Below, piece by piece: positions 1 to 55,445 of a DNA stretch of 55,445 nucleotides; the first letter of the stretch is position 1, and every line of letters starts with the position of its first letter. A program made the position numbers and the translations under genes. The stretch is taken from contig JACZJQ010000214.1 in assembly GCA_014860455.1 (NCBI GenBank), forward strand, positions 1 to 55,445, in the 5' to 3' direction. A model generated the notes under the pieces. The model did no database searches. It saw nothing but the letters and a program-made list of their open reading frames with translations, and was not told where the DNA came from. This DNA comes from Bryobacteraceae bacterium. GTDB taxonomy: Bacteria > Acidobacteriota > Terriglobia > Bryobacterales > Bryobacteraceae.

Positions 1-189
1 GTTGGGGGGGGGAGGGGGATGAGGAAATCGAGGGTAACTAGTTGAAATTACTTAGGGAGAGTAGTGTTGGCCGGAGGGTACTGGGGGCATTTACCGGACA
101 TGCGGGTCGGAGAATGACCGGTGCAAGGGTACGGCGTGAGATCATGGAGGCGAAGCCGGACCTTACCTGAACGGGAGCAGAACCAGAAG
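1..189. other. Left edge of window, no gene recognised
   Basis: The stretch is G-rich and opens with a run of nine G followed by AGGGGG. I see no coding region, RNA gene or clear terminator. The frame of the RidA gene is open back to a GTG at 121, but that extension reads as arginine-rich, unconserved-looking sequence, so I treat it as untranslated. Any promoter for ridA would lie here, but I could not pick out a convincing one. Confidence 0.4.
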
Positions 190-672
190 ATGATGAGCAA
201 GGAAGATGCGCTGGCGGCGCTGTCGGCGGCACACGCGATCGAAAAGAAGCCGATCACGAACCACAATGTACTGAATGAGGCCTACGACTACGCCAAGCCG
301 AGTTCGTTTTCGCGGGGGTTACGGCTGGAGTTGGGTAACTTTGTGATTCTATTGATCTCGGGCACGGCAAGCATCGACGAACAGGGCCGGACGGTGCATG
401 TGGGTGATTTCCGGGGGCAGTGCCGGCGTACGTTTGCCAACATCACGGGGCTGCTGGAAAGCGAGGGGGCGACGTGGAAGGATATCGTCCGTACCACCTG
501 TTATCTGAGGGATATCGACAGGGACTACGAGGCCTTTAACGAGGAGCGGACGTTGTTCTATGGCAAGCAGGGGTTGGATCCGTTGCCGGCGTCGACGGGG
601 ATTCAGGCGATCCTGTGCAGGCCGGACCTGTTGGTGGAGATTGAAGCGATTGCGATGCTGAAGAAGGGCTAA
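190..672 (+). CDS. RidA/YjgF-family protein (enamine/imine deaminase type)
   Basis: A 160-residue protein of the RidA (YjgF/YER057c/UK114) family, cytosolic enzymes that hydrolyse reactive enamines and imines released by PLP enzymes. The family pattern is visible at the C-terminus: CRPDLLVEIEAIA, with R144 in the place of the catalytic arginine and E150/E152 in the VEIEA strand. At 160 residues it is longer than the usual 125-130, with about 30 extra N-terminal residues. I chose the ATG at 190 (a second ATG follows at 193) over the in-frame GTG at 121, because the added 23 residues look like leader sequence. It converges on the MerR gene with a 4-base overlap of the ends. The subfamily, and so the real substrate, cannot be read from sequence alone. 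Confidence 0.85.
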   Translation: MMSKEDALAALSAAHAIEKKPITNHNVLNEAYDYAKPSSFSRGLRLELGNFVILLISGTASIDEQGRTVHVGDFRGQCRRTFANITGLLESEGATWKDIVRTTCYLRDIDRDYEAFNEERTLFYGKQGLDPLPASTGIQAILCRPDLLVEIEAIAMLKKG

Positions 673-1088
673 CGGCCAAGCATGTCGAGGATGGCGGTGA
701 GTTCGGTGCGGATGCGCTCGACTTTTTCGGCACGCGCTGAATGGGCGAGTTCGGGGAACAGGCCGCCTTGCCTGGGTGCAGGCTTGGGTGCGGGTTTGGG
801 TCCGGAGCGGCTGCGCTGCTGCTTGATGACGCTTCTTGCGCCTTCGATGGTGAAGCGCTTCTCATAGAGCAAGTGCTTGATTTCAAGGATGGTTTCGACA
901 TCCTTGCGGCGGTAGAGGCGCTGGTTGGTCCCGCTCTTCTTGGGGTTGAGCATGGGGAACTCGCTCTCCCAGAAGCGCAGGACATAGGGCTCCACGCCGG
1001 CGAGTTTGCTGACGTCACCGATGCGGAAATAGAGCTTATTAGGGATCTCAACCATTTCCGGACGCGCCGAAACTGCTGCTGTGGCCAT
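669..1088 (-). CDS. MerR-family transcriptional regulator
   Basis: A 139-residue DNA-binding protein. Residues about 18-85 form a MerR winged helix-turn-helix (YFRIGDVSKLAGVEPYVLRFWE, then the LYRRKDVETI wing). A Pro/Lys/Arg-rich linker (GPKPAPKPAPRQ) and a short helical tail follow. There is no effector-binding domain and no cysteine cluster like that of the metal sensors, so the signal is unknown. Stand-alone MerR proteins of this size are common in Acidobacteriota and deltaproteobacteria. It is divergent from rlmB across 112 bases. An alternative start is the methionine at codon 12 (base 1055). Confidence 0.85.
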   Translation of the reverse strand: MATAAVSARPEMVEIPNKLYFRIGDVSKLAGVEPYVLRFWESEFPMLNPKKSGTNQRLYRRKDVETILEIKHLLYEKRFTIEGARSVIKQQRSRSGPKPAPKPAPRQGGLFPELAHSARAEKVERIRTELTAILDMLGR

Positions 1089-1200
1089 GTATGGATTGCC
1101 CGCTACTGGCCATCGTACGGCGTCGGGGCCCGCAGGTCAATCAAATTAACCTGGAAATGTTTCGACGGGGTGACTCGGGGTTCGTTAACATGAGAACCGC

Positions 1201-1920
1201 ATGGACGTGATAGCGGGGATACACCCGGTGAGGGAAGCACTGCGCGCCGGGAGGCCGCTGGAGCGGATTTGCCTGATCAAGGACGCGCGGTCGCCGAGGC
1301 TGGAGGAGATTGTCGCCCTGGCGCGTAAGACGAAGATTCCATTGAGGTTTGAGGCGAAGGAATCGCTTGACAGGATGGCTCCGGGAGCGCCGCATCAGGG
1401 GGTGGTGGCCTACGGCGCGGCGGCGAAACATGCGCAACTGGAGGATTTCCTGGAGCGGGAGGGGATGCTGGTGCTGCTGGACGGGGTGGAGGATCCGCAC
1501 AATCTGGGAGCGATCGTGAGGACGGCTCATGCGGCGGGTGCGCTGGCGGTGGTGGTGGGCGAACGGCGGTCGGCTCCGTTGAGCGAAACGGCGGCGAAGG
1601 CGGCGGCGGGTGCGCTGGCGCTGTTGCCGGTGATCAAGGTGACGAATCTGAACCGGGCGATCGAGAAGTTGAAAGACGCACGGTGGTGGATTTACGGGTT
1701 GGACGAGCGGGGCAAGACGACGCATTGGGAGACGGAATTCGAAGCGCGGACGGTGCTGGTGCTGGGGGGTGAGGGGCACGGACTGCACGAGCAGGTGAGG
1801 CAGAAGTGCGACTTCCTGCTGCGGATTCCGATGGCCGGGGCGGTGGCGTCGCTGAACGTGAGCGTTGCGGCGGGGGTGGCGCTATTTGAGTGGCGGAGAC
1901 GGGCCGGGATCCCCGGTTGA
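1201..1920 (+). CDS. rlmB: 23S rRNA 2'-O-methyltransferase RlmB / TrmH (SpoU) family
   Basis: A 239-residue SPOUT-class methyltransferase that adds a 2'-O-methyl group from SAM to an RNA ribose. In the RlmB branch the target is G2251 of 23S rRNA. The N-terminal substrate-binding domain (DVIAGIHPVREAL) is present. All three SpoU motifs are visible: NLGAIVRTAHAAG, VLGGEGHGL, and IPMAGAVASLNVSVAAG, the last forming the trefoil-knot SAM site. Length and domain order fit RlmB; other TrmH-like targets are possible. It opens a plus-strand run and lies 20 bases before the gamma-glutamyltransferase gene. Confidence 0.9.
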   Translation: MDVIAGIHPVREALRAGRPLERICLIKDARSPRLEEIVALARKTKIPLRFEAKESLDRMAPGAPHQGVVAYGAAAKHAQLEDFLEREGMLVLLDGVEDPHNLGAIVRTAHAAGALAVVVGERRSAPLSETAAKAAAGALALLPVIKVTNLNRAIEKLKDARWWIYGLDERGKTTHWETEFEARTVLVLGGEGHGLHEQVRQKCDFLLRIPMAGAVASLNVSVAAGVALFEWRRRAGIPG

Positions 1921-1940
1921 CAGCGGTACAATCAGAATTC

Positions 1941-3608
1941 ATGCGGATATTGAAGGTTTTCTGCGTTCTGGCGCTGGCGGCGGCGGTGTTGATGGCGCGC
2001 GAACCGGTGCGGACGCGGAAGGCGATGGTGGTGGCGCAGGAGCCTTTGGCGGTGGATGTGGGCGTGGAGGTGTTGAAGGCGGGGGGCAACGCAGTGGACG
2101 CGGCGGTGGCGGTGGCATTTACACTGGCTGTGACGCACCCGTCGGCGGGCAATATCGGGGGCGGCGGATTCCTGCTGGCGCGGTTTGCCGACGGGCGATC
2201 GACGTTCATCGATTTCCGGGAGATGGCGCCGGCGAGCGCGTCGCGGAACATGTATATCGGCAAGGACGGCAAGCCGACGCGGGAGAGCGTGGTGGGATGG
2301 CGGGCGGCAGGGGTGCCGGGGACGGTGAGGGGGCTGGAGATGGCGCATAAGAAGTATGGCCGGAAGGGGTGGGCGGAGCTGGTGGGGCGGTCGGTGAAGC
2401 TCGCCCGCGAGGGCGTGACGCTGAGCTATGCCGAGGCGCGGAGCATGTGCGGGGCGAAGAAGTTGATGGGGCAGTTTGCGGAGTCGAACCGGATCTTCCT
2501 GAAGGGCGGAGCGTGTTTCGAGGCCGGCGAGAGGCTGGTGCAGCCGGAACTGGCACGGGTGCTGGGGAGGATTGCGCGGCTGGGCGCGAGCGATTTCTAT
2601 GAGGGCGAGACGGCGCGGATGCTGGCGGCGGAGATGAAGAAGAACGGCGGCGAGATCACGCTGGAGGATTTGAAGGGGTATAAAGCTGTCGAGCGCGAGC
2701 CGCTGGAAGGGACGCACCGGGGGTATGAGATTTTGACGGCACCGTCGCCGTCGTCGGGCGGGATCGGGATTTTGCAGATGGCGGAGATGCTGGAAGGGAC
2801 GGGGTACGAGAAGCATGGTGCGGGGTCGGCGGCATCGACGCATATGATCGCCGAGGTGATGCGGCGGTACTTCGCGGACCGGGCGCGGTATCTGGGTGAT
2901 GGCGATTTCGTGAAGCTGCCGGTGGCGGGACTGCTGGACGCGGCGTATATCGCCAGGCGCAGGGCGACGATTGACGCCGAGCGGGGGACGCCGAGCGATG
3001 TGATTTCGGCGGGCGCGCCTGCGGGGGCCGAATCCGCCGAGACGACGCATTTCAACGTGGTGGACGCCGAGGGCAACGCGGTGGCGCTGACCTATACGAT
3101 CAATGGCAGCTACGGCAGCGGAGTGACGCCGGCGGGGTTGGGATTCCTGCTGAACAACGAGATGGACGATTTCGCGTCGCAGCCGGGGACGCCGAATATG
3201 TTCGGGCTGGTCCAGGGCGAGGCGAACGCGATTCAGCCGCGAAAACGGCCGTTGTCGGCAATGACGCCGACGATTGTGAGCAAGGACGGCAAGCTCTTTA
3301 TGGTGCTGGGTGCGCCGGGGGGTCCGAGGATTATCAGCGGGGTTTTGCAGGTGATGCTGAACGTGCTGGATTTCGGGATGAACGTGCAGCAGGCTGTGGA
3401 TCAGCCGAGGGTGCACCATCAGTGGAAGCCGGACACGCTGTACGTGGAACGGGGATTTTCGCCCGATACGAGGGCGCTGCTGGAAAGGCGCGGGCACAAG
3501 CTGGCCGATACGTCGTCGGTGGCGAGCGTGGAGGCGATCGTCATCGGCGATGGCTGGCTTCAGGGCGCGCAAAACGGAAGGAGCGCCGGCAAGGCCGCCG
3601 GCTACTGA
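1941..3608 (+). CDS. ggt: Gamma-glutamyltransferase (exported)
   Basis: A 555-residue gamma-glutamyl transpeptidase/hydrolase that cleaves the gamma-glutamyl bond of glutathione and related compounds, usually in the periplasm. The precursor self-cleaves before a threonine. Here the cleavage motif ETTHFNVVD places the nucleophile at T368, giving a small subunit of residues 368-555. The GSYGSGV and LNNEMDDF segments are also typical. I chose the ATG at 1941 because it begins a signal peptide (MRILKVFCVLALAAAVLMA); the longer frame upstream has no such feature. It lies 20 bases after rlmB and 7 bases before the next gene. Confidence 0.92.
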   Translation: MRILKVFCVLALAAAVLMAREPVRTRKAMVVAQEPLAVDVGVEVLKAGGNAVDAAVAVAFTLAVTHPSAGNIGGGGFLLARFADGRSTFIDFREMAPASASRNMYIGKDGKPTRESVVGWRAAGVPGTVRGLEMAHKKYGRKGWAELVGRSVKLAREGVTLSYAEARSMCGAKKLMGQFAESNRIFLKGGACFEAGERLVQPELARVLGRIARLGASDFYEGETARMLAAEMKKNGGEITLEDLKGYKAVEREPLEGTHRGYEILTAPSPSSGGIGILQMAEMLEGTGYEKHGAGSAASTHMIAEVMRRYFADRARYLGDGDFVKLPVAGLLDAAYIARRRATIDAERGTPSDVISAGAPAGAESAETTHFNVVDAEGNAVALTYTINGSYGSGVTPAGLGFLLNNEMDDFASQPGTPNMFGLVQGEANAIQPRKRPLSAMTPTIVSKDGKLFMVLGAPGGPRIISGVLQVMLNVLDFGMNVQQAVDQPRVHHQWKPDTLYVERGFSPDTRALLERRGHKLADTSSVASVEAIVIGDGWLQGAQNGRSAGKAAGY

Positions 3609-3615
3609 ACTGAAG

Positions 3616-4437
3616 ATGCAACGCGCAATATCGACGCACCTGCTGGCCCGACACCGGCTGAACACGGTGTGGCTGGACAGGATCTGGAACGCGGGCATCC
3701 CGCTGGTGGAGATTTTCTGCGCGCGGGAGCATTTCGATTACCGCGACAGTTCGCAGGTGAACGAGGTGGCGTACTGGTTTGGCGACGCCCAACTGAAGGC
3801 GCATTCGCTGCACGCGCCGATGTTCAACGACGACTGCTGGGGGAAGACGGGACCGGGGGCGGTGATCGACATTACGGAAGTGTCGAAGCCGAAACGCATC
3901 GCGCATGTGGATGAGATCAAGCGGGCGATTGAGGTGGCCGACAAGATCCAGTTCCGGTATCTGATCCAGCATCTGGGCGTGGCCGGGCAGGAGTATGACG
4001 AGGCGCGGCTGGAGGCGGCGTTCAATTCGCTGGAAGAGCTGCACCTGTTTGCGGCGCACAGGGGCGTGAGGATACTGCTGGAGAACATTCCGAGCGCAAT
4101 CTGCACGGCCGAGCGGCTGTCGTATTTCGTGGACGCGATGCACCTGGACATGGGGTTTTGCTACGACATCGGGCACGCGCATCTGAAGGGCCGCTTCGAG
4201 AAGGAGTTTGCGACACTGGCGCCGCGCGTCCGGTCGCTGCACGTTCACGACAACGACGGGGTGGAAGACCGGCACTTGGCGCCGGGGTTGGGGACGATCG
4301 ATTGGGGCAAGGCGATGGCCATGTTCCGCACGCGCCAGGACCAGTATCCGCTGTTGCTTGAACTGAAAGACCCGGGCACGTCGGCCAACCCGCTGGACGT
4401 GGTCCCGGCGGCATTCGAGAGATTGGAGAAGCTGTAA
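3616..4437 (+). CDS. Sugar phosphate isomerase/epimerase-like TIM barrel
   Basis: A 273-residue protein of the xylose isomerase-like TIM-barrel superfamily (AP endonuclease family 2 fold). Metal-ligand-type segments include HSLHAPMF, the E of LLENIPS, DMGFCYDIGHAHLKG and SLHVHDNDG. Members isomerise or epimerise small sugars or act as endonuclease IV. The specific substrate is not evident, and there is no neighbouring sugar pathway to suggest one. The start at 3616 is preceded by GAACTGAAG and lies 7 bases after ggt. The in-frame extension upstream overlaps ggt and was rejected. The stop is 3 bases before asnS, so it is probably cotranscribed. Confidence 0.75.
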   Translation: MQRAISTHLLARHRLNTVWLDRIWNAGIPLVEIFCAREHFDYRDSSQVNEVAYWFGDAQLKAHSLHAPMFNDDCWGKTGPGAVIDITEVSKPKRIAHVDEIKRAIEVADKIQFRYLIQHLGVAGQEYDEARLEAAFNSLEELHLFAAHRGVRILLENIPSAICTAERLSYFVDAMHLDMGFCYDIGHAHLKGRFEKEFATLAPRVRSLHVHDNDGVEDRHLAPGLGTIDWGKAMAMFRTRQDQYPLLLELKDPGTSANPLDVVPAAFERLEKL

Positions 4438-4440
4438 ACC

Positions 4441-5754
4441 ATGTCAGAGATTCCCCGCATCCGGATCACCGATGCAGCAAAGTACGACGGCCAGACGGTG
4501 GAGATCGCCGGATGGCTTTACAACCTGCGCAAGTCGGGCAAGATCATCTTCCCGCTGGTGCGTGACGGCAGCGGAATAATCCAGTGCGTCGGCGTGAAGG
4601 CGACGATGCCGGAGGAGCTGTTCGAGACGCTGAAGCATTTGACGCAGGAGTCGTCGCTGATTGTGCGCGGCAAGCTGCGGGCCGAGCAGCGGGCGCAGGG
4701 CGGCTATGAGCTGGATCTTGAGTCGGCTGACGTTGTGCAGCGGGTTCCGGAAGAGACGCCGTATCCGATCACGCCGAAGGAGCATGGCACGGAGTTTCTC
4801 TTCGACAAGCGGCACCTGCATCTGCGGAGCCGCAGGACGCATGCGGTGATGCGGGTAAGGCACGAGATCATCAAGGCGATCCGGGATTACTTCGATTCAA
4901 ACGGGTTCACGCTTGTCGATACGCCGATCTTCACGCCGGCGGCGTGCGAGGGGACGACGACGCTGTTCGAGGTGGATTACTTCGAGGATGAGAAGGTCTA
5001 CCTGACGCAGTCGGGGCAGTTGTACAACGAAGCGACGGCGATGGCGCTGGGTAAGGTGTATTGCTTCGGGCCGACGTTCAGGGCGGAGAAATCGAAGACG
5101 CGGCGGCATTTGACCGAGTTCTGGATGGTGGAGCCGGAGATGGCTTACGCCACGCTGGAAGACGTGAAGGACGTGGCCGAGGGGCTGATCTGTTTTGTCG
5201 TGCAGAGGGTGCTGGAGAACCGGCGGACGGAACTGGAGACGCTGGAGCGCGACATCACGAAGCTGGAGGCGATCAAGGCGCCGTTCCCGAGGATCAGCTA
5301 CGACCAGGCGGTGGAGATATTGAAGCGCAAGGGCAGCGAGATTGAGTGGGGCGGCGATTTTGGCGGCACGGACGAGACGTTGCTGGCCGAGGAGTTTGAC
5401 CGTCCGGTGATGGTGGACCGGTATCCGACAGAGGTGAAGGCGTTCTATTTCGAGACCGATCCGGAGCGGCCGGAAGTGGCGCTGGGCGTGGACGTGATTG
5501 CCAGCGAGGGCTATGGCGAAGTGGTGGGCGGCGGGCAGAGGGCGCATTCGCTGGAAGTGCTGGAGCAGAGAATCCGGGATCACAATCTGCCGCCGGAAGC
5601 GTTTGACTGGTATCTGGACCTGCGGCGGTATGGGTCTGTGCCACATGCCGGGTTCGGCATGGGCGTGGAGCGGACGGTGGCCTGGCTGTGCGGGCTGGAC
5701 CACATTCGCGAGACGATCGCGTTTCCGAGGATGCTGTACAGGACGCGTCCGTAA
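4441..5754 (+). CDS. asnS: Asparagine--tRNA ligase
   Basis: A 437-residue class II aminoacyl-tRNA synthetase charging tRNA-Asn. The N-terminal OB-fold anticodon-binding domain ([15 protein letters not shown]) is followed by the catalytic domain. Motif 2 reads [19 protein letters not shown] and motif 3 reads [20 protein letters not shown]. The RAE-x-S-x-T-x-RH pattern and EFWMVEPE are AsnRS-like rather than archaeal AspRS-like. A direct enzyme means Asn-tRNA need not be made by amidation in this organism. The length fits the family. It is followed by a strong GGAGG ribosome site for the arginase gene. Confidence 0.9.
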
Positions 5755-5763
5755 GGAGGCAGC

Positions 5764-6696
5764 ATGGCGAAGAAGAGACAGCCGGCGGGTCCGGCGGTGG
5801 CGATTGTCGGCGCGCCGCTGGATCTCGGGGCCGGACGGCGGGGCGTGGACATGGGTCCGTCGGCGCTGCGGACGGCGGGGCTGAACGCGAGGTTGTCGGC
5901 GCTGGGCTACAGGGTGGAAGACCTGGGCAATGTGCAAGTGGAGCAGCAGGAGTCGTCGACGCCGGGTCCGAGGAATGCGCGGTATCTGCCGGCGATCGCT
6001 GCGACGTGCCAGGAGCTGGCTGACCGGGTGGAACGGGCGGCGGACGAGGGCAAGATCCCGCTGGTGCTGGGCGGCGACCATTCGATTGCGGTAGGCACGG
6101 TGAGCGGCATGGCCGAATCGATGAAGAAGCGCGGCCAGAAGCTGGGCATCATCTGGATGGACGCGCATACGGATATGAACACGCCGGGGACGTCGCCGTC
6201 GGGCAACGTGCACGGGATGCCGCTGGCGTGCATTATCGGGACGGGTCCGAAGGCGCTGACGAATTTGAACGGCTGGTCGCCGAAGGTGGATGCAAAGAGT
6301 GTTGTGCTGATCGGCATTCGGGATGTGGATCTGGATGAGCGGCCGATGGTGAGGCGGTCTGGCGTGCGGGTGTTCACGATGAGGGACATCGACGAGCGCG
6401 GGATGACGGCGGTGATGCACGAGGCGCTGGCGGTGGCGGGCGAGGGGACAGGCGGCGTCCATTTGTCGCTGGATATGGACGGGGTTGATCCGCGCGAGGC
6501 GCCGGGCGTTGGGACGCCGGTGCGAGGCGGGTTCAGCTACCGCGAGGCGCACCTGGCGATGGAGATCATCTGCGACTCGCGGCGGATGCGGTCGATGGAA
6601 GTGGTGGAAGTGAACCCGATTCTGGACGATGCCAACCGCACGGCGCTGCTGGGCGTGGAACTGGTGCTGTCGGCGATGGGAAAGAGGATTCTGTGA
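5764..6696 (+). CDS. rocF: Arginase
   Basis: A 310-residue ureohydrolase splitting L-arginine to ornithine and urea. The binuclear manganese-site motifs are all present: GGDHS, DAHTDMN and LDMDGVDPREAPGVGTPV. The last has the arginase-type tail; agmatinases differ around GT. NVHGMPLA is also arginase-like. The start is fixed by TAAGGAGGCAGCATG just after asnS. The stop overlaps the ddl start by four bases (GTGA), which suggests coupled translation. Arginine biosynthesis genes sit about 43 kb away in the same window, so synthesis and breakdown are both encoded. Confidence 0.88.
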   Translation: MAKKRQPAGPAVAIVGAPLDLGAGRRGVDMGPSALRTAGLNARLSALGYRVEDLGNVQVEQQESSTPGPRNARYLPAIAATCQELADRVERAADEGKIPLVLGGDHSIAVGTVSGMAESMKKRGQKLGIIWMDAHTDMNTPGTSPSGNVHGMPLACIIGTGPKALTNLNGWSPKVDAKSVVLIGIRDVDLDERPMVRRSGVRVFTMRDIDERGMTAVMHEALAVAGEGTGGVHLSLDMDGVDPREAPGVGTPVRGGFSYREAHLAMEIICDSRRMRSMEVVEVNPILDDANRTALLGVELVLSAMGKRIL

Positions 6697-7673
6697 GCAG
6701 ACTGAAAGTGGCTGTGCTCTACGGCGGGCGTAGCGGCGAGCATGAGATCAGCGTGCGCAGCGCGAAATCGGTGATTGAGGCGCTGGATCCGGAACGGTAT
6801 GAGGCCGTGCCGCTGTTCATCGACAAGGAAGGGCGGTGGGAGCCGAGGCCGATCGCTCCGGCGCCGGGCGCGAATCCGGGCATCGACGTGGTGTTCCCGG
6901 TGCTGCATGGCACGTTCGGCGAAGACGGCACGGTACAGGGGTTGCTGGACCTGGCGGGATTGCCGTATGTGGGCGCGGGGGTGTTCGCGTCAGCGGCGTC
7001 GATGGACAAGGACCACTTCAAGAAGCTGTGCGCGGCGCGGGGATTGCCGGTGGTGGAGTGCGTGGTGGTGCGGGGCGCGGATGCCGACGTGAAGGCGATC
7101 GTCGAACAGATGCCGTTGCCGGTTTTTGTGAAGCCAGCGAATTTGGGTTCGTCGGTGGGGATATCGAAGGCGAAGGACGAGTGGTCGCTGTCGGTGGCCA
7201 TCGCCGAGGCTGCGCGGTATGACAGCAAGGTGATCATTGAGCGGGCGATCACGGGGCAGGAGATCGAATGCGCTGTGCTGGGCAACGACGATGCGAAGGC
7301 GTCGACGCCGTGCGAGATTCTGCCGTCGCGGGAGTTCTACGACTACGAAGACAAGTATCTGCTGGACGCAGCGCGCATCGAACTGCCGGCGCGGTTGAGC
7401 GCGGAAAAGACGGCCGAGGTGCAGCGGTTGGCGGTGGAGTGTTTCAAGGCGGTGGATTGCACGGGCATGGCGCGGGTGGATTTCTTCGTCGAAGAGGGCA
7501 CGGGCAAGGTCTACATCAACGAGATCAATACCATTCCGGGGTTCACGTCGATCAGCATGTACCCGAAGATGTGGGCACACGCCGGGCTGCCGATGGCGAA
7601 ATTGATCGACCGGCTGATTGAACTGGCGCTGGAACGCCACGCGGCGCGGCAGGCGCTGCGATACGAGCGTTGA
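6693..7673 (+). CDS. ddl: D-alanine--D-alanine ligase
   Basis: A 326-residue ATP-grasp enzyme joining two D-alanines for the peptidoglycan precursor. The sequence shows the N-terminal YGGRSGEHEISVRSA motif, the ATP-grasp segment FVKPANLGSSVGISKA, and the C-terminal EINTIPGFTSISMYPKMW that carries magnesium and substrate ligands. The GTG start lies in a 4-base overlap with the arginase stop. The stop shares one base with the next ATG. The tight packing argues that ddl is expressed from the upstream run rather than with other cell-wall genes, none of which are nearby. Confidence 0.93.
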   Translation: MSRLKVAVLYGGRSGEHEISVRSAKSVIEALDPERYEAVPLFIDKEGRWEPRPIAPAPGANPGIDVVFPVLHGTFGEDGTVQGLLDLAGLPYVGAGVFASAASMDKDHFKKLCAARGLPVVECVVVRGADADVKAIVEQMPLPVFVKPANLGSSVGISKAKDEWSLSVAIAEAARYDSKVIIERAITGQEIECAVLGNDDAKASTPCEILPSREFYDYEDKYLLDAARIELPARLSAEKTAEVQRLAVECFKAVDCTGMARVDFFVEEGTGKVYINEINTIPGFTSISMYPKMWAHAGLPMAKLIDRLIELALERHAARQALRYER

Positions 7674-9148
7674 TGCGGTTGGCGGCATTCATCCTGGCGC
7701 TGATTGCGCTGCCGGTGGCGGCCCAGTCGCCGCTACCTGATACGGTGGAGCTTGAGGCTGAACTCGGGCGGCTGGTGAACATTTTCACGCTGGTGTCTGA
7801 CAACGCCGCCGAGGCGCAGACGGCGGAGCGGCTGATTTACGCCGGCGCGCTTCCGGGGATGCTGGCGAAGCTGGACCCGCATTCGGCGTTCTTCGACCGG
7901 GGCCAGTTTGAGCAGTTGCAGCAGATGCAGACGTCGACGGTGAAGGGGTTCGGGTCGATCGTGAGCGTGCTGCCGGGAAGGGTGATCGTCCTGCAGGTGC
8001 AGCCGGGGGCGCCGGCCGAGAGAAACGGGTTGGCGCCGGGCGACGAGGTGATGGCGATCAACGGCATCGGGCTGGCAGGGCTGGAGATCGAGCAGTTGGT
8101 GCAATTGCTGGGCATGGCGAGGCAGCAGCCGGTGCAGTTGCAGATCCGGAGGCCGGGCACGGCGGGGCTGCTGACGTTGACGATGACGCCTGCGGAGTTG
8201 CAGTCGCCGAGCGTGGACCGGGTGTTCATGGTGCGGCCGGGCATCGGGCACGTGCGGGCGAACAGCTTTGGGGATGGCACGGCGAAGGAGATCAAAGAGG
8301 CGATCGAGAAGCTGGGCGGGGCGAAGTTGAAGGGGCTGGTGCTGGACCTGCGCGGCAATCCGGGCGGTGTACTTTCATCGGCGCTGGAGACGGCGGCGCT
8401 GTTTCTGCCGCCGGGGACGAGGCTGATCACGGGACGCGGGCGGGGCAAGGGGACGCAGGAGATCGACGTGCCGGCGGGGGGCGTGCCGTATGAGTTCAAG
8501 CTGGCGGTGGTGATCGACGCGAAGTCGGCAAGCGGGAGCGAGATTGTGGCGGGGGCGATTCAGGACAACGACCGCGGGACGGTGCTGGGCGAGACGAGCT
8601 ATGGCAAGGGGTTGGTGCAGAGCGTCTACCCGTTGAGCGATGCGACGGGATTGGCGCTGACGACGGCGTTTTACTACACGCCGAGCGGGCGGTCGATTCA
8701 GAGGCCGCTGCGGGAGACGGGTCTGCATCTGGAGGGGGGCGGGGCGCGGCCGGAGTACAAGACCAAAGGCGGACGGACGGTGAGGGGCGGGGGCGGGATT
8801 GAGCCGGACGAGATTGTGGGGCCGCAGATGGTGACGCGGTTCCAGGCGGTGCTGGAGGCGTCGGCGTCGTTCCATACGTTCGCGACTGAGTGGCTGAGAG
8901 GGAACCGGGCGGCGGCAACGCAGGGGATGGAAGTGACGCCGCAGATGATTGACGAATTCCAGGTGTTCCTTTCGCGGCGCAGCATCAGGCCGAACCTGAG
9001 CGAGTGGATCGCAGAGCGTCAGTACATCGCATCGCGGATGAAGCAGGAGATTCTGAATTTGGCTGTGAGCGTGGCCGCAGGCGATGAGGTGGAGGCGCAG
9101 CGGGACCCGGCGGTGCTGCGGGCGATCGGCGTGATTGAGAGACCCTGA
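7673..9148 (+). CDS. S41-family C-terminal processing peptidase with PDZ domain
   Basis: A 491-residue exported serine protease of the CtpA/Tsp family. It has a signal peptide (MRLAAFILALIALPVAAQ) and a PDZ domain around residues 100-175 (VLQVQPGAPAERNGLAPGDEV). The catalytic domain includes LDLRGNPGG, the nucleophile segment KSASGSEIVAGA and the general-base lysine in ETSYGKG. Members trim C-termini of periplasmic proteins. The ATG at 7673 shares its A with the TGA of ddl; a TTG one codon earlier is possible. The natural target is unknown. It ends 4 bases from the convergent stop at 9153. Confidence 0.88.
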   Translation: MRLAAFILALIALPVAAQSPLPDTVELEAELGRLVNIFTLVSDNAAEAQTAERLIYAGALPGMLAKLDPHSAFFDRGQFEQLQQMQTSTVKGFGSIVSVLPGRVIVLQVQPGAPAERNGLAPGDEVMAINGIGLAGLEIEQLVQLLGMARQQPVQLQIRRPGTAGLLTLTMTPAELQSPSVDRVFMVRPGIGHVRANSFGDGTAKEIKEAIEKLGGAKLKGLVLDLRGNPGGVLSSALETAALFLPPGTRLITGRGRGKGTQEIDVPAGGVPYEFKLAVVIDAKSASGSEIVAGAIQDNDRGTVLGETSYGKGLVQSVYPLSDATGLALTTAFYYTPSGRSIQRPLRETGLHLEGGGARPEYKTKGGRTVRGGGGIEPDEIVGPQMVTRFQAVLEASASFHTFATEWLRGNRAAATQGMEVTPQMIDEFQVFLSRRSIRPNLSEWIAERQYIASRMKQEILNLAVSVAAGDEVEAQRDPAVLRAIGVIERP

Positions 9149-9152
9149 ACGG

Positions 9153-10604
9153 CTATTTGGGTTCGGCCATGAGGATCTGCGGGACCGAGAGGGCGCGGGT
9201 GGTGCGCAGGTTGTATTTGTCGATCAGGGGATAGTCGTCGCTGGTGAGCAAGTAGACGTCGAGGCCGGGGCGCATTTCGTGGTGGACGGCGTATTCGAAA
9301 GCCTTGGTGTCGAGGGTGGTCTGGTAAAAGACGACGGCGGGCTGGAGCAGCGAGGAGATGCCGGCGGTTACGAGTTTGCCGCGTTTAAGGCCGCGCTGGT
9401 TGAGTTCGACGACGAGGTCGCGGGTTTCGGCGTCGAAGCGCCACATGCGGAAATAGCTCGTCTGGAGTTGCAGGGCGAATGAAAGGATGAGCGCGGCAGC
9501 GAGTGTGCCGGCGGCGATGCGCAGCGCAAGGGCGGAGCTTGCCGCGAGGCCGAGCAGGACGAGGGCGAACAGGGGGAAGTGGTAGATGCCGGTGCGGTCA
9601 GTGGGGAAAGGCGTGCCGAGGGCGAGGTGCATGGCGGAGACGGCGAACCAGGCTCCGAGGGCTACGGCGGCGGCGATCAGGATATGGGGCGCGGTGGTGC
9701 GGCGCTGCCAGCCGAGGACGACGCCGAGCAACAGGACGGCGGGGTAGACGACATAGCCGAAGGCGCGTTTGAGGGGTTCGTTGCCATCGATGGTGGCGTT
9801 GAGTTCGCGGATGCCTTCGTTGTGGCCGAGGGTGTTGTCGGCGAGGTCGGCGAGGCTCAAGGCGAGGGTAGGCTGGCCGACGTAATAGAGGCCGGGTTTC
9901 ATCATCTTCTTCACGGGGGCCATAAAGAAGAGCAGAACCATGACGGCGGCGAAGGCGGCGAGGAGATCGGTGCGGCGGGCCAGGGGTTTGGCGGGAGTTT
10001 CCACACGTTTCTTCTTTATCGTATGGACGGGAGGCGGGGCGGGCAGCGTCCAGATAAGCAGGAACAGCGCGGCGAGCAGTGCGGCGGGGATGACGAAGAC
10101 GAAGTTGGATGCGATGGAGAGTCCGAGGGCGGCGCCGGCGGTACGGATGGTTTTGCGGTTGGAGTTGCCGGAGAGCAGGGCGAGGAGGCGTTCGAAGGCG
10201 AAGAAGAAGAAAGCGAGGGCGAGGCCGTAGCCGCGGGCGGCGACCTGGAAGTCCATGACCAGAGGCGATGCGCCCAGGAGGATGACGGATGCGGGGGCGA
10301 GCCAGGAGTGGCCGAAGAGGCGGGCGGAGAGGCGGGTGAGCGTCCAGAGATAAAGGGCGGCGCCGGCGAGAGCGGGGAGGCGGAGAGTGAATTCGAAGAC
10401 GCCGGCGATGGAGGTGATGAAGCGGACGAGCCATGTGTGGAGAATGTGGTGGTTGGCGTCGTAGGTTTTGAGGATGGAGGAGAAGGGGGTGACGATGTAG
10501 AGGCGCCAGGTGATGGCTTCGTCGAAGGTGATGGATTGGGTCCAGGCGCGGAACAGGGCGATGGCAAAGAGGAGAACGGCGAGGGCGGCGGCGAGCTTTT
10601 TCAT
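9153..10604 (-). CDS. GT39-like multi-pass membrane glycosyltransferase
   Basis: A 483-residue integral membrane protein with many hydrophobic segments and a likely GT-C fold. The first extracytoplasmic loop carries SITFDEAITWR, matching the Asp-Glu (DE) signature of the GT39/ArnT/PMT superfamily, followed by KTYDANHHILHTWLVRF. Such enzymes transfer sugar from a polyprenyl-phosphate donor to lipids, glycans or proteins outside the membrane. The ATG at 10604 overlaps the upstream gene's stop as ATGA. An in-frame extension upstream is Pro/Arg/His-rich and was rejected. The acceptor is unknown. It is the last gene of a three-gene minus-strand operon. Confidence 0.75.
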   Translation of the reverse strand: MKKLAAALAVLLFAIALFRAWTQSITFDEAITWRLYIVTPFSSILKTYDANHHILHTWLVRFITSIAGVFEFTLRLPALAGAALYLWTLTRLSARLFGHSWLAPASVILLGASPLVMDFQVAARGYGLALAFFFFAFERLLALLSGNSNRKTIRTAGAALGLSIASNFVFVIPAALLAALFLLIWTLPAPPPVHTIKKKRVETPAKPLARRTDLLAAFAAVMVLLFFMAPVKKMMKPGLYYVGQPTLALSLADLADNTLGHNEGIRELNATIDGNEPLKRAFGYVVYPAVLLLGVVLGWQRRTTAPHILIAAAVALGAWFAVSAMHLALGTPFPTDRTGIYHFPLFALVLLGLAASSALALRIAAGTLAAALILSFALQLQTSYFRMWRFDAETRDLVVELNQRGLKRGKLVTAGISSLLQPAVVFYQTTLDTKAFEYAVHHEMRPGLDVYLLTSDDYPLIDKYNLRTTRALSVPQILMAEPK

Positions 10605-11959
10605 CTCTGTTTGCGTCTGGGATCGGGGGCGGTGGCAGTGGTGGAGGGTGTCCGCAGGAAGAGGAACACGGTGAAGATGAGCAGCGGCATCATCTGGAGG
10701 ACGATGCGGCCGGCGGCGGTTGACAGGCGCCATTGGAGACCCGAAGTGGTCATCCAGAAAGCGCCGAAATAGCCGGCGGCGAGCAGGGCGAGCGGAATTG
10801 CGGTCCAGATCTGGCGAACGGGGCGGCGAACGCCAAGCAGTGCAACGGCGATTCCAAGCATCAGGATCGGGTGCGTGGGGAAGTGGCCGAGGTTGAGAAG
10901 TTCTCTACCGATGGAGAAGAGGACGGACGGGACGCGTCCGACGTCGGCGAGGTGAGTGAAGCTCCATTCCTTGAACGGCGGGGCCATGAGGGCTTTGAAG
11001 AGGGCGACGATGAGCGCGGCGGGAACGGCGGCAAGCAGCCAGGGGAGGGCGGATTTGCGGGCTGCGATGACGATGGCGAGGGCGAGTCCGGCGGCGAAGA
11101 CGAGACCTTCGTCCTTGGTCCAGCCGGCCAAGGAGGCGAGCAGTCCGGATAGGGCGAGCAGTGGCTTGTCCCAATCGTCGCCGGCGGCGCGGACGGCGCA
11201 CCAGAGCGCGCCGAGCATGAAGAGCGAGAGCGGGATGTCGGCGTATTGGGCCATGGCATACTGCCAGAAGGTGACGGTGGACAGGAGCACCAGCGCGGCC
11301 ATTGCGCCGGTGGCGGCGCCGCGGAGAGACCACAGGCCGCCGAACATGAGCAGGACCAGGGAGATTGTCGAGGCGGCGTTGGCGCTGGCCGGCGCGGCGA
11401 TATCCCCGGGGCGGCCGGTCCACGCCCATGCCTTGGCGATCACGCTCGACCACAGCAGCGGGTATTCGGGATGGCTGCGGCCGATCAGTTCGGGCGCGGC
11501 GGCGCCACTCCAATGGCCGCCGGAGGCGAGGAATTTGGCGCGCATGTTCCATATCGCCCAGGCGTCCCAGTCGCCGTGGGGCAGGGCGGCGGCGCCCTGG
11601 ACGATGGCTCCCAGCAGAAATGCGCCGCAGATGGCCAGGGCGATCCAAGCGATCCAGGCGAAGCGGAAGCCGGATGGTTTTTCGACAGGGGCTGCGGGTT
11701 GGCGGTCGCGTTTCCACCACAGGGCGGCGCCGGCGGCGAGCCAGATGAGGTCGGCGAGAACGGCGGCGGGGAAGGGATTCAGTCCAGCGGCTAGGAAGGC
11801 GAAGTAGAGGCAGGAACTGCCGCCCGCGCCCACAGGGAAGGCCAGAGGAATTTCGAGAAGCCAGCGCGAGGGGCCGTGAGCGCGACGTCCGGCGGTGAGG
11901 GCGGCCACCCAGAACCAGCCGGCGGCCCAGGCGATGAGCAGCGGCGCGGCGGCGGTCAC
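10601..11959 (-). CDS. Multi-pass membrane protein, glycosyltransferase-like
   Basis: A 452-residue integral membrane protein with about ten hydrophobic segments. A loop reading GDWDAWAIWNMRAKFLASG, followed by SHPEYPLLWSSVIAKAWAW, resembles the acidic loop and PEYP-type motif of GT-C/GT39-like proteins. That assignment is weaker than for its downstream neighbour. The GTG start forms a 4-base GTGA overlap with the 147-residue gene before it, and its own stop overlaps the next gene's ATG. The three genes are therefore almost certainly one transcript. Substrate and acceptor are not evident. Confidence 0.65.
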   Translation of the reverse strand: MTAAAPLLIAWAAGWFWVAALTAGRRAHGPSRWLLEIPLAFPVGAGGSSCLYFAFLAAGLNPFPAAVLADLIWLAAGAALWWKRDRQPAAPVEKPSGFRFAWIAWIALAICGAFLLGAIVQGAAALPHGDWDAWAIWNMRAKFLASGGHWSGAAAPELIGRSHPEYPLLWSSVIAKAWAWTGRPGDIAAPASANAASTISLVLLMFGGLWSLRGAATGAMAALVLLSTVTFWQYAMAQYADIPLSLFMLGALWCAVRAAGDDWDKPLLALSGLLASLAGWTKDEGLVFAAGLALAIVIAARKSALPWLLAAVPAALIVALFKALMAPPFKEWSFTHLADVGRVPSVLFSIGRELLNLGHFPTHPILMLGIAVALLGVRRPVRQIWTAIPLALLAAGYFGAFWMTTSGLQWRLSTAAGRIVLQMMPLLIFTVFLFLRTPSTTATAPDPRRKQR

Positions 11960-12399
11960 TTGCCGGCTCCGCGGCGGTAGAGCACGACGCCCCGGCCGAG
12001 ATCCGCCACCAGTTCCAGGCCCTGGACCTTCCCGATGCCGGCGAAGTCGCGGGGGGCGTTAAAGTCGCCCACCCAGTATTCGAGGTCATTCCGGTTCTCG
12101 TCGAGAACAAGGATCTGCGGCGCGAGGGCGAACTGCGCCGAAGCCAGGGCCGCCTGCTGTGCGACCGATCCTGGGGTACGGTCGTTGAAGTAGCCGATAC
12201 GCGGCGCGTTGCCTGTCAGGCGGGGGATCCCGGCGAAGCGTTCGACCAGAGAACCGATCTGTTGAGCATCGCCTGATTGCTCGGCCACCTTTTCGAACAG
12301 GCCGTAGTATTCGATGGACGCGCCGGCTGCGAGGGCCGAGACGATGGCCACGGCGGCGATGGCGCGCGCGCCGGTGACGGTAGTTGTTTGGGTGGACAC
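11956..12399 (-). CDS. Hypothetical single-pass membrane protein heading a GT39-like operon
   Basis: A 147-residue protein I do not recognise. One hydrophobic helix (about residues 12-32, GARAIAAVAIVSALAAGAS) is followed by a soluble part that would face outward. That part contains IGYFNDRTPGSVAQQAALASAQ and LELVADLGRGVVLYRRG. It resembles the soluble tail some membrane glycosyltransferases carry, so it may be a split-off accessory domain for its partners; that is inference. It is the first gene of the trio, overlapping the next by four bases. The 31 bases upstream include TTTTCTAAAGGTG. Confidence 0.6.
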   Translation of the reverse strand: MSTQTTTVTGARAIAAVAIVSALAAGASIEYYGLFEKVAEQSGDAQQIGSLVERFAGIPRLTGNAPRIGYFNDRTPGSVAQQAALASAQFALAPQILVLDENRNDLEYWVGDFNAPRDFAGIGKVQGLELVADLGRGVVLYRRGAGK

Positions 12400-12430
12400 C
12401 TTTAGAAAATTGTAGCGTTGACAGCCTGCG

Positions 12431-12805
12431 TTACCGCAACGGGCGGGGACGGCGGTCGAACCTTGCGCGGCGGAGTTCGGCGCGGCGGACCTGGGCTTCG
12501 TTCATACCGAAGTAGTGGGCGACCTCATGCCAGACGGTCTCTTCGACAAGGCGGCGCAGGTGGGAGGGGGTGCGGGCCATGCGCTCGTGGGGACCCTGGT
12601 AGATGGTAATGCGGTCGGGCATGGCGGCGAACTCGGCAGTGCTGCGTTCGGTGAGAGGGCGGCCCTGATAGAGTCCGAGCAGGCCGGGTTGCGGGGGTTC
12701 GGGCTCGACGACGAAGAGGACGTTCTTGAGCCGCCGCCTGAACGCGGGGGCGACGACGCGTTTGAGCGACTCTTCGACCAGATTGTCGAACTCCTCTGAA
12801 CTCAT
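12431..12805 (-). CDS. Small zincin-type metallopeptidase family protein
   Basis: A 124-residue protein with a complete HEVAHYFGMNE motif (HExxHxxGxxE class) near its C-terminus. This is the zinc site of the short Zincin_1-type proteins (PF06262 family). The N-terminal half matches that family in layout: helical start, then LKNVLFVVEPEPP and GLYQGRPLTER. Members are cytosolic and poorly characterised; protease activity is generally assumed from the motif. There is no signal peptide. It is divergent from the [2Fe-2S] gene across 75 bases. Confidence 0.8.
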   Translation of the reverse strand: MSSEEFDNLVEESLKRVVAPAFRRRLKNVLFVVEPEPPQPGLLGLYQGRPLTERSTAEFAAMPDRITIYQGPHERMARTPSHLRRLVEETVWHEVAHYFGMNEAQVRRAELRRARFDRRPRPLR

Positions 12806-12880
12806 GGTGCGGTCTGCCCTATTGTAAAGAGATGCGCGAGGGGGCCGCTCCGGCGCCCGCCGCGAATCTGGGAGAAAGAC

Positions 12881-13258
12881 ATGGAAGACACGTCAAAGGC
12901 CGCACGGATCGCCGACTCGCTTGGCATCGGCAAGCTCAAGCGCCACATCTTGCTTTGCGCGGACCAGACGAAGCCGAAGTGCTGTTCGAAGGAGGCGGGG
13001 CTGGCGTCGTGGGAGCGGCTGAAGAGCAGGCTCGCCGAATTGGGGATGGACAAGGGCGAGGGCGCAGTGTTCCGCACCAAGGCCAACTGCCTGCGGATCT
13101 GCGAGCAGGGTCCGGTGGCGGTGGTGTACCCCGAGGGCATCTGGTATCACAGCGTGACGCCGGAGGTGGTTGATCGCATCATCGAGGAGCATCTGGCGGG
13201 CGGGCGCCCGGTGGAAGAGTTCATCCTGGCGCGGGACCCGCTTGCCCAGGGCGAGTAG
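12881..13258 (+). CDS. Thioredoxin-like [2Fe-2S] ferredoxin
   Basis: A 125-residue cytosolic protein of the thioredoxin-fold [2Fe-2S] ferredoxin family, related to the NuoE C-terminal domain and Azotobacter FeSII-type proteins. Cysteines are placed as expected: LLCADQTKPKCC at the N-terminal site and NCLRICEQGPVAVVYPEG at the second pair. The C-terminal YHSVTPEVVDRIIEEHL helix is also characteristic. The start has a good ribosome site (GGGAGAAAGACATG). The electron partner is not encoded nearby. Its stop is one base from the stop of the convergent TPR gene. Confidence 0.85.
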   Translation: MEDTSKAARIADSLGIGKLKRHILLCADQTKPKCCSKEAGLASWERLKSRLAELGMDKGEGAVFRTKANCLRICEQGPVAVVYPEGIWYHSVTPEVVDRIIEEHLAGGRPVEEFILARDPLAQGE

Positions 13259-13259
13259 T

Positions 13260-13625
13260 CTACTGCGGAATGGGCAGGCCCATCTGCTTGTAGATGGACT
13301 CGATGAGCTTGATCTTGGTGGTGGCGTCCTTGTTCGCCTTGTCGTACTTGAGGACATTGCGATACTGGACGAGCGCCGGGCGGTACTTCTGGCGAGGCGG
13401 CAGTTTTTCGTTGAGAAAGAAGCTGTCGCCGTATTTGAGGTGGGCGTTGGCGAGCGCGGTGCGCGCTTCGGCGCCGGCGGAAGCCTGGATGGGTTCGAGA
13501 ATGGCGATGGCTTCGGTGAACTTGCCGGCTTTCACCTTGGCCTGCGCTTCTGCGATTTTGGGGTTGGCGGCGGCGGTGAGCAGACAGGCTAACGCCACGG
13601 TTGCACAAATGGTTTTTCCCAGCAT
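13260..13625 (-). CDS. Small exported TPR-like protein
   Basis: A 121-residue protein with a signal peptide (MLGKTICATVALACLLTAAA). It is followed by helical repeats resembling tetratricopeptides: AQAKVKAGKFTEAIAILEP, then ALANAHLKYGDSFFLNEKL and ALVQYRNVLKYDKANKDAT. The start at 13625 is chosen because it yields the signal peptide; the longer open frame upstream overlaps the cmk start and looks like noise. TPRs bind proteins, and the partner is unknown. The 84-base gap to cmk contains a GC-rich inverted repeat (GCGCG/CGCGC). Confidence 0.7.
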   Translation of the reverse strand: MLGKTICATVALACLLTAAANPKIAEAQAKVKAGKFTEAIAILEPIQASAGAEARTALANAHLKYGDSFFLNEKLPPRQKYRPALVQYRNVLKYDKANKDATTKIKLIESIYKQMGLPIPQ

Positions 13626-13709
13626 ATGGGTCCATTGTAGCGGGCGCGCCCCGGCGCGCGCTTTCGATAGACTGGAACGGATATCCCTGTCGAGCCTGAA
13701 AGAGTCCCT

Positions 13710-14386
<677 letters not shown>

Positions 14387-14390
<4 letters not shown>

Positions 14391-15796
14391 AAGACCTGCT
14401 CGTGATGAAGTTTGGCGGCACCAGCATGGGGTCTGCCGAGAGGATGATGGGGGCGGCCGCGCTGTGCGAGGAGCAGCACGCCAAGCGCCCTACGGCGGTG
14501 GTGGTGTCGGCGATGTCGAAGGTGACCGACCTGCTGCTGGACACGCTGCGCCATGCCGAAGGGGGCGACACGGGCGGCGTGGAGCGCAATCTGGTTGAAC
14601 TGGCGGCGAAGCACAAGATCTGCTGCGACGGGCTGCTGAAAGGCGCTGCCCGCGCGGCGACGCAGGTGGCTCTGGACGAGATCATCGCCGAGTTCGCACG
14701 CATCTCGAACGGCGTGCTGATGCTTGGAGAGCGGCCGCCGAAGTCGGTGGACGAAGCGATTGCGGTGGGCGAGCGGCTGAGTTCGACGCTGATCGCGGCG
14801 TATCTGTCGGCGAAGGGGATCGACGCCTTCGCCGTGAATGCGCGGGAGATACTGGTGACCGACGCGGTGTTCGGCAACGCGTCGCCGCTGATCGATCAGA
14901 CGCGCGAGAAGGCGCAGGCGATTCTGGGACCGGCGCTGGAGGCGGGCCGGCTCCCATTCATCACCGGCTTCAACGGCGCGACGCTGGACGGGCGGGCGAC
15001 AACGCTGGGGCGCGGCGGATCGGACTTTTCGGCATCGATTCTGGCGGCGGTGCTGGACGCGTCGGAGTTGTGGATCTGGACTGATGTGGACGGCATCATG
15101 TCGGCGGACCCGAGGCTGGTGAACGACGCCAAGGTATTGGGTGAGATCACCTATCGCGAGGCCGCTGAACTGGCATACAACGGGGCTAAAGTGCTTCACC
15201 CGCGGACGCTGGCGCCGTTGATGGAGAAGGGCATCCCGGTATGGAGCAAGAACAGCTTCAACCCGGATGTGCCGGGCACGCGGATTGTTGAAGACTCGCG
15301 CGACTCGGGCCGGGGTCCGAGGGCGGTGACGTCGATGACCAACGTGGCCCTGGTGTCGCTTGAGCCGGCCAGCGCGCTGCTCAGCGGGACGAAGGTGATG
15401 GCGCGGGCCATCGACGCGTTGGCGGCGACTAACGCCGAGGTGCTGGCTATGACGTCGTCCAGCTACCGCCAGAATTTCTGCTTCCTGATCCGGCAGAGCG
15501 AACTGCAGGCCGTCACGGAGCGGCTGGAGGAGTCTTTCTCTCTGGAGTTCGCGCACGGCTACATGCACCCGATCGATGTGGATCTGGATGTCGGCCTACT
15601 GGCCATAGTGGGCGAGGGGATGAAGGGCCTGGCCGGGTTGGCGGGGCGGATCTTCACGGCAATCAGCCGCGAGCAAGTGAACATAATCGCCATTGCGCAG
15701 GGGTCGAGCGAGTTGACGATCGCGATTGTTGTGCGCAAGGCTGGCGTGGAGAAGGCGGTCAGGGCGGTGCATGCCGAGTGCGGTCTCGGCGGGTAG
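14387..15796 (+). CDS. lysC: Aspartate kinase
   Basis: A 469-residue aspartokinase making aspartyl phosphate, the entry step to lysine, threonine and methionine. The N-terminus MKFGGTSMGSAERM is the kinase signature. The amino acid kinase domain follows (TGFNGATLDGRATTLGRGGSDFSAS and WTDVDGIMSADPRLV). Two C-terminal ACT domains (about residues 320-465) include INIIAIAQGSSELTIA-like sequence, here NIIAIAQGSSELTIAIV, and imply feedback control. The length suits the monofunctional LysC/ThrA-type kinases. The GTG start overlaps the cmk stop. The matching homoserine dehydrogenases are some 22 kb away. Confidence 0.92.
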
Positions 15797-15854
15797 GCAG
15801 TTTACCCTCTCCATAACTTCCACTGTTACAATCGGATCAAGGGCTTCCACATCC

Positions 15855-16784
15855 ATGCCAGCCACGTCGACCTTGGCCGAGGAAATTCTCGAACTCAAGA
15901 GAGCCCGCAGGGCTACGATCCTGGTGCATCATTACCAGGAGGCCGAGATCCAGGAACTCGCCGACGTCATCGGCGATTCGCTGGAACTCTCGCGCAAAGC
16001 GCAGTCTTTCGACGGCGACGTCATCGCCTTCTGCGGCGTCTGGTTTATGGCCGAAACGGCGAAGGTCCTGAATCCATCCAAAACCGTCATCGTGCCCGAC
16101 GCCGAAGCCGGCTGTTCGCTGGTAGACTCCTGCCCCGCCGATCAACTTCGCGCCTGGAAACGCCGCCATCCGGATCACGCGATCGTCAGCTACATCAACA
16201 CTTCGGTGGAGGTGAAGGCTGAAAGCGACATCCTCTGTACGTCGCGCAACGCCGTCGATGTGGTGAATTCGATTCCGGCGGACAAGCCCATCCTGTTCAC
16301 GCCCGACATCAACCTGGGCAATTACGTCAAGCGCCAGACCGGCCGCGAGAACATGAAAATCTGGCAGGGCACCTGCATCGTCCATGCGACGTTCCCCGGC
16401 CGCCGCCTGACCGCCGCCAAAGTGGAGCATCCTGAGGCCTTCGTCGCCTCCCATCCGGAATGTCCCGAAGACATCCTGCGCATGTCGGACTTCATCGGCT
16501 CGACCTCGGCCATCATCGACTGGTGCGTCAAGCATCAGGGCCGCGAGTTCATCGTCATGACCGAAAGCGGCGTCCGGTTTTCGCTCGAACGCAACTCGCC
16601 GGACAAGAGTTTCTACTTCGTCGCCAACGAGCACTGCAACTGCAGCGAGTGCCCTTACATGAAGCGCAACTCGCTTGAAAAACTCCGCGACTCGCTGCGC
16701 GACCTTGCCCCGCGCGTCGAACTGTCGCAGGAGATGATAGATCGCGCCCGGTTGCCGATCGAACGCATGCTGGCGCTGAAGTAG
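15855..16784 (+). CDS. nadA: Quinolinate synthase
   Basis: A 309-residue [4Fe-4S] enzyme condensing iminoaspartate with dihydroxyacetone phosphate to quinolinate for NAD synthesis. The expected cluster cysteines appear in FCGVWFMAE, WQGTCIVHATF and the CNCSECPYM motif near the C-terminus. HHYQEAEIQELAD at the N-terminus is a substrate-site signature. The ATG at 15855 gives the family's usual start; the frame is open further upstream into lysC but without sense. nadB and nadC are not in the window. It is followed after 21 bases by moaA, another iron-sulfur enzyme. Confidence 0.93.
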   Translation: MPATSTLAEEILELKRARRATILVHHYQEAEIQELADVIGDSLELSRKAQSFDGDVIAFCGVWFMAETAKVLNPSKTVIVPDAEAGCSLVDSCPADQLRAWKRRHPDHAIVSYINTSVEVKAESDILCTSRNAVDVVNSIPADKPILFTPDINLGNYVKRQTGRENMKIWQGTCIVHATFPGRRLTAAKVEHPEAFVASHPECPEDILRMSDFIGSTSAIIDWCVKHQGREFIVMTESGVRFSLERNSPDKSFYFVANEHCNCSECPYMKRNSLEKLRDSLRDLAPRVELSQEMIDRARLPIERMLALK

Positions 16785-16805
16785 ACGCGCCCCGGAACTA
16801 AAACC

Positions 16806-17801
16806 GTGGAACGCCCGCTCATCGACACCTACAACCGGATCCACGACAACCTGCGTATCAGCGTCACCGACCGCTGCAACATCCGCTGCTACTACTGCAT
16901 GCCCGAAGACGGCGTCGAGTTCGTCCCGCGCGCCGAGATTCTGACGTTCGAAGAGATCGAGCGTTTCGCCCGCATCGCCGCCAAACTGGGCATCAACAAA
17001 ATCCGCGTCACCGGCGGCGAACCGCTTGTGCGCAAGCATCTCGACGTCCTCATCGCAAAGCTCGCCTCAATCGACGGCATCCGCGACATCGCCTTGACCA
17101 CCAATGGCGTCCTGCTCGCCGAACAGGCCGAGGCGCTCTATCGCGCCGGACTGCGCCGGCTGAACGTCCACCTCGATACGCTCGATCCGGCCCTGTTTCA
17201 GCGCATCACCCGCCGCGACGATTTCCACCGCGTCATGGCCGGCATCATGAAGGCGCGTGAACTCGGCTTCGGACCCATTAAGATCAACGCCGTCGCCGTG
17301 CGCGATTTGGTCGAGGACAGCATCGTGCCGCTGGCCCGGTTTGGCCGCGAACATGACATCGAGATCCGCTACATCGAGTTCATGCCGCTCGACGCCCAGG
17401 GCCTGTGGCAGAAGGACCGGGTGCTGCTTGCCGACGACATCCTGGCCATGCTTGAAAACGGCATCGGCCCGCTCGATCCCGTCCCCGATCCCGACCCTCG
17501 CGCGCCGGCGCTGGAATACACCTTCCGCGACGGCATCGGCAAAATCGGTTTCATCGCCTCGGTCAGCCGTCCGTTCTGTCTGAACTGCAACCGCATCCGC
17601 CTCACCGCCGACGGCAATCTGCGCTACTGCCTGTTCGCCATCGAGGAGACCGACATTAAGCACTTGCTGCGCGGCGGCGCCGGCGAAACTGAGATCATGG
17701 ACACAATCCGGGCCGTCGTTCATGCGAAATGGCTCGGCCATGAGATCAACCGTGGTGGCTTCGTCCCGCCGCCGCGGCCGATGTATGCGATCGGCGGGTA
17801 A
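16806..17801 (+). CDS. moaA: GTP 3',8-cyclase MoaA
   Basis: A 331-residue radical SAM enzyme performing the first step of molybdenum cofactor synthesis. The N-terminal cluster motif is DRCNIRCYYCMPEDG (CxxxCxxC). The C-terminal second cluster is in FCLNCNRIRLTADGNLRYC. The chain ends in the conserved double glycine (YAIGG), which is needed for activity in MoaA. The GTG start at 16806 fits the family N-terminus. The only other Moco-related gene here is the MoeA-like one at 48-49 kb. Its stop is 3 bases before the next ATG. Confidence 0.94.
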   Translation: MERPLIDTYNRIHDNLRISVTDRCNIRCYYCMPEDGVEFVPRAEILTFEEIERFARIAAKLGINKIRVTGGEPLVRKHLDVLIAKLASIDGIRDIALTTNGVLLAEQAEALYRAGLRRLNVHLDTLDPALFQRITRRDDFHRVMAGIMKARELGFGPIKINAVAVRDLVEDSIVPLARFGREHDIEIRYIEFMPLDAQGLWQKDRVLLADDILAMLENGIGPLDPVPDPDPRAPALEYTFRDGIGKIGFIASVSRPFCLNCNRIRLTADGNLRYCLFAIEETDIKHLLRGGAGETEIMDTIRAVVHAKWLGHEINRGGFVPPPRPMYAIGG

Positions 17802-17804
17802 TCA

Positions 17805-19421
17805 ATGAACCGGAAGTATTGGGCACTGCTGGCCTGCCTGGCCCTGAGCGGATTGTTCTTCCTGATGGGCGTCGTGTTCATCCCGCTTGCCGGGGTGCAG
17901 TACGACGAGGCGCTGTTCATCATGGCCTACGTCTCGCCCGAGGGCATCGAGTACAACGCCGTGGCGGGCGACACCAAGATCCCGCTGATGCTGATGACCT
18001 ATCTAGGCACGCTGAAGGCGGCGATCCTGAAGCCCGTTTTCGACGTGATGGGCTACAACCACCGCTCGCTGCGGTTTCCGCCGCTTGCGTTTGCGACCCT
18101 GTCTGTCGCGTTGTTCTTCTTCGTTCTCAAACGGCTCACTTCGACGCGCATCGCCATCGCCGTCACCCTGTTGCTGGCCACCGACGCCGCCTACTTGCTG
18201 ACGTCGGTCTACGACTGGGGTCCGGTCGCGCTGCAGCACCTGTTTCTCGGAGTGGTGCTTTATAGCGGCGTCCGCTATGCCGAATCGCGGTCCGCACTAT
18301 GGCTGATCCCGGCCGGGTTGGCCACCGGGCTTGCACTCTGGGACAAGGCCATTTCAATCTGGATCTTCGCCGGGGGCGGACTGGCGCTGCTGATCGTCTT
18401 CCCGCGCGAGATGTGGACACTGGCCAAGCGCCCCGTCCATGTCGCCGCGCTCGTGCTTCCGCTGCTGATTGGCGCCTACCCGCTGATCCACTACAACATC
18501 CAGGAACCGATGGCGACGATCACCGCCAACACCCACAACACCGACATGGCGATGGTCAGCAAGATCGCTTCGTTCGACGGCGCCCTCGACGGCCGTGGCC
18601 TGTTCGGCTATGTCGTCCGCGACGTGCCCGACCCCGAAGGCAAGACCGGCGCATTCCGCCTGGACGAACGGGCCACGCTCTGGCTGAGCGCCAGACTCGG
18701 CGCGCCCCGGCGCAGCCTGCAACATCTGCTGCTGGTGGGCGCGGTCCTGATTCTGCCGCTCATGTTCTGGAGTCCCTGGCGGCGTCCGGCCATCTTCACG
18801 GCGCTGGCGTTGCTTTTCTCCTGGACAGCCATGCTGCTCACCAAGGGTGCCGGTGGGTCACTGCACCATACCATCCTGCTGTCGCCATTGCCTCACCTGC
18901 TCGCCGGACTGGTGTTGGCAGAAATTGTCCGGCGTTTCCCGTCGCGCGGCATGAAGATCGGATTTGCCGTCTTCGCCTCGGCCGTTCTTACCAACCTGTT
19001 CGTGCTGAACCAATACCGCGCCCAGTTCCTGGCCTTCGGCCCCACCATGGTCTGGACCGATGCCAGCCGTCCGTTGGTCGAGTTTCTCGGCACCCAGCAC
19101 GGGCGCATCATCTTCCCAGCCGACTGGGGCATCCAGCAGCAGATCGACTTCTACGGCGGGGGCATCCTCGGCATGACGCGCAACTCCGAGGACACCCCGA
19201 CCCGCCTCCACGAAGAAGAACCCAGGAAGTTCATGCTTTGGGCGCTCTCGGTCCCCAACCACATCTACGTCACCCATACCGAACCAAACGAAGCCTTCAA
19301 GGGCGCGCGCAAAAACCTCATCGATTTCGCCGCCGCCCAAGGCCTGAACCACCACCTGATCGCCGTCATCCGGGACCGCCACCACGTGCCGATGTTCGAA
19401 ATCCATGAATTCCGAAAGTGA
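17805..19421 (+). CDS. GT39-like membrane glycosyltransferase
   Basis: A 538-residue multi-pass membrane protein with an N-terminal helix (ALLACLALSGLFFLMGVVF) and then the GT39/ArnT-type acidic motif VQYDEALFIMAYV in the first outside loop. Further hydrophobic segments run through about residue 400, and a soluble C-terminal region with DWGIQQQIDFYGGG follows. It is likely a polyprenyl-phosphate-sugar-dependent transferase acting outside the cytoplasmic membrane. The acceptor is unknown. Its last 17 bases overlap the start of the Smr-domain gene. The C-ending codons here contrast with the G-ending codons of genes before 12 kb. Confidence 0.75.
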   Translation: MNRKYWALLACLALSGLFFLMGVVFIPLAGVQYDEALFIMAYVSPEGIEYNAVAGDTKIPLMLMTYLGTLKAAILKPVFDVMGYNHRSLRFPPLAFATLSVALFFFVLKRLTSTRIAIAVTLLLATDAAYLLTSVYDWGPVALQHLFLGVVLYSGVRYAESRSALWLIPAGLATGLALWDKAISIWIFAGGGLALLIVFPREMWTLAKRPVHVAALVLPLLIGAYPLIHYNIQEPMATITANTHNTDMAMVSKIASFDGALDGRGLFGYVVRDVPDPEGKTGAFRLDERATLWLSARLGAPRRSLQHLLLVGAVLILPLMFWSPWRRPAIFTALALLFSWTAMLLTKGAGGSLHHTILLSPLPHLLAGLVLAEIVRRFPSRGMKIGFAVFASAVLTNLFVLNQYRAQFLAFGPTMVWTDASRPLVEFLGTQHGRIIFPADWGIQQQIDFYGGGILGMTRNSEDTPTRLHEEEPRKFMLWALSVPNHIYVTHTEPNEAFKGARKNLIDFAAAQGLNHHLIAVIRDRHHVPMFEIHEFRK

Positions 19422-19692
19422 CGCTCCGTTCGACGAGGTCGAGTATCCGATCACGGATACGATCGACCTTCACGCCTTCGCGCCGCGCGACGCCAAGACG
19501 GCCGTCGAAGCATGGCTTGAAGCTGCGCACGCGCGCGGCTTCAAGGCGCTCAGGATCATCCACGGCCGCGGCATCGGGGCGCAGCGCGACATGGTGCGCA
19601 AGGTGCTCGCGCGCACGCCTTACGTGCTCGAATTCGGCGACGCCCCTGCCGAGGCGGGCGGCTGGGGCGCCACCGTCGTGACTCTTCGTTAG
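19405..19692 (+). CDS. Free-standing Smr-domain protein
   Basis: A 95-residue protein consisting of little more than an Smr (small MutS-related) domain. The core HGRGIG motif sits in ALRIIHGRGIGAQRDMVRKVL, and the N-terminal box is TIDLHAFAPRDA, close to the family LDLHG motif but with A for G. Smr domains are nicking endonucleases or nucleic-acid binders. A second Smr domain ends the MutS2 protein encoded just beyond. The start overlaps the GT39-like gene by 17 bases, and the end overlaps the convergent oxidoreductase by 4. Confidence 0.85.
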   Translation: MNSESDAPFDEVEYPITDTIDLHAFAPRDAKTAVEAWLEAAHARGFKALRIIHGRGIGAQRDMVRKVLARTPYVLEFGDAPAEAGGWGATVVTLR

Positions 19693-20861
19693 ACCATCTT
19701 CTTCGCGGCCGCGTCCCACTTGATCCGCCGGCCCGTGCGCAACGACTCCATCGCCATGGCCAGCGATATCGAAGTTCCCAGACCGGCTTCAACAGCGGCC
19801 GTCGGGTCTTTCCTCGAAACAATGCAGTCCAGGAAATTGCGGATATGTTCGCGCGTGGCGACGACGAATGAGCCCACCTTGGCGTCCTGCACCGACGGGG
19901 CGATCTTGACCTCGGCGCTCTGCGGCCACAGGGCAAATCCCTCGCGCGCGACGTCTAGCCGCGCCTTGGTGCCGTGGTAGTGGTTCATCTGGTCGTTGTG
20001 CGTGTGGTAGCGCATCGCCTTGTAGCCGAGCGTGAAGACGGCGATATAGTTCTCCGGATACTCCACGGTCATCGACGCGGTCTCCGGGATCTCGCCGCCG
20101 CCGAGATTCAACTGGCCTCCGGCGCAGGTGACCGCGGCCGGCATCGGCGAGTTCATGTACCACTGGATGCAGTCGATGGCATGGGCCGCCTGGCCGACAA
20201 GCAACCCGCCCGAGTAGTCGTGATAGTAGTACCAGTTAAAGAAACGGCTCTGGTCGAGCGGACGTTGCGGCGCGGGTCCGAGCCACTGTTTCCAGTCCAG
20301 CGCTCCGCGCAACTGCGCCTGCGACAGCCTGTCCTGATAGTTGATCCACCACGAGTTCACCAGCCGCACATCGCCCAGCACGTCGGGCCGCGCGTACTTG
20401 TTCTTGATCTCCAGGAACAGTGATCCGCTGCGGCGCTGCGTGCCCACCTGGCAGATGCGCTTATGCCGCCGCACGGCCTCCAGCATACGAAAGCCTTCGC
20501 CGGGCAGGTGGCACATCGGCTTCTCGACATACATATCCTTGCCGGCCTGCGCGGCGTCGATGGCCATGGTGGCGTGCCAGTGATCGGGGGTCGAGATGAT
20601 GACGGCGTCGATCGCTTTGTCGTCCAGCAACCGGCGGTAGTCGGAATAGGGCTTGGCGCCTGTGGACGCCTGCTTCAACCCGGCCTGGAGATTCGGTTCA
20701 TAGACATCGCAGACCGCCGTCATCTGCGCACCGATCTCCTTGAACTCGGACGTCAGCAACCGCCCTCGCCCGCCGCTGCCGATCACGCCTACGCGTGGCG
20801 TATCCGCCGCCAGTGCGCGAGCCGCCGCGCCGGCCGTCATCAGGAATGTTCGCCGTTTCAT
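19689..20861 (-). CDS. Gfo/Idh/MocA-family oxidoreductase with Tat-type signal
   Basis: A 390-residue NAD(P)-dependent sugar-type oxidoreductase. The N-terminus MKRRTFLMTAGAAARALAA is a twin-arginine-like export signal. It is followed by the Rossmann loop RVGVIGSGGRGRLL and the EKP motif (MYVEKPMCHLPGEG) of the family. HDYSGGLLVGQAAHAIDCIQ supplies the usual active-site histidine. Exported members are abundant in soil Acidobacteriota and Planctomycetes and act on unknown sugars or cyclitols. It starts 31 bases after mutS2 and is probably the last gene of that operon. Confidence 0.88.
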   Translation of the reverse strand: MKRRTFLMTAGAAARALAADTPRVGVIGSGGRGRLLTSEFKEIGAQMTAVCDVYEPNLQAGLKQASTGAKPYSDYRRLLDDKAIDAVIISTPDHWHATMAIDAAQAGKDMYVEKPMCHLPGEGFRMLEAVRRHKRICQVGTQRRSGSLFLEIKNKYARPDVLGDVRLVNSWWINYQDRLSQAQLRGALDWKQWLGPAPQRPLDQSRFFNWYYYHDYSGGLLVGQAAHAIDCIQWYMNSPMPAAVTCAGGQLNLGGGEIPETASMTVEYPENYIAVFTLGYKAMRYHTHNDQMNHYHGTKARLDVAREGFALWPQSAEVKIAPSVQDAKVGSFVVATREHIRNFLDCIVSRKDPTAAVEAGLGTSISLAMAMESLRTGRRIKWDAAAKKMV

Positions 20862-20892
20862 GTTTAGCAGTCTATCGCTGACCGGCGCCGGA

Positions 20893-23310
20893 CTAAAGCG
20901 ACTTCAGTTCGGCAATGGTAGCGCCGGTACCGCCCTCGGCGGGCGTGGCCGGGCCGAAATTGTCTACATGCGGGTGCTTCGACAACAGTTGCTGGACCAT
21001 CTTCTTGAGGATCCCCATGCCGTGGCCGTGCACGATGCGGACGCGCGTGACATCGGCCAGCGCACAGCCGTCGATGAAGCGTTCAAGCTCGACCTCTGCT
21101 TCATCCGACGTCTTGCCGATGATGTTCAACTCGCTGGCCAGCGTCTCGTAGCGCGGTCCGGCGGTGAATGAAACGCCTTGCGGCAGCCGCTTGCCCTGCC
21201 CCGACGATTCCGGCAGCACCTCGCGGATGTCGCCCGTGGGCGCCTGCATTTTGAGGAACCCGACCTCGACCTCGACCATGCCGCCGCCCATCACCCGCAA
21301 CACCTTCGCCGGCTGGCTGAGGTCTTTCAACTTCACCCTCATGCCCGGCGCCAGATTCTCGAGCGACGGTTTCGCCGGCTCCGCCTTGCCCTGGGCCAGT
21401 GCCGTGAACTCTTCCTTCATCTCGCGGCGGGCCCGCGCCATGTCGCGTTGTGCGCGTTCTGCCTGGCGGCGCGTTTCCGGTACGGCCGAGGCCCGGCCGA
21501 TGGCATCGCGGGCCTCCTGCTCGAAGGTGCGCATGGCCTTCTCGGCGCGGTCCTCGATCTCACGCACACGCCGCGATTCGCGCTTTTCGAGTTCGGCGAC
21601 AAGCTGCTTTTCGCGGGCTTCGAGTTCAAGCTGGCGGCGTCGTAATGCGGCGGCTTCCTCGCGCGCCTCGGCCACCTTGGTTTCGAGTTCCTTGAGGAAA
21701 TGCGCGATGTCGCGTTCGGTGTCAGACATCGCCGCCCGCGCACGGTCGATCAACCGTTGCGGCAGCCCGAGCCGGGACGCGATGTCCAATCCGGCCGATT
21801 TGCCGGGCGCGCCGGTGCGCAGTTCGTAGGTCGGTTCGAGGGTTTCTTCGTTGAAGCCCATCGACGCGTTGACGACGCCCGCCGTGGTCGCGCCATACAC
21901 CTTCAGCGCCAGCAGGTGTGTCGATGCCAGGGTAAACGCGCCGAAGCGGTTGAACTCATCCAGCACAGCCACGCCCAGCGCTCCGCCCTCTTCCGGGTCG
22001 GTCGCGCGGCCAAGTTCGTCGAGCAACACCAGTACACCCGGCGCTCCGGCTTCGACAATCTCCTTGACGCGTGTCACGTGGGCGCTGAAACTCGATAGGC
22101 TCTGTTCGATCGACTGGTTGTCGCCGATATCCGCCAGCACGTCGTCAAACACCGGCAGCACCGCCTCGTCGGCCGGCACCGGGAATCCGGATTGGGCCAT
22201 GAGGACCAGCAATCCGGCGGTCTTCAGCGTCACCGTCTTGCCGCCCGTGTTCGGGCCGGAGATCAGCAGCGAGCGGTTCCGCGAGTCGAGTTCAAACGAC
22301 ACGGGCACTACCTGCATCCGCTTCCGGCGCAGGACGTCCTGAAGCAACGGATGGCGGGCGCGCTTGAGTTTGAGGACGGGCGCCTCGTCCGGCGAGAACG
22401 TGGGAATGACGCAATCGAAGGCTTCGGCGAAACGGGCCTTGGCAAAGGCGAAGTCCAGCGCGGCCAGGGCGACGGCGGCGGCGCCGATTTCACGCGACTG
22501 CGCGCGAAGACGGTCAGTGAGTTCGGCCAGGATCCGCCGCACCTCGCGCATCTCGTCGTCGGTCAACCGGACCAGGTCGTTGTTGAGTTCGATCGTCTCC
22601 AGCGGTTCGAGGAACAGCGTGTGTCCGCTGCCGCTGGACCCGTGCACCACGCCGGCGGCTCGCTTCTTCGCCCCTGGCAGCACCGGAACGACGAAACGGT
22701 CGTTGCGGATGGTGACAAACTCCTCCTGCAACATGCCGTCGTCGCGATGCAGCTTGAGGAAGCGTTCCAGCGACGAGTGGATCTCGCGGCGCTGACGTTC
22801 CATCTCGCGGCGGATCTTGGCCAGCGCCGGACTGGCATGATCCGAGATGGTCCCGTCGGGCAGGATCTTGCCCGAGACGGCTTTGACGGCCTCGCGGAAA
22901 TCGGCGATCGTGGCGGCGCGGGCGGCGAGCAACGGGAACGTCTGTGCGTGCGGCTTCAGCGCCTGACGGACCTGTTCGGCCTTTTCCAGCACGGCAATGA
23001 CGGCCTGCAGTTCAAGCGCTTCCAAAACCGAACCCTGGATCCGCAGCTTCGCCAGCGTCGTGCCGGTTTCGGGCAACCCGTCAAACGACAACCGTACCGG
23101 GGCCTCGCCGCCGCGTGTCTTGGGCAGTACTGTTTCGTCGATCCAGGCCATCGCTTCGGCCGTCTCGGCAAGCTGGGCTTCGGCGCCGGCGCGGTTGGCC
23201 GAGGGTTGAACTTCGTCCAGCAGGTTCCTGCCGCCGTCGCTTGCCACCCAGCGGCGGATCAGCGATTTCAGCGTTTCGTATTCCAGCAGTGCGAGGCTTT
23301 CGGCGTTCAT
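20893..23310 (-). CDS. mutS2: Endonuclease MutS2
   Basis: An 805-residue MutS2, which limits recombination and rescues collided ribosomes in different bacteria. The order is: N-terminal core (LEYETLKSLIRRW), ATPase with Walker A GPNTGGKTVTLKT and Walker B VLLDELGRATDPEEGG, and a long charged coiled coil (about 520-640). Then come a KOW-like patch (GMRVKLKDLSQPAKVLRV) and a C-terminal Smr domain with HGHGMG. It lacks the MutS mismatch-recognition domain. The LDLHG box of the Smr is degenerate (LNIIGK). The ATG at 23310 overlaps the NUDIX stop as ATGA. Confidence 0.95.
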   Translation of the reverse strand: MNAESLALLEYETLKSLIRRWVASDGGRNLLDEVQPSANRAGAEAQLAETAEAMAWIDETVLPKTRGGEAPVRLSFDGLPETGTTLAKLRIQGSVLEALELQAVIAVLEKAEQVRQALKPHAQTFPLLAARAATIADFREAVKAVSGKILPDGTISDHASPALAKIRREMERQRREIHSSLERFLKLHRDDGMLQEEFVTIRNDRFVVPVLPGAKKRAAGVVHGSSGSGHTLFLEPLETIELNNDLVRLTDDEMREVRRILAELTDRLRAQSREIGAAAVALAALDFAFAKARFAEAFDCVIPTFSPDEAPVLKLKRARHPLLQDVLRRKRMQVVPVSFELDSRNRSLLISGPNTGGKTVTLKTAGLLVLMAQSGFPVPADEAVLPVFDDVLADIGDNQSIEQSLSSFSAHVTRVKEIVEAGAPGVLVLLDELGRATDPEEGGALGVAVLDEFNRFGAFTLASTHLLALKVYGATTAGVVNASMGFNEETLEPTYELRTGAPGKSAGLDIASRLGLPQRLIDRARAAMSDTERDIAHFLKELETKVAEAREEAAALRRRQLELEAREKQLVAELEKRESRRVREIEDRAEKAMRTFEQEARDAIGRASAVPETRRQAERAQRDMARARREMKEEFTALAQGKAEPAKPSLENLAPGMRVKLKDLSQPAKVLRVMGGGMVEVEVGFLKMQAPTGDIREVLPESSGQGKRLPQGVSFTAGPRYETLASELNIIGKTSDEAEVELERFIDGCALADVTRVRIVHGHGMGILKKMVQQLLSKHPHVDNFGPATPAEGGTGATIAELKSL

Positions 23311-23741
23311 TTCAACATCTCCAGAGCGCGCGCGATCACCGGCGGCGTACCCGGAGCCATCTTCCATTTGTCGAGTTCGTTCACCGGAACCCAGGCGGCA
23401 TCGGCCACGTCGCTGGCCGCCACGAGCGTGCCGCCTTCAAGCTCGCAGATGTAGTCGATGATCACGTAGTGGTATTCAGTGCGGCCATCCGGGCCGGGCA
23501 TGATGCGCTGGAAGATCTCCGCCACAGCAGTTGGCCGGACATGCAACCCGGTCTCTTCCAACACTTCGCGGGTGACGGCCGTTTCCAGACGCTCACCCAC
23601 TTCCACCATGCCGCCGGGCAAGGTCCAATAGCCTTCCAGCGGCGGCTGTCCGCGTTCGATCAACAGCACCGTATCGTCGCGGAAGACAACCGCGCCGACG
23701 CCCAGCAGCGGGCGGGCAGGATATCGCCGGCTGTCGCTCAC
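23307..23741 (-). CDS. NUDIX hydrolase
   Basis: A 144-residue NUDIX enzyme hydrolysing nucleoside-diphosphate-linked compounds. The Nudix box is intact: GGMVEVGERLETAVTREVLEETGL spans about residues 37-62, with the metal-binding REVLEE core. The GTG start (VSDSRRYP) forms a GTGA overlap with the SMP-30 stop, and its own TGA overlaps the mutS2 start. The tight linkage to mutS2 invites a nucleotide-pool role like MutT, but ADP-ribose or NADH pyrophosphatase activity is equally possible from sequence. Confidence 0.88.
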   Translation of the reverse strand: MSDSRRYPARPLLGVGAVVFRDDTVLLIERGQPPLEGYWTLPGGMVEVGERLETAVTREVLEETGLHVRPTAVAEIFQRIMPGPDGRTEYHYVIIDYICELEGGTLVAASDVADAAWVPVNELDKWKMAPGTPPVIARALEMLK

Positions 23742-24607
23742 GGCTGAGCCTGGGCCTGTTTGGCATCCGGGTACACGCGATAGAGCGTCGTCCGGGCGGT
23801 GACATAGAAGGTCTTGTCGTCCGGGCCGAAGCAGAGGTTCGACGGTTTCTCGGGCATCGGGATCCGGCGCAGCAGTTCGCCCTTGGGGCTGTAGATCACA
23901 ATCTGGTTGGCGGCGACGTAGAGGTTGCCCTTGGAATCGGTCTTGAGGCCGTCGGGCGGCCCGTCGATTCCTGTGATGAGCAACCGGGGATTGGACGCCT
24001 CGCCGTCGCGGTTGATGTCCCAGGCGCGGATGGCGCGTTCGTCTGAGACGGCGACATAGAGGATGCGGCCGTCGGGCGAGAGAGCGACGCCGTTCGGACG
24101 GCGGTCCATGCGGACGACGAGGGAGAGGTCGCCTTTGGGGTTGATGTGGAAGACGCCGTTGAAGGGCAGTTCGCGGGTGGCCTCGGCCTTGCCGAAGGCG
24201 GGGTCCGTGAACCAGACGTGGCCGTCGCGGCGGACTGCAATGTCGTTGGGCGCGTTGAAGCGCTTGCCCTCGAATCGCTCCGCAAGCACTTCCACCTTGT
24301 TGTCCGTGCCCGTCCGCGTGATCCGCCGCGCACCGCCCTCGCACGTATAAACCCGTCCGCGGCTGTCGATCGCGTTGCCGTTGGCGCCGCCGCTGTTCTC
24401 GCGGGCCACCTGCTTGCCGTGCTTCAGGCTCCACTTGATGAGCCGGTTCAACGGAATGTCGCTGAACAGAACCGCCGACTCGGGCAGCCAAACCGGCCCT
24501 TCGGTGAACTGGAATCCCGACGCCAGGCGCTCGATGAGCGGCTGGTCCTGGCTCGCGTGGAGCAGGGCGGAGGCGAATCCGAAGGCGGCAAAATCTCTCC
24601 TGAGCAC
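23738..24607 (-). CDS. SMP-30/gluconolactonase-like beta-propeller
   Basis: A 289-residue six-bladed propeller of the SMP-30/gluconolactonase/LRE family, lactonases using a bound divalent metal. Signature segments are FTEGPVWLPESAVLFSDIP, GNAIDSRGRVYTCEGG, NAPNDIAVRRDGHVWFTDP and NGVALSPDGRILYVA. The N-terminus MLRRDFAAFGFASALLHA looks like an export signal with paired arginines. It starts at GTG and heads the operon with NUDIX, mutS2 and the oxidoreductase. Together with the Gfo/Idh/MocA enzyme it could form a sugar oxidation step (dehydrogenase plus lactonase); this is inference. Confidence 0.85.
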   Translation of the reverse strand: MLRRDFAAFGFASALLHASQDQPLIERLASGFQFTEGPVWLPESAVLFSDIPLNRLIKWSLKHGKQVARENSGGANGNAIDSRGRVYTCEGGARRITRTGTDNKVEVLAERFEGKRFNAPNDIAVRRDGHVWFTDPAFGKAEATRELPFNGVFHINPKGDLSLVVRMDRRPNGVALSPDGRILYVAVSDERAIRAWDINRDGEASNPRLLITGIDGPPDGLKTDSKGNLYVAANQIVIYSPKGELLRRIPMPEKPSNLCFGPDDKTFYVTARTTLYRVYPDAKQAQAQP

Positions 24608-24674
24608 GTCTTTATTCTAAGGTTTCTTATAAACCGGACGAAATGGTCTGATAGTATGTGAAGTGAGGAAGTCC

Positions 24675-25370
24675 ATGCGAGCGCTCTTCTCCTTGTTCGT
24701 ATTCGCCGCCGTCCTTTGTGCCGGCGGCCATGACGCTCCGGCAGCAATGGCGCCGGAACAGGCGCTGGCGCGGCTGCGCGCCGGCAACACCCGTTTTGTG
24801 AAGCACAAGGAGAAGCACCCGGACATCTCGTTCGACCGGCGGCGCAGCATCTCCCGCGACGGCCAGCATCCCTATGCCGTCATCCTCGGCTGTTCTGATT
24901 CCCGCGTACCGCCCGAACTGATCTTCGACGAAGGCCTCGGCGATCTCTTCGTCATCCGCGATGCCGGCAACGTGGTGGACGACGAGGTTCTGGGCAGCAT
25001 CGAGTATGCGGTGGAGCATCTGGGCGTTCGTTTGGTCGTGGTGCTTGGACACGAAAAGTGCGGTGCGGTCTCGGCCGCCGTCGCTGGCGGCGAGGCCCAC
25101 GGCCACATCAAGTCCGTCATGAAGGCGATCCAGCCGGCCGTTGACGAGACGGCGGGGATGCCGGGCGACCATGTCCACAACTGCGTGCTGGCGAACGCTC
25201 GCCGAGTGGCGCGGCTGATCCGCGAATCCGAGCCGATTCTTAAGCCGGCGGTCGACCGCAAGCAGATTCAGGTTGTGGCGGCCGATTACGACCTCGAGAC
25301 CTTCATGGTCGAGTTTCTCGACCTGCCTGCCGCCGCGGGCAAGAACGCACTCCAATCTGCGCTGAAGTAA
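24675..25370 (+). CDS. Beta-class carbonic anhydrase, exported
   Basis: A 231-residue zinc enzyme interconverting CO2 and bicarbonate. The zinc and catalytic residues are visible: GCSDSRVPPE (Cys and the Asp-Arg dyad) and LGHEKCGAV (His-x-x-Cys). The ATG at 24675 is preferred to the GTG at 24663 because GAGGAAG lies 5 bases upstream and because it opens a clean signal peptide (MRALFSLFVFAAVLCAGG). Export suggests a periplasmic role, perhaps CO2 capture or pH balance. It is divergent from the SMP-30 gene over 67 bases. Confidence 0.92.
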   Translation: MRALFSLFVFAAVLCAGGHDAPAAMAPEQALARLRAGNTRFVKHKEKHPDISFDRRRSISRDGQHPYAVILGCSDSRVPPELIFDEGLGDLFVIRDAGNVVDDEVLGSIEYAVEHLGVRLVVVLGHEKCGAVSAAVAGGEAHGHIKSVMKAIQPAVDETAGMPGDHVHNCVLANARRVARLIRESEPILKPAVDRKQIQVVAADYDLETFMVEFLDLPAAAGKNALQSALK

Positions 25371-25425
25371 GACATGCGGGGTGACTGCCGGGCGGGCAGC
25401 AAGTAAGATAGAGACGAGTCTGGCC

Positions 25426-26106
25426 ATGCCATCCCGCCGTCCGTCGGTCCTCGCACACGAGAACTTTGTCAAGCACCGGGAAGCGATTGCGCGGCTTCCG
25501 CTTGCCGAGCGCTTTGCCTATATCGCGGCCAACAATGTTTGGGGGAGTCCGGAGTCGCGTTCCGGGACGGGTTCGGCGCTGGAGCAGACGCAAACGCTGA
25601 TCGAAACTATCCCGGCCGTGCTGCGCCGGGTGGGCGCGGATTCGCTGCTCGATATCCCGTGCGGCGACTTCCACTGGCTGTCGATGGCCGATCTTGGCGT
25701 GGACTACACAGGCGCGGACATCGTCCAGGATCTTGTGGATGCGAACAGCCGGCGGTATGGCGCTCCGGGCCGGCGGTTTCTGCGGCTGGATCTGACAGCG
25801 GACAGGCTGCCGCGGGCGTCCGTGGTCTTGTGCAGGGATTGCCTGGTCCACCTCAGCTTCGCCAACATCGCGCGAGCTTTGGCCAACGTCCGCGCCTCGG
25901 GCGCCGGTCACCTGCTGATGACCCACTTCCCGCTGACCGAAGAGAACGCTGATGTCGAGGATGGCGACTGGCGGTCGTTGAACCTCACTTTGCCGCCCTT
26001 CAATCTGCCGGCGCCGCTTGAATCACTGGTGGAAAACTGTGGCGAGGATGGCGGAGCCTACGGGGACAAATCCCTTTCGCTGTGGCGGGCAGCGGATCTG
26101 GGTTGA
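25426..26106 (+). CDS. Class I SAM-dependent methyltransferase
   Basis: A 226-residue methyltransferase-fold protein. Motif I is SLLDIPCGDFHWLSMADLG (LDxxCG type), the post-I acidic position lies in YTGADIVQDLVDANSRRYG, and the catalytic-domain strand is VVLCRDCLVHLSF. The substrate is not evident; the PFNLPAPLESLVENC segment may bind it. The start is uncertain: ATG at 25426 is chosen, while GTG at 25381 would add 15 residues. It is 55 bases after the carbonic anhydrase gene. It ends 40 bases from the convergent lipoprotein gene. Confidence 0.75.
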   Translation: MPSRRPSVLAHENFVKHREAIARLPLAERFAYIAANNVWGSPESRSGTGSALEQTQTLIETIPAVLRRVGADSLLDIPCGDFHWLSMADLGVDYTGADIVQDLVDANSRRYGAPGRRFLRLDLTADRLPRASVVLCRDCLVHLSFANIARALANVRASGAGHLLMTHFPLTEENADVEDGDWRSLNLTLPPFNLPAPLESLVENCGEDGGAYGDKSLSLWRAADLG

Positions 26107-26146
26107 TGCGGGCCGCGATGGATTGCGGCCCGCGAGATGAGCCTGA

Positions 26147-26758
26147 CTACTTCACCTTCTTGAGGAACTTGCCGGTGTCGGCGTCGATGTAAACCGAGCC
26201 CAGGCTCGAGCTGACAGTCGACCCGACATAGACGCGCCATGCCGGGTTGGGCGTCTGGTAGGTCCACTCCAGCATAAACTGGATGGGTTGATCGGGGTTC
26301 TTGTCGATGATGGGCTTGAGTTGCTTGCTGGCGGTTTCGAGAGCCGCGGGCGTATCGACCTTCACCTTCTGAATCGGAATGGGAAAGACCCTCGGACGTA
26401 CAGCGTAAGTTGACTCGCTGCCCGAGTACGTGCCCTTGCGGATCGAACCCTCTTCCTGCACGCCATAGGTGAACAGGCGTTGCGTCTTGTCGGTGAGCGA
26501 TACGAATGTCGCCCGCCAAGCGCCGAACTTGCCATCGACGGGCTTGACCGATTCCATATTCATGTTTTCGACGGTCATGATCTGAGCGTCGCTCTTCCAT
26601 TGGCGGGCCGCCTGATACATGTAGAAGACGGCCGACTGGCCGCCAATGGGCTCGGCGGGTTTCACCTCCTTCTTGGCGGCTGGCGCGGTGCTCGTCGAGG
26701 AGCATCCGCCGAGCATCAGGGCGATAATGGCGATTCCGGAGTATAGGGTTCTGTTCAT
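26147..26758 (-). CDS. Hypothetical lipoprotein with a PepSY-like end
   Basis: A 203-residue putative lipoprotein. The signal ends in a lipobox, ALMLGGC, with the cysteine about residue 19, followed by a Ser/Thr/Ala-rich tether. The C-terminal WRVYVGSTVSSSLGSVYIDADTGKFLKKVK resembles the strand pattern of PepSY domains (a value followed by xYxxDADTGK). The function is unknown; PepSY-like lipoproteins often regulate peptidases. It is divergent from the TPR gene. Upstream on this strand GTATAAGAT (26780-26788) could be its -10. Confidence 0.65.
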   Translation of the reverse strand: MNRTLYSGIAIIALMLGGCSSTSTAPAAKKEVKPAEPIGGQSAVFYMYQAARQWKSDAQIMTVENMNMESVKPVDGKFGAWRATFVSLTDKTQRLFTYGVQEEGSIRKGTYSGSESTYAVRPRVFPIPIQKVKVDTPAALETASKQLKPIIDKNPDQPIQFMLEWTYQTPNPAWRVYVGSTVSSSLGSVYIDADTGKFLKKVK

Positions 26759-26779
26759 GGGTTGTCTCCCGTGCCATCT

Positions 26780-26788
26780 ATCTTATAC
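26780..26788 (-). promoter_or_regulatory. Candidate -10 element for the lipoprotein gene
   Basis: Read on the minus strand the bases are GTATAAGAT, containing TATAAG, a 5 of 6 match to TATAAT, about 22-30 bases upstream of the start at 26758. I could not find a good -35 at the right distance, so this is weak. Confidence 0.25.
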
Positions 26789-26795
26789 GGAAAGG

Positions 26796-26823
26796 TGGAC
26801 TTCCACAGCCCTTGTGGCATAAT
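26796..26823 (+). promoter_or_regulatory. Candidate sigma-70 promoter of the TPR gene, with inverted repeat in the spacer
   Basis: A -35-like TGGACT (26796-26801) and -10-like CATAAT (26818-26823) are separated by 16 bases. The -10 is preceded by TG one base away (TGGCATAAT), the extended -10 pattern. The spacer holds a perfect inverted repeat, CCACA then GCCCT then TGTGG (26803-26817), which could be an operator. The start codon of the TPR gene follows about 45 bases downstream. Confidence 0.45.
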
Positions 26824-26869
26824 ACGGCTAACTTCTGCTGTACAGTCCAATCCGCGTAGGGGTAGTCAG

Positions 26870-28147
26870 ATGACGATTCGATCCGTTCTCTCCTTCCCGG
26901 CAGTCTTCACCGCCTGCCTGTTGTTGGCCCCGGTCACTCTTGCGTTTCAGACAGGCGGATCCACCGCGCCGCCCGGCGGCGGGACCGGCGGCGGCACGGC
27001 GCCCCCTGGCGGGGGAGCAGGCGGCGGAACGCCTTCCAAGCCAACGACGCCCTCGCCGACACAGCCGTCGACACAGCCGCAACGATTCCCAACTCAACAG
27101 CAGCCGCAGGAGTTTCGCCGTCCGATCTTCCTTTCGGGCAAGCTGATGACAGACGACGGAACTCCGCCGCCCGAAGCGGCGACGATCGAGCTTTACTGCA
27201 ACGGCCGGTCGCGCCCGTTCGGCTACTCCGACAGCAAGGGCCGGTTCAACATCACCCTCGGCGGCCAGCAACCGATGATGATGGGCGCAGATGCCAGCGT
27301 CGGTAGCATGAACGAGGGCTTTGACGGGCGGTCAGGCGGATTCGGCGGCATGAGCGGCGGCCCTGGTTCGACGGGCATCAGCGAGCGCGAACTGATGGGC
27401 TGCGAATTGAGGGCGGTGCTGCCGGGCTATCTCTCCGAAACGGTGCAGTTGTCGGGCAGGCGTTTCATGGACAATCCGGATCTGGGGACCATCCTCATGC
27501 GCCGGTTGGGCAAGGTGGAGGCGCGGACGGTTTCCATGACCTCGGCCAACGCGCCCAAGGACGCCCGCAAGGCGTTCGAGAAGGGACTCGACCGCAATAA
27601 GAAACAGAAGTTCGGCGAGGCCCAGACCAATCTGGCCAAGGCAGTGTCTCTCCATCCGCAGTATGCCGAAGCCTGGTATGAATTGGGTCTCGCCTACGAA
27701 GGAATGAAGAAACCGGATGAGGCTGCGGACGCGTTCAAGAAATCGATCGAGGCGGATCCGAAGTACGTGAAGCCCCACCTCGCCATGCTCGGCGTCTCGC
27801 TGGCTTCGAACAACTGGGAGAAAGTGCTCGACACAAGCGGCAGCGTGCTGAAGCTGGATCCCTACTCCTATCCACAGGCGTGGTACTTCAACAGCCTTGC
27901 CCACCTGCAACTCCAGCACTTCGACGATGCCGAAAAAAGCGCACGCGAGACCATCAAAATGGACCGCGACAAGCGCTACCCGAAGGTCCATCACATCCTC
28001 GGCGTCGCCCTGGCGAACAAGAACGACCTCAAGGCGGCGGCGGGGTCGCTGAAGACCTATATCGAGATGAACCCCAATGGGCGCGACAGCGATTTCGTGA
28101 AGAAGCAACTGGCCGACATCGAGCAGCGCATCCAGCAGCAGGAATAG
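26870..28147 (+). CDS. Exported TPR protein with Gly/Pro-rich linker and carboxypeptidase-like domain
   Basis: A 425-residue secreted or envelope protein. After a signal peptide (MTIRSVLSFPAVFTACLLLAPVTLAF), residues about 27-85 are low-complexity. APPGGGTGGGT-type units repeat, followed by Thr/Pro/Gln-rich sequence. A carboxypeptidase-regulatory-like beta domain follows (about 90-230, ELYCNGRSRPFGYSDSKGRF), interrupted by a Gly/Met-rich insert. The C-terminal half is a TPR array (AWYELGLAYEGMKKPDEAAD, then further repeats to the end). The architecture is familiar in Acidobacteriota, but the role is unknown. The ATG at 26870 is chosen for the signal peptide; the region upstream is promoter-like. 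Confidence 0.8.
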   Translation: MTIRSVLSFPAVFTACLLLAPVTLAFQTGGSTAPPGGGTGGGTAPPGGGAGGGTPSKPTTPSPTQPSTQPQRFPTQQQPQEFRRPIFLSGKLMTDDGTPPPEAATIELYCNGRSRPFGYSDSKGRFNITLGGQQPMMMGADASVGSMNEGFDGRSGGFGGMSGGPGSTGISERELMGCELRAVLPGYLSETVQLSGRRFMDNPDLGTILMRRLGKVEARTVSMTSANAPKDARKAFEKGLDRNKKQKFGEAQTNLAKAVSLHPQYAEAWYELGLAYEGMKKPDEAADAFKKSIEADPKYVKPHLAMLGVSLASNNWEKVLDTSGSVLKLDPYSYPQAWYFNSLAHLQLQHFDDAEKSARETIKMDRDKRYPKVHHILGVALANKNDLKAAAGSLKTYIEMNPNGRDSDFVKKQLADIEQRIQQQE

Positions 28148-28167
28148 CGGGTTCGTCAACGCGAATC

Positions 28168-28203
28168 GGGCCGCTTCGCCAACTCGGCGCGGCGGCCCAT
28201 TTT
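28168..28203 (+). terminator. Probable Rho-independent terminator after the TPR gene
   Basis: GGGCCGCT (28168-28175) pairs with GGCGGCCC (28191-28198), eight pairs with one G-U. A smaller CGCC/GGCG stem lies inside. ATTTTC follows, so the T run is short (28200-28203). It lies 20 bases after the stop. The strong stem and position favour a terminator, while the short T run weakens the call. Confidence 0.6.
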
Positions 28204-28223
28204 CTATCGGGAAACGGCCGCCG

Positions 28224-28493
28224 TCAGGACTTCGAAATGCGCCGCGCCTTCCAGAAGCCGTGGATGCCGAAGATCAGGCCGACGATGAGCAGTCCCGCGC
28301 CGCCGACGAGTCCGACGATGGCTTCGCCGGGGTCGGCGTCGGTCTGGAGCTTCTGATACGCCTTCCATGTGGGACGGATCATGAAGACGGCGATCGCCAG
28401 GAACAGGAAGCCGATGATCTCGTTCCATAGCGCGTGGAGCGGCTTGATGACGCCGGGCATCACAATCTCAAAAAATTTCTTAACCAGTCGCAT
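28224..28493 (-). CDS. Small hypothetical membrane protein
   Basis: An 89-residue protein with two hydrophobic segments, IIGFLFLAIAVFMI (about 25-39) and IVGLVGGAGLLIVGLIFGIHGFW (about 59-81). They are joined by a charged loop and end in KARRISKS. I do not recognise the family. It has its own leader upstream and is convergent with the TPR gene's terminator. The composition matches the neighbours, so it is probably a native gene. Confidence 0.6.
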   Translation of the reverse strand: MRLVKKFFEIVMPGVIKPLHALWNEIIGFLFLAIAVFMIRPTWKAYQKLQTDADPGEAIVGLVGGAGLLIVGLIFGIHGFWKARRISKS

Positions 28494-28690
28494 GTCGGGG
28501 TGACTTCAGAATCCATTATCCCAGCAGCACCAAACTCCTGAAACCGGATTGTGTGCGACCTACTCTCATAGGTGTGGGAGAGCTTCCGATATGAAGATTG
28601 GGGCCAGCGCCCCGGACTCGAACCGCCGCTGTCGCGAAGGGTCTCCTGCCTGGATGGTATCCTGAGGGTAGAGAACGCGCGAGGGACGAT
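28494..28690. other. Intergenic region with two small inverted repeats
   Basis: These 197 bases separate two divergent small genes. CTCTC (28563-28567) pairs with GAGAG (28578-28582), and GGGGC (28600-28604) pairs with GCCCC (28609-28613) around a CAGC loop. Directly after the second lies GGACTCGAACC, which mimics a tRNA T-arm on the other strand but has no tRNA around it. The region could be a structured leader for the acidic small gene that follows. No convincing promoter was picked out. Confidence 0.35.
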
Positions 28691-29002
28691 TTGGACGATC
28701 ATCTCAAAGAACTGATGCAGGAACTTGGTCACGCGATCAACGAGTCGCTGTCTGACTCCGACCGCATCGCCGAGGCGATTGGCGAGATCAAGCGCGCCGG
28801 CTACGACGTCTTCCTTGTTCTCGAAGCCACGATCGGATTCAACCGCCGGGATGACGACGACGATGAAGATGATGCGGAAACCTCCATCGACACATCGGTC
28901 GAGATCCTGTCGGAACCCGACGAGGCCCGGGCCCGGATCAGTTGGAGTACGCAGGACCAGAAGTTCCTTCGCGCGCTCAAGATCTCGGTCGACGAAGAAT
29001 AG
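28691..29002 (+). CDS. Small acidic protein, unrecognised
   Basis: A 103-residue protein of unknown family. The N-terminal half looks folded (HLKELMQELGHAINESL, then IAEAIGEIKRAGYDVFLVLE). An Asp/Glu run (DDDDDEDDAE) sits near residue 59, followed by EILSEPDEARARISWS. I chose the TTG at 28691 because AGGGA lies at the proper distance upstream (GAGGGACGATTTG). The longer open frame back to 28598 reads as arginine-rich noise. An ATG at 28715 is possible but poorly placed. It ends 6 bases from the convergent GT4 stop. Confidence 0.6.
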   Translation: MDDHLKELMQELGHAINESLSDSDRIAEAIGEIKRAGYDVFLVLEATIGFNRRDDDDDEDDAETSIDTSVEILSEPDEARARISWSTQDQKFLRALKISVDEE

Positions 29003-29008
29003 GCCTTT

Positions 29009-30037
29009 TTACGCCAGCTCCTGGTAGACATCCCAGGTCAACGCCGCCGCCTGCTCCCAGGTGAATTCCATAGCGCGCTCGCAGCCCCGCTGGGCGAGTT
29101 CCGTGCGTAGCGCGGCGTCTTCGGTAAGCTGTTTGAGCGCCGCGGCGATCGATTCCGTTTCCAGGGCGTCAACCATCAGCGCCGCGCCGCCGCAGACCTC
29201 GGGTAGCGAAGATCTGCTTGAAGCGATCACCGGGACGCCCAGCGCCATCGCCTCAAGCACCGGGATTCCGAAACCTTCGTCGAGCGACGGAAAAGCGAAA
29301 ATCGACGCCCGCTGGTACCAGCCGAGGATTTGAGCGTCGTCCACCCAACCGGTGAGAACGATGCGTTCACGCGCCCGGCTGGCCTCGATCCGCGCCATCA
29401 CCTCTTCTGCACCGAAGCCGTTCGATCCGGCCAGGACCAGTCTCCAGTCCTGAGGGCAAGCGGCTTCGAACGCTTCGACCAAACGAATCAGGTTCTTGCG
29501 TTTCTGGATGGCGCCGACATGGAGGACGACGCGCTCGCGTCGCGCTTCGGTGGCGGATTCGCTGAAGCGGACGCCGTGGGGGACCACGCGCAGTCGGGAG
29601 CCCTCCACGTTCAACACACCTGCAACTATCGAGGCCGTATGCTGCGAGACGCAGATGATCAGATCGCTCCGTTCGGCGGCGTGGCGCGCCTGGGCAGCGA
29701 AGCGGGCCCTGAATTCGGGCGTCGAGTAGTCTGACGTCAGGACGAAGAGGTCGTGGAAAGTCGAGACGGCGCGGTGCGCGCGCCACTCGGGCATGCGCTG
29801 GTTGAGCCCGTGGAAGACGCCCGCACGGATGGGCCAGGAATCCAGCAGCAGCCGGGCAGAGGCGTTGGCGGGCCGGTCCAGGCGGATGCCGCGCAGGAAC
29901 TTATGCGGGCGGAAACAGTGGAGAAACCGGCATTCCGGGTGGGCCTGGGCGAGATGGAGGCTCAGTTCGCGGCTGTAGACACCAACGCCCGAAAGGTTCC
30001 GTCCAACGCTGTAAGTGGCGTCGAGAGAGGCCGTCAA
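29009..30037 (-). CDS. GT4-family glycosyltransferase
   Basis: A 342-residue GT-B fold retaining glycosyltransferase using a nucleotide-sugar donor. The glycine-rich N-terminal loop is in VGRNLSGVGVYSRELSLHL, and the donor-binding EGFGIPVLEAMALGVPVIAS carries the E-x7-E motif. RLRVVPHGVRF and LHVGAIQKRKNLIRLVEAF are also characteristic. Likely roles are exopolysaccharide or lipid glycosylation in the cytoplasm. TTG is the start, forming a TTGA overlap with the stop of the sigma-54 activator gene. The two are cotranscribed, which hints that polysaccharide output is linked to that regulator. Confidence 0.85.
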   Translation of the reverse strand: MTASLDATYSVGRNLSGVGVYSRELSLHLAQAHPECRFLHCFRPHKFLRGIRLDRPANASARLLLDSWPIRAGVFHGLNQRMPEWRAHRAVSTFHDLFVLTSDYSTPEFRARFAAQARHAAERSDLIICVSQHTASIVAGVLNVEGSRLRVVPHGVRFSESATEARRERVVLHVGAIQKRKNLIRLVEAFEAACPQDWRLVLAGSNGFGAEEVMARIEASRARERIVLTGWVDDAQILGWYQRASIFAFPSLDEGFGIPVLEAMALGVPVIASSRSSLPEVCGGAALMVDALETESIAAALKQLTEDAALRTELAQRGCERAMEFTWEQAAALTWDVYQELA

Positions 30038-31026
30038 CTCTTGATTCCGTATTCCTTCAGCTTACGGTAGAGCGTGGTGCGTCCGATACCGAGAAGATGT
30101 GACGCCATCACGCGGTCGCCCTTGGTGTATTCAAGTGCGCGGATGATGGCCTGGCGCTCCATTTCGGCCAAAGGAATGACGGGCTGGACGATCGGGATCG
30201 GTTCGCCGTTGCTGGCCGGCGCGGCGCAGGTGGCCAGGCTCAGCCGGCCCATGGAGCTGGACTCGCGGTGGTGCTGCAAGTGCGAAGGGGCGTCGCCGAC
30301 ATGCAGGATCGGGCCGGTGTTGACTGCCACCATGCCCTGGACGCAGTTCTGCAACTCGCGCACATTGCCGGGCCAGGGATAGGACATCATCAGATCGAGC
30401 AGGTCGGAACTGAGCATATGTCCGTTGCCGTGCAGATCGAGGAAGTGAGAAATAAGCGATGGCAGATCCTCGCGGCGGTCGCGCAGAGGCGACAGGCGCA
30501 TGGTAACCACATTGAGGCGGAAGTACAGGTCCTGCCGGAAGGCGCCTTTTTGCACCTCGGCGGCGAGGTCGCGGTTGGTGGCGGCGATGACGCGGAACTT
30601 CGACTTCTTCACCTGCAGTGAACCCACGGGACGAAATTCCTGCTCCTGCAGCAACCGCAGCAGCTTGCCCTGAAGTTCCAGCGGCAGTTCGCCGATCTCG
30701 TCAAAGAACGCCGTTCCGCCGTCGGCGTGTTCGATCAGGCCCATCTTGCTGGTGTTGGCGCCCGTAAAGGCGCCCTTGGCGTAACCGAACAGTTCACTTT
30801 CCATCAACGGACCCACCAAGGAGGTGCAGTCGATGGTGACAAATGGCCCGCCGGGACCGGCCTGGTGGATTGTGCGGGCGACGAGTTCCTTGCCGGTGCC
30901 GGTCTCGCCGAGTAGCAGCACGGGCCACTGCCCGCGTCCAAGACGGGTGGCCAGGCGCAGAACCTGTTTCAGTCGGGCCGATTGCCCTACCATTTGATAG
31001 GGCCTGTGCGGCGGCTCAGCAATCAT
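30034..31026 (-). CDS. Sigma-54-dependent activator lacking a receiver domain
   Basis: A 330-residue AAA+ enhancer-binding protein. Visible motifs are Walker A LLGETGTGKE, the sigma-54 contact loop GAFTGA, and Walker B GTAFFDEIGELP. The R-finger region follows (ATNRDLAAEVQKGAFRQDLYFRL). The C-terminal Fis-type helix-turn-helix is RVMASHLLGIGRTTLYRKLKEYG. Only about 20 residues precede the AAA+ domain, so there is no receiver, GAF or PAS sensor. Activity must be set by expression or a partner protein. It is divergent from der. No -24/-12 promoter was seen in its vicinity. Confidence 0.9.
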   Translation of the reverse strand: MIAEPPHRPYQMVGQSARLKQVLRLATRLGRGQWPVLLLGETGTGKELVARTIHQAGPGGPFVTIDCTSLVGPLMESELFGYAKGAFTGANTSKMGLIEHADGGTAFFDEIGELPLELQGKLLRLLQEQEFRPVGSLQVKKSKFRVIAATNRDLAAEVQKGAFRQDLYFRLNVVTMRLSPLRDRREDLPSLISHFLDLHGNGHMLSSDLLDLMMSYPWPGNVRELQNCVQGMVAVNTGPILHVGDAPSHLQHHRESSSMGRLSLATCAAPASNGEPIPIVQPVIPLAEMERQAIIRALEYTKGDRVMASHLLGIGRTTLYRKLKEYGIKS

Positions 31027-31091
31027 TTGAGGACGGTGCCCCCGATCCTTCCCAAGGCTGCCGGATCGACTCGACGATCAGCCGGCATACC

Positions 31092-31136
31092 CTCAATTCA
31101 TATAGTGGATACCAAGCTATCTTATTCTCTCAATTC
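31092..31136. repeat. Pair of CTCAATTC direct repeats between the sigma-54 activator gene and der
   Basis: CTCAATTC occurs at 31092-31099 and again at 31129-31136, a period of 37 bases. The repeats lie in the only strongly AT-rich part of this intergenic region. They could be regulator sites in the divergent promoter region. Chance is not excluded for an 8-base repeat. Confidence 0.35.
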
Positions 31137-31187
31137 TTGCTCACTTTGTTGTACTAAACATTCGGATGGAGCGCCAGCGGATATTAA

Positions 31188-31205
31188 GGGGGGATTGGCC
31201 CCCCC
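31188..31205 (+). promoter_or_regulatory. GC hairpin in the der leader
   Basis: GGGGGG (31188-31193), a five-base ATTGG loop and CCCCCCC (31199-31205) form a compact hairpin ending 19 bases before the der start. There is no T run after it, so it is not a standard terminator. It does not cover the presumed ribosome site GGGAGAATGGTAGAC. It might act on elongation or mRNA stability. Confidence 0.4.
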
Positions 31206-31224
31206 ACATGGGAGAATGGTAGAC

Positions 31225-32556
31225 ATGCCCCCACCGCGCGAGGATGAACAGCCCGTTGTTGTCATCGTCGGCCGTCCCAATGTCGGCAAGTCTACGCTAT
31301 TCAACGCCATCCTGGGCGAGCGCCGGTCGATCACCGGCGACGAACCCGGCATCACGCGCGACCGCATCCACGGCCATGCCGTCCACCGCCGGCGCCCATT
31401 TGAACTGATCGACACCGGAGGCATCGTCCCCGCCGACCAGCAACTGATTCCGGCCCAGATCCTGAAACAGGCTCGGGTCGCGCTGGAACGCGCCGCCCGG
31501 ATCATCTTCCTGATCGATGGCCGGACCGAGATCACCGGGTCCGACCGCGACCTCGCGATTCTGCTGCGCAAACTGGGCAAGCCCGTCATCGTGGCCGTCA
31601 ACAAGATCGACGTGCCCAAACGCGAAGTCCTGACAGCCGAGTTCCACTCGCTGGGCTTCGACTCCGTCATCCCGGTTTCCGCCGAACACAGACTGGGCCT
31701 CCATGAACTGCTTGACGCGGCCACCGAAGGCTTTCCCGCGGCGGTCGAGGAAGACGAAGATGCCGAAAAGGCGAAGCCGCCGGTGCGTGTGTCCATCATC
31801 GGACGTCCAAACGTTGGCAAATCGACCCTGCTCAACGCCATGGTGGGCCGCGAACGGGCCATCGTCAGCCCCGTCGCCGGCACCACCCGCGATTCGGTGG
31901 ACGAAACCGTCTCTTTCAACGGCCGGGAATACACCTTCGTCGATACGGCGGGCATCCGGCGCAAGGGCAAGACGCATGAAATGGCCGAAAAGCTCAGCGT
32001 CGTCATGGCCCGCAAACACATCCGCATCTGCCACGTTGCGCTGCTTGTGATCGACGCCACCGAAGGACCCGTCGGGTCGGACGCCACCATCGGCGGCTAT
32101 GCCCACGAAGAGGGCCGGGCGGTGATCATCGTCGTGAACAAATGGGATTTGATCCCGGCGGGCAAGCGTAAAGAGATGGAACACGCCGTGCGCGACCAGT
32201 TCAAGTTCCTCGAGTGGGCCCCCATCATGTTCACCTCCGCCCAGCAGGCGCGCGGCGTGGAGAGGATCTTTAAGCTGATAGAAAGCGGCTGGGAGAGCTT
32301 CAACAAGCGCGTCCCAACGGGCGAGTTGAACCGCTTCGCCGAGAGCCTCGACTTCGGCATCCACCGCCGGATTTTCTACATCACGCAGGCGTCGATCCGG
32401 CCTCCGTCGTTCGTTCTGTTTATGGATCGGTACGAACCACTACATTTTTCTACCGAACGATACGTGCAAAACCAACTGCGCAAATCGTTTGGATTCGAGG
32501 GGACGCCGATTGAGTTGAAGGTGAAGGGGCGGCGGGCGTCGAAGAAGCACGCCTGA
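31225..32556 (+). CDS. der: Ribosome biogenesis GTPase Der (EngA)
   Basis: A 443-residue essential GTPase for 50S assembly, with two tandem G domains and a C-terminal KH-like domain. G1 motifs are GRPNVGKSTLFNAI and GRPNVGKSTLLNAM. DTGG and DTAG are the G3 boxes, and VAVNKIDV and IVVNKWDLI are the G4 boxes. The tandem layout and length match the family exactly. The ATG at 31225 begins just before the first G domain. The frame is open well upstream, but that part is the AT-rich intergenic region. An ATG at 31216 is possible. Confidence 0.96.
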   Translation: MPPPREDEQPVVVIVGRPNVGKSTLFNAILGERRSITGDEPGITRDRIHGHAVHRRRPFELIDTGGIVPADQQLIPAQILKQARVALERAARIIFLIDGRTEITGSDRDLAILLRKLGKPVIVAVNKIDVPKREVLTAEFHSLGFDSVIPVSAEHRLGLHELLDAATEGFPAAVEEDEDAEKAKPPVRVSIIGRPNVGKSTLLNAMVGRERAIVSPVAGTTRDSVDETVSFNGREYTFVDTAGIRRKGKTHEMAEKLSVVMARKHIRICHVALLVIDATEGPVGSDATIGGYAHEEGRAVIIVVNKWDLIPAGKRKEMEHAVRDQFKFLEWAPIMFTSAQQARGVERIFKLIESGWESFNKRVPTGELNRFAESLDFGIHRRIFYITQASIRPPSFVLFMDRYEPLHFSTERYVQNQLRKSFGFEGTPIELKVKGRRASKKHA

Positions 32557-32557
32557 C

Positions 32558-32575
32558 GGCGGACAAAACTCCGCC
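32558..32575 (+). terminator. Hairpin directly after der
   Basis: GGCGGA (32558-32563), a CAAAAC loop and TCCGCC (32570-32575) form a perfect 6-base-pair stem starting two bases after the der stop codon. No T run follows, so it may be an mRNA-stabilising end or a weak terminator. Confidence 0.3.
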
Positions 32576-32610
32576 TCGCTCGGTAATTTGGGGGGTTGCT
32601 GGGGAGTAAA

Positions 32611-32687
<77 letters not shown>

Positions 32688-32710
32688 GCGCCTTTATACC
32701 AACATTTCAA

Positions 32711-33670
32711 CTATACCATGCCGGACGGCCCGGTGGGGTCAACGGCGCGAAAGCTGTAGCGCAGGCTGTCCTCGGCCAGGCGGCGGAGTTCGTTTGGCGT
32801 AAAACCGAAGTGCTTGGCGGCGATCCGGTATTCATCGAGCAAGGTGGTGTGGAACATCGGCGGATCGTCGCTGTTCAGCACGATAGGCACTCCAGCATCC
32901 CACAGCCGGCGGACTGGGTGCTGATCCAGCGAAGCCACTACGCCGGTGCATAAGTTGCTGGAAATACACACCTCAAGCGGGGTGTCGCGTTCTCGCAACA
33001 GATTCATCACGGCTGGATCCTGGGCGGCCGCGATGCCATGGCCAATGCGATGGGCGCCGCACTTGACGGCCTCGCGGACCGTATCCGCCGTGCCGGTCTC
33101 GCCGGCATGCGGAACTAAACGAAGTCCATGGGACTGGGCGAAGTCGAAGACCTCCTGGAACGCGCTCAACGGGATCGCCAGCTCGTCGCCGCCGATGCCG
33201 AACGCGGCCACTCCATGGCCGGCCCACTTTGCCGCATGGCGGGCCACGGCCCACGCCGCCTCGACGCCAAACTGGCGCACCGCATCAAAGATAAACAGCG
33301 TCGATACCGAGTGGCGGGCGGCTTCCTCCGCGACGGCTTCGAACATGGCGTCGACATCCTGCCGCTTCCAGAGAATGACACCCGCGCTGATATTGATTTC
33401 CGCGTGAACAACGCCCTCTCGCGCCAGGCGTTCGAGCAGCCGGCGGGTGATGAGGGCGTAGTCGGCGGACGTGCGGAGGTAGCCGTTCACCCACTTGTAG
33501 GTGTCCAGGAATCCGCGGAAGTCGTTATAAACGTAGTGCTTGCGCACGCCTTCGACAGTCAGCGACCTATCCAGTTCCACCAGCGTCTCCGGCTCGACTG
33601 AACCCTCCAGGTGCACATGCAGTTCGGCCTTCGGCAGTGCGCGCAGCAAGTCATCCATTTCTGACATCAT
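32711..33670 (-). CDS. Adenosine deaminase-family amidohydrolase
   Basis: A 319-residue TIM-barrel amidohydrolase of the adenosine deaminase family. The zinc and catalytic motifs are all there: KAELHVHLEGS, VPHAGETG, HRIGHG, ISSNLCTGVV and VLNSDDPPMF. Adenosine is the default substrate, but relatives of this type include 6-aminodeoxyfutalosine deaminases of the menaquinone pathway and adenine deaminases. The sequence alone does not choose. The start at 33670 is preceded by GCAGGGC and gives the family N-terminus; the ATGs at 33667 and 33658 are alternatives. Divergent starts with glgB are only 23 bases apart. Confidence 0.85.
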   Translation of the reverse strand: MMSEMDDLLRALPKAELHVHLEGSVEPETLVELDRSLTVEGVRKHYVYNDFRGFLDTYKWVNGYLRTSADYALITRRLLERLAREGVVHAEINISAGVILWKRQDVDAMFEAVAEEAARHSVSTLFIFDAVRQFGVEAAWAVARHAAKWAGHGVAAFGIGGDELAIPLSAFQEVFDFAQSHGLRLVPHAGETGTADTVREAVKCGAHRIGHGIAAAQDPAVMNLLRERDTPLEVCISSNLCTGVVASLDQHPVRRLWDAGVPIVLNSDDPPMFHTTLLDEYRIAAKHFGFTPNELRRLAEDSLRYSFRAVDPTGPSGMV

Positions 33671-33693
33671 AGCGGCCCTGCCATAATAACGGC

Positions 33694-35868
33694 ATGCAAA
33701 CCGCGGACATGGAAGCAATCGTTGGCGGCTATCACGGGGATGTCTTCGCTCACCTGGGTCCGCATACCGACGCTGCGGGCCGCAAGGTTGTCCGTGCTTT
33801 CCTGCCTCAGGCCGCCTCGGCGGTGGTGCTGGCCGGCGAACACGAGACCCCAATGGCGCGTATCCATGCCGGCGGAATCTTCGAGGCGGCGCTGCCCGCG
33901 CTGCCCGAGCGGTACCGCTTGCGCCTCACCCTGCCCGGCGGAGGCGAGATCGTGGTTGAGGATCCTTACCGCTTCTGGCCGCAGATCAGCGACTTCGATG
34001 TCCATCTGCACGGCGAAGGCACCAACTACGAGTCCTGGCGCAGCATGGGCGCGCACCTGGTCACCGTAGATGGCGTTGAAGGCGCGCGATTCGCCGTTTG
34101 GGCGCCCTGCGCCGAAGCCGTTTGCGTCGTGGGCGATTTCAATGAATGGGACAACCACCGCCACCCCATGAGGAAGCGCGACGGCGGCATCTGGGAGTTG
34201 TTCATTCCCGGCGTGAAACAGGGCGACATCTACAAGTACTTCGTCCGGTCGCAGATCTTCGGCGTCAGCAGCCTGAAGTGCGACCCGTACGGCTTCGCTT
34301 CGGAGTGCCCGCCGAAGCAGGGTTCGGTGGTCTGGAGCCTTCGCCAGTATGAATGGCAGGACGGGGCGTGGATGGATGCGCGCGGCAAAGCAAACTGGCT
34401 GGAACGGCCGGTTTCGGCCTACGAGGTACATCTTGAATCGTGGATGAAGCCGGACTCAGGCGAGCCGCTTTCCTACCGCCAGATGGCGGACAAACTGATC
34501 CCCTATGTGAAGGACCTAGGCTTTACGCACCTGGAACTGATGCCGCCCATGGAGCATCCCTATGGCGGGTCGTGGGGCTACCAGGTGGTTGGCTATTTTG
34601 CGCCGACGGCGCGGTTTGGCACGCCGGATGATTTCCGTTCCTTCGTTGACCAGTGCCATCAGAACGGTATTGGCGTCATCATCGACTGGGTGCCGGCCCA
34701 CTTCCCCAAAGACGCCCACGGCCTCGCCCGGTTCGACGGCACCGCCTGCTACGAACACGAAGACCCCCGCAAGGGTGAGCAGAAGGAGTGGGGCACCCAC
34801 ATCTTCAACTTTGGCCGCAACGAGGTCCGCAACTTCCTGATCTCGAACGCCATGTTCTGGCTGAAGGAGTATCATATCGACGGCCTGCGGGTGGACGCCG
34901 TGGCGTCGATTCTCTATCTGGACTATTCGCGCAAGGACGGCGATTGGATCCCAAACCGCTACGGCGGCAACCACAACCTGGAGGCGATCGACTTCCTGCG
35001 GCGGTTCAACGAGGAAGCGCACACGGTACCGGGCGCGTTTACGGTGGCCGAGGAATCGACATCATTTGCCGGCGTCTCCCACCCCACCTATGCCGGTGGG
35101 TTGGGCTTCACCATGAAGTGGAACATGGGCTGGATGCACGACATGTTCTCTTACTTCAAGAACGACCCGCTGTTCCGGAAGTTCAACCACCACCACATCA
35201 CATTCAGCCTGCTCTACGCCTTCACGGAGAACTTCGTGCTGCCGATTTCGCATGACGAGGTGGTGCATGGCAAGTCGTCGCTGATCGGCAAGATGCCGGG
35301 TGACGAATGGCAGCGGTTCGCCAGCGTGCGGGCGTTTCTGGCCTATATGTGGGGACACCCCGGCAAGAAACTGCTGTTCATGGGCTGCGAACTGGGCCAG
35401 TACGAGGAGTGGAACTGGGAGACAAGCCTGCGCTGGGATCTGCTGAACTACCCGCGGCACCGCTCGTTGCATGGGTTTGTGAAGGCGCTGAACCATCTCT
35501 ACCAGTCCAACCCCGCCATGCACGAGGTGGATTTCAACGATAACGGTTTTGAGTGGATAGACATCCACGACATCGATGCGTCGGTGATCTCGTTCCTGCG
35601 GCGTGCAAAGAACGGCGACATGCTGGTGTTTGTCTGCAACTTCACGCCGCAAGTGCGGCAGCCCTACAACGTCGGCATCCCGGCGCCGGGCGCATGGCAT
35701 GAAGTGCTGAACAGCGATTGGACGGAATTTGGCGGGAGCGGCGTGTCGAATCCGGGCACCATCTGGGCGGTAGAGGGCAACTGCCAGGGCCGCGCCCACC
35801 ACACCACCCTGACACTGCCGCCGCTCGGGGTTTGCGTGCTCAAACGAGGGGAGGCGGCGCGTGGCTGA
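33694..35868 (+). CDS. glgB: 1,4-alpha-glucan branching enzyme
   Basis: A 724-residue GH13 enzyme forming alpha-1,6 branches in glycogen. The N1 domain comes first, then CBM48 (CVVGDFNEWDNHRHPM). The (beta/alpha)8 catalytic domain shows the nucleophile in GLRVDAVASILYLDYSR, the acid/base glutamate in FTVAEESTSF, and LPISHDEVVHGKSS. A C-terminal beta domain ends the chain. The length is close to E. coli GlgB, so both N-terminal domains are present. No other glg gene is in the window. Its end overlaps the following unrecognised gene by eight bases. Confidence 0.96.
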   Translation: MQTADMEAIVGGYHGDVFAHLGPHTDAAGRKVVRAFLPQAASAVVLAGEHETPMARIHAGGIFEAALPALPERYRLRLTLPGGGEIVVEDPYRFWPQISDFDVHLHGEGTNYESWRSMGAHLVTVDGVEGARFAVWAPCAEAVCVVGDFNEWDNHRHPMRKRDGGIWELFIPGVKQGDIYKYFVRSQIFGVSSLKCDPYGFASECPPKQGSVVWSLRQYEWQDGAWMDARGKANWLERPVSAYEVHLESWMKPDSGEPLSYRQMADKLIPYVKDLGFTHLELMPPMEHPYGGSWGYQVVGYFAPTARFGTPDDFRSFVDQCHQNGIGVIIDWVPAHFPKDAHGLARFDGTACYEHEDPRKGEQKEWGTHIFNFGRNEVRNFLISNAMFWLKEYHIDGLRVDAVASILYLDYSRKDGDWIPNRYGGNHNLEAIDFLRRFNEEAHTVPGAFTVAEESTSFAGVSHPTYAGGLGFTMKWNMGWMHDMFSYFKNDPLFRKFNHHHITFSLLYAFTENFVLPISHDEVVHGKSSLIGKMPGDEWQRFASVRAFLAYMWGHPGKKLLFMGCELGQYEEWNWETSLRWDLLNYPRHRSLHGFVKALNHLYQSNPAMHEVDFNDNGFEWIDIHDIDASVISFLRRAKNGDMLVFVCNFTPQVRQPYNVGIPAPGAWHEVLNSDWTEFGGSGVSNPGTIWAVEGNCQGRAHHTTLTLPPLGVCVLKRGEAARG

Positions 35869-36415
35869 TCCGCTGTATCTGTCGTTCTGGTTGAAGAACC
35901 ATTCTCCGCTGGGACTGCCCATCTATTTCCGCAAAGCCGTGGAGGCGTTTCCGGTATCGAAACTCGCCCCCGGCGGGACATTGCGCATCCATGCCCTGTC
36001 GTTCCACGAACCGCCAGTTTATGAGGAGATTTTCGAGGGCACGCCGGATCCGCAGGACCTGGCCGCCATCGCCCAGGGCTTCCTGCATGAGGATGTCGCG
36101 TTCTGCTACGAGACGCGCTGGGATCTATGGCAATGGGATGACGACTGGGCGCTGAAGCCGTCGCCGGTGGTGATCGAGTGCTACGGACCGTTGTTCGAGT
36201 CGCCCATCGGCGAACACCTGCGCGTGGACGCCGGGCATGACATCCTCTACCTGCCTTGCGAGAAAAGCGACCAGTTGCGGCCCGTGCAGTCTAATATCCG
36301 CAGCATCCTGCACCTGGCGACCGACCTGGAAGACGCCGTGGCCGCCGAGCGGCGCTTGTTGTGGTCTGAAAGCGACGATAACTTCGCCGAGCGGCTTTAC
36401 GAGATGCTGGCCTGA
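35861..36415 (+). CDS. Unrecognised protein translationally linked to glgB
   Basis: A 184-residue soluble protein I cannot place. It starts at GTG inside the glgB end, behind a good ribosome site (GAGGGGAGGCGGCGCGTG). Notable parts are the aromatic N-terminus DPLYLSFWLKNHSPLG, an acidic/tryptophan patch WDLWQWDDDW (about residue 88-97), and a C-terminal helical tail DLEDAVAAERRLLWSESDD. No signal peptide or membrane segment is seen. The aromatic patch could bind glucan, which with the overlap makes a glycogen-related role attractive, but this is inference. It overlaps the convergent receiver gene by 19 bases. Confidence 0.7.
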   Translation: MADPLYLSFWLKNHSPLGLPIYFRKAVEAFPVSKLAPGGTLRIHALSFHEPPVYEEIFEGTPDPQDLAAIAQGFLHEDVAFCYETRWDLWQWDDDWALKPSPVVIECYGPLFESPIGEHLRVDAGHDILYLPCEKSDQLRPVQSNIRSILHLATDLEDAVAAERRLLWSESDDNFAERLYEMLA

Positions 36416-36786
36416 CCGGGCTCCAGCATGTTGGAGATCAAGTTCAACAGTTCCTGGGGCAGGTAGGGTTTCAGCAACGCTTCCACTCTGGGGCGGATCT
36501 CTTCGTTCAGCGCCTCGGGCGAGTAGGGCCGTCCGCTGGAGATGATCACCTTGATGGACGCCGACTCGGCCACCAAAGCCGCCATCACATTCTCGCCGCT
36601 CATATCCGGCAGCGTGAGGTCCACGATAGCGAGGTCGATCGGCGGATCGCCGCCGCGAAACGCCGCCAAGCCGCTTTCGCCATCGCCGCACTGCACCACG
36701 GAATAGCCCTGCCGTTCAAGGTACCGGGCGAGCAATCCCCTCAACGGCGCCTCGTCTTCAATCAGCAGCAACACCGCGCCGTCCAT
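36397..36786 (-). CDS. Stand-alone response regulator receiver domain
   Basis: A 129-residue CheY-like receiver without an output domain. The acidic pocket is LLIEDEAP, the phospho-acceptor aspartate is in LAIVDLTLPDMSG (about D54), the switch serine region is VIISSGRPYSP, and the conserved lysine is in ALLKPYLPQEL. No kinase lies nearby. Its ATG shares the final A of the GT2 stop (TAATG), so the two are cotranslated. A receiver coupled to a lipid-sugar synthase gene suggests posttranslational control of envelope sugar supply, but this is unproven. Confidence 0.88.
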   Translation of the reverse strand: MDGAVLLLIEDEAPLRGLLARYLERQGYSVVQCGDGESGLAAFRGGDPPIDLAIVDLTLPDMSGENVMAALVAESASIKVIISSGRPYSPEALNEEIRPRVEALLKPYLPQELLNLISNMLEPGQASIS

Positions 36787-37547
36787 TACAGAATGCTCCC
36801 TTCAGCTGGCGCTTCCTGCCCCGGTCTGCGCCGGCGCAGCGTGCGCCAGACGCGCAATATGCCCTTGAGGTCTTCAATCGCGGTTGAAATGAGCTTGACG
36901 CGGCTGTCCGGATCCTCGTGCCAGTTGACGGGGATCTCGTTGATTCTCATACCCTCCGCTTCGGCAAGAACCAGCAGTTCCGTATCGAAGAACCAGCCGT
37001 CGTCGACGACACGGGGCACGACTCGTTCCACCGCACTCCTGCTGGCCGCCTTGAAACCGCATTGCGCGTCCTTGACGTGGGTGTGGAAGGCCAGCCGGAC
37101 GATCAGGTTGTAGGCGCGGGAGATGAATTCCCGCTTCAGCGAGCGCCCGGTCCTGGAACCGGGCAGGAGGCGCGAGCCGATGGCGACGTCGAAGCCCTGG
37201 TCGAGGATCGCGGCGATCAGAGGCTGGATGTGGGTCAGTTCGGTGGAAAGATCGACGTCCATGTAGCAGACGGCGTCGGCGGAGGAGTGGGTCCAGGCGT
37301 GACGTAGTGCGAGACCCCGCCCGCGGCGTTGGAGTTGGTGGCAGACGACATCGGGGTGGCTGGCGCTGAGGCTTGCGGCGACGTCTCCGGTTGCGTCCGT
37401 GGAGCCGTTGTTGACGATCACGATCCGCCAGTCGTGAGGGAAGCCGGATTCAGTCAGGTAGTGGCGCACTCTCTCGATGCTGCTCTCGAGCACGTGCGCT
37501 TCGTTCATGACGGGGATGACCAGATCGACCCGCTTGCGGCTTGCCAC
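36786..37547 (-). CDS. GT2 glycosyltransferase, polyprenyl-phosphate sugar synthase type
   Basis: A 253-residue GT-A enzyme resembling dolichol-phosphate mannose synthases. Motifs include DLVIPVMNEAHVLESSIE, IVNNGSTDAT, the metal-binding MDVDLSTE and VKDAQCGFKAASRSA. There is no C-terminal membrane domain, so it is the single-domain DPM1 type. It would make a polyprenyl-phosphate sugar, the donor used by GT39-like proteins such as the three elsewhere in this window. It starts at GTG with a GGAGG site 8 bases upstream that is buried in a hairpin. The receiver gene follows directly. Confidence 0.85.
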   Translation of the reverse strand: MASRKRVDLVIPVMNEAHVLESSIERVRHYLTESGFPHDWRIVIVNNGSTDATGDVAASLSASHPDVVCHQLQRRGRGLALRHAWTHSSADAVCYMDVDLSTELTHIQPLIAAILDQGFDVAIGSRLLPGSRTGRSLKREFISRAYNLIVRLAFHTHVKDAQCGFKAASRSAVERVVPRVVDDGWFFDTELLVLAEAEGMRINEIPVNWHEDPDSRVKLISTAIEDLKGILRVWRTLRRRRPGQEAPAEGSIL

Positions 37548-37555
37548 CTCGACTG

Positions 37556-37586
37556 CCTCCAGACTCCGGGCCAGACTCTCTGGAGG
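37556..37586 (-). promoter_or_regulatory. Hairpin that would sequester the GT2 ribosome site
   Basis: CCTCCAGA (37556-37563) and TCTGGAGG (37579-37586) are perfect reverse complements, separated by 15 bases. On the minus-strand mRNA, the GGAGG Shine-Dalgarno of the GT2 gene (complement of 37556-37560) forms one side of the stem. Translation of GT2 and the coupled receiver would then depend on opening this stem. Confidence 0.5.
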
Positions 37587-37696
37587 ATAACAGCGGCGGC
37601 ATCAGAGTGTAAAGAAGGCGCAGCGGAGACGGTTGCGCCGGCATCCCCCTCCGTTGGAAGCTGAATTGGACCAGGTCGCATCAGGATCGCCAAACC

Positions 37697-38659
37697 TTGA
37701 GACTCGCACTGCTCGGCTATGGCAACGTCGCGCGCGCCTTCGCGCACTTGCTCGAAAAGAAACACTCCGCCTACCCTTTCCGAATTGTGGGCATTCACAC
37801 CGCCACCCGCGGCACGGCATACAACCCTGCGGGCCTCCCCCTTGAACCCCGTTTCGACCCCGCAGCAGCCACTGTCGAGGAGTTTCTCGACCGCTCGGCC
37901 GCCGAGGTTGTCCTGGAATTGACCACTCTCAATCCCGAATCGGGCGAGCCGGCGATTTCTCACATCCGGGCAGCATTTTCGCGCGGCATGCATGTGATCA
38001 CGGCCAACAAGGGTCCAGTGGCGTTCGCTTACCGTGATCTCATCCGCGAGGCCAAACTGGCCGGCGTCGAGTTCCGCCACGAAGCGGTCACCATGGACGG
38101 CACGCCGGTTTACAGCCTGGTGCGCAACAACCTGCCGGGAGTGAAGATTCTCGGATTCGCCGGGACGCTGACCTCGACGGCGCAGTTGATCCTCCAGACG
38201 ATGCGCGAGGGCAAGAGCCTGGAACAGGGCATCGAGCAGGCGCGCTCATTCGGCTTGGCCGAGGCCGACCCGTGGTTCGACATCGACGGCTGGGATTCTG
38301 CGTGCAAAACGGCCGCCCTGGCCAACGTGCTGATGGACGCCGGAGTCACGCCGCAGGATGTTGATCGCAAGGGCATCGGCCGGATGACGCCCGACAAACT
38401 GGCCGAGGTCGAATCCAAGGGCAAGCGGGTCGTGCTGGTGAGCCGGGCCAGGCGGGTGGACGGCAGGCTGAAACTGCGCGTGCGGGCCGAGGTGCTGGAC
38501 CGCGACGACATGCTGGCCGCGGCGCGGGGATCGTCCACGGCCGTGCTGCTTGAGACCGACCTGATGGGCCAGGTGGCCGTGTTCAGCATGAATCCAACGG
38601 TCGAACAGACCGCCTATGGCGTCTTCGCCGATCTGGTCGATATCGCCCGCAGCCTATAG
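37697..38659 (+). CDS. Homoserine dehydrogenase-like protein without ACT domain
   Basis: A 320-residue NAD(P)-dependent dehydrogenase. It shows a Rossmann loop (LALLGYGNVARAFAHLL), the conserved HVITANKGPVA, and the catalytic region FDIDGWDSACK with the homoserine-binding aspartate and proton-shuttle lysine in place. It ends with the catalytic domain and has no regulatory ACT domain. The best start is TTG at 37697, keeping the nucleotide loop at the family position. A different, ACT-bearing homoserine dehydrogenase lies tail to tail with a 6-base overlap. The product may feed a distinct pathway or escape threonine inhibition. Confidence 0.8.
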   Translation: MRLALLGYGNVARAFAHLLEKKHSAYPFRIVGIHTATRGTAYNPAGLPLEPRFDPAAATVEEFLDRSAAEVVLELTTLNPESGEPAISHIRAAFSRGMHVITANKGPVAFAYRDLIREAKLAGVEFRHEAVTMDGTPVYSLVRNNLPGVKILGFAGTLTSTAQLILQTMREGKSLEQGIEQARSFGLAEADPWFDIDGWDSACKTAALANVLMDAGVTPQDVDRKGIGRMTPDKLAEVESKGKRVVLVSRARRVDGRLKLRVRAEVLDRDDMLAAARGSSTAVLLETDLMGQVAVFSMNPTVEQTAYGVFADLVDIARSL

Positions 38660-39958
38660 GCCCGATTCCATCGGCAGGGCCAGCGGCGGCTCGATCATGA
38701 AGTCCAGTCCGGCCATCCGTTCCAGCGCCCGGCGCATGCGCGACTCTTCGGTCTTCTCCACCGTGATCACGAACGGCAGGTTGCGCCAGTCCTGATCGGC
38801 GAGCTGCAGCACAGCGTCAATGCTGATTTCGTGCTCGGCCAGGATCGCCGACAGCGCCGCGATGATGCCCGGCCGGTCAGCGACGCGGAAACGCAGATAC
38901 CATGGGCGCACCTGTTCGCCGATCTCGCGCGGCTGGGCATCGACCGGTTTGGGGAAGGCGAACGGTGAAACGCGAGTCGCGCTGCCACCGCGCAGCTCGC
39001 GGGCCGCGCGCATCAAATCGCTCACCACCGCAACGCCCGTGGGCAGCGCACCCGCACCCCGCCCGTAATAGAACGTGTCGGCGCCAAAATCGCCCTTCAC
39101 CCAGACGGCGTTGTAAGCGCCCTGGACGCCGGCCATGATCGTATTCAACGGAATCAGCGACGGCCGCACCGACAGGAACAATCCGTTGTCGGTCGCCTCG
39201 GCGCCACAGATCAGGCGGATGGTCGAGTTGACTTGGCGGGCGTAGCGGAAATCGGTGGGCGTGATGCGCTGAATCCCCTCGGTGGGCACGTCGGCAGGCG
39301 CGATCCGCATACCGAAGGCCAGCAGCGCCAGCAACACCAGCTTCGACCGCGCGTCGAACCCGCCAATGTCGGCTGTCGGATCGGCCTCGGCATAGCCCAG
39401 CCGCTGCGCCTCTTTCAGCACGTCGTCAAACGCCGTGCCGTGCTTCTCGATCTCCGTGAGAATGTAGTTGCTCGTCCCGTTCAGGATGCCGAAAAATCCG
39501 CGCACCCGGTCGCCGCAGATGCCTTCCTTCAGCACCGCATGAATCGGAATCCCCCCGCATACGCTGGCTTCCATGGCCAGCGGAACGCCTTTCTCAGCCG
39601 CGGCGCGTCCAAGGGCCACGCCGTCGAGACCCATCAATTCCTTATTCGCCGTCACCACGGCCTTGCCGGCGGCGATCGCGGCTTCGACAATCTCACGCGC
39701 CACGCCCGTCCCGCCGACAAGTTCAGCGACAACCTCAACGTCGGGATGCGCCACCACCTCGCGCCAGTCCTCGGTGACCAGGACGCCGTCCAAGCCAGCA
39801 GGCAGTGTCTTCGACTTCGCCGTCCGGCTGGCCACCACGGCAACTGTCAGCGGGAAGCCCAGCTTCTGTTCAATCTGCGCGCGATTCTGGGTCAGAATGG
39901 AGAGAGTACCGCCTCCCACATTGCCGAGGCCGATGATGCCAATCTTCACTTCCCGCAT
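38654..39958 (-). CDS. hom: Homoserine dehydrogenase with ACT domain
   Basis: A 434-residue enzyme reducing aspartate semialdehyde to homoserine for threonine and methionine. Motifs are IGIIGLGNVGGGT (nucleotide binding), KAVVTANKELM, GGIPIHAVLKEG, FGILNGTSNYILTEI and the catalytic TADIGGFDARSK. The C-terminal ACT domain (about 350-425, LRFRVADRPGIIAALSAIL) implies feedback control by threonine. It is the standard bacterial form. It converges with the shorter paralogue at 37697-38659. Its start overlaps, on the opposite strand, the probable start of the next small gene. Confidence 0.93.
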   Translation of the reverse strand: MREVKIGIIGLGNVGGGTLSILTQNRAQIEQKLGFPLTVAVVASRTAKSKTLPAGLDGVLVTEDWREVVAHPDVEVVAELVGGTGVAREIVEAAIAAGKAVVTANKELMGLDGVALGRAAAEKGVPLAMEASVCGGIPIHAVLKEGICGDRVRGFFGILNGTSNYILTEIEKHGTAFDDVLKEAQRLGYAEADPTADIGGFDARSKLVLLALLAFGMRIAPADVPTEGIQRITPTDFRYARQVNSTIRLICGAEATDNGLFLSVRPSLIPLNTIMAGVQGAYNAVWVKGDFGADTFYYGRGAGALPTGVAVVSDLMRAARELRGGSATRVSPFAFPKPVDAQPREIGEQVRPWYLRFRVADRPGIIAALSAILAEHEISIDAVLQLADQDWRNLPFVITVEKTEESRMRRALERMAGLDFMIEPPLALPMESGL

Positions 39959-40298
39959 AAAAGGCCATGATACCAGCGGCAGACGCAGGCTACTTCAGTT
40001 GCTGGGTCTGGCCGCCCCGGTTGCCGCCGCTCAGTCCTACCCGCCCGAATTGATCCAGCGCGATGACCGCAACCGCGAACGCCGCCTGCCGGACGGCCGC
40101 TCGCAGACCGAGGCGATGATCAAGGAAGACCACAAGCGCAACCTGGAAGACCTGAAGAAGATGCGCGACCTGATCGCGGATGTGGAGAAGGACATCGAAA
40201 AGACCGGCGGTCAGGTGGTGTCGTTGGACAACCTGAAGCGGCTGGAAGAATTGGAAAAGACCAGCAAGAGAGTCCGCGACCGCATGCGCCGATACTGA
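39936..40298 (+). CDS. Small exported helical protein
   Basis: About 120 residues. A basic, Tat- or Sec-like signal (GRRRLLQLLGLAAPVAAAQS) is followed by a charged, helix-forming chain rich in Lys, Glu and Asp (MIKEDHKRNLEDLKKMRDL, then ELEKTSKRVRDRMRRY) that could be coiled coil. I do not recognise a family. The start is uncertain. ATG at 39936 (or 39933) keeps the whole arginine-rich signal but overlaps the hom start on the other strand. A TTG at 39999 would lose the basic part. The next gene is pyrR, 43 bases on. Confidence 0.55.
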   Translation: MPIFTSRIKGHDTSGRRRLLQLLGLAAPVAAAQSYPPELIQRDDRNRERRLPDGRSQTEAMIKEDHKRNLEDLKKMRDLIADVEKDIEKTGGQVVSLDNLKRLEELEKTSKRVRDRMRRY

Positions 40299-40341
40299 TG
40301 CCGCGCTGTGATAGCCTGGAACGTTTGAGAAGGGACCCCTG

Positions 40342-40893
40342 ATGAGCTCGACTAGAGAAAAAGCGCAACTGATGAGCGCCTCGGAGATGGATCGCACGCT
40401 GGTGCGGCTGGCGCATGAAGTACTGGAAAAATCGTCCGATCATAAATCGCTTGCCTTTATAGGCATCCGGCGGCGCGGTGTGCCCATGGCCCAGCGCCTG
40501 GCGGCGAAGATCGAGTCGCTTGAGAACATCGCCGTGCCTGTGGGCGTGCTGGACATCAACCTCTATCGCGACGACCTTTCCACAGTCGGCCCCAAGCCCG
40601 TCGTCAGCGGCACTCAGATCGACTTCCCGATCCAGGGCAAGGACGTCATCCTCATGGACGACGTTCTCTACACTGGCCGCACCATCCGCGCGGCGCTCGA
40701 TGCCCTGTTCGAACTCGGCCGCCCGGCACGCGTGCAGTTGCTGGTGCTGATCGACCGCGGCCACCGCGAACTGCCCATCGAGGCGCAATATGTCGGCCGC
40801 AAGATCCCCACCTCTTCGCGCGAGATCATCGAAGTGAAGTTCCGGGAGATCGACGAAGTCGAAAAGGTCCTGCTGGTCGAGCGGATCGACTGA
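40342..40893 (+). CDS. pyrR: PyrR, pyr operon regulator / uracil phosphoribosyltransferase
   Basis: A 183-residue phosphoribosyltransferase-fold protein. The PRPP-binding motif DVILMDDVLYTGRTIRAALDAL is intact, as are FIGIRRRGVPMAQRLA and VGVLDINLYRDDL. In Bacillus PyrR binds pyr mRNA to cause attenuation when UMP is abundant, and it has some UPRT activity. Here it heads pyrB-pyrC. The 43 bases upstream contain no visible PyrR binding loop or attenuator, so RNA-based control is unproven. The SD-like AGAAGGGA precedes the ATG; an internal ATG at 40372 is less likely. Confidence 0.93.
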   Translation: MSSTREKAQLMSASEMDRTLVRLAHEVLEKSSDHKSLAFIGIRRRGVPMAQRLAAKIESLENIAVPVGVLDINLYRDDLSTVGPKPVVSGTQIDFPIQGKDVILMDDVLYTGRTIRAALDALFELGRPARVQLLVLIDRGHRELPIEAQYVGRKIPTSSREIIEVKFREIDEVEKVLLVERID

Positions 40894-40916
40894 TCGCCCG
40901 TCACGGGAGGCGCAAC

Positions 40917-41828
40917 ATGGGCAAGGGATTGCTCGGAATTGAACCGCTGGAACGCGCCGAGATCGAACAGATGCTCGATCGCGCCCGCGCCTATCAGTTT
41001 CATGGCGGCGGCCCGCAGCCGAAGCTTACGCTTTGCGCCGGCCGGCTTGTAGTTACCCTGTTCTTCGAAAACTCCACGCGCACGCGTTCGAGCTTCGAAA
41101 TCGCCGCCAAACGCCTGGGCGCCGACACCCTGTCCATCACCGCCTCAGGCTCAAGCGTCTCCAAGGGAGAGACGCTCGTGGACACGCTGAATACGCTCGT
41201 GGCCATGCACCCCGCGGCCATCGTCATGCGCCATGCTTCGTCGGGCGCTCCCCATTTCCTGTCGCGCCACATGATGACCCCCATCATCAACGCCGGCGAC
41301 GGCACCCACGAGCACCCCACTCAAGCGCTGCTCGATGCCCGCACCATTCTCGACCGCCTCGGCCGGCTCGAAGGCCTTCGCGTCGCCATCATCGGCGACA
41401 TCGCCCATAGCCGCGTGGCGCGATCAAACGTCCATCTGCTCTCAAAGTTCGGCGCCGACATCGTCCTCTGCGGGCCGCCGCCGCTGCTGCCGCCGCAAAT
41501 GGCGGTGATCGCTCCCGGCGTCACCCTCGAATACGACATCCGCAAAGCCGTCAAGGACGCCGACGTCGTCATGATGCTGCGCGTCCAACTCGAACGCATC
41601 CACGAACCGGCCATCCAGGCGGGCGAGTATTTCCGCTTCTACGGCCTGCGCCTGGAGCATCTCGAACTGGCCCAGCCGCACGCCATCGTCATGCACCCCG
41701 GCCCCATCAACCGCGGGCGCGAGATCTCTTCGGAAGTCGCCGATTCGCAGCGGTCGATGATTCTCAACCAGGTGGAAAACGGAGTCGCCGTGCGTATGGC
41801 GGTCCTCGAAAAGGTACTACTGCAGTGA
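40917..41828 (+). CDS. pyrB: Aspartate carbamoyltransferase catalytic subunit
   Basis: A 303-residue enzyme joining carbamoyl phosphate and aspartate, the first committed pyrimidine step. The carbamoyl-phosphate site is FFENSTRTRSSFEIAAKRLG, with GTHEHPTQALLDARTI and the late HPGPINRG motif also present. No pyrI regulatory subunit follows. The ribosome site GGGAGGCGCAAC lies just before the ATG at 40917, 23 bases after pyrR. The stop overlaps pyrC as GTGA. Neighbouring pyrC suggests an ATCase-DHOase pair, as found in several bacteria where the two form a complex. Confidence 0.96.
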   Translation: MGKGLLGIEPLERAEIEQMLDRARAYQFHGGGPQPKLTLCAGRLVVTLFFENSTRTRSSFEIAAKRLGADTLSITASGSSVSKGETLVDTLNTLVAMHPAAIVMRHASSGAPHFLSRHMMTPIINAGDGTHEHPTQALLDARTILDRLGRLEGLRVAIIGDIAHSRVARSNVHLLSKFGADIVLCGPPPLLPPQMAVIAPGVTLEYDIRKAVKDADVVMMLRVQLERIHEPAIQAGEYFRFYGLRLEHLELAQPHAIVMHPGPINRGREISSEVADSQRSMILNQVENGVAVRMAVLEKVLLQ

Positions 41829-43120
41829 AACTCCTCATCAAGAACGGACGCATCATCTGCCCCGCCTCCGGCCTCGACGCCATCGCCGACCTGCTGATCG
41901 AGGACGGCCGCATCGCCGGTACCGGCCAAGACCTCTCCGCCCCCGGCGCCGACGTGATCGACGCCTCCGGACTCGTCGTCGCGCCCGGCTTCATCGACAT
42001 CCACGTTCACCTCCGCGAACCCGGCTTCGAACACGCCGAGACCATAGCCACCGGCACCCGCGCCGCCGCCGCCGGCGGATTCACCACCGTCTGCTGCATG
42101 CCCAATACCAAGCCGGTGAACGATTCCGGCATGGTCACCACCTACATCATCGAAACCGCCAGCCGCGTTTCGCCCGTCCGCGTCTGCCCCATCGGCGCCA
42201 TCACCAAGGGCAGCGAGGGCGAGGAACTGGCCTCCATCGGCACCATGGCAGCCGCCGGCGCCGTGGCCATCAGCGACGACGGCCGCCCGGTGATGAACTC
42301 GCGCGTCATGCGCCGTGCCATGGAGGTCGCCCGCGAAGTCGGCGTTCCCGTCATCGACCACTGCGAGGACTTGAACCTCACCGCCGGCGGCGACATGCAC
42401 GAATGCGTCGATAGCGTAAATCTCGGCCTCCGCCCCATTCCCAGCGCCGCCGAGGACGTCATGGTCGCCCGCGACATCATCCTCGCCGAAATGACCGGCG
42501 TCCGTTTCCACGTCGCCCACATCTCGACCAAAAACTCGGTGGCCATGGTCGCCTACGCCAAACAACGCGGCCTGCCAATCACTTCCGAAGTGACGCCCCA
42601 CCACATCGCGCTGCACACTGGCCACATGAAGCCCTACGATTCCAACTACAAGATGAAGCCGCCGCTGCGTTGCGCCACCGACATCGACGCCATCCTCGCC
42701 GGCGTCGCTTCCGGTGCAATCGACTGCATCGCCACTGACCATGCCCCCCATGCCGGCGACGACAAGTTTCAGGAATTCGAAAAGTGCCCCTTCGGCATCA
42801 CCGGCCTGGAAACGGCCATGGGCATCAGCCTTGAAGTGCTCGTCCATTCCGGCCGCATCAGCCTTGCCAGGATGATCGCCATGATGACCTCGGAACCGGC
42901 CCGCGTCATGGGCTGGAAAGGCGAACAGGCACGCGGCGCATTGAAGCCCGGCTACCTCGGCGACGTCACCATCTTCCACCCCGAGTATCCCTGGACCTTT
43001 GACGTATCTAAGTCCCAATCCAAGAGTCGCAACTCGCCCTTCGGCGGACGCACCTTCCAAGGCGGACCCATCCTCACCATCGTCGGCGGCACGGAAGTCT
43101 GGCGCGCGCCCGGCTACTGA
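41825..43120 (+). CDS. pyrC: Dihydroorotase
   Basis: A 431-residue class I dihydroorotase closing carbamoyl aspartate to dihydroorotate. Metal-site motifs are present: DIHVHLREPGFEHAETI, VIDHCEDLN and CIATDHAPHAGDDK. It therefore looks active, unlike the degenerate PyrC' partners of some ATCases. The GTG start overlaps the pyrB stop. The next gene begins 29 bases on, after a small CGGCG/CGCCG hairpin at 43125-43138. Later pyrimidine genes are not in the window. Confidence 0.95.
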   Translation: MKLLIKNGRIICPASGLDAIADLLIEDGRIAGTGQDLSAPGADVIDASGLVVAPGFIDIHVHLREPGFEHAETIATGTRAAAAGGFTTVCCMPNTKPVNDSGMVTTYIIETASRVSPVRVCPIGAITKGSEGEELASIGTMAAAGAVAISDDGRPVMNSRVMRRAMEVAREVGVPVIDHCEDLNLTAGGDMHECVDSVNLGLRPIPSAAEDVMVARDIILAEMTGVRFHVAHISTKNSVAMVAYAKQRGLPITSEVTPHHIALHTGHMKPYDSNYKMKPPLRCATDIDAILAGVASGAIDCIATDHAPHAGDDKFQEFEKCPFGITGLETAMGISLEVLVHSGRISLARMIAMMTSEPARVMGWKGEQARGALKPGYLGDVTIFHPEYPWTFDVSKSQSKSRNSPFGGRTFQGGPILTIVGGTEVWRAPGY

Positions 43121-43149
43121 GCCCCGGCGCTTTCGCCGACAATGGAGGC

Positions 43150-43452
43150 ATGAAAGCCATTGCCGACGTCTGCGTGATCCCCATCGGCATCGGGGTCTCG
43201 GTTTCGAAGGAGGTCACCGCCTGCGAGCGCATCTTCGCCGAAGCCGGCCTGAAATCGCGCCTGCACGCCTACGGCACCAACATCGAAGGCGATTGGGACG
43301 ACGTCATGGCCGCCATCAAGCGCTGCCACGAAACCCTTCACGCCATGGGCGTCGCCCGCATCTCCACCAACATCCGCATCGGCACCCGCACCGACCGCGC
43401 CCAATCCATGGACGACAAAATCCGCAGCGTCGAAGACAAACTCAGCGCCTGA
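43150..43452 (+). CDS. MTH1187/YkoF-type thiamine-binding protein
   Basis: A 100-residue protein of the MTH1187 family (formerly DUF77, TIGR00106). Members are small alpha/beta proteins that bind thiamine or HMP. The family pattern is clear: VCVIPIGIGVSVSKEV, then AGLKSRLHAYGTNIEGDWDDV and VARISTNIRIGTRTDR. The ATG at 43150 follows ATGGAGGC. No TPP riboswitch is visible, and only 29 bases separate it from pyrC. The link with pyrimidine synthesis is positional; thiamine's HMP half comes from purine synthesis, so no pathway link is implied. Confidence 0.9.
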   Translation: MKAIADVCVIPIGIGVSVSKEVTACERIFAEAGLKSRLHAYGTNIEGDWDDVMAAIKRCHETLHAMGVARISTNIRIGTRTDRAQSMDDKIRSVEDKLSA

Positions 43453-43491
43453 CGCCCGGGAATGGAGCCGCGATCCCTGTAGAATTGAGCC

Positions 43492-45303
43492 ATGCGGTCT
43501 TTCCTTCTGTTCCTTTTTCTTGCGCTCGCCGCCGCGGCCCAGACGCCCCGCGCCGAGCATCCCAACCCGCAGTTCATGCGCCCCCAATGGGCCACGTTGA
43601 ATGGCCAGTGGGAGTTTGATTTCGACGACGCCGATGCAGGGCTGAAGGAGAACTGGGCCGACCCGTCGCGCAAGTTCACGAAGAAAATCGTCGTCCCCTA
43701 TGCCTTCGAAACCAAGCTCAGCGGCATCGCCGACACGTCGTTCCACCCCGTGGTCTGGTACCGCCGCGCATTTACGGTCCCGGCCGATTGGAAAGCGAAA
43801 CGGACGCTGCTCTGCTTCGGCGCCGTCGACTATCACGCCACCGTTTGGGTGAACGGCCGCTACGCCGGCGAGCACGAAGGCGGCGGGACCCCGTTCAAGA
43901 TCGACGTCACGCCGCTGTTGAGGGCCACCGGCAACACCGTGACGGTGCGCGCCTTCGACCCGCCGACCGACCGTGCGGTCCCGCGCGGCAAGCAGTATTG
44001 GGAACCCAAATCCCGCAGCATCTTCTACACCCGCACGACGGGCATCTGGCAGCCCGTCTGGATCGAGGCCGCCGGCGAAAACTACCTGGACTTCTTCCGC
44101 GTCGATACCAAAATCGACGGCACGGTGAAGGTGGAGGCCCGGTTGTCGGCCGTCGCGGCCAATAAGGACCTGACGCTGGCGCTGACGGCCAAGAACGAAG
44201 GCAAGGTGGTGGCGACGGCAACTGCGACAGGCGTGGTCGAGGGCAAGTACCTCGACGCCGCCCTCGCCATCCGCAATCCGCGGCTGTGGTCGGTCGATCG
44301 CCCCGCGCTCTATGACCTGACCGTCGAAATCAGGAACGGCGACACCGTTGTCGATCGCGTTGAGTCCTACTTCGGCGTCCGTGAGATCTCGATCGAGAAC
44401 GGCCGCGTCTGCATTAACCACCGGCCCGTCTACCTAAAATTCCTGCTCGATCAGGGCTACTGGCCCGAATCGCTGCTCACGCCGCCAACCGACGAGGCCA
44501 TCCAGTACGACATCCGCCTGTCCAAGGAAATGGGCTTCAACGGCGCCCGCAAGCACCAGAAGATCGAAGACCCCCGGTTCCACTACTGGGCCGACAAAAT
44601 GGGCTTCCTCGTCTCGGGCGAGATCGCCAACGCCTACCTCTACGACGAACAGTACGCCATGCGCTTCAACAAGGAATGGACCGAGGCCGTGCTGCGCGAC
44701 ATCAACCACCCGTCGGTGATCATGTGGAACGCCATCAACGAAAGCTGGGGTGTGCCCAACCTGCGCGACACCCGCCAGCAGGCGCACCTGCGCTCGCTCT
44801 ACCACCTCACCAAGTCGCTCGACCCCACCCGCCTGTTCATCGACAACGAGGGCTGGGAACACACCGAGACCACTGACCTTTACGCCGTGCATGACTACGC
44901 CCCAAGCTACGAGACGCTGAAGAACCGCTGGGGCAAGGTCGAAGCCGGCAAGCCCGGTCAGACGCTGCCCTATAACGGCCGTCCGTATGCCATCCCCGGC
45001 ATCCCCTTCAACGGAACGCCGCTCTATCTCTCCGAATGGGGCGGCATCGCGTTCATCCTGCCCGGCACGGCGAATGTGCCCGAGGCGGCGTGGGGCTATT
45101 CGGGCGTTGAAAAGACGGCCGAAGCGGCGCTGGCGAGGCTGGAGGGCCAGTACAAGGCGATCGCCGAGCTGCCCTTCATCGGCATGTGCTACACCCAGAC
45201 CACTGACGTGGAGCAGGAAATTAACGGCATGATGACCTACGACCGCAAGCCCAAGTTCGACGTCAAGAAGATCAAGGCTTTGAACGACATGCTGCGGTTC
45301 TAG
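43492..45303 (+). CDS. Glycoside hydrolase family 2 protein, exported
   Basis: A 603-residue GH2 enzyme (beta-glucuronidase/beta-galactosidase-like) with a signal peptide (MRSFLLFLFLALAAAAQ). The sugar-binding jelly roll (ATVWVNGRYAGEHEGG) is followed by an Ig-like domain and the TIM barrel. The acid/base is in VIMWNAINESWGV and the nucleophile glutamate in PLYLSEWGGIAF. The substrate is likely a plant or microbial beta-glycoside, but cannot be fixed. It converges on the deacetylase gene with a 4-base overlap. Its 39-base upstream gap holds a TGTAGAAT that could be a -10. Confidence 0.9.
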   Translation: MRSFLLFLFLALAAAAQTPRAEHPNPQFMRPQWATLNGQWEFDFDDADAGLKENWADPSRKFTKKIVVPYAFETKLSGIADTSFHPVVWYRRAFTVPADWKAKRTLLCFGAVDYHATVWVNGRYAGEHEGGGTPFKIDVTPLLRATGNTVTVRAFDPPTDRAVPRGKQYWEPKSRSIFYTRTTGIWQPVWIEAAGENYLDFFRVDTKIDGTVKVEARLSAVAANKDLTLALTAKNEGKVVATATATGVVEGKYLDAALAIRNPRLWSVDRPALYDLTVEIRNGDTVVDRVESYFGVREISIENGRVCINHRPVYLKFLLDQGYWPESLLTPPTDEAIQYDIRLSKEMGFNGARKHQKIEDPRFHYWADKMGFLVSGEIANAYLYDEQYAMRFNKEWTEAVLRDINHPSVIMWNAINESWGVPNLRDTRQQAHLRSLYHLTKSLDPTRLFIDNEGWEHTETTDLYAVHDYAPSYETLKNRWGKVEAGKPGQTLPYNGRPYAIPGIPFNGTPLYLSEWGGIAFILPGTANVPEAAWGYSGVEKTAEAALARLEGQYKAIAELPFIGMCYTQTTDVEQEINGMMTYDRKPKFDVKKIKALNDMLRF

Positions 45304-46046
45304 CTGCGCTTGAGACCGGTCAGTTCAGAGACGGTGACGAACTCGTAGCCCTGCTCGAGCCACAGCGGCAACAGGCGCCGGACGGCGTCGATCGTCGGGC
45401 TGATGTCGGGCCTCATCGTGAGTTCACGGCCGTCGTGGAAACAGAGGATGGCGCCGGGCCGGGCGGCCTTCGCCATCCTTTTTACGATGTCGTCGGCTGA
45501 CAGCACCCAGTCGCGCGCGATGGCCGTCCACACGACGCCCATCAGGCCGAGCTTGGTCTGCGCCGCCCCGAGACCTGGCCAGCGCACCCCGTACGGCGCG
45601 CGGAACAGTCGCGGCGTGACGCCCGTGGATTCGATAATGCTCTCCTGGGCACGGCTGATCTGGTCTTCGATGAAGGCGCGCGAGTGGAGGTAAAGGGCTG
45701 CGTGGGTGTCGGTATGGTTGCCGATTTCATGGCCGCGGCGGGCAACCTCGGCTGCCTCGGTCCGAAGACGTCGCGCATGGAAGCCGCATTGGAAGAACGT
45801 GGCCTGGACACCGAATTCATCCAGCACTTCGAGCAACTCGCGTGTCGACTCGCTCGGCCCGTCGTCAAACGTAAGCGCCATCACCTTCCGGTTCTTCGGC
45901 CCGCGCCACACCGAAGGCGCAAACACGCGGGACGACTTGCCGCGAACGGCCCACGCCATTGCTCCGCCGGCCACGCACAACAAGGCCAGCGTCTCTAGCA
46001 CCATGCCGCGAATCATATCACGGCGGCGCAGGGCCGATACGCCCAT
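45300..46046 (-). CDS. Polysaccharide deacetylase (NodB domain)
   Basis: A 248-residue carbohydrate esterase family 4 protein. NodB motifs are ALTFDDGPSESTRELL (catalytic and metal aspartates), GHEIGNHTDTHAAL (metal histidines), FRAPYGVRWPGL, and the late LCFHDGRE histidine. A hydrophobic N-terminal stretch (ETLALLCVAGGAMAWAV) anchors or exports it. Substrates of the family are peptidoglycan, chitin-like or exopolysaccharide N-acetyl groups. The start is uncertain: 46046 lies 7 bases after the upstream stop and fits coupling, while ATGs at 46016 and 46004 are alternatives. It is cotranscribed with the arylsulfotransferase gene. Confidence 0.88.
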   Translation of the reverse strand: MGVSALRRRDMIRGMVLETLALLCVAGGAMAWAVRGKSSRVFAPSVWRGPKNRKVMALTFDDGPSESTRELLEVLDEFGVQATFFQCGFHARRLRTEAAEVARRGHEIGNHTDTHAALYLHSRAFIEDQISRAQESIIESTGVTPRLFRAPYGVRWPGLGAAQTKLGLMGVVWTAIARDWVLSADDIVKRMAKAARPGAILCFHDGRELTMRPDISPTIDAVRRLLPLWLEQGYEFVTVSELTGLKRS

Positions 46047-46053
46047 TTTGGGG

Positions 46054-47838
46054 CTACTGCCCCGGTGTGTAAAGATCCTTCATCCGGAATGTCCGGTAGA
46101 CCGGCGTCGGCGTTGTGCACTTCCACACCGTGTTCCCGCCCGCGTCGGTCTGCACCGACTGCGCCTCCATTGAGAACGGCGGCCTGAACAGATAGCCCGA
46201 ATTGAAGTGATAGGTCCCGTCCGTCAGCAGTTGCGCCGAACCGAGCGCCGCCGCGTAGACGCCGAGGTCCGCATTCAGCAGCGGCCGGGCGGTCATGGTC
46301 GTTTCGTCAAGTTCCCACCGCTGTCCGCGGCTGTGGGCCAGGGCATCTGCTGCCCGGCGCGTGTTGCCGTTGTCGTACACCAGCAGCGTACCGTCGTAGA
46401 GGATGCTGGCGTCGTGCTGGTGCGACGGCCAGGGCCAGGGATCGTCTGACTCCACTTTGAAGTCGCCGTCCTTGCCGAACCGCCAAAGCACTTCGCCCCA
46501 CGCCACGCCGTTCTGATAGTCGATCTTGATGATCTGGTCCAGGTGCCGCACCGAGACGATGATATTGCCGTCCGGAGCCAGGTGCAGCGAGTTCGAATGC
46601 AGCCAGTCGTTGGCCACCGCAGCTTTGTAGAACGCCGGGCACCCGCCGCCGGCCGGTGTGCAGGTCTCGCCCATGATGGCCATTTGGCGCGGGTCAAGGT
46701 GATCAAACGAGTCCCAAACCCAGGTCACTCGCAACTCCTGGTCCAGCACGATAATCGTGTCGCCGACCACGTCCACTTCGCCCGCACCCTGCACGTCCTT
46801 CAGAATCCGCTCACTGCTGGCCAGCACCAGAAACTTCCCGTCGGGCATCGCCAGCGCTTCGTGGTGGAAACCCGTGATCTCGTGAACGTCCATGGCGGCG
46901 AGCTGCTCGTTGATGCGGGCGGCGTTGGTCTCTTTCAACGTCAGCCCCGTCAGGTCAAACAGCCGGAACGCCTGGTGCTCGGTTCCCTGGATTGGATCCT
47001 GCACGATGGCCAAGAATCGCCCGCCGGTGGCAGGGCGCGTCAGGTTTGAAGTGTCGTTGGCGTAGAACCAGATGATGTTGCCCTGTAGATCGTGGGCGAC
47101 GATCATTTGGCCCAAAGGGCTCTGCAGCACGAGGCCCGGCTGGTCCGCGCCGGTTGGCGATACCTGAACAGAGGCCACGGGCACCTCGACTGCCGGAGTG
47201 CTGAACGTCAGGTCCGGCCCCTTCCCGGCCAAGTTCGGACCAGACAGTTCGTGCCAGATCGTGTATGCCGAGGAGGTCCGGAGCCCGGCAACTAGAAAGT
47301 TCATCGTTCGCACGCCATCGCAGGGCTTTGCGGGAGCTTCCGCCATGCCGCCATCCGGCCTCTGCCAGACCACCTTCATGCTCGCCCCGGCCGGGCAAGC
47401 AGGTGCGGCGTAGTGGAACACCAGCGGATGCCAGGTGCCGCTGACCACGGGGAAATCAGAATTCGCCAGCGGGAACAGATCGAGCGTCGCCGTGGTTGTC
47501 GCCGTTTCCCGGGTGACCGTGTTTCGAAGGGTCAACTCGATTTCGTAGCGGCCCTCGACGTCATACGAGCCCCAAATCAACTCCGCGCTGGGACCAAAGT
47601 CCCTGACAACCGAGAATGGCGCATCGCCTTGGCGTGTCCGGAACCTGTATTGATAGGGTCCAGGATCAGTTGATCCCGGCGAACCCTGAAAGACAAAAAC
47701 CGTCCCCAGCGGCTGGGTTGGGTCAAGATCATAGAGAAGCGTGGGTGAAAGTTGGCCAAAGAGCGCGGGCGCCAACAGAACGAGAGAAAACATCCAGCCC
47801 ATGGGGCGAGAGCTTCCTCGGCGGGTGGTTTGTATCAT
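46054..47838 (-). CDS. Arylsulfotransferase (AssT) family protein, exported
   Basis: A 594-residue exported protein with a signal peptide ending near FSLVLLAPALFGQ. Beta-sandwich domains cover about residues 30-230, and then comes a six-bladed propeller of the aryl-sulfate sulfotransferase family. The propeller shows the family core NDWLHSNSLHLAPDGNIIVSVRH and the SHQHDASILYDGTLLVYDNG segment with candidate catalytic histidines and arginine. Such enzymes move sulfate between phenolic compounds without PAPS. Activity is inferred. It lies 7 bases before the deacetylase start. Confidence 0.85.
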   Translation of the reverse strand: MIQTTRRGSSRPMGWMFSLVLLAPALFGQLSPTLLYDLDPTQPLGTVFVFQGSPGSTDPGPYQYRFRTRQGDAPFSVVRDFGPSAELIWGSYDVEGRYEIELTLRNTVTRETATTTATLDLFPLANSDFPVVSGTWHPLVFHYAAPACPAGASMKVVWQRPDGGMAEAPAKPCDGVRTMNFLVAGLRTSSAYTIWHELSGPNLAGKGPDLTFSTPAVEVPVASVQVSPTGADQPGLVLQSPLGQMIVAHDLQGNIIWFYANDTSNLTRPATGGRFLAIVQDPIQGTEHQAFRLFDLTGLTLKETNAARINEQLAAMDVHEITGFHHEALAMPDGKFLVLASSERILKDVQGAGEVDVVGDTIIVLDQELRVTWVWDSFDHLDPRQMAIMGETCTPAGGGCPAFYKAAVANDWLHSNSLHLAPDGNIIVSVRHLDQIIKIDYQNGVAWGEVLWRFGKDGDFKVESDDPWPWPSHQHDASILYDGTLLVYDNGNTRRAADALAHSRGQRWELDETTMTARPLLNADLGVYAAALGSAQLLTDGTYHFNSGYLFRPPFSMEAQSVQTDAGGNTVWKCTTPTPVYRTFRMKDLYTPGQ

Positions 47839-47886
47839 GCCGAGTCGACCGGGATCGCTACATCGTAGACGCAGGCATGCGCGATA

Positions 47887-47916
47887 AGATTACTTAATCT
47901 CGAACTGATGAGACAA
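47887..47916 (-). promoter_or_regulatory. Candidate promoter of assT with palindromic operator
   Basis: On the minus strand, -35 TTGTCT (47911-47916) and -10 TAATCT (47887-47892) are separated by 18 bases. The -10 lies within a perfect 14-base inverted repeat, AGATTA-CT-TAATCT on the plus strand (47887-47900), a likely repressor site. Transcription would begin about 40 bases before the assT start. Confidence 0.45.
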
Positions 47917-47959
47917 GAAAGTGCTCCCTTAGTGCAAAACTGTTCTGGTTAAATTACTT

Positions 47960-47970
47960 CGATACTATCG
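47960..47970. repeat. Perfect palindrome CGATACTATCG upstream of assT
   Basis: CGATA and TATCG flank a single C. It lies between the minus-strand terminator and the assT promoter candidate. It could be a regulator site, or the foot of an RNA structure. Confidence 0.35.
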
Positions 47971-47974
47971 TTTG

Positions 47975-48012
47975 AAAAAAAGGAGGCCGGGCACTGGTCA
48001 GGCGCCCGGCCT
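47975..48012 (-). terminator. Strong Rho-independent terminator
   Basis: On the plus strand AGGCCGGGC (47984-47992) and GCCCGGCCT (48004-48012) form a perfect 9-base-pair stem around an 11-base loop. It is preceded by seven A (47975-47981), so on the minus strand the stem is followed by CC and seven T. It ends transcripts coming from the MoeA-like gene, or a small RNA starting in the gap, and insulates assT. Confidence 0.8.
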
Positions 48013-48023
48013 GTCAGGAGTCT

Positions 48024-48052
48024 CGCACGGCACTCGGAGGGGGTGTCGTGCG
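48024..48052. repeat. Ten-base-pair hairpin in the gap upstream of the terminator
   Basis: CGCACGGCAC (48024-48033) pairs with GTGTCGTGCG (48043-48052) around a 9-base loop. The pairing is complete on the plus strand, using one G-U; on the minus strand the same position is an A-C mismatch. It lies between the MoeA-like stop and the terminator. Confidence 0.5.
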
Positions 48053-48138
48053 GCCTCGGAGGAGTCCGTCTTACTGTGAGTACAACTGATCTTCTCAGAG
48101 CATGTTGTCCTTGCTTTTCGGACACGGCCGGCAAGGCT

Positions 48139-49110
48139 TTAACTCAATAAACCTCCATGGCCGAGCCCGGCGATCTCCCAGCCCGAAACGCGGTAATTGG
48201 CCAGCAGTGGCGGCAGGATGAGATCGAGCACGTTGGTCTTCGCCGACCGGAAACAGCCTGGTGACGAAATCACTGGGGTGCCCCCGCTGTAGCCGAGCAG
48301 TGTCAGGACGCCTGGTTCAACCGGGGCGAGGAACTTTTCAATGTGGCAACCGGCGCGCGCCATGGCCCGCCCCACAGCATCCTCTGGCCCTGCCGGCGCA
48401 GTGGTCGATGCGATCAGCACCGCAGACGGTTTGGCGCTCAGCAGATGTTCGAGACCCTTGGTCACCCGCTCTTCATCCTCGGCCACGGCCAGGCTGAACC
48501 GCGGAGAGATGCCGTAGCACTCCAGCCGCTGGCGGACGATGTTCTCAAAGAACTGGCGTGCACGGTCGCCCGATTGCGGATCGGAATAGAGTACGGCCAC
48601 CGATGGCGACCTCAACGGCCGCGCCTGGATCAGCGGACCTCTCTCTTCGAGAATCGAGACAACGGCCTCCAACTGATCGGCCGGGACGGCGAATGGCGTG
48701 CTCTTCACGGTCGCTGCCCGATCGCCGGCCTTTAGGTACTGGAAGTTGCGCGATGTTGCGATGACGATCGAGGCGGTGCAGTTGATCTGGCGCAACAGAT
48801 CGTCGTCCACCAGAGTGCAGCAATCTTCTGTCACCACAAGGTTGGCCCGGCCGCCGGGCGCGGGCCTGATTTCGAGGCTGCCGCATGAGATAAGGCTCGC
48901 CACCTTCAGCACCGCATCCTCTTCGGATACCTCGCCATCTTCAAGGTCTGTCACCCAGACCTTTTCCATCCCCTCGGACGAGAGAAGATCAACATCCTCG
49001 CCGCTGATGATATGCCCCTTGGGCAGGAGTTTCCTGCCGCCGGGCTTAAACACCGTACAGCAGAGCACACGGCCTGCCGATTTCATGACCTCAACTGTTT
49101 GAGCCCGCAT
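48139..49110 (-). CDS. MoeA/MogA-like molybdopterin-binding protein
   Basis: A 323-residue protein with a MoCF-biosynthesis (molybdopterin-binding) domain in its C-terminal half: VAVLYSDPQSGDRARQFFEN, then SAVLIASTTAPAGPEDAVGRAM and GTPVISSPGCFRSAKTNVLDL. The N-terminal half (AGRVLCCTVFKPGGRKLLPKG) resembles the short MoeA-like N-terminal domain of CinA/MoeA relatives. It is not a full MoeA, which is near 400 residues. It may insert molybdenum or act as a sensor; moaA elsewhere in the window shows that the cofactor is made. Cysteines are numerous for this neighbourhood (CC in VLCC and EDCC). Confidence 0.8.
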   Translation of the reverse strand: MRAQTVEVMKSAGRVLCCTVFKPGGRKLLPKGHIISGEDVDLLSSEGMEKVWVTDLEDGEVSEEDAVLKVASLISCGSLEIRPAPGGRANLVVTEDCCTLVDDDLLRQINCTASIVIATSRNFQYLKAGDRAATVKSTPFAVPADQLEAVVSILEERGPLIQARPLRSPSVAVLYSDPQSGDRARQFFENIVRQRLECYGISPRFSLAVAEDEERVTKGLEHLLSAKPSAVLIASTTAPAGPEDAVGRAMARAGCHIEKFLAPVEPGVLTLLGYSGGTPVISSPGCFRSAKTNVLDLILPPLLANYRVSGWEIAGLGHGGLLS

Positions 49111-49236
49111 CCAACTTGCTCCTGGGAATGAGGTCAGCCTCGACCCCGGTTAAGCCGGATGGGCTGCTCACATACAGGAAGTGGCTCGGTGCGCGAATTT
49201 CTCTCACGAAGAATCGGCGTGTGCCGGGAAAATGCC

Positions 49237-49764
49237 CTAGTTCGGGTGAATCGAAGGGATCTGGATCAGTTCGGGCGATGGTGCGCCGATCCGGTCCAAC
49301 CGCGCACCCGGCTTCAGCGCCTTGACTACGGCGATCTCGTCGCAGGCCTGGAACTTCGGGCAACGCAGGCAGTCCTTCCATGCCTTCAATGGCAGTTCCT
49401 CCCGCCCGGCCTCCCGATAACCCATCTTGGCGAAAAACCCAGGGACGTAAGTGAATGCAAACACGACGTCGAGGTCAAATTCGCGAGCCTCGGCGTCGAT
49501 GGCGTCCATCAGTATCCTGCCCGCGCCGCTGCCCTTGGTCTCTGGCAAGACAGCCAGCGAGCGCACCTCTGCGATGGTGGGCCCATAGAAATGCAGCGCG
49601 GCGCAGCCCAGAACCCGCCCGCCGTCTTCCAGCACCGTGAAGTCGCGAACCCCTTCCGACAGCTCAAACTCGTTACGCGGCAGCATGATACCGTCACGCG
49701 CGTAGCCGTTGATCAGGGCCAGCATCGCCGGAATATCCTTCATCGTTGCCTTGCGCGTCGTCAT
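49237..49764 (-). CDS. Short N-acetylglutamate synthase (GNAT fold)
   Basis: A 175-residue GNAT acetyltransferase. The acetyl-CoA loop lies in LAVLPETKGSGAGRILMDAI (Q/RxxGxG/A type). After the GNAT core comes a cysteine-bearing tail, KDCLRCPKFQACDEIAVV, seen in the short amino-acid acetyltransferases that make N-acetylglutamate. The position two bases after argB and downstream of argC supports first-step arginine synthesis, with argB and argC as steps two and three. The start ATG at 49764 is preceded by the argB stop; the longer open frame lies inside argB and was rejected. Confidence 0.8.
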   Translation of the reverse strand: MTTRKATMKDIPAMLALINGYARDGIMLPRNEFELSEGVRDFTVLEDGGRVLGCAALHFYGPTIAEVRSLAVLPETKGSGAGRILMDAIDAEAREFDLDVVFAFTYVPGFFAKMGYREAGREELPLKAWKDCLRCPKFQACDEIAVVKALKPGARLDRIGAPSPELIQIPSIHPN

Positions 49765-49766
49765 CT

Positions 49767-50540
49767 TCAACCTTTGTACATCCGCGTTCCCGCGGGTTGG
49801 CCGGCAGAGAGCGTGTCCAGGATGTCCTCGGCCGCGCCGGGGGCGATGACCACCTCGCCCACCCCATGTTCCAGGGCGTCGCACGCGGCATTCAATTTCG
49901 CCTGCATCCCGCCCGTGGCGATCCCGTCGCGGATCAGCGCCTGGGCGTCGGACGAACTCAGTTCAGCCAAAGCCGTGCCGTCACGGCCGCGTACACCGTC
50001 CACATCTGTCAGGAAATACAACTTGTCCGCACCCCACCCCGCTGCACACGCCACAGCCATCTGATCGGCGTTGACATTATAGATAGCGCCACTCCGGTCG
50101 CCCGCCACGCAGGCAACCACGGGCAGGAAACCCGCCCCGCACAGCGTGTCGAGAATCTCCGGGTTCACCTTCGTTATCCGCCCCACCTGGCCCAGTTCGG
50201 GGTTCAACTGTTCGGCTTCCGCCAGCGCGGCGTCAATGCCGCTGATGCCCACGGCACGGACGCCTGCGGCCACCAGCGCCGAGGCCAGTTCCTTGTTCAC
50301 CGAACCCGTGAAAACCTTCAGCAGCGCATCGACCACATCAGGCGATGTCACCCGCAACCCGCCGACAAACTTGCTCTCGACACCCCGCTCCGACAGGAAG
50401 CGCGTCATCTGCTTACCCCCGCCATGGACCACCGTGACTTGTCCAGCCGATGCCTGAAGCCGAGCGATCTGTTGGCAAAGACGTAACTTCGACGCCGGAT
50501 CATCCAGCAGCGTCCCGCCCAACTTGACCAGGATCTTCAC
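49767..50540 (-). CDS. argB: Acetylglutamate kinase
   Basis: A 257-residue amino acid kinase phosphorylating N-acetylglutamate. Motifs are ILVKLGGTLLDDPASK, VTVVHGGGKQM, FVGGLRVTSP, and YFLTDVDGVRGRDGTALAEL with the later GGMQAKLNAA. The GTG start at 50540 forms a GTGA overlap with argC; the extension to 50564 would start inside argC. It lacks the N-terminal helix linked with arginine inhibition in hexameric NAGKs, so it is probably the arginine-insensitive dimeric kind, as in E. coli. Confidence 0.93.
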   Translation of the reverse strand: MKILVKLGGTLLDDPASKLRLCQQIARLQASAGQVTVVHGGGKQMTRFLSERGVESKFVGGLRVTSPDVVDALLKVFTGSVNKELASALVAAGVRAVGISGIDAALAEAEQLNPELGQVGRITKVNPEILDTLCGAGFLPVVACVAGDRSGAIYNVNADQMAVACAAGWGADKLYFLTDVDGVRGRDGTALAELSSSDAQALIRDGIATGGMQAKLNAACDALEHGVGEVVIAPGAAEDILDTLSAGQPAGTRMYKG

Positions 50541-51544
50541 AGCAGCCCCGCCGTTTCCGCCCATCCGAACATCAGGTTCATGTTCTGAACGGCCTGCCCC
50601 GCCGCGCCCTTCACCAGATTGTCGATAGCCGCCACAACCACGCCACGGCCGGTGGCCGGGTCGAACTTAAAGCCGATGTCGCAGAAATTCGTGCGCTGAA
50701 CCGCCCGCAGGTCGGGCACAACGCCGGGGGCATACAGCCGAACGAACGGTTCGTCACGGTAGGCGCTCTGATAGATCTGGGCCAGCGTGGAGGCGTCCTT
50801 GATGCCGGGCGCGCGGAAGTAAATGGTTTCCAGGATGCCCCGGTCGCACGGGATCAACTGCGCCGTGAAGCTGAACTCACCTTCGTCGAGGCCGGAGACC
50901 ATCAGCACTTCCGGCACGTGGCGATGGTCCAGGATCGAATACGCCGAGAAATTCTCGGTTACTTCGCAGTAGCTGGTCTTGAGACTGGGCTTGCGGCCCG
51001 CCCCGCTCACTCCGCTCTTTGCATCGCAGACGATGCCGGCGGCGCGGTCGATCAACCCCGACTGAACCAGCGGGCGAATGGCCAGATTCGCTGCCGTCGG
51101 GTAGCAGCCCGGATTCGAGAGCAACTGAGCCGCGGGAATCTGTTTCCGGTTCACTTCGGGCAGGCCGTAGACCGCCTTTTCCAGCCACGCGACGGCGGAG
51201 TGGGGCTCCTTGTACCAGCGGGTGTAGTTTTCGGCCGTGCGCAGCCGGAACGCCCCGCTCAGGTCGATCACCTTGATCCCGCGGTCCAGCAGCGGCGGGG
51301 CCAGTTCCATGGAGACCTCCGGCGGCGTGGCCAGAAAGACCGCTTTGATGGCCGAGGCCACCATGGCTTCGACGTTCGCGCCAATCCGCTCCGGCCCTGT
51401 GAAACCAATCGGTTGGGGCCGCTCGGAGGAGTCCTGGCGGTGCTCAAGCAGGATCGGCGTCACCTCGGGGTGACGCGAGAGGATTTGGACGAGGTCGACC
51501 CCGCTGTAGCCGCGGAAGCCGACGATGCCGACGTTTACGCTCAT
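50537..51544 (-). CDS. argC: N-acetyl-gamma-glutamyl-phosphate reductase
   Basis: A 335-residue NADPH-dependent enzyme reducing acetylglutamyl phosphate to the semialdehyde. The nucleotide loop is VGIVGFRGYSGVDLV, and the catalytic cysteine is in LLSNPGCYPTAANLA. VSGAGRKPSLKTSYCEV and HRHVPEV are further family markers. It opens the argC-argB-NAGS transcript. A perfect palindrome that looks like an arginine operator lies just upstream (51568-51595). argJ, argD, argF, argG and argH are not in the window. Confidence 0.94.
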   Translation of the reverse strand: MSVNVGIVGFRGYSGVDLVQILSRHPEVTPILLEHRQDSSERPQPIGFTGPERIGANVEAMVASAIKAVFLATPPEVSMELAPPLLDRGIKVIDLSGAFRLRTAENYTRWYKEPHSAVAWLEKAVYGLPEVNRKQIPAAQLLSNPGCYPTAANLAIRPLVQSGLIDRAAGIVCDAKSGVSGAGRKPSLKTSYCEVTENFSAYSILDHRHVPEVLMVSGLDEGEFSFTAQLIPCDRGILETIYFRAPGIKDASTLAQIYQSAYRDEPFVRLYAPGVVPDLRAVQRTNFCDIGFKFDPATGRGVVVAAIDNLVKGAAGQAVQNMNLMFGWAETAGLL

Positions 51545-51567
51545 TGCCCTTCCATGGTAGCAATGTG

Positions 51568-51595
51568 ATATTTATTCATCGCTATGAATAAATAT
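51568..51595 (-). promoter_or_regulatory. Putative arginine operator (ARG-box pair) upstream of argC
   Basis: ATATTTATTCAT (51568-51579), a CGCT spacer and its exact reverse complement ATGAATAAATAT (51584-51595) form a 28-base perfect palindrome in otherwise GC-rich DNA, 24 bases before the argC start. The central ATTCA and TGAAT are the facing halves of two 18-base ARG boxes (51563-51580 and 51583-51600), 2 bases apart. The outer halves (GTGAT, ATACC) are degenerate. ArgR/AhrC binding is the simplest reading. No argR gene is in the window. Confidence 0.6.
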
Positions 51596-51691
51596 ACCAT
51601 GGTTCGTCGAGCGGGGGAGTTCGTTTGGTTGCCGGTCAGAGACCGCCTACTTCGTGCGCGGCTCGATTTCCGGAGAGGCCCGTCTTCCCCC

Positions 51692-53515
51692 CTACTGCCG
51701 CAGCAGCGCCTTCAGCCTGGCTTTCTGCTCGGCCGATGCGTTGGGCGCCACTTCCAGATTCCACGACGGCGCACTCTGCTGGGCGATCGGCAACTCCAGC
51801 GTCATCAACACATCGCGGCGGGCGATCAGCAATTTTACCTGTTTCCGCTCTTTGTAGTAATCCAACCGCGCCGGCCACTGGTCCGCTCTCAGGCGGTAGT
51901 CCTCCACGGCGATGATTTCGTCGTCCACGTTCAACCCGGCCGCCCATGTCGGCGTGTCGCGCTGCACACGCGTCACCGTGATCCGGCCCGAAGCCGAGGA
52001 AACCGTTGCCCCGGTGGCAATGGCCTTGCGGTTCGACTGTGGGCGGAATCGCAAGCCGTAGTATTCCAGCATCTCCGAATAGTCGAGCTCCTTCGTGGTC
52101 TCCAGGACATCCTTGAACCAGCCGCTCAAATCCGTGCCGGCCACCTCCGACGCCGTGCGGCGGAACTCTTCCGGCGTGAACCCCTTGGCCCCGCCGTAGC
52201 GCTTATAAGCCAGCACCATCACGTCGTCCAGCGACTTAGCCCCGTTCGTGACCTTCCGGATTCGCGCATCCAGCAGCAGACCGATCACTTCGCCCTTCGT
52301 GTAGTAACTGATCGACGTGTTGCCCGAGTTCTCATTCGGGCGGTAGAGCTTGATCCAGGTGTCGAAACTGGAGGTCTCCACGGGTTGAACCAGCCGTCCC
52401 GGAGTGGTTTGAAGCTGTCCGATCGCCGACGACATCGCCCGCAGGAACTGCGCCTCCGTGGATAGTCCGGAGCGTGCCAGCGCCAACGGACCATAGTAAG
52501 AGGTCACCCCCTCGGCCTGCCACAGCGAACGGGTATAAACCTCGTTTTCGAAATCGAAGGGCCCGAGTTCGACCGGCCGCAGGCGCTTCACATTCCACAA
52601 ATGAATGTACTCATGGCTGACCAGCCCCAGCCACCCCTGCCGCGTCGGGCGCCGCGAGCGGGGCGCTGACGGATCGGCCCCACCGGGCGGCGCGTCATCC
52701 ACTCCCGCATAGGCCCAGCGGCTGGCATTCAGCCAGGTCGAGTTGCGATGCTCCAGCCCGCCGCCCGATTCGATCAGCATGTTGAAGAAAACGTACTTGT
52801 CATACGGCAACCCGCCCCACATGCGGCTGTATTCGGCCACAATCCTGGCCACATCGCGCGCCGATGCCGGACCGTCCCACATCGGCCCTTCGCCTTCGTT
52901 CACCAGGTAGTGTTTCTTGCCTTCAACGTCGAATTCATGAATCGGCGCATTGCCGGCGTAAATCGGGCAGTCCAGCAGTTCGTCGAAGTCAGCCGCAACG
53001 TAGGTGTTCGGTTCGCCCGGCTTCAACTTCATGCCGCTGATGTGTTTCTTCCACGCCGCGGGCAGTTCGACTGCAACCTCATACGGGCCCTGCTGCCGCC
53101 CCACCGGCGTCATGAAACACGGCGCGCCGTTCAGCATCGCGAATCCGCCATCCACCCAGTTGCCTTGAACCGACGCCTCATGCGCGTACACCTTGTACCT
53201 GAGTTCCACTCGCCGCGCCCCGCCGGTACGGACCAGCCAGCGGTTCTTGCGCGTCTTCTCCCACACGAGCGTTCGGCCGCCGCCCGTCGCCTCGAAGGCT
53301 TCCACATTGCGGGCGTACTCTCTCACCAGATACGACCCCGGCGTCCACACGGCCATGAACACCTCAACCGTCGGTCCCGTAGCCGGGATCGACGCCGAAA
53401 CTTCCAGGTAATGCGTATGCGGCGCCGGAAAGCGCAGCGTGTATCGGATCGGTTCCTGCGCCAGCGCCGGGATGGCGCACAGTGCGAGTGCGAAAAGAAG
53501 GGTACGGCGGGTCAT
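51692..53515 (-). CDS. M61-family metallopeptidase with PDZ domain, exported
   Basis: A 607-residue glycyl-aminopeptidase-like enzyme with signal peptide MTRRTLLFALALCAIPALAQ. The zinc site is in GLVSHEYIHLWNVKRLRP (HEYxHxWN), with the downstream glutamate in QAEGVTSYYGPL. A GGLEHRNS motif precedes it. The C-terminal PDZ domain contains RITVTRVQRDTPTWAAGLNVDDEI. The ATG at 53515 is chosen for the signal peptide; the longer open frame runs into trmFO. Divergent starts with trmFO are only 9 bases apart, so their promoters must lie inside each other's genes. Confidence 0.9.
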   Translation of the reverse strand: MTRRTLLFALALCAIPALAQEPIRYTLRFPAPHTHYLEVSASIPATGPTVEVFMAVWTPGSYLVREYARNVEAFEATGGGRTLVWEKTRKNRWLVRTGGARRVELRYKVYAHEASVQGNWVDGGFAMLNGAPCFMTPVGRQQGPYEVAVELPAAWKKHISGMKLKPGEPNTYVAADFDELLDCPIYAGNAPIHEFDVEGKKHYLVNEGEGPMWDGPASARDVARIVAEYSRMWGGLPYDKYVFFNMLIESGGGLEHRNSTWLNASRWAYAGVDDAPPGGADPSAPRSRRPTRQGWLGLVSHEYIHLWNVKRLRPVELGPFDFENEVYTRSLWQAEGVTSYYGPLALARSGLSTEAQFLRAMSSAIGQLQTTPGRLVQPVETSSFDTWIKLYRPNENSGNTSISYYTKGEVIGLLLDARIRKVTNGAKSLDDVMVLAYKRYGGAKGFTPEEFRRTASEVAGTDLSGWFKDVLETTKELDYSEMLEYYGLRFRPQSNRKAIATGATVSSASGRITVTRVQRDTPTWAAGLNVDDEIIAVEDYRLRADQWPARLDYYKERKQVKLLIARRDVLMTLELPIAQQSAPSWNLEVAPNASAEQKARLKALLRQ

Positions 53516-53524
53516 GAACCTACA

Positions 53525-54898
53525 ATGGTAATAGAAGCTTTGAGCCAAACGAACTCCATTCACGTCGCCGGTGGGGGCCTGGCCGGATGCGAGGCCGCTT
53601 GGCGGCTGGCGCGGGCTGGGCTGCGTTGCACGCTGTATGAGATGCGGCCTGTGCGGTCGACCGAAGCGCACCAGACCGATCTGCTTGCCGAACTGGTCTG
53701 TTCCAACTCGCTCAAAAGCGACTCCGAAAACACCGCATCCTGGCTCCTGAAACACGAACTCCGCCGGTTAGCCTCGCTGTCCATGGCCGCGGCCGAAAAG
53801 TCCCGCGTGCCCGGCGGCCATGCCCTCACGGTCGACCGTGGCCTCTTCGCGCAGGAGATCACCCGTGCGATTGAAGCCGAGCCGCTGATCGAATTGAAAC
53901 GGGAAGAGCTGACGTCGATTCCAGAGCAGGGCATCGTTATCATCGCGTCGGGACCCCTCACATCGGGCGCCCTGGCCGGCAACATCGCGCGTCGCACCGG
54001 CTCCCAGCGGCTGTACTTCTACGACTCCATCAGCCCGATCGTCGACGCATCCACCATTGACATGTGCAAGGTCTTCGCCGCATCCCGCTACGGCAAATCC
54101 ATCGACGGCGGCGACGACTACCTGAACTGCCCGATGACCAAGGACGAATACAACGCCTTTGTCGATGCGGTCCTCACTGCCGATTCCGCCGAGGCCCATA
54201 TCCCCGCCGACGAGGCCATCCACGAAGGCAAGGTCCCCTTCTTCGAGGCCTGCCTGCCGGTGGAGGAGATCGCCCGCCGCGGCCGTGACACCCTGCGCTT
54301 CGGCCCCATGAAACCCGTCGGCTTGACCGATCCCCGCACCGGCCGTTGGCCCTATGCGGCCGTCCAACTGCGCCAGGAGTCCCAGCGCGCCGGTTCCTAC
54401 AACCTCGTCGGTTTCCAGAATCATATGAAGTTCCCCGACCAGAAACGGGTCTTCCGCATGATCCCTGGACTCGAACTCGCCGAGTTCCTCCGCTACGGCC
54501 AGATGCACCGCAACACCTACATCAACGGCCCCGAGCTGTTGGACACGGCGCTCCGGCTGAAGACCGAGCCGCGCGTCTTCTTCGCCGGCCAGATCTCCGG
54601 CGTCGAAGGCTACGTCGAATCCATGGCCACGGGCCTGATGGCTGGCATCCACGCCTCCGATGCGGCTGCGGGCCGCGAACCGCAACCCCTGCCGCGCGAG
54701 ACGGCAATGGGGTCGCTCTGCCACTACATCGCCAACGCCGACCCGAAGCGCTATCAACCCGCCAACATCGCCTTCGACATCCTGCCCGCGCTCGACGACG
54801 AAACCCGCGCGCGCTTGAAGCGCGACAAGAAAGCCCGCCACGCCGAGGTGTGCCGCCGGGCGCTTGCCGCCATGGACACCTACCTGGAGCAGCGATGA
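53525..54898 (+). CDS. trmFO: tRNA (uracil-54) methyltransferase TrmFO
   Basis: A 457-residue FAD enzyme making T54 in tRNA with methylenetetrahydrofolate as the carbon donor. The FAD loop IHVAGGGLAGCEAAWRLARAG, VCSNSLKSD, and the GYVESMATGLMAGIHAS segment are diagnostic. The start is ATG at 53525, or TTG at 53540, which would match other members more closely. The frame is open far upstream through the M61 gene's antisense strand and was cut off. The stop overlaps xerC as ATGA. The trmFO-xerC order is also known in Firmicutes (followed by hslV/hslU there). Confidence 0.95.
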   Translation: MVIEALSQTNSIHVAGGGLAGCEAAWRLARAGLRCTLYEMRPVRSTEAHQTDLLAELVCSNSLKSDSENTASWLLKHELRRLASLSMAAAEKSRVPGGHALTVDRGLFAQEITRAIEAEPLIELKREELTSIPEQGIVIIASGPLTSGALAGNIARRTGSQRLYFYDSISPIVDASTIDMCKVFAASRYGKSIDGGDDYLNCPMTKDEYNAFVDAVLTADSAEAHIPADEAIHEGKVPFFEACLPVEEIARRGRDTLRFGPMKPVGLTDPRTGRWPYAAVQLRQESQRAGSYNLVGFQNHMKFPDQKRVFRMIPGLELAEFLRYGQMHRNTYINGPELLDTALRLKTEPRVFFAGQISGVEGYVESMATGLMAGIHASDAAAGREPQPLPRETAMGSLCHYIANADPKRYQPANIAFDILPALDDETRARLKRDKKARHAEVCRRALAAMDTYLEQR

Positions 54899-55445
54899 GC
54901 CTACTGGGCGATGCGGTCAGCCAGTATCTGGAATCGCTCCAGCGCGAGAACGCCTCGGTCCACACGCTCCGCAACTACGGCGCCGACCTGCGCCAGTTTG
55001 AGGCCTACTTCACGCGGCCCGGATTGGAGCCGCCGCAGCCTGAAGAGTTCGACCAGTGGCAGTTGCGGGAATGGCTCGGCGATCTTCACGCCCAGCGGTT
55101 GTCGAAGGTCACCATCCGCAGGAAACTGGCTGCCGTCCGCGGACTCTTCAACCACCTTCTGCACCACGGTCGCATCAGCGTCAACCGCGCCAAGCTGCTC
55201 ACCACGCCCAAGATGCCGCAGATGCTGCCCGACGTGCCCACCGAACAACAGGCCAATGGCCTGATCGACGAGATCGCCGCGGGCAAGCTGGAGCGTGCGA
55301 TGCCTAAGCGCGACCTCGCAATGTTCGAGGTCCTCTACGGCTGCGGCCTTCGCATCAGCGAACTGGTCGGCATGGATGTCGCCGACATCGATCTCGCCGA
55401 GGGTTGGATCAAAGTCCGCGGCAAGCGCAAGAAGGAGCGCCAGGT
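54895..55445 (+). CDS. xerC: Tyrosine recombinase XerC, cut by the window edge
   Basis: The first 183 codons of a tyrosine site-specific recombinase; no stop is reached before the edge. The N-terminal SAM-like domain (VSQYLESLQRENASVHTLRNY and DLHAQRLSKVTIRRKLAAVR) precedes the catalytic domain. Its first active-site arginine is in LYGCGLRISELVGMDVADI, and the lysine segment is VRGKRKKERQ. The remaining HxxR and tyrosine would lie beyond the edge. The ATG overlaps the trmFO stop. With XerD it would resolve chromosome dimers at dif. Confidence 0.9.
   Translation, partial: MSLLGDAVSQYLESLQRENASVHTLRNYGADLRQFEAYFTRPGLEPPQPEEFDQWQLREWLGDLHAQRLSKVTIRRKLAAVRGLFNHLLHHGRISVNRAKLLTTPKMPQMLPDVPTEQQANGLIDEIAAGKLERAMPKRDLAMFEVLYGCGLRISELVGMDVADIDLAEGWIKVRGKRKKERQ

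Follow-up and report, generated by a model that had tools for sequence, protein, structure and literature searches.

A probable ArgR operator overlapping a predicted promoter ahead of the argC–argB–GNAT operon in Bryobacteraceae (Acidobacteriota)

Introduction

ArgR acts as a hexamer that, once loaded with arginine, occupies pairs of ARG boxes close to promoters (PMC5291005, PMC5839063). PMC5839063 places E. coli ARG boxes 3 bp apart and those of Bacillus AhrC/ArgR normally 2 bp apart, and PMC5291005 gives the Streptomyces ARG boxes as AWTGCATRWWYATGCAWT. The two papers also treat a Ser-Arg recognition motif and a GTIAGDDT motif as important for ArgR.

A keyword literature search for ARG boxes or ArgR in Acidobacteriota found no study of ARG boxes there, most subscription papers lying outside its coverage; the two papers it gave for ArgR deal, by their titles, with other subjects. 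A comparative study of ArgR sites reportedly appeared in 2001. Genetic tools are scarce for Bryobacterales, a group of soil bacteria. Here we analyze a site upstream of argC in a 55,445-nucleotide stretch of a Bryobacteraceae genome (GCA_014860455.1, contig JACZJQ010000214.1, positions 1 to 55,445; hereafter the window), together with 60 related genomes. An earlier note on the window had pointed out a palindrome at this place and likened it to a pair of ARG boxes.

Results

A perfect palindrome precedes the argC operon

The genes and the palindrome are located in the window as follows.

50537..51544, minus strand: argC, N-acetyl-gamma-glutamyl-phosphate reductase (NCBIfam TIGR01850, 376.7 bits, cut-off 233.6)
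49767..50564, minus strand: argB, acetylglutamate kinase (NCBIfam TIGR00761, 209.5 bits, cut-off 151.3)
49237..49884, minus strand: GNAT N-acetyltransferase ORF (NF005840, 179.6 bits over residues 40-190, above the cut-off of 154)
51568-51579 and 51584-51595, no strand: arms of the perfect palindrome ATATTTATTCAT-CGCT-ATGAATAAATAT (sequence read and repeat scan)

The operon had been annotated in the earlier note as argC–argB–NAGS. The first two names hold, both proteins passing their NCBIfam cut-offs, and the third gene is assigned here as GNAT, its resemblance to the NAGS models remaining below their cut-offs (TIGR01890, 80.5 bits against 202.85). Judged by its sequence, this GNAT is a probable N-acetylglutamate synthase, and its true start probably lies inside the ORF.

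The palindrome is exact over 12+4+12 bases at 51568-51595, as the earlier note had read it, and lies between argC and the end of a same-strand ORF (53755-51692). The distance to the argC start, given before as 24 bases, is 23 (51545-51567). When the arms are extended to 51563-51579 and 51584-51600, they are 88% complementary. The surroundings are indeed GC-rich, with 59-68% G+C in sampled 1-kb stretches of the window. No other perfect inverted repeat in the window has arms of 12 bases or longer around a loop no longer than 10 bases; ten dinucleotide shuffles of the window yielded one comparable repeat in total, so the palindrome by itself is only moderately surprising. The weight rests on its place, its ARG-box match and its conservation.

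Several further features were noted around the site. An additional exact inverted repeat, CCATGGTA (51552-51559) and TACCATGG (51595-51602), encloses the operator region; most relatives do not have it, and it was rejected as part of a shared element. A possible 12-codon leader ORF (51541-51579, minus strand) begins within the dyad and ends with a stop overlapping the argC start (ATGA). In the nearest relative (G003) this leader ORF recurs with GTG. Other relatives read differ; the ORF is probably a matter of chance. A dispersed repeat was rejected, the 18-base pattern being present once in the genome when up to 3 mismatches are allowed, and so was an intrinsic terminator, the scan giving only a weak one elsewhere, at 51608-51623 on the plus strand (1 against 0.4 expected). 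GC skew is strongly positive over positions 1-15000 of the window and near zero or negative beyond.

The palindrome lies within two ARG-like boxes

A symmetric ARG-box matrix was built from the best box pair of each of eight E. coli K-12 arg operators (16 boxes), the 18-bp boxes being those selected by score against the published consensus and not by footprints. Its best window pair is 51563-51600, with a gap of 2 bp, in agreement with the earlier reading of the inner halves as facing halves of two 18-base ARG boxes 2 bases apart. The pair scores 29.1 bits (9.2 + 19.9), and the next separate pair in the window 11.3; among 5000 dinucleotide shuffles of 51545-51640, none reached 29.1 and the best gave 21.0. 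An earlier, rougher matrix had picked the same site.

51583..51600, minus strand: upstream (promoter-side) ARG-like box ATGGTATATTTATTCATA, 19.9 bits, the window's top single site
51563..51580, minus strand: downstream ARG-like box GATGAATAAATATCACAT, 9.2 bits, 2 bp from the upstream box

The upstream box scores within the span covered by the 16 E. coli training sites (12.6-28.7), a range that is favoured because the same boxes trained the matrix, and the downstream box lies below the weakest of them. The site thus consists of two 18-bp boxes at ARG-like spacing that fit the ARG consensus, the second of them weakly. The earlier remark that the outer halves are poor and only the central dyad is conserved is incomplete: the upstream box scores well and the downstream box poorly, the outer half of the upstream box at argC fits an extended -10 element, and the outer halves at argF in relatives are ARG-like.

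The dyad is conserved upstream of argC among relatives

In the 61 genomes (the own genome and 60 relatives), argC was found in 59, and 58 upstream regions were usable, G018 providing only the gene end. A site was counted where at least 19 of the 22 core positions matched and the gap was 6 bases; by this measure 35 of the 58 regions, the own genome included, carry the dyad. The expected conservation before argC is thus found in most relatives of the same family. By group, sites occur in 31 of 34 regions of the same family (plus G014, with a 7-base gap), in both f2 regions, in none of 18 from the sister family f3, and in two of four from other families of the class. The dyad is absent from two same-family regions, G026 and G010; in G010 the pattern finds no site anywhere, although ArgR is present. 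The nearest relative shares 93% identity in ArgC.

The argC sites were numbered on the minus strand with the -10 hexamer at positions 0-5, so that the window coordinate is 51596 minus the position. Conservation of the core in the argC and argF alignments follows from how the sites were chosen, on that core; outer columns and flanks were unselected. At argC, no column between -45 and -5 or elsewhere outside the element exceeds 0.32 bits, against up to 2 bits inside it. Five of the 35 sites carry G at position 9, as in an ATGCA half.

The sister family f3 differs at this locus. None of its 18 argC regions (L034, L036, L038-L040, L042-L046, L049-L056) has the dyad, and no box pair there scores more than 15 bits, although its genomes possess ArgR. 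At argF, a box pair of 25.5-49.4 bits is present in all 18 (G040 and G047 included), one of the two boxes reaching only 6.1 bits in G047 and 2.4 in G048; a comparison stretch that has no argF (G010) gave -8.5. Several of the f3 argF sites show an ATGCA half.

The genome encodes ArgR and carries a second site at argF

The ArgR gene sought in the genome is present, as a single PF01316 match (E 4.2e-18), in the region of G000:C198:39379-39543. The protein has 144 aa and both the winged-helix and the C-terminal domain, aligns to ArgR structures over residues 3-141 (best E 6.9e-22), and is closest by sequence, among solved proteins, to 5cj9 and 1b4a, both named arginine repressor. Its ORF contains TLSRDLREM, with Ser-Arg in the recognition region, and GTIAGDDTVLI, with the C-terminal GTIAGDDT. 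ArgR was detected in 59 of the 61 genomes; the two remaining genomes are 84% and 64% complete.

A genome search with TWATTCAN6TGAATWA, the kind of check that the earlier note had proposed, hits two places only at up to 2 mismatches: argC (0 mismatches) and argF–argH–argR (2 mismatches). The second site, G000:C198:41937-41956, lies directly upstream of argF, which is followed by argH and argR; the genome thus has more than one such site, each in the promoter region of arginine genes. When up to 3 mismatches are allowed, the genome gives 88 sites and the control 64, and the weak sites are for this reason mostly noise.

Across 37 genomes of the family, 78 sites were found at up to 1 mismatch, against 8 with the reversed control. 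Among the matches listed, 22 exact sites comprise 16 before argF, 5 before argC and 1 before a GNAT gene, and many relatives have argF–(argG)–argH–argR behind the same dyad. The GNAT case is G020 (L106:404-423), whose genome yielded no argC: there the dyad directly precedes a GNAT like the operon's third gene. Four further exact sites include two before argF and one at a contig end, with letters identical to that genome's argF site. Beside the fourth (G023, L252:1276-1295) no arg gene was found; it is a second exact operator-like site near the argF operon, on the same contig.

The outer halves at argF are closer to ARG halves than those at argC: in 23 sites, the left half has T in 21, G in 19, T in 21, G in 19 and T in 21, and the right half A in 23, T in 22, T in 15, C in 23 and A in 22. 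Of 22 argF sites (one site, with too short an upstream sequence, omitted), 13 have a TTGAC that begins at -21 or -20; the 34 argC sites compared have none. The reading of TTGAC as a clear -35 was nevertheless rejected for argF: TTGAC to TGTAAT would span only 14-15 bases, which also leaves the argF -10 uncertain.

A predicted extended -10 promoter lies within the upstream box

51591..51599, minus strand: predicted extended -10 promoter TGGTATATT, within the upstream box (35-site alignment)
51583..51584, minus strand: predicted transcription start (promoter geometry, 7-8 bases past the -10 hexamer)

Among the 35 argC sites of the alignment, 32 have T at -3, 30 have G at -2, 27 have G at -1 and 34 have T at 0, and TATA[AT][AT] at 0-5 is nearly invariant. 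The ARG consensus has T at -2, G at -1 and A at 0. The argC sites therefore depart from it at -2 and 0, by exactly the bases that an extended -10 (TGnTATAWT) requires, and at -1, which is unconstrained in the promoter, the ARG base G is retained. The alignment contains no conserved -35, and a generic sigma-70 scan found no -35/-10 pair at the argC site, so a generic promoter of that type was rejected and the extended -10 reading comes from the alignment.

In 23 of 35 argC sites, a start codon in frame with argC follows the last core base of box 2, the downstream box, after 0-4 bases (after 0-2 in 19), in a count that went by frame alone and allowed stops between this codon and the protein match. 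For the window and its nearest relative, the distance is 21 bases.

Alternative explanations

Three other accounts of the dyad were weighed. A different repressor might bind it, the likeness to ARG boxes being superficial; in its favour, the outer halves at argC diverge from the ARG consensus, and of the two boxes the downstream one is weak. However, argF, in an operon whose last gene is argR, is preceded by the same frame, there with ARG-like outer halves, and in the outgroup G057 the second argC box is a complete TGAATAATTATTCA of 28.6 bits. We regard this account as very unlikely. Still less probable is a plain coincidence, either a chance AT-rich palindrome or a promoter that has no operator: one such palindrome did arise in the ten shuffled windows and the site resembles an extended -10, but a promoter accounts neither for the right half TGAATAWWTAnnCA, which is conserved, nor for the constant gap of 6 bases or the copies at argF, and we give this account almost no credence.

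The sequence would also allow a 12-pair stem with a 4-base loop, and hence an RNA element in the argC leader (a hairpin, attenuator or riboswitch). An Rfam search of 51400-51750 gave no match at E <= 1, and over the 35 sites the paired columns vary about as if independent, with the exception of pair 4/25 (21 matches against 16.2 expected); within the arms, G-U is limited to a single cell at 3/26 and another at 9/20, and the bases in the middle are unpaired. Moreover, a start between the arms would leave the transcript with one arm only. With neither an Rfam match nor convincing covariation, the hairpin or riboswitch was rejected; its probability lies between those of the other two accounts, close to negligible.

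Discussion

We consider it highly likely that 51563-51600 is the ArgR operator of argC–argB–GNAT, a joint reading that takes in paired boxes, a hexamer and an overlapping promoter. The ArgR gene and the dyad conserved before argC together support the earlier prediction that ArgR controls this operon, as far as comparison of genomes can indicate. When arginine is plentiful, one ArgR hexamer would bind the two 18-bp boxes, 2 bp apart. The upstream box would hold the extended -10, with transcription starting between the boxes; arginine-loaded ArgR would then cover the -10 region and the start site, exclude RNA polymerase and repress argC–argB–GNAT. Direct exclusion is the simplest reading because the boxes cover the predicted -10 and start site. 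We infer the promoter and the start site at argC, and likewise that ArgR binds there in dependence on arginine and represses the operon.

A further joint proposal, to which we give slightly less than an even chance, is that promoter, operator and translation start at argC merged within about 38 bp, and that f3 later dropped ArgR at argC and kept it at argF. In such a merged element, box 1, the upstream box, would also serve as the extended -10, the two boxes would flank the start of the transcript, and box 2 would reach with its outer end into the start codon. Box 2 running into the start codon would imply, in many relatives, a leader of about 20 bases that has no evident Shine-Dalgarno.

These results provide a sequence-based ArgR regulon of two operons, argC and argF, for Bryobacterales. 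At argC the regulator site and the promoter would share the very same bases, and the apparent loss of the argC operator in f3 offers a neat, testable example of regulon change. The general picture of arginine control is unchanged.

Taken together, the comparisons indicate that the argC site is very probably a familiar type of ArgR operator, now in Acidobacteriota (Bryobacterales). Like the E. coli ArgR operators (TNTGAATWWWWATTCANW), it has two 18-bp boxes before arginine genes with an identical half-site core, and the E. coli matrix detects it. The best-pair gap is 3 bp in seven of the eight E. coli operators and 2 bp at argR, the latter being the gap found at argC here; unlike in E. coli, the outer half of the upstream box here fits an extended -10. 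The ATGCA half of Streptomyces occurs in some relatives, at argC and at f3 argF, whereas the window's own inner halves are ATTCA/TGAAT. Bacillus AhrC/ArgR operators, from a different lineage, share the 2-bp gap of the argC site, a likeness judged on spacing.
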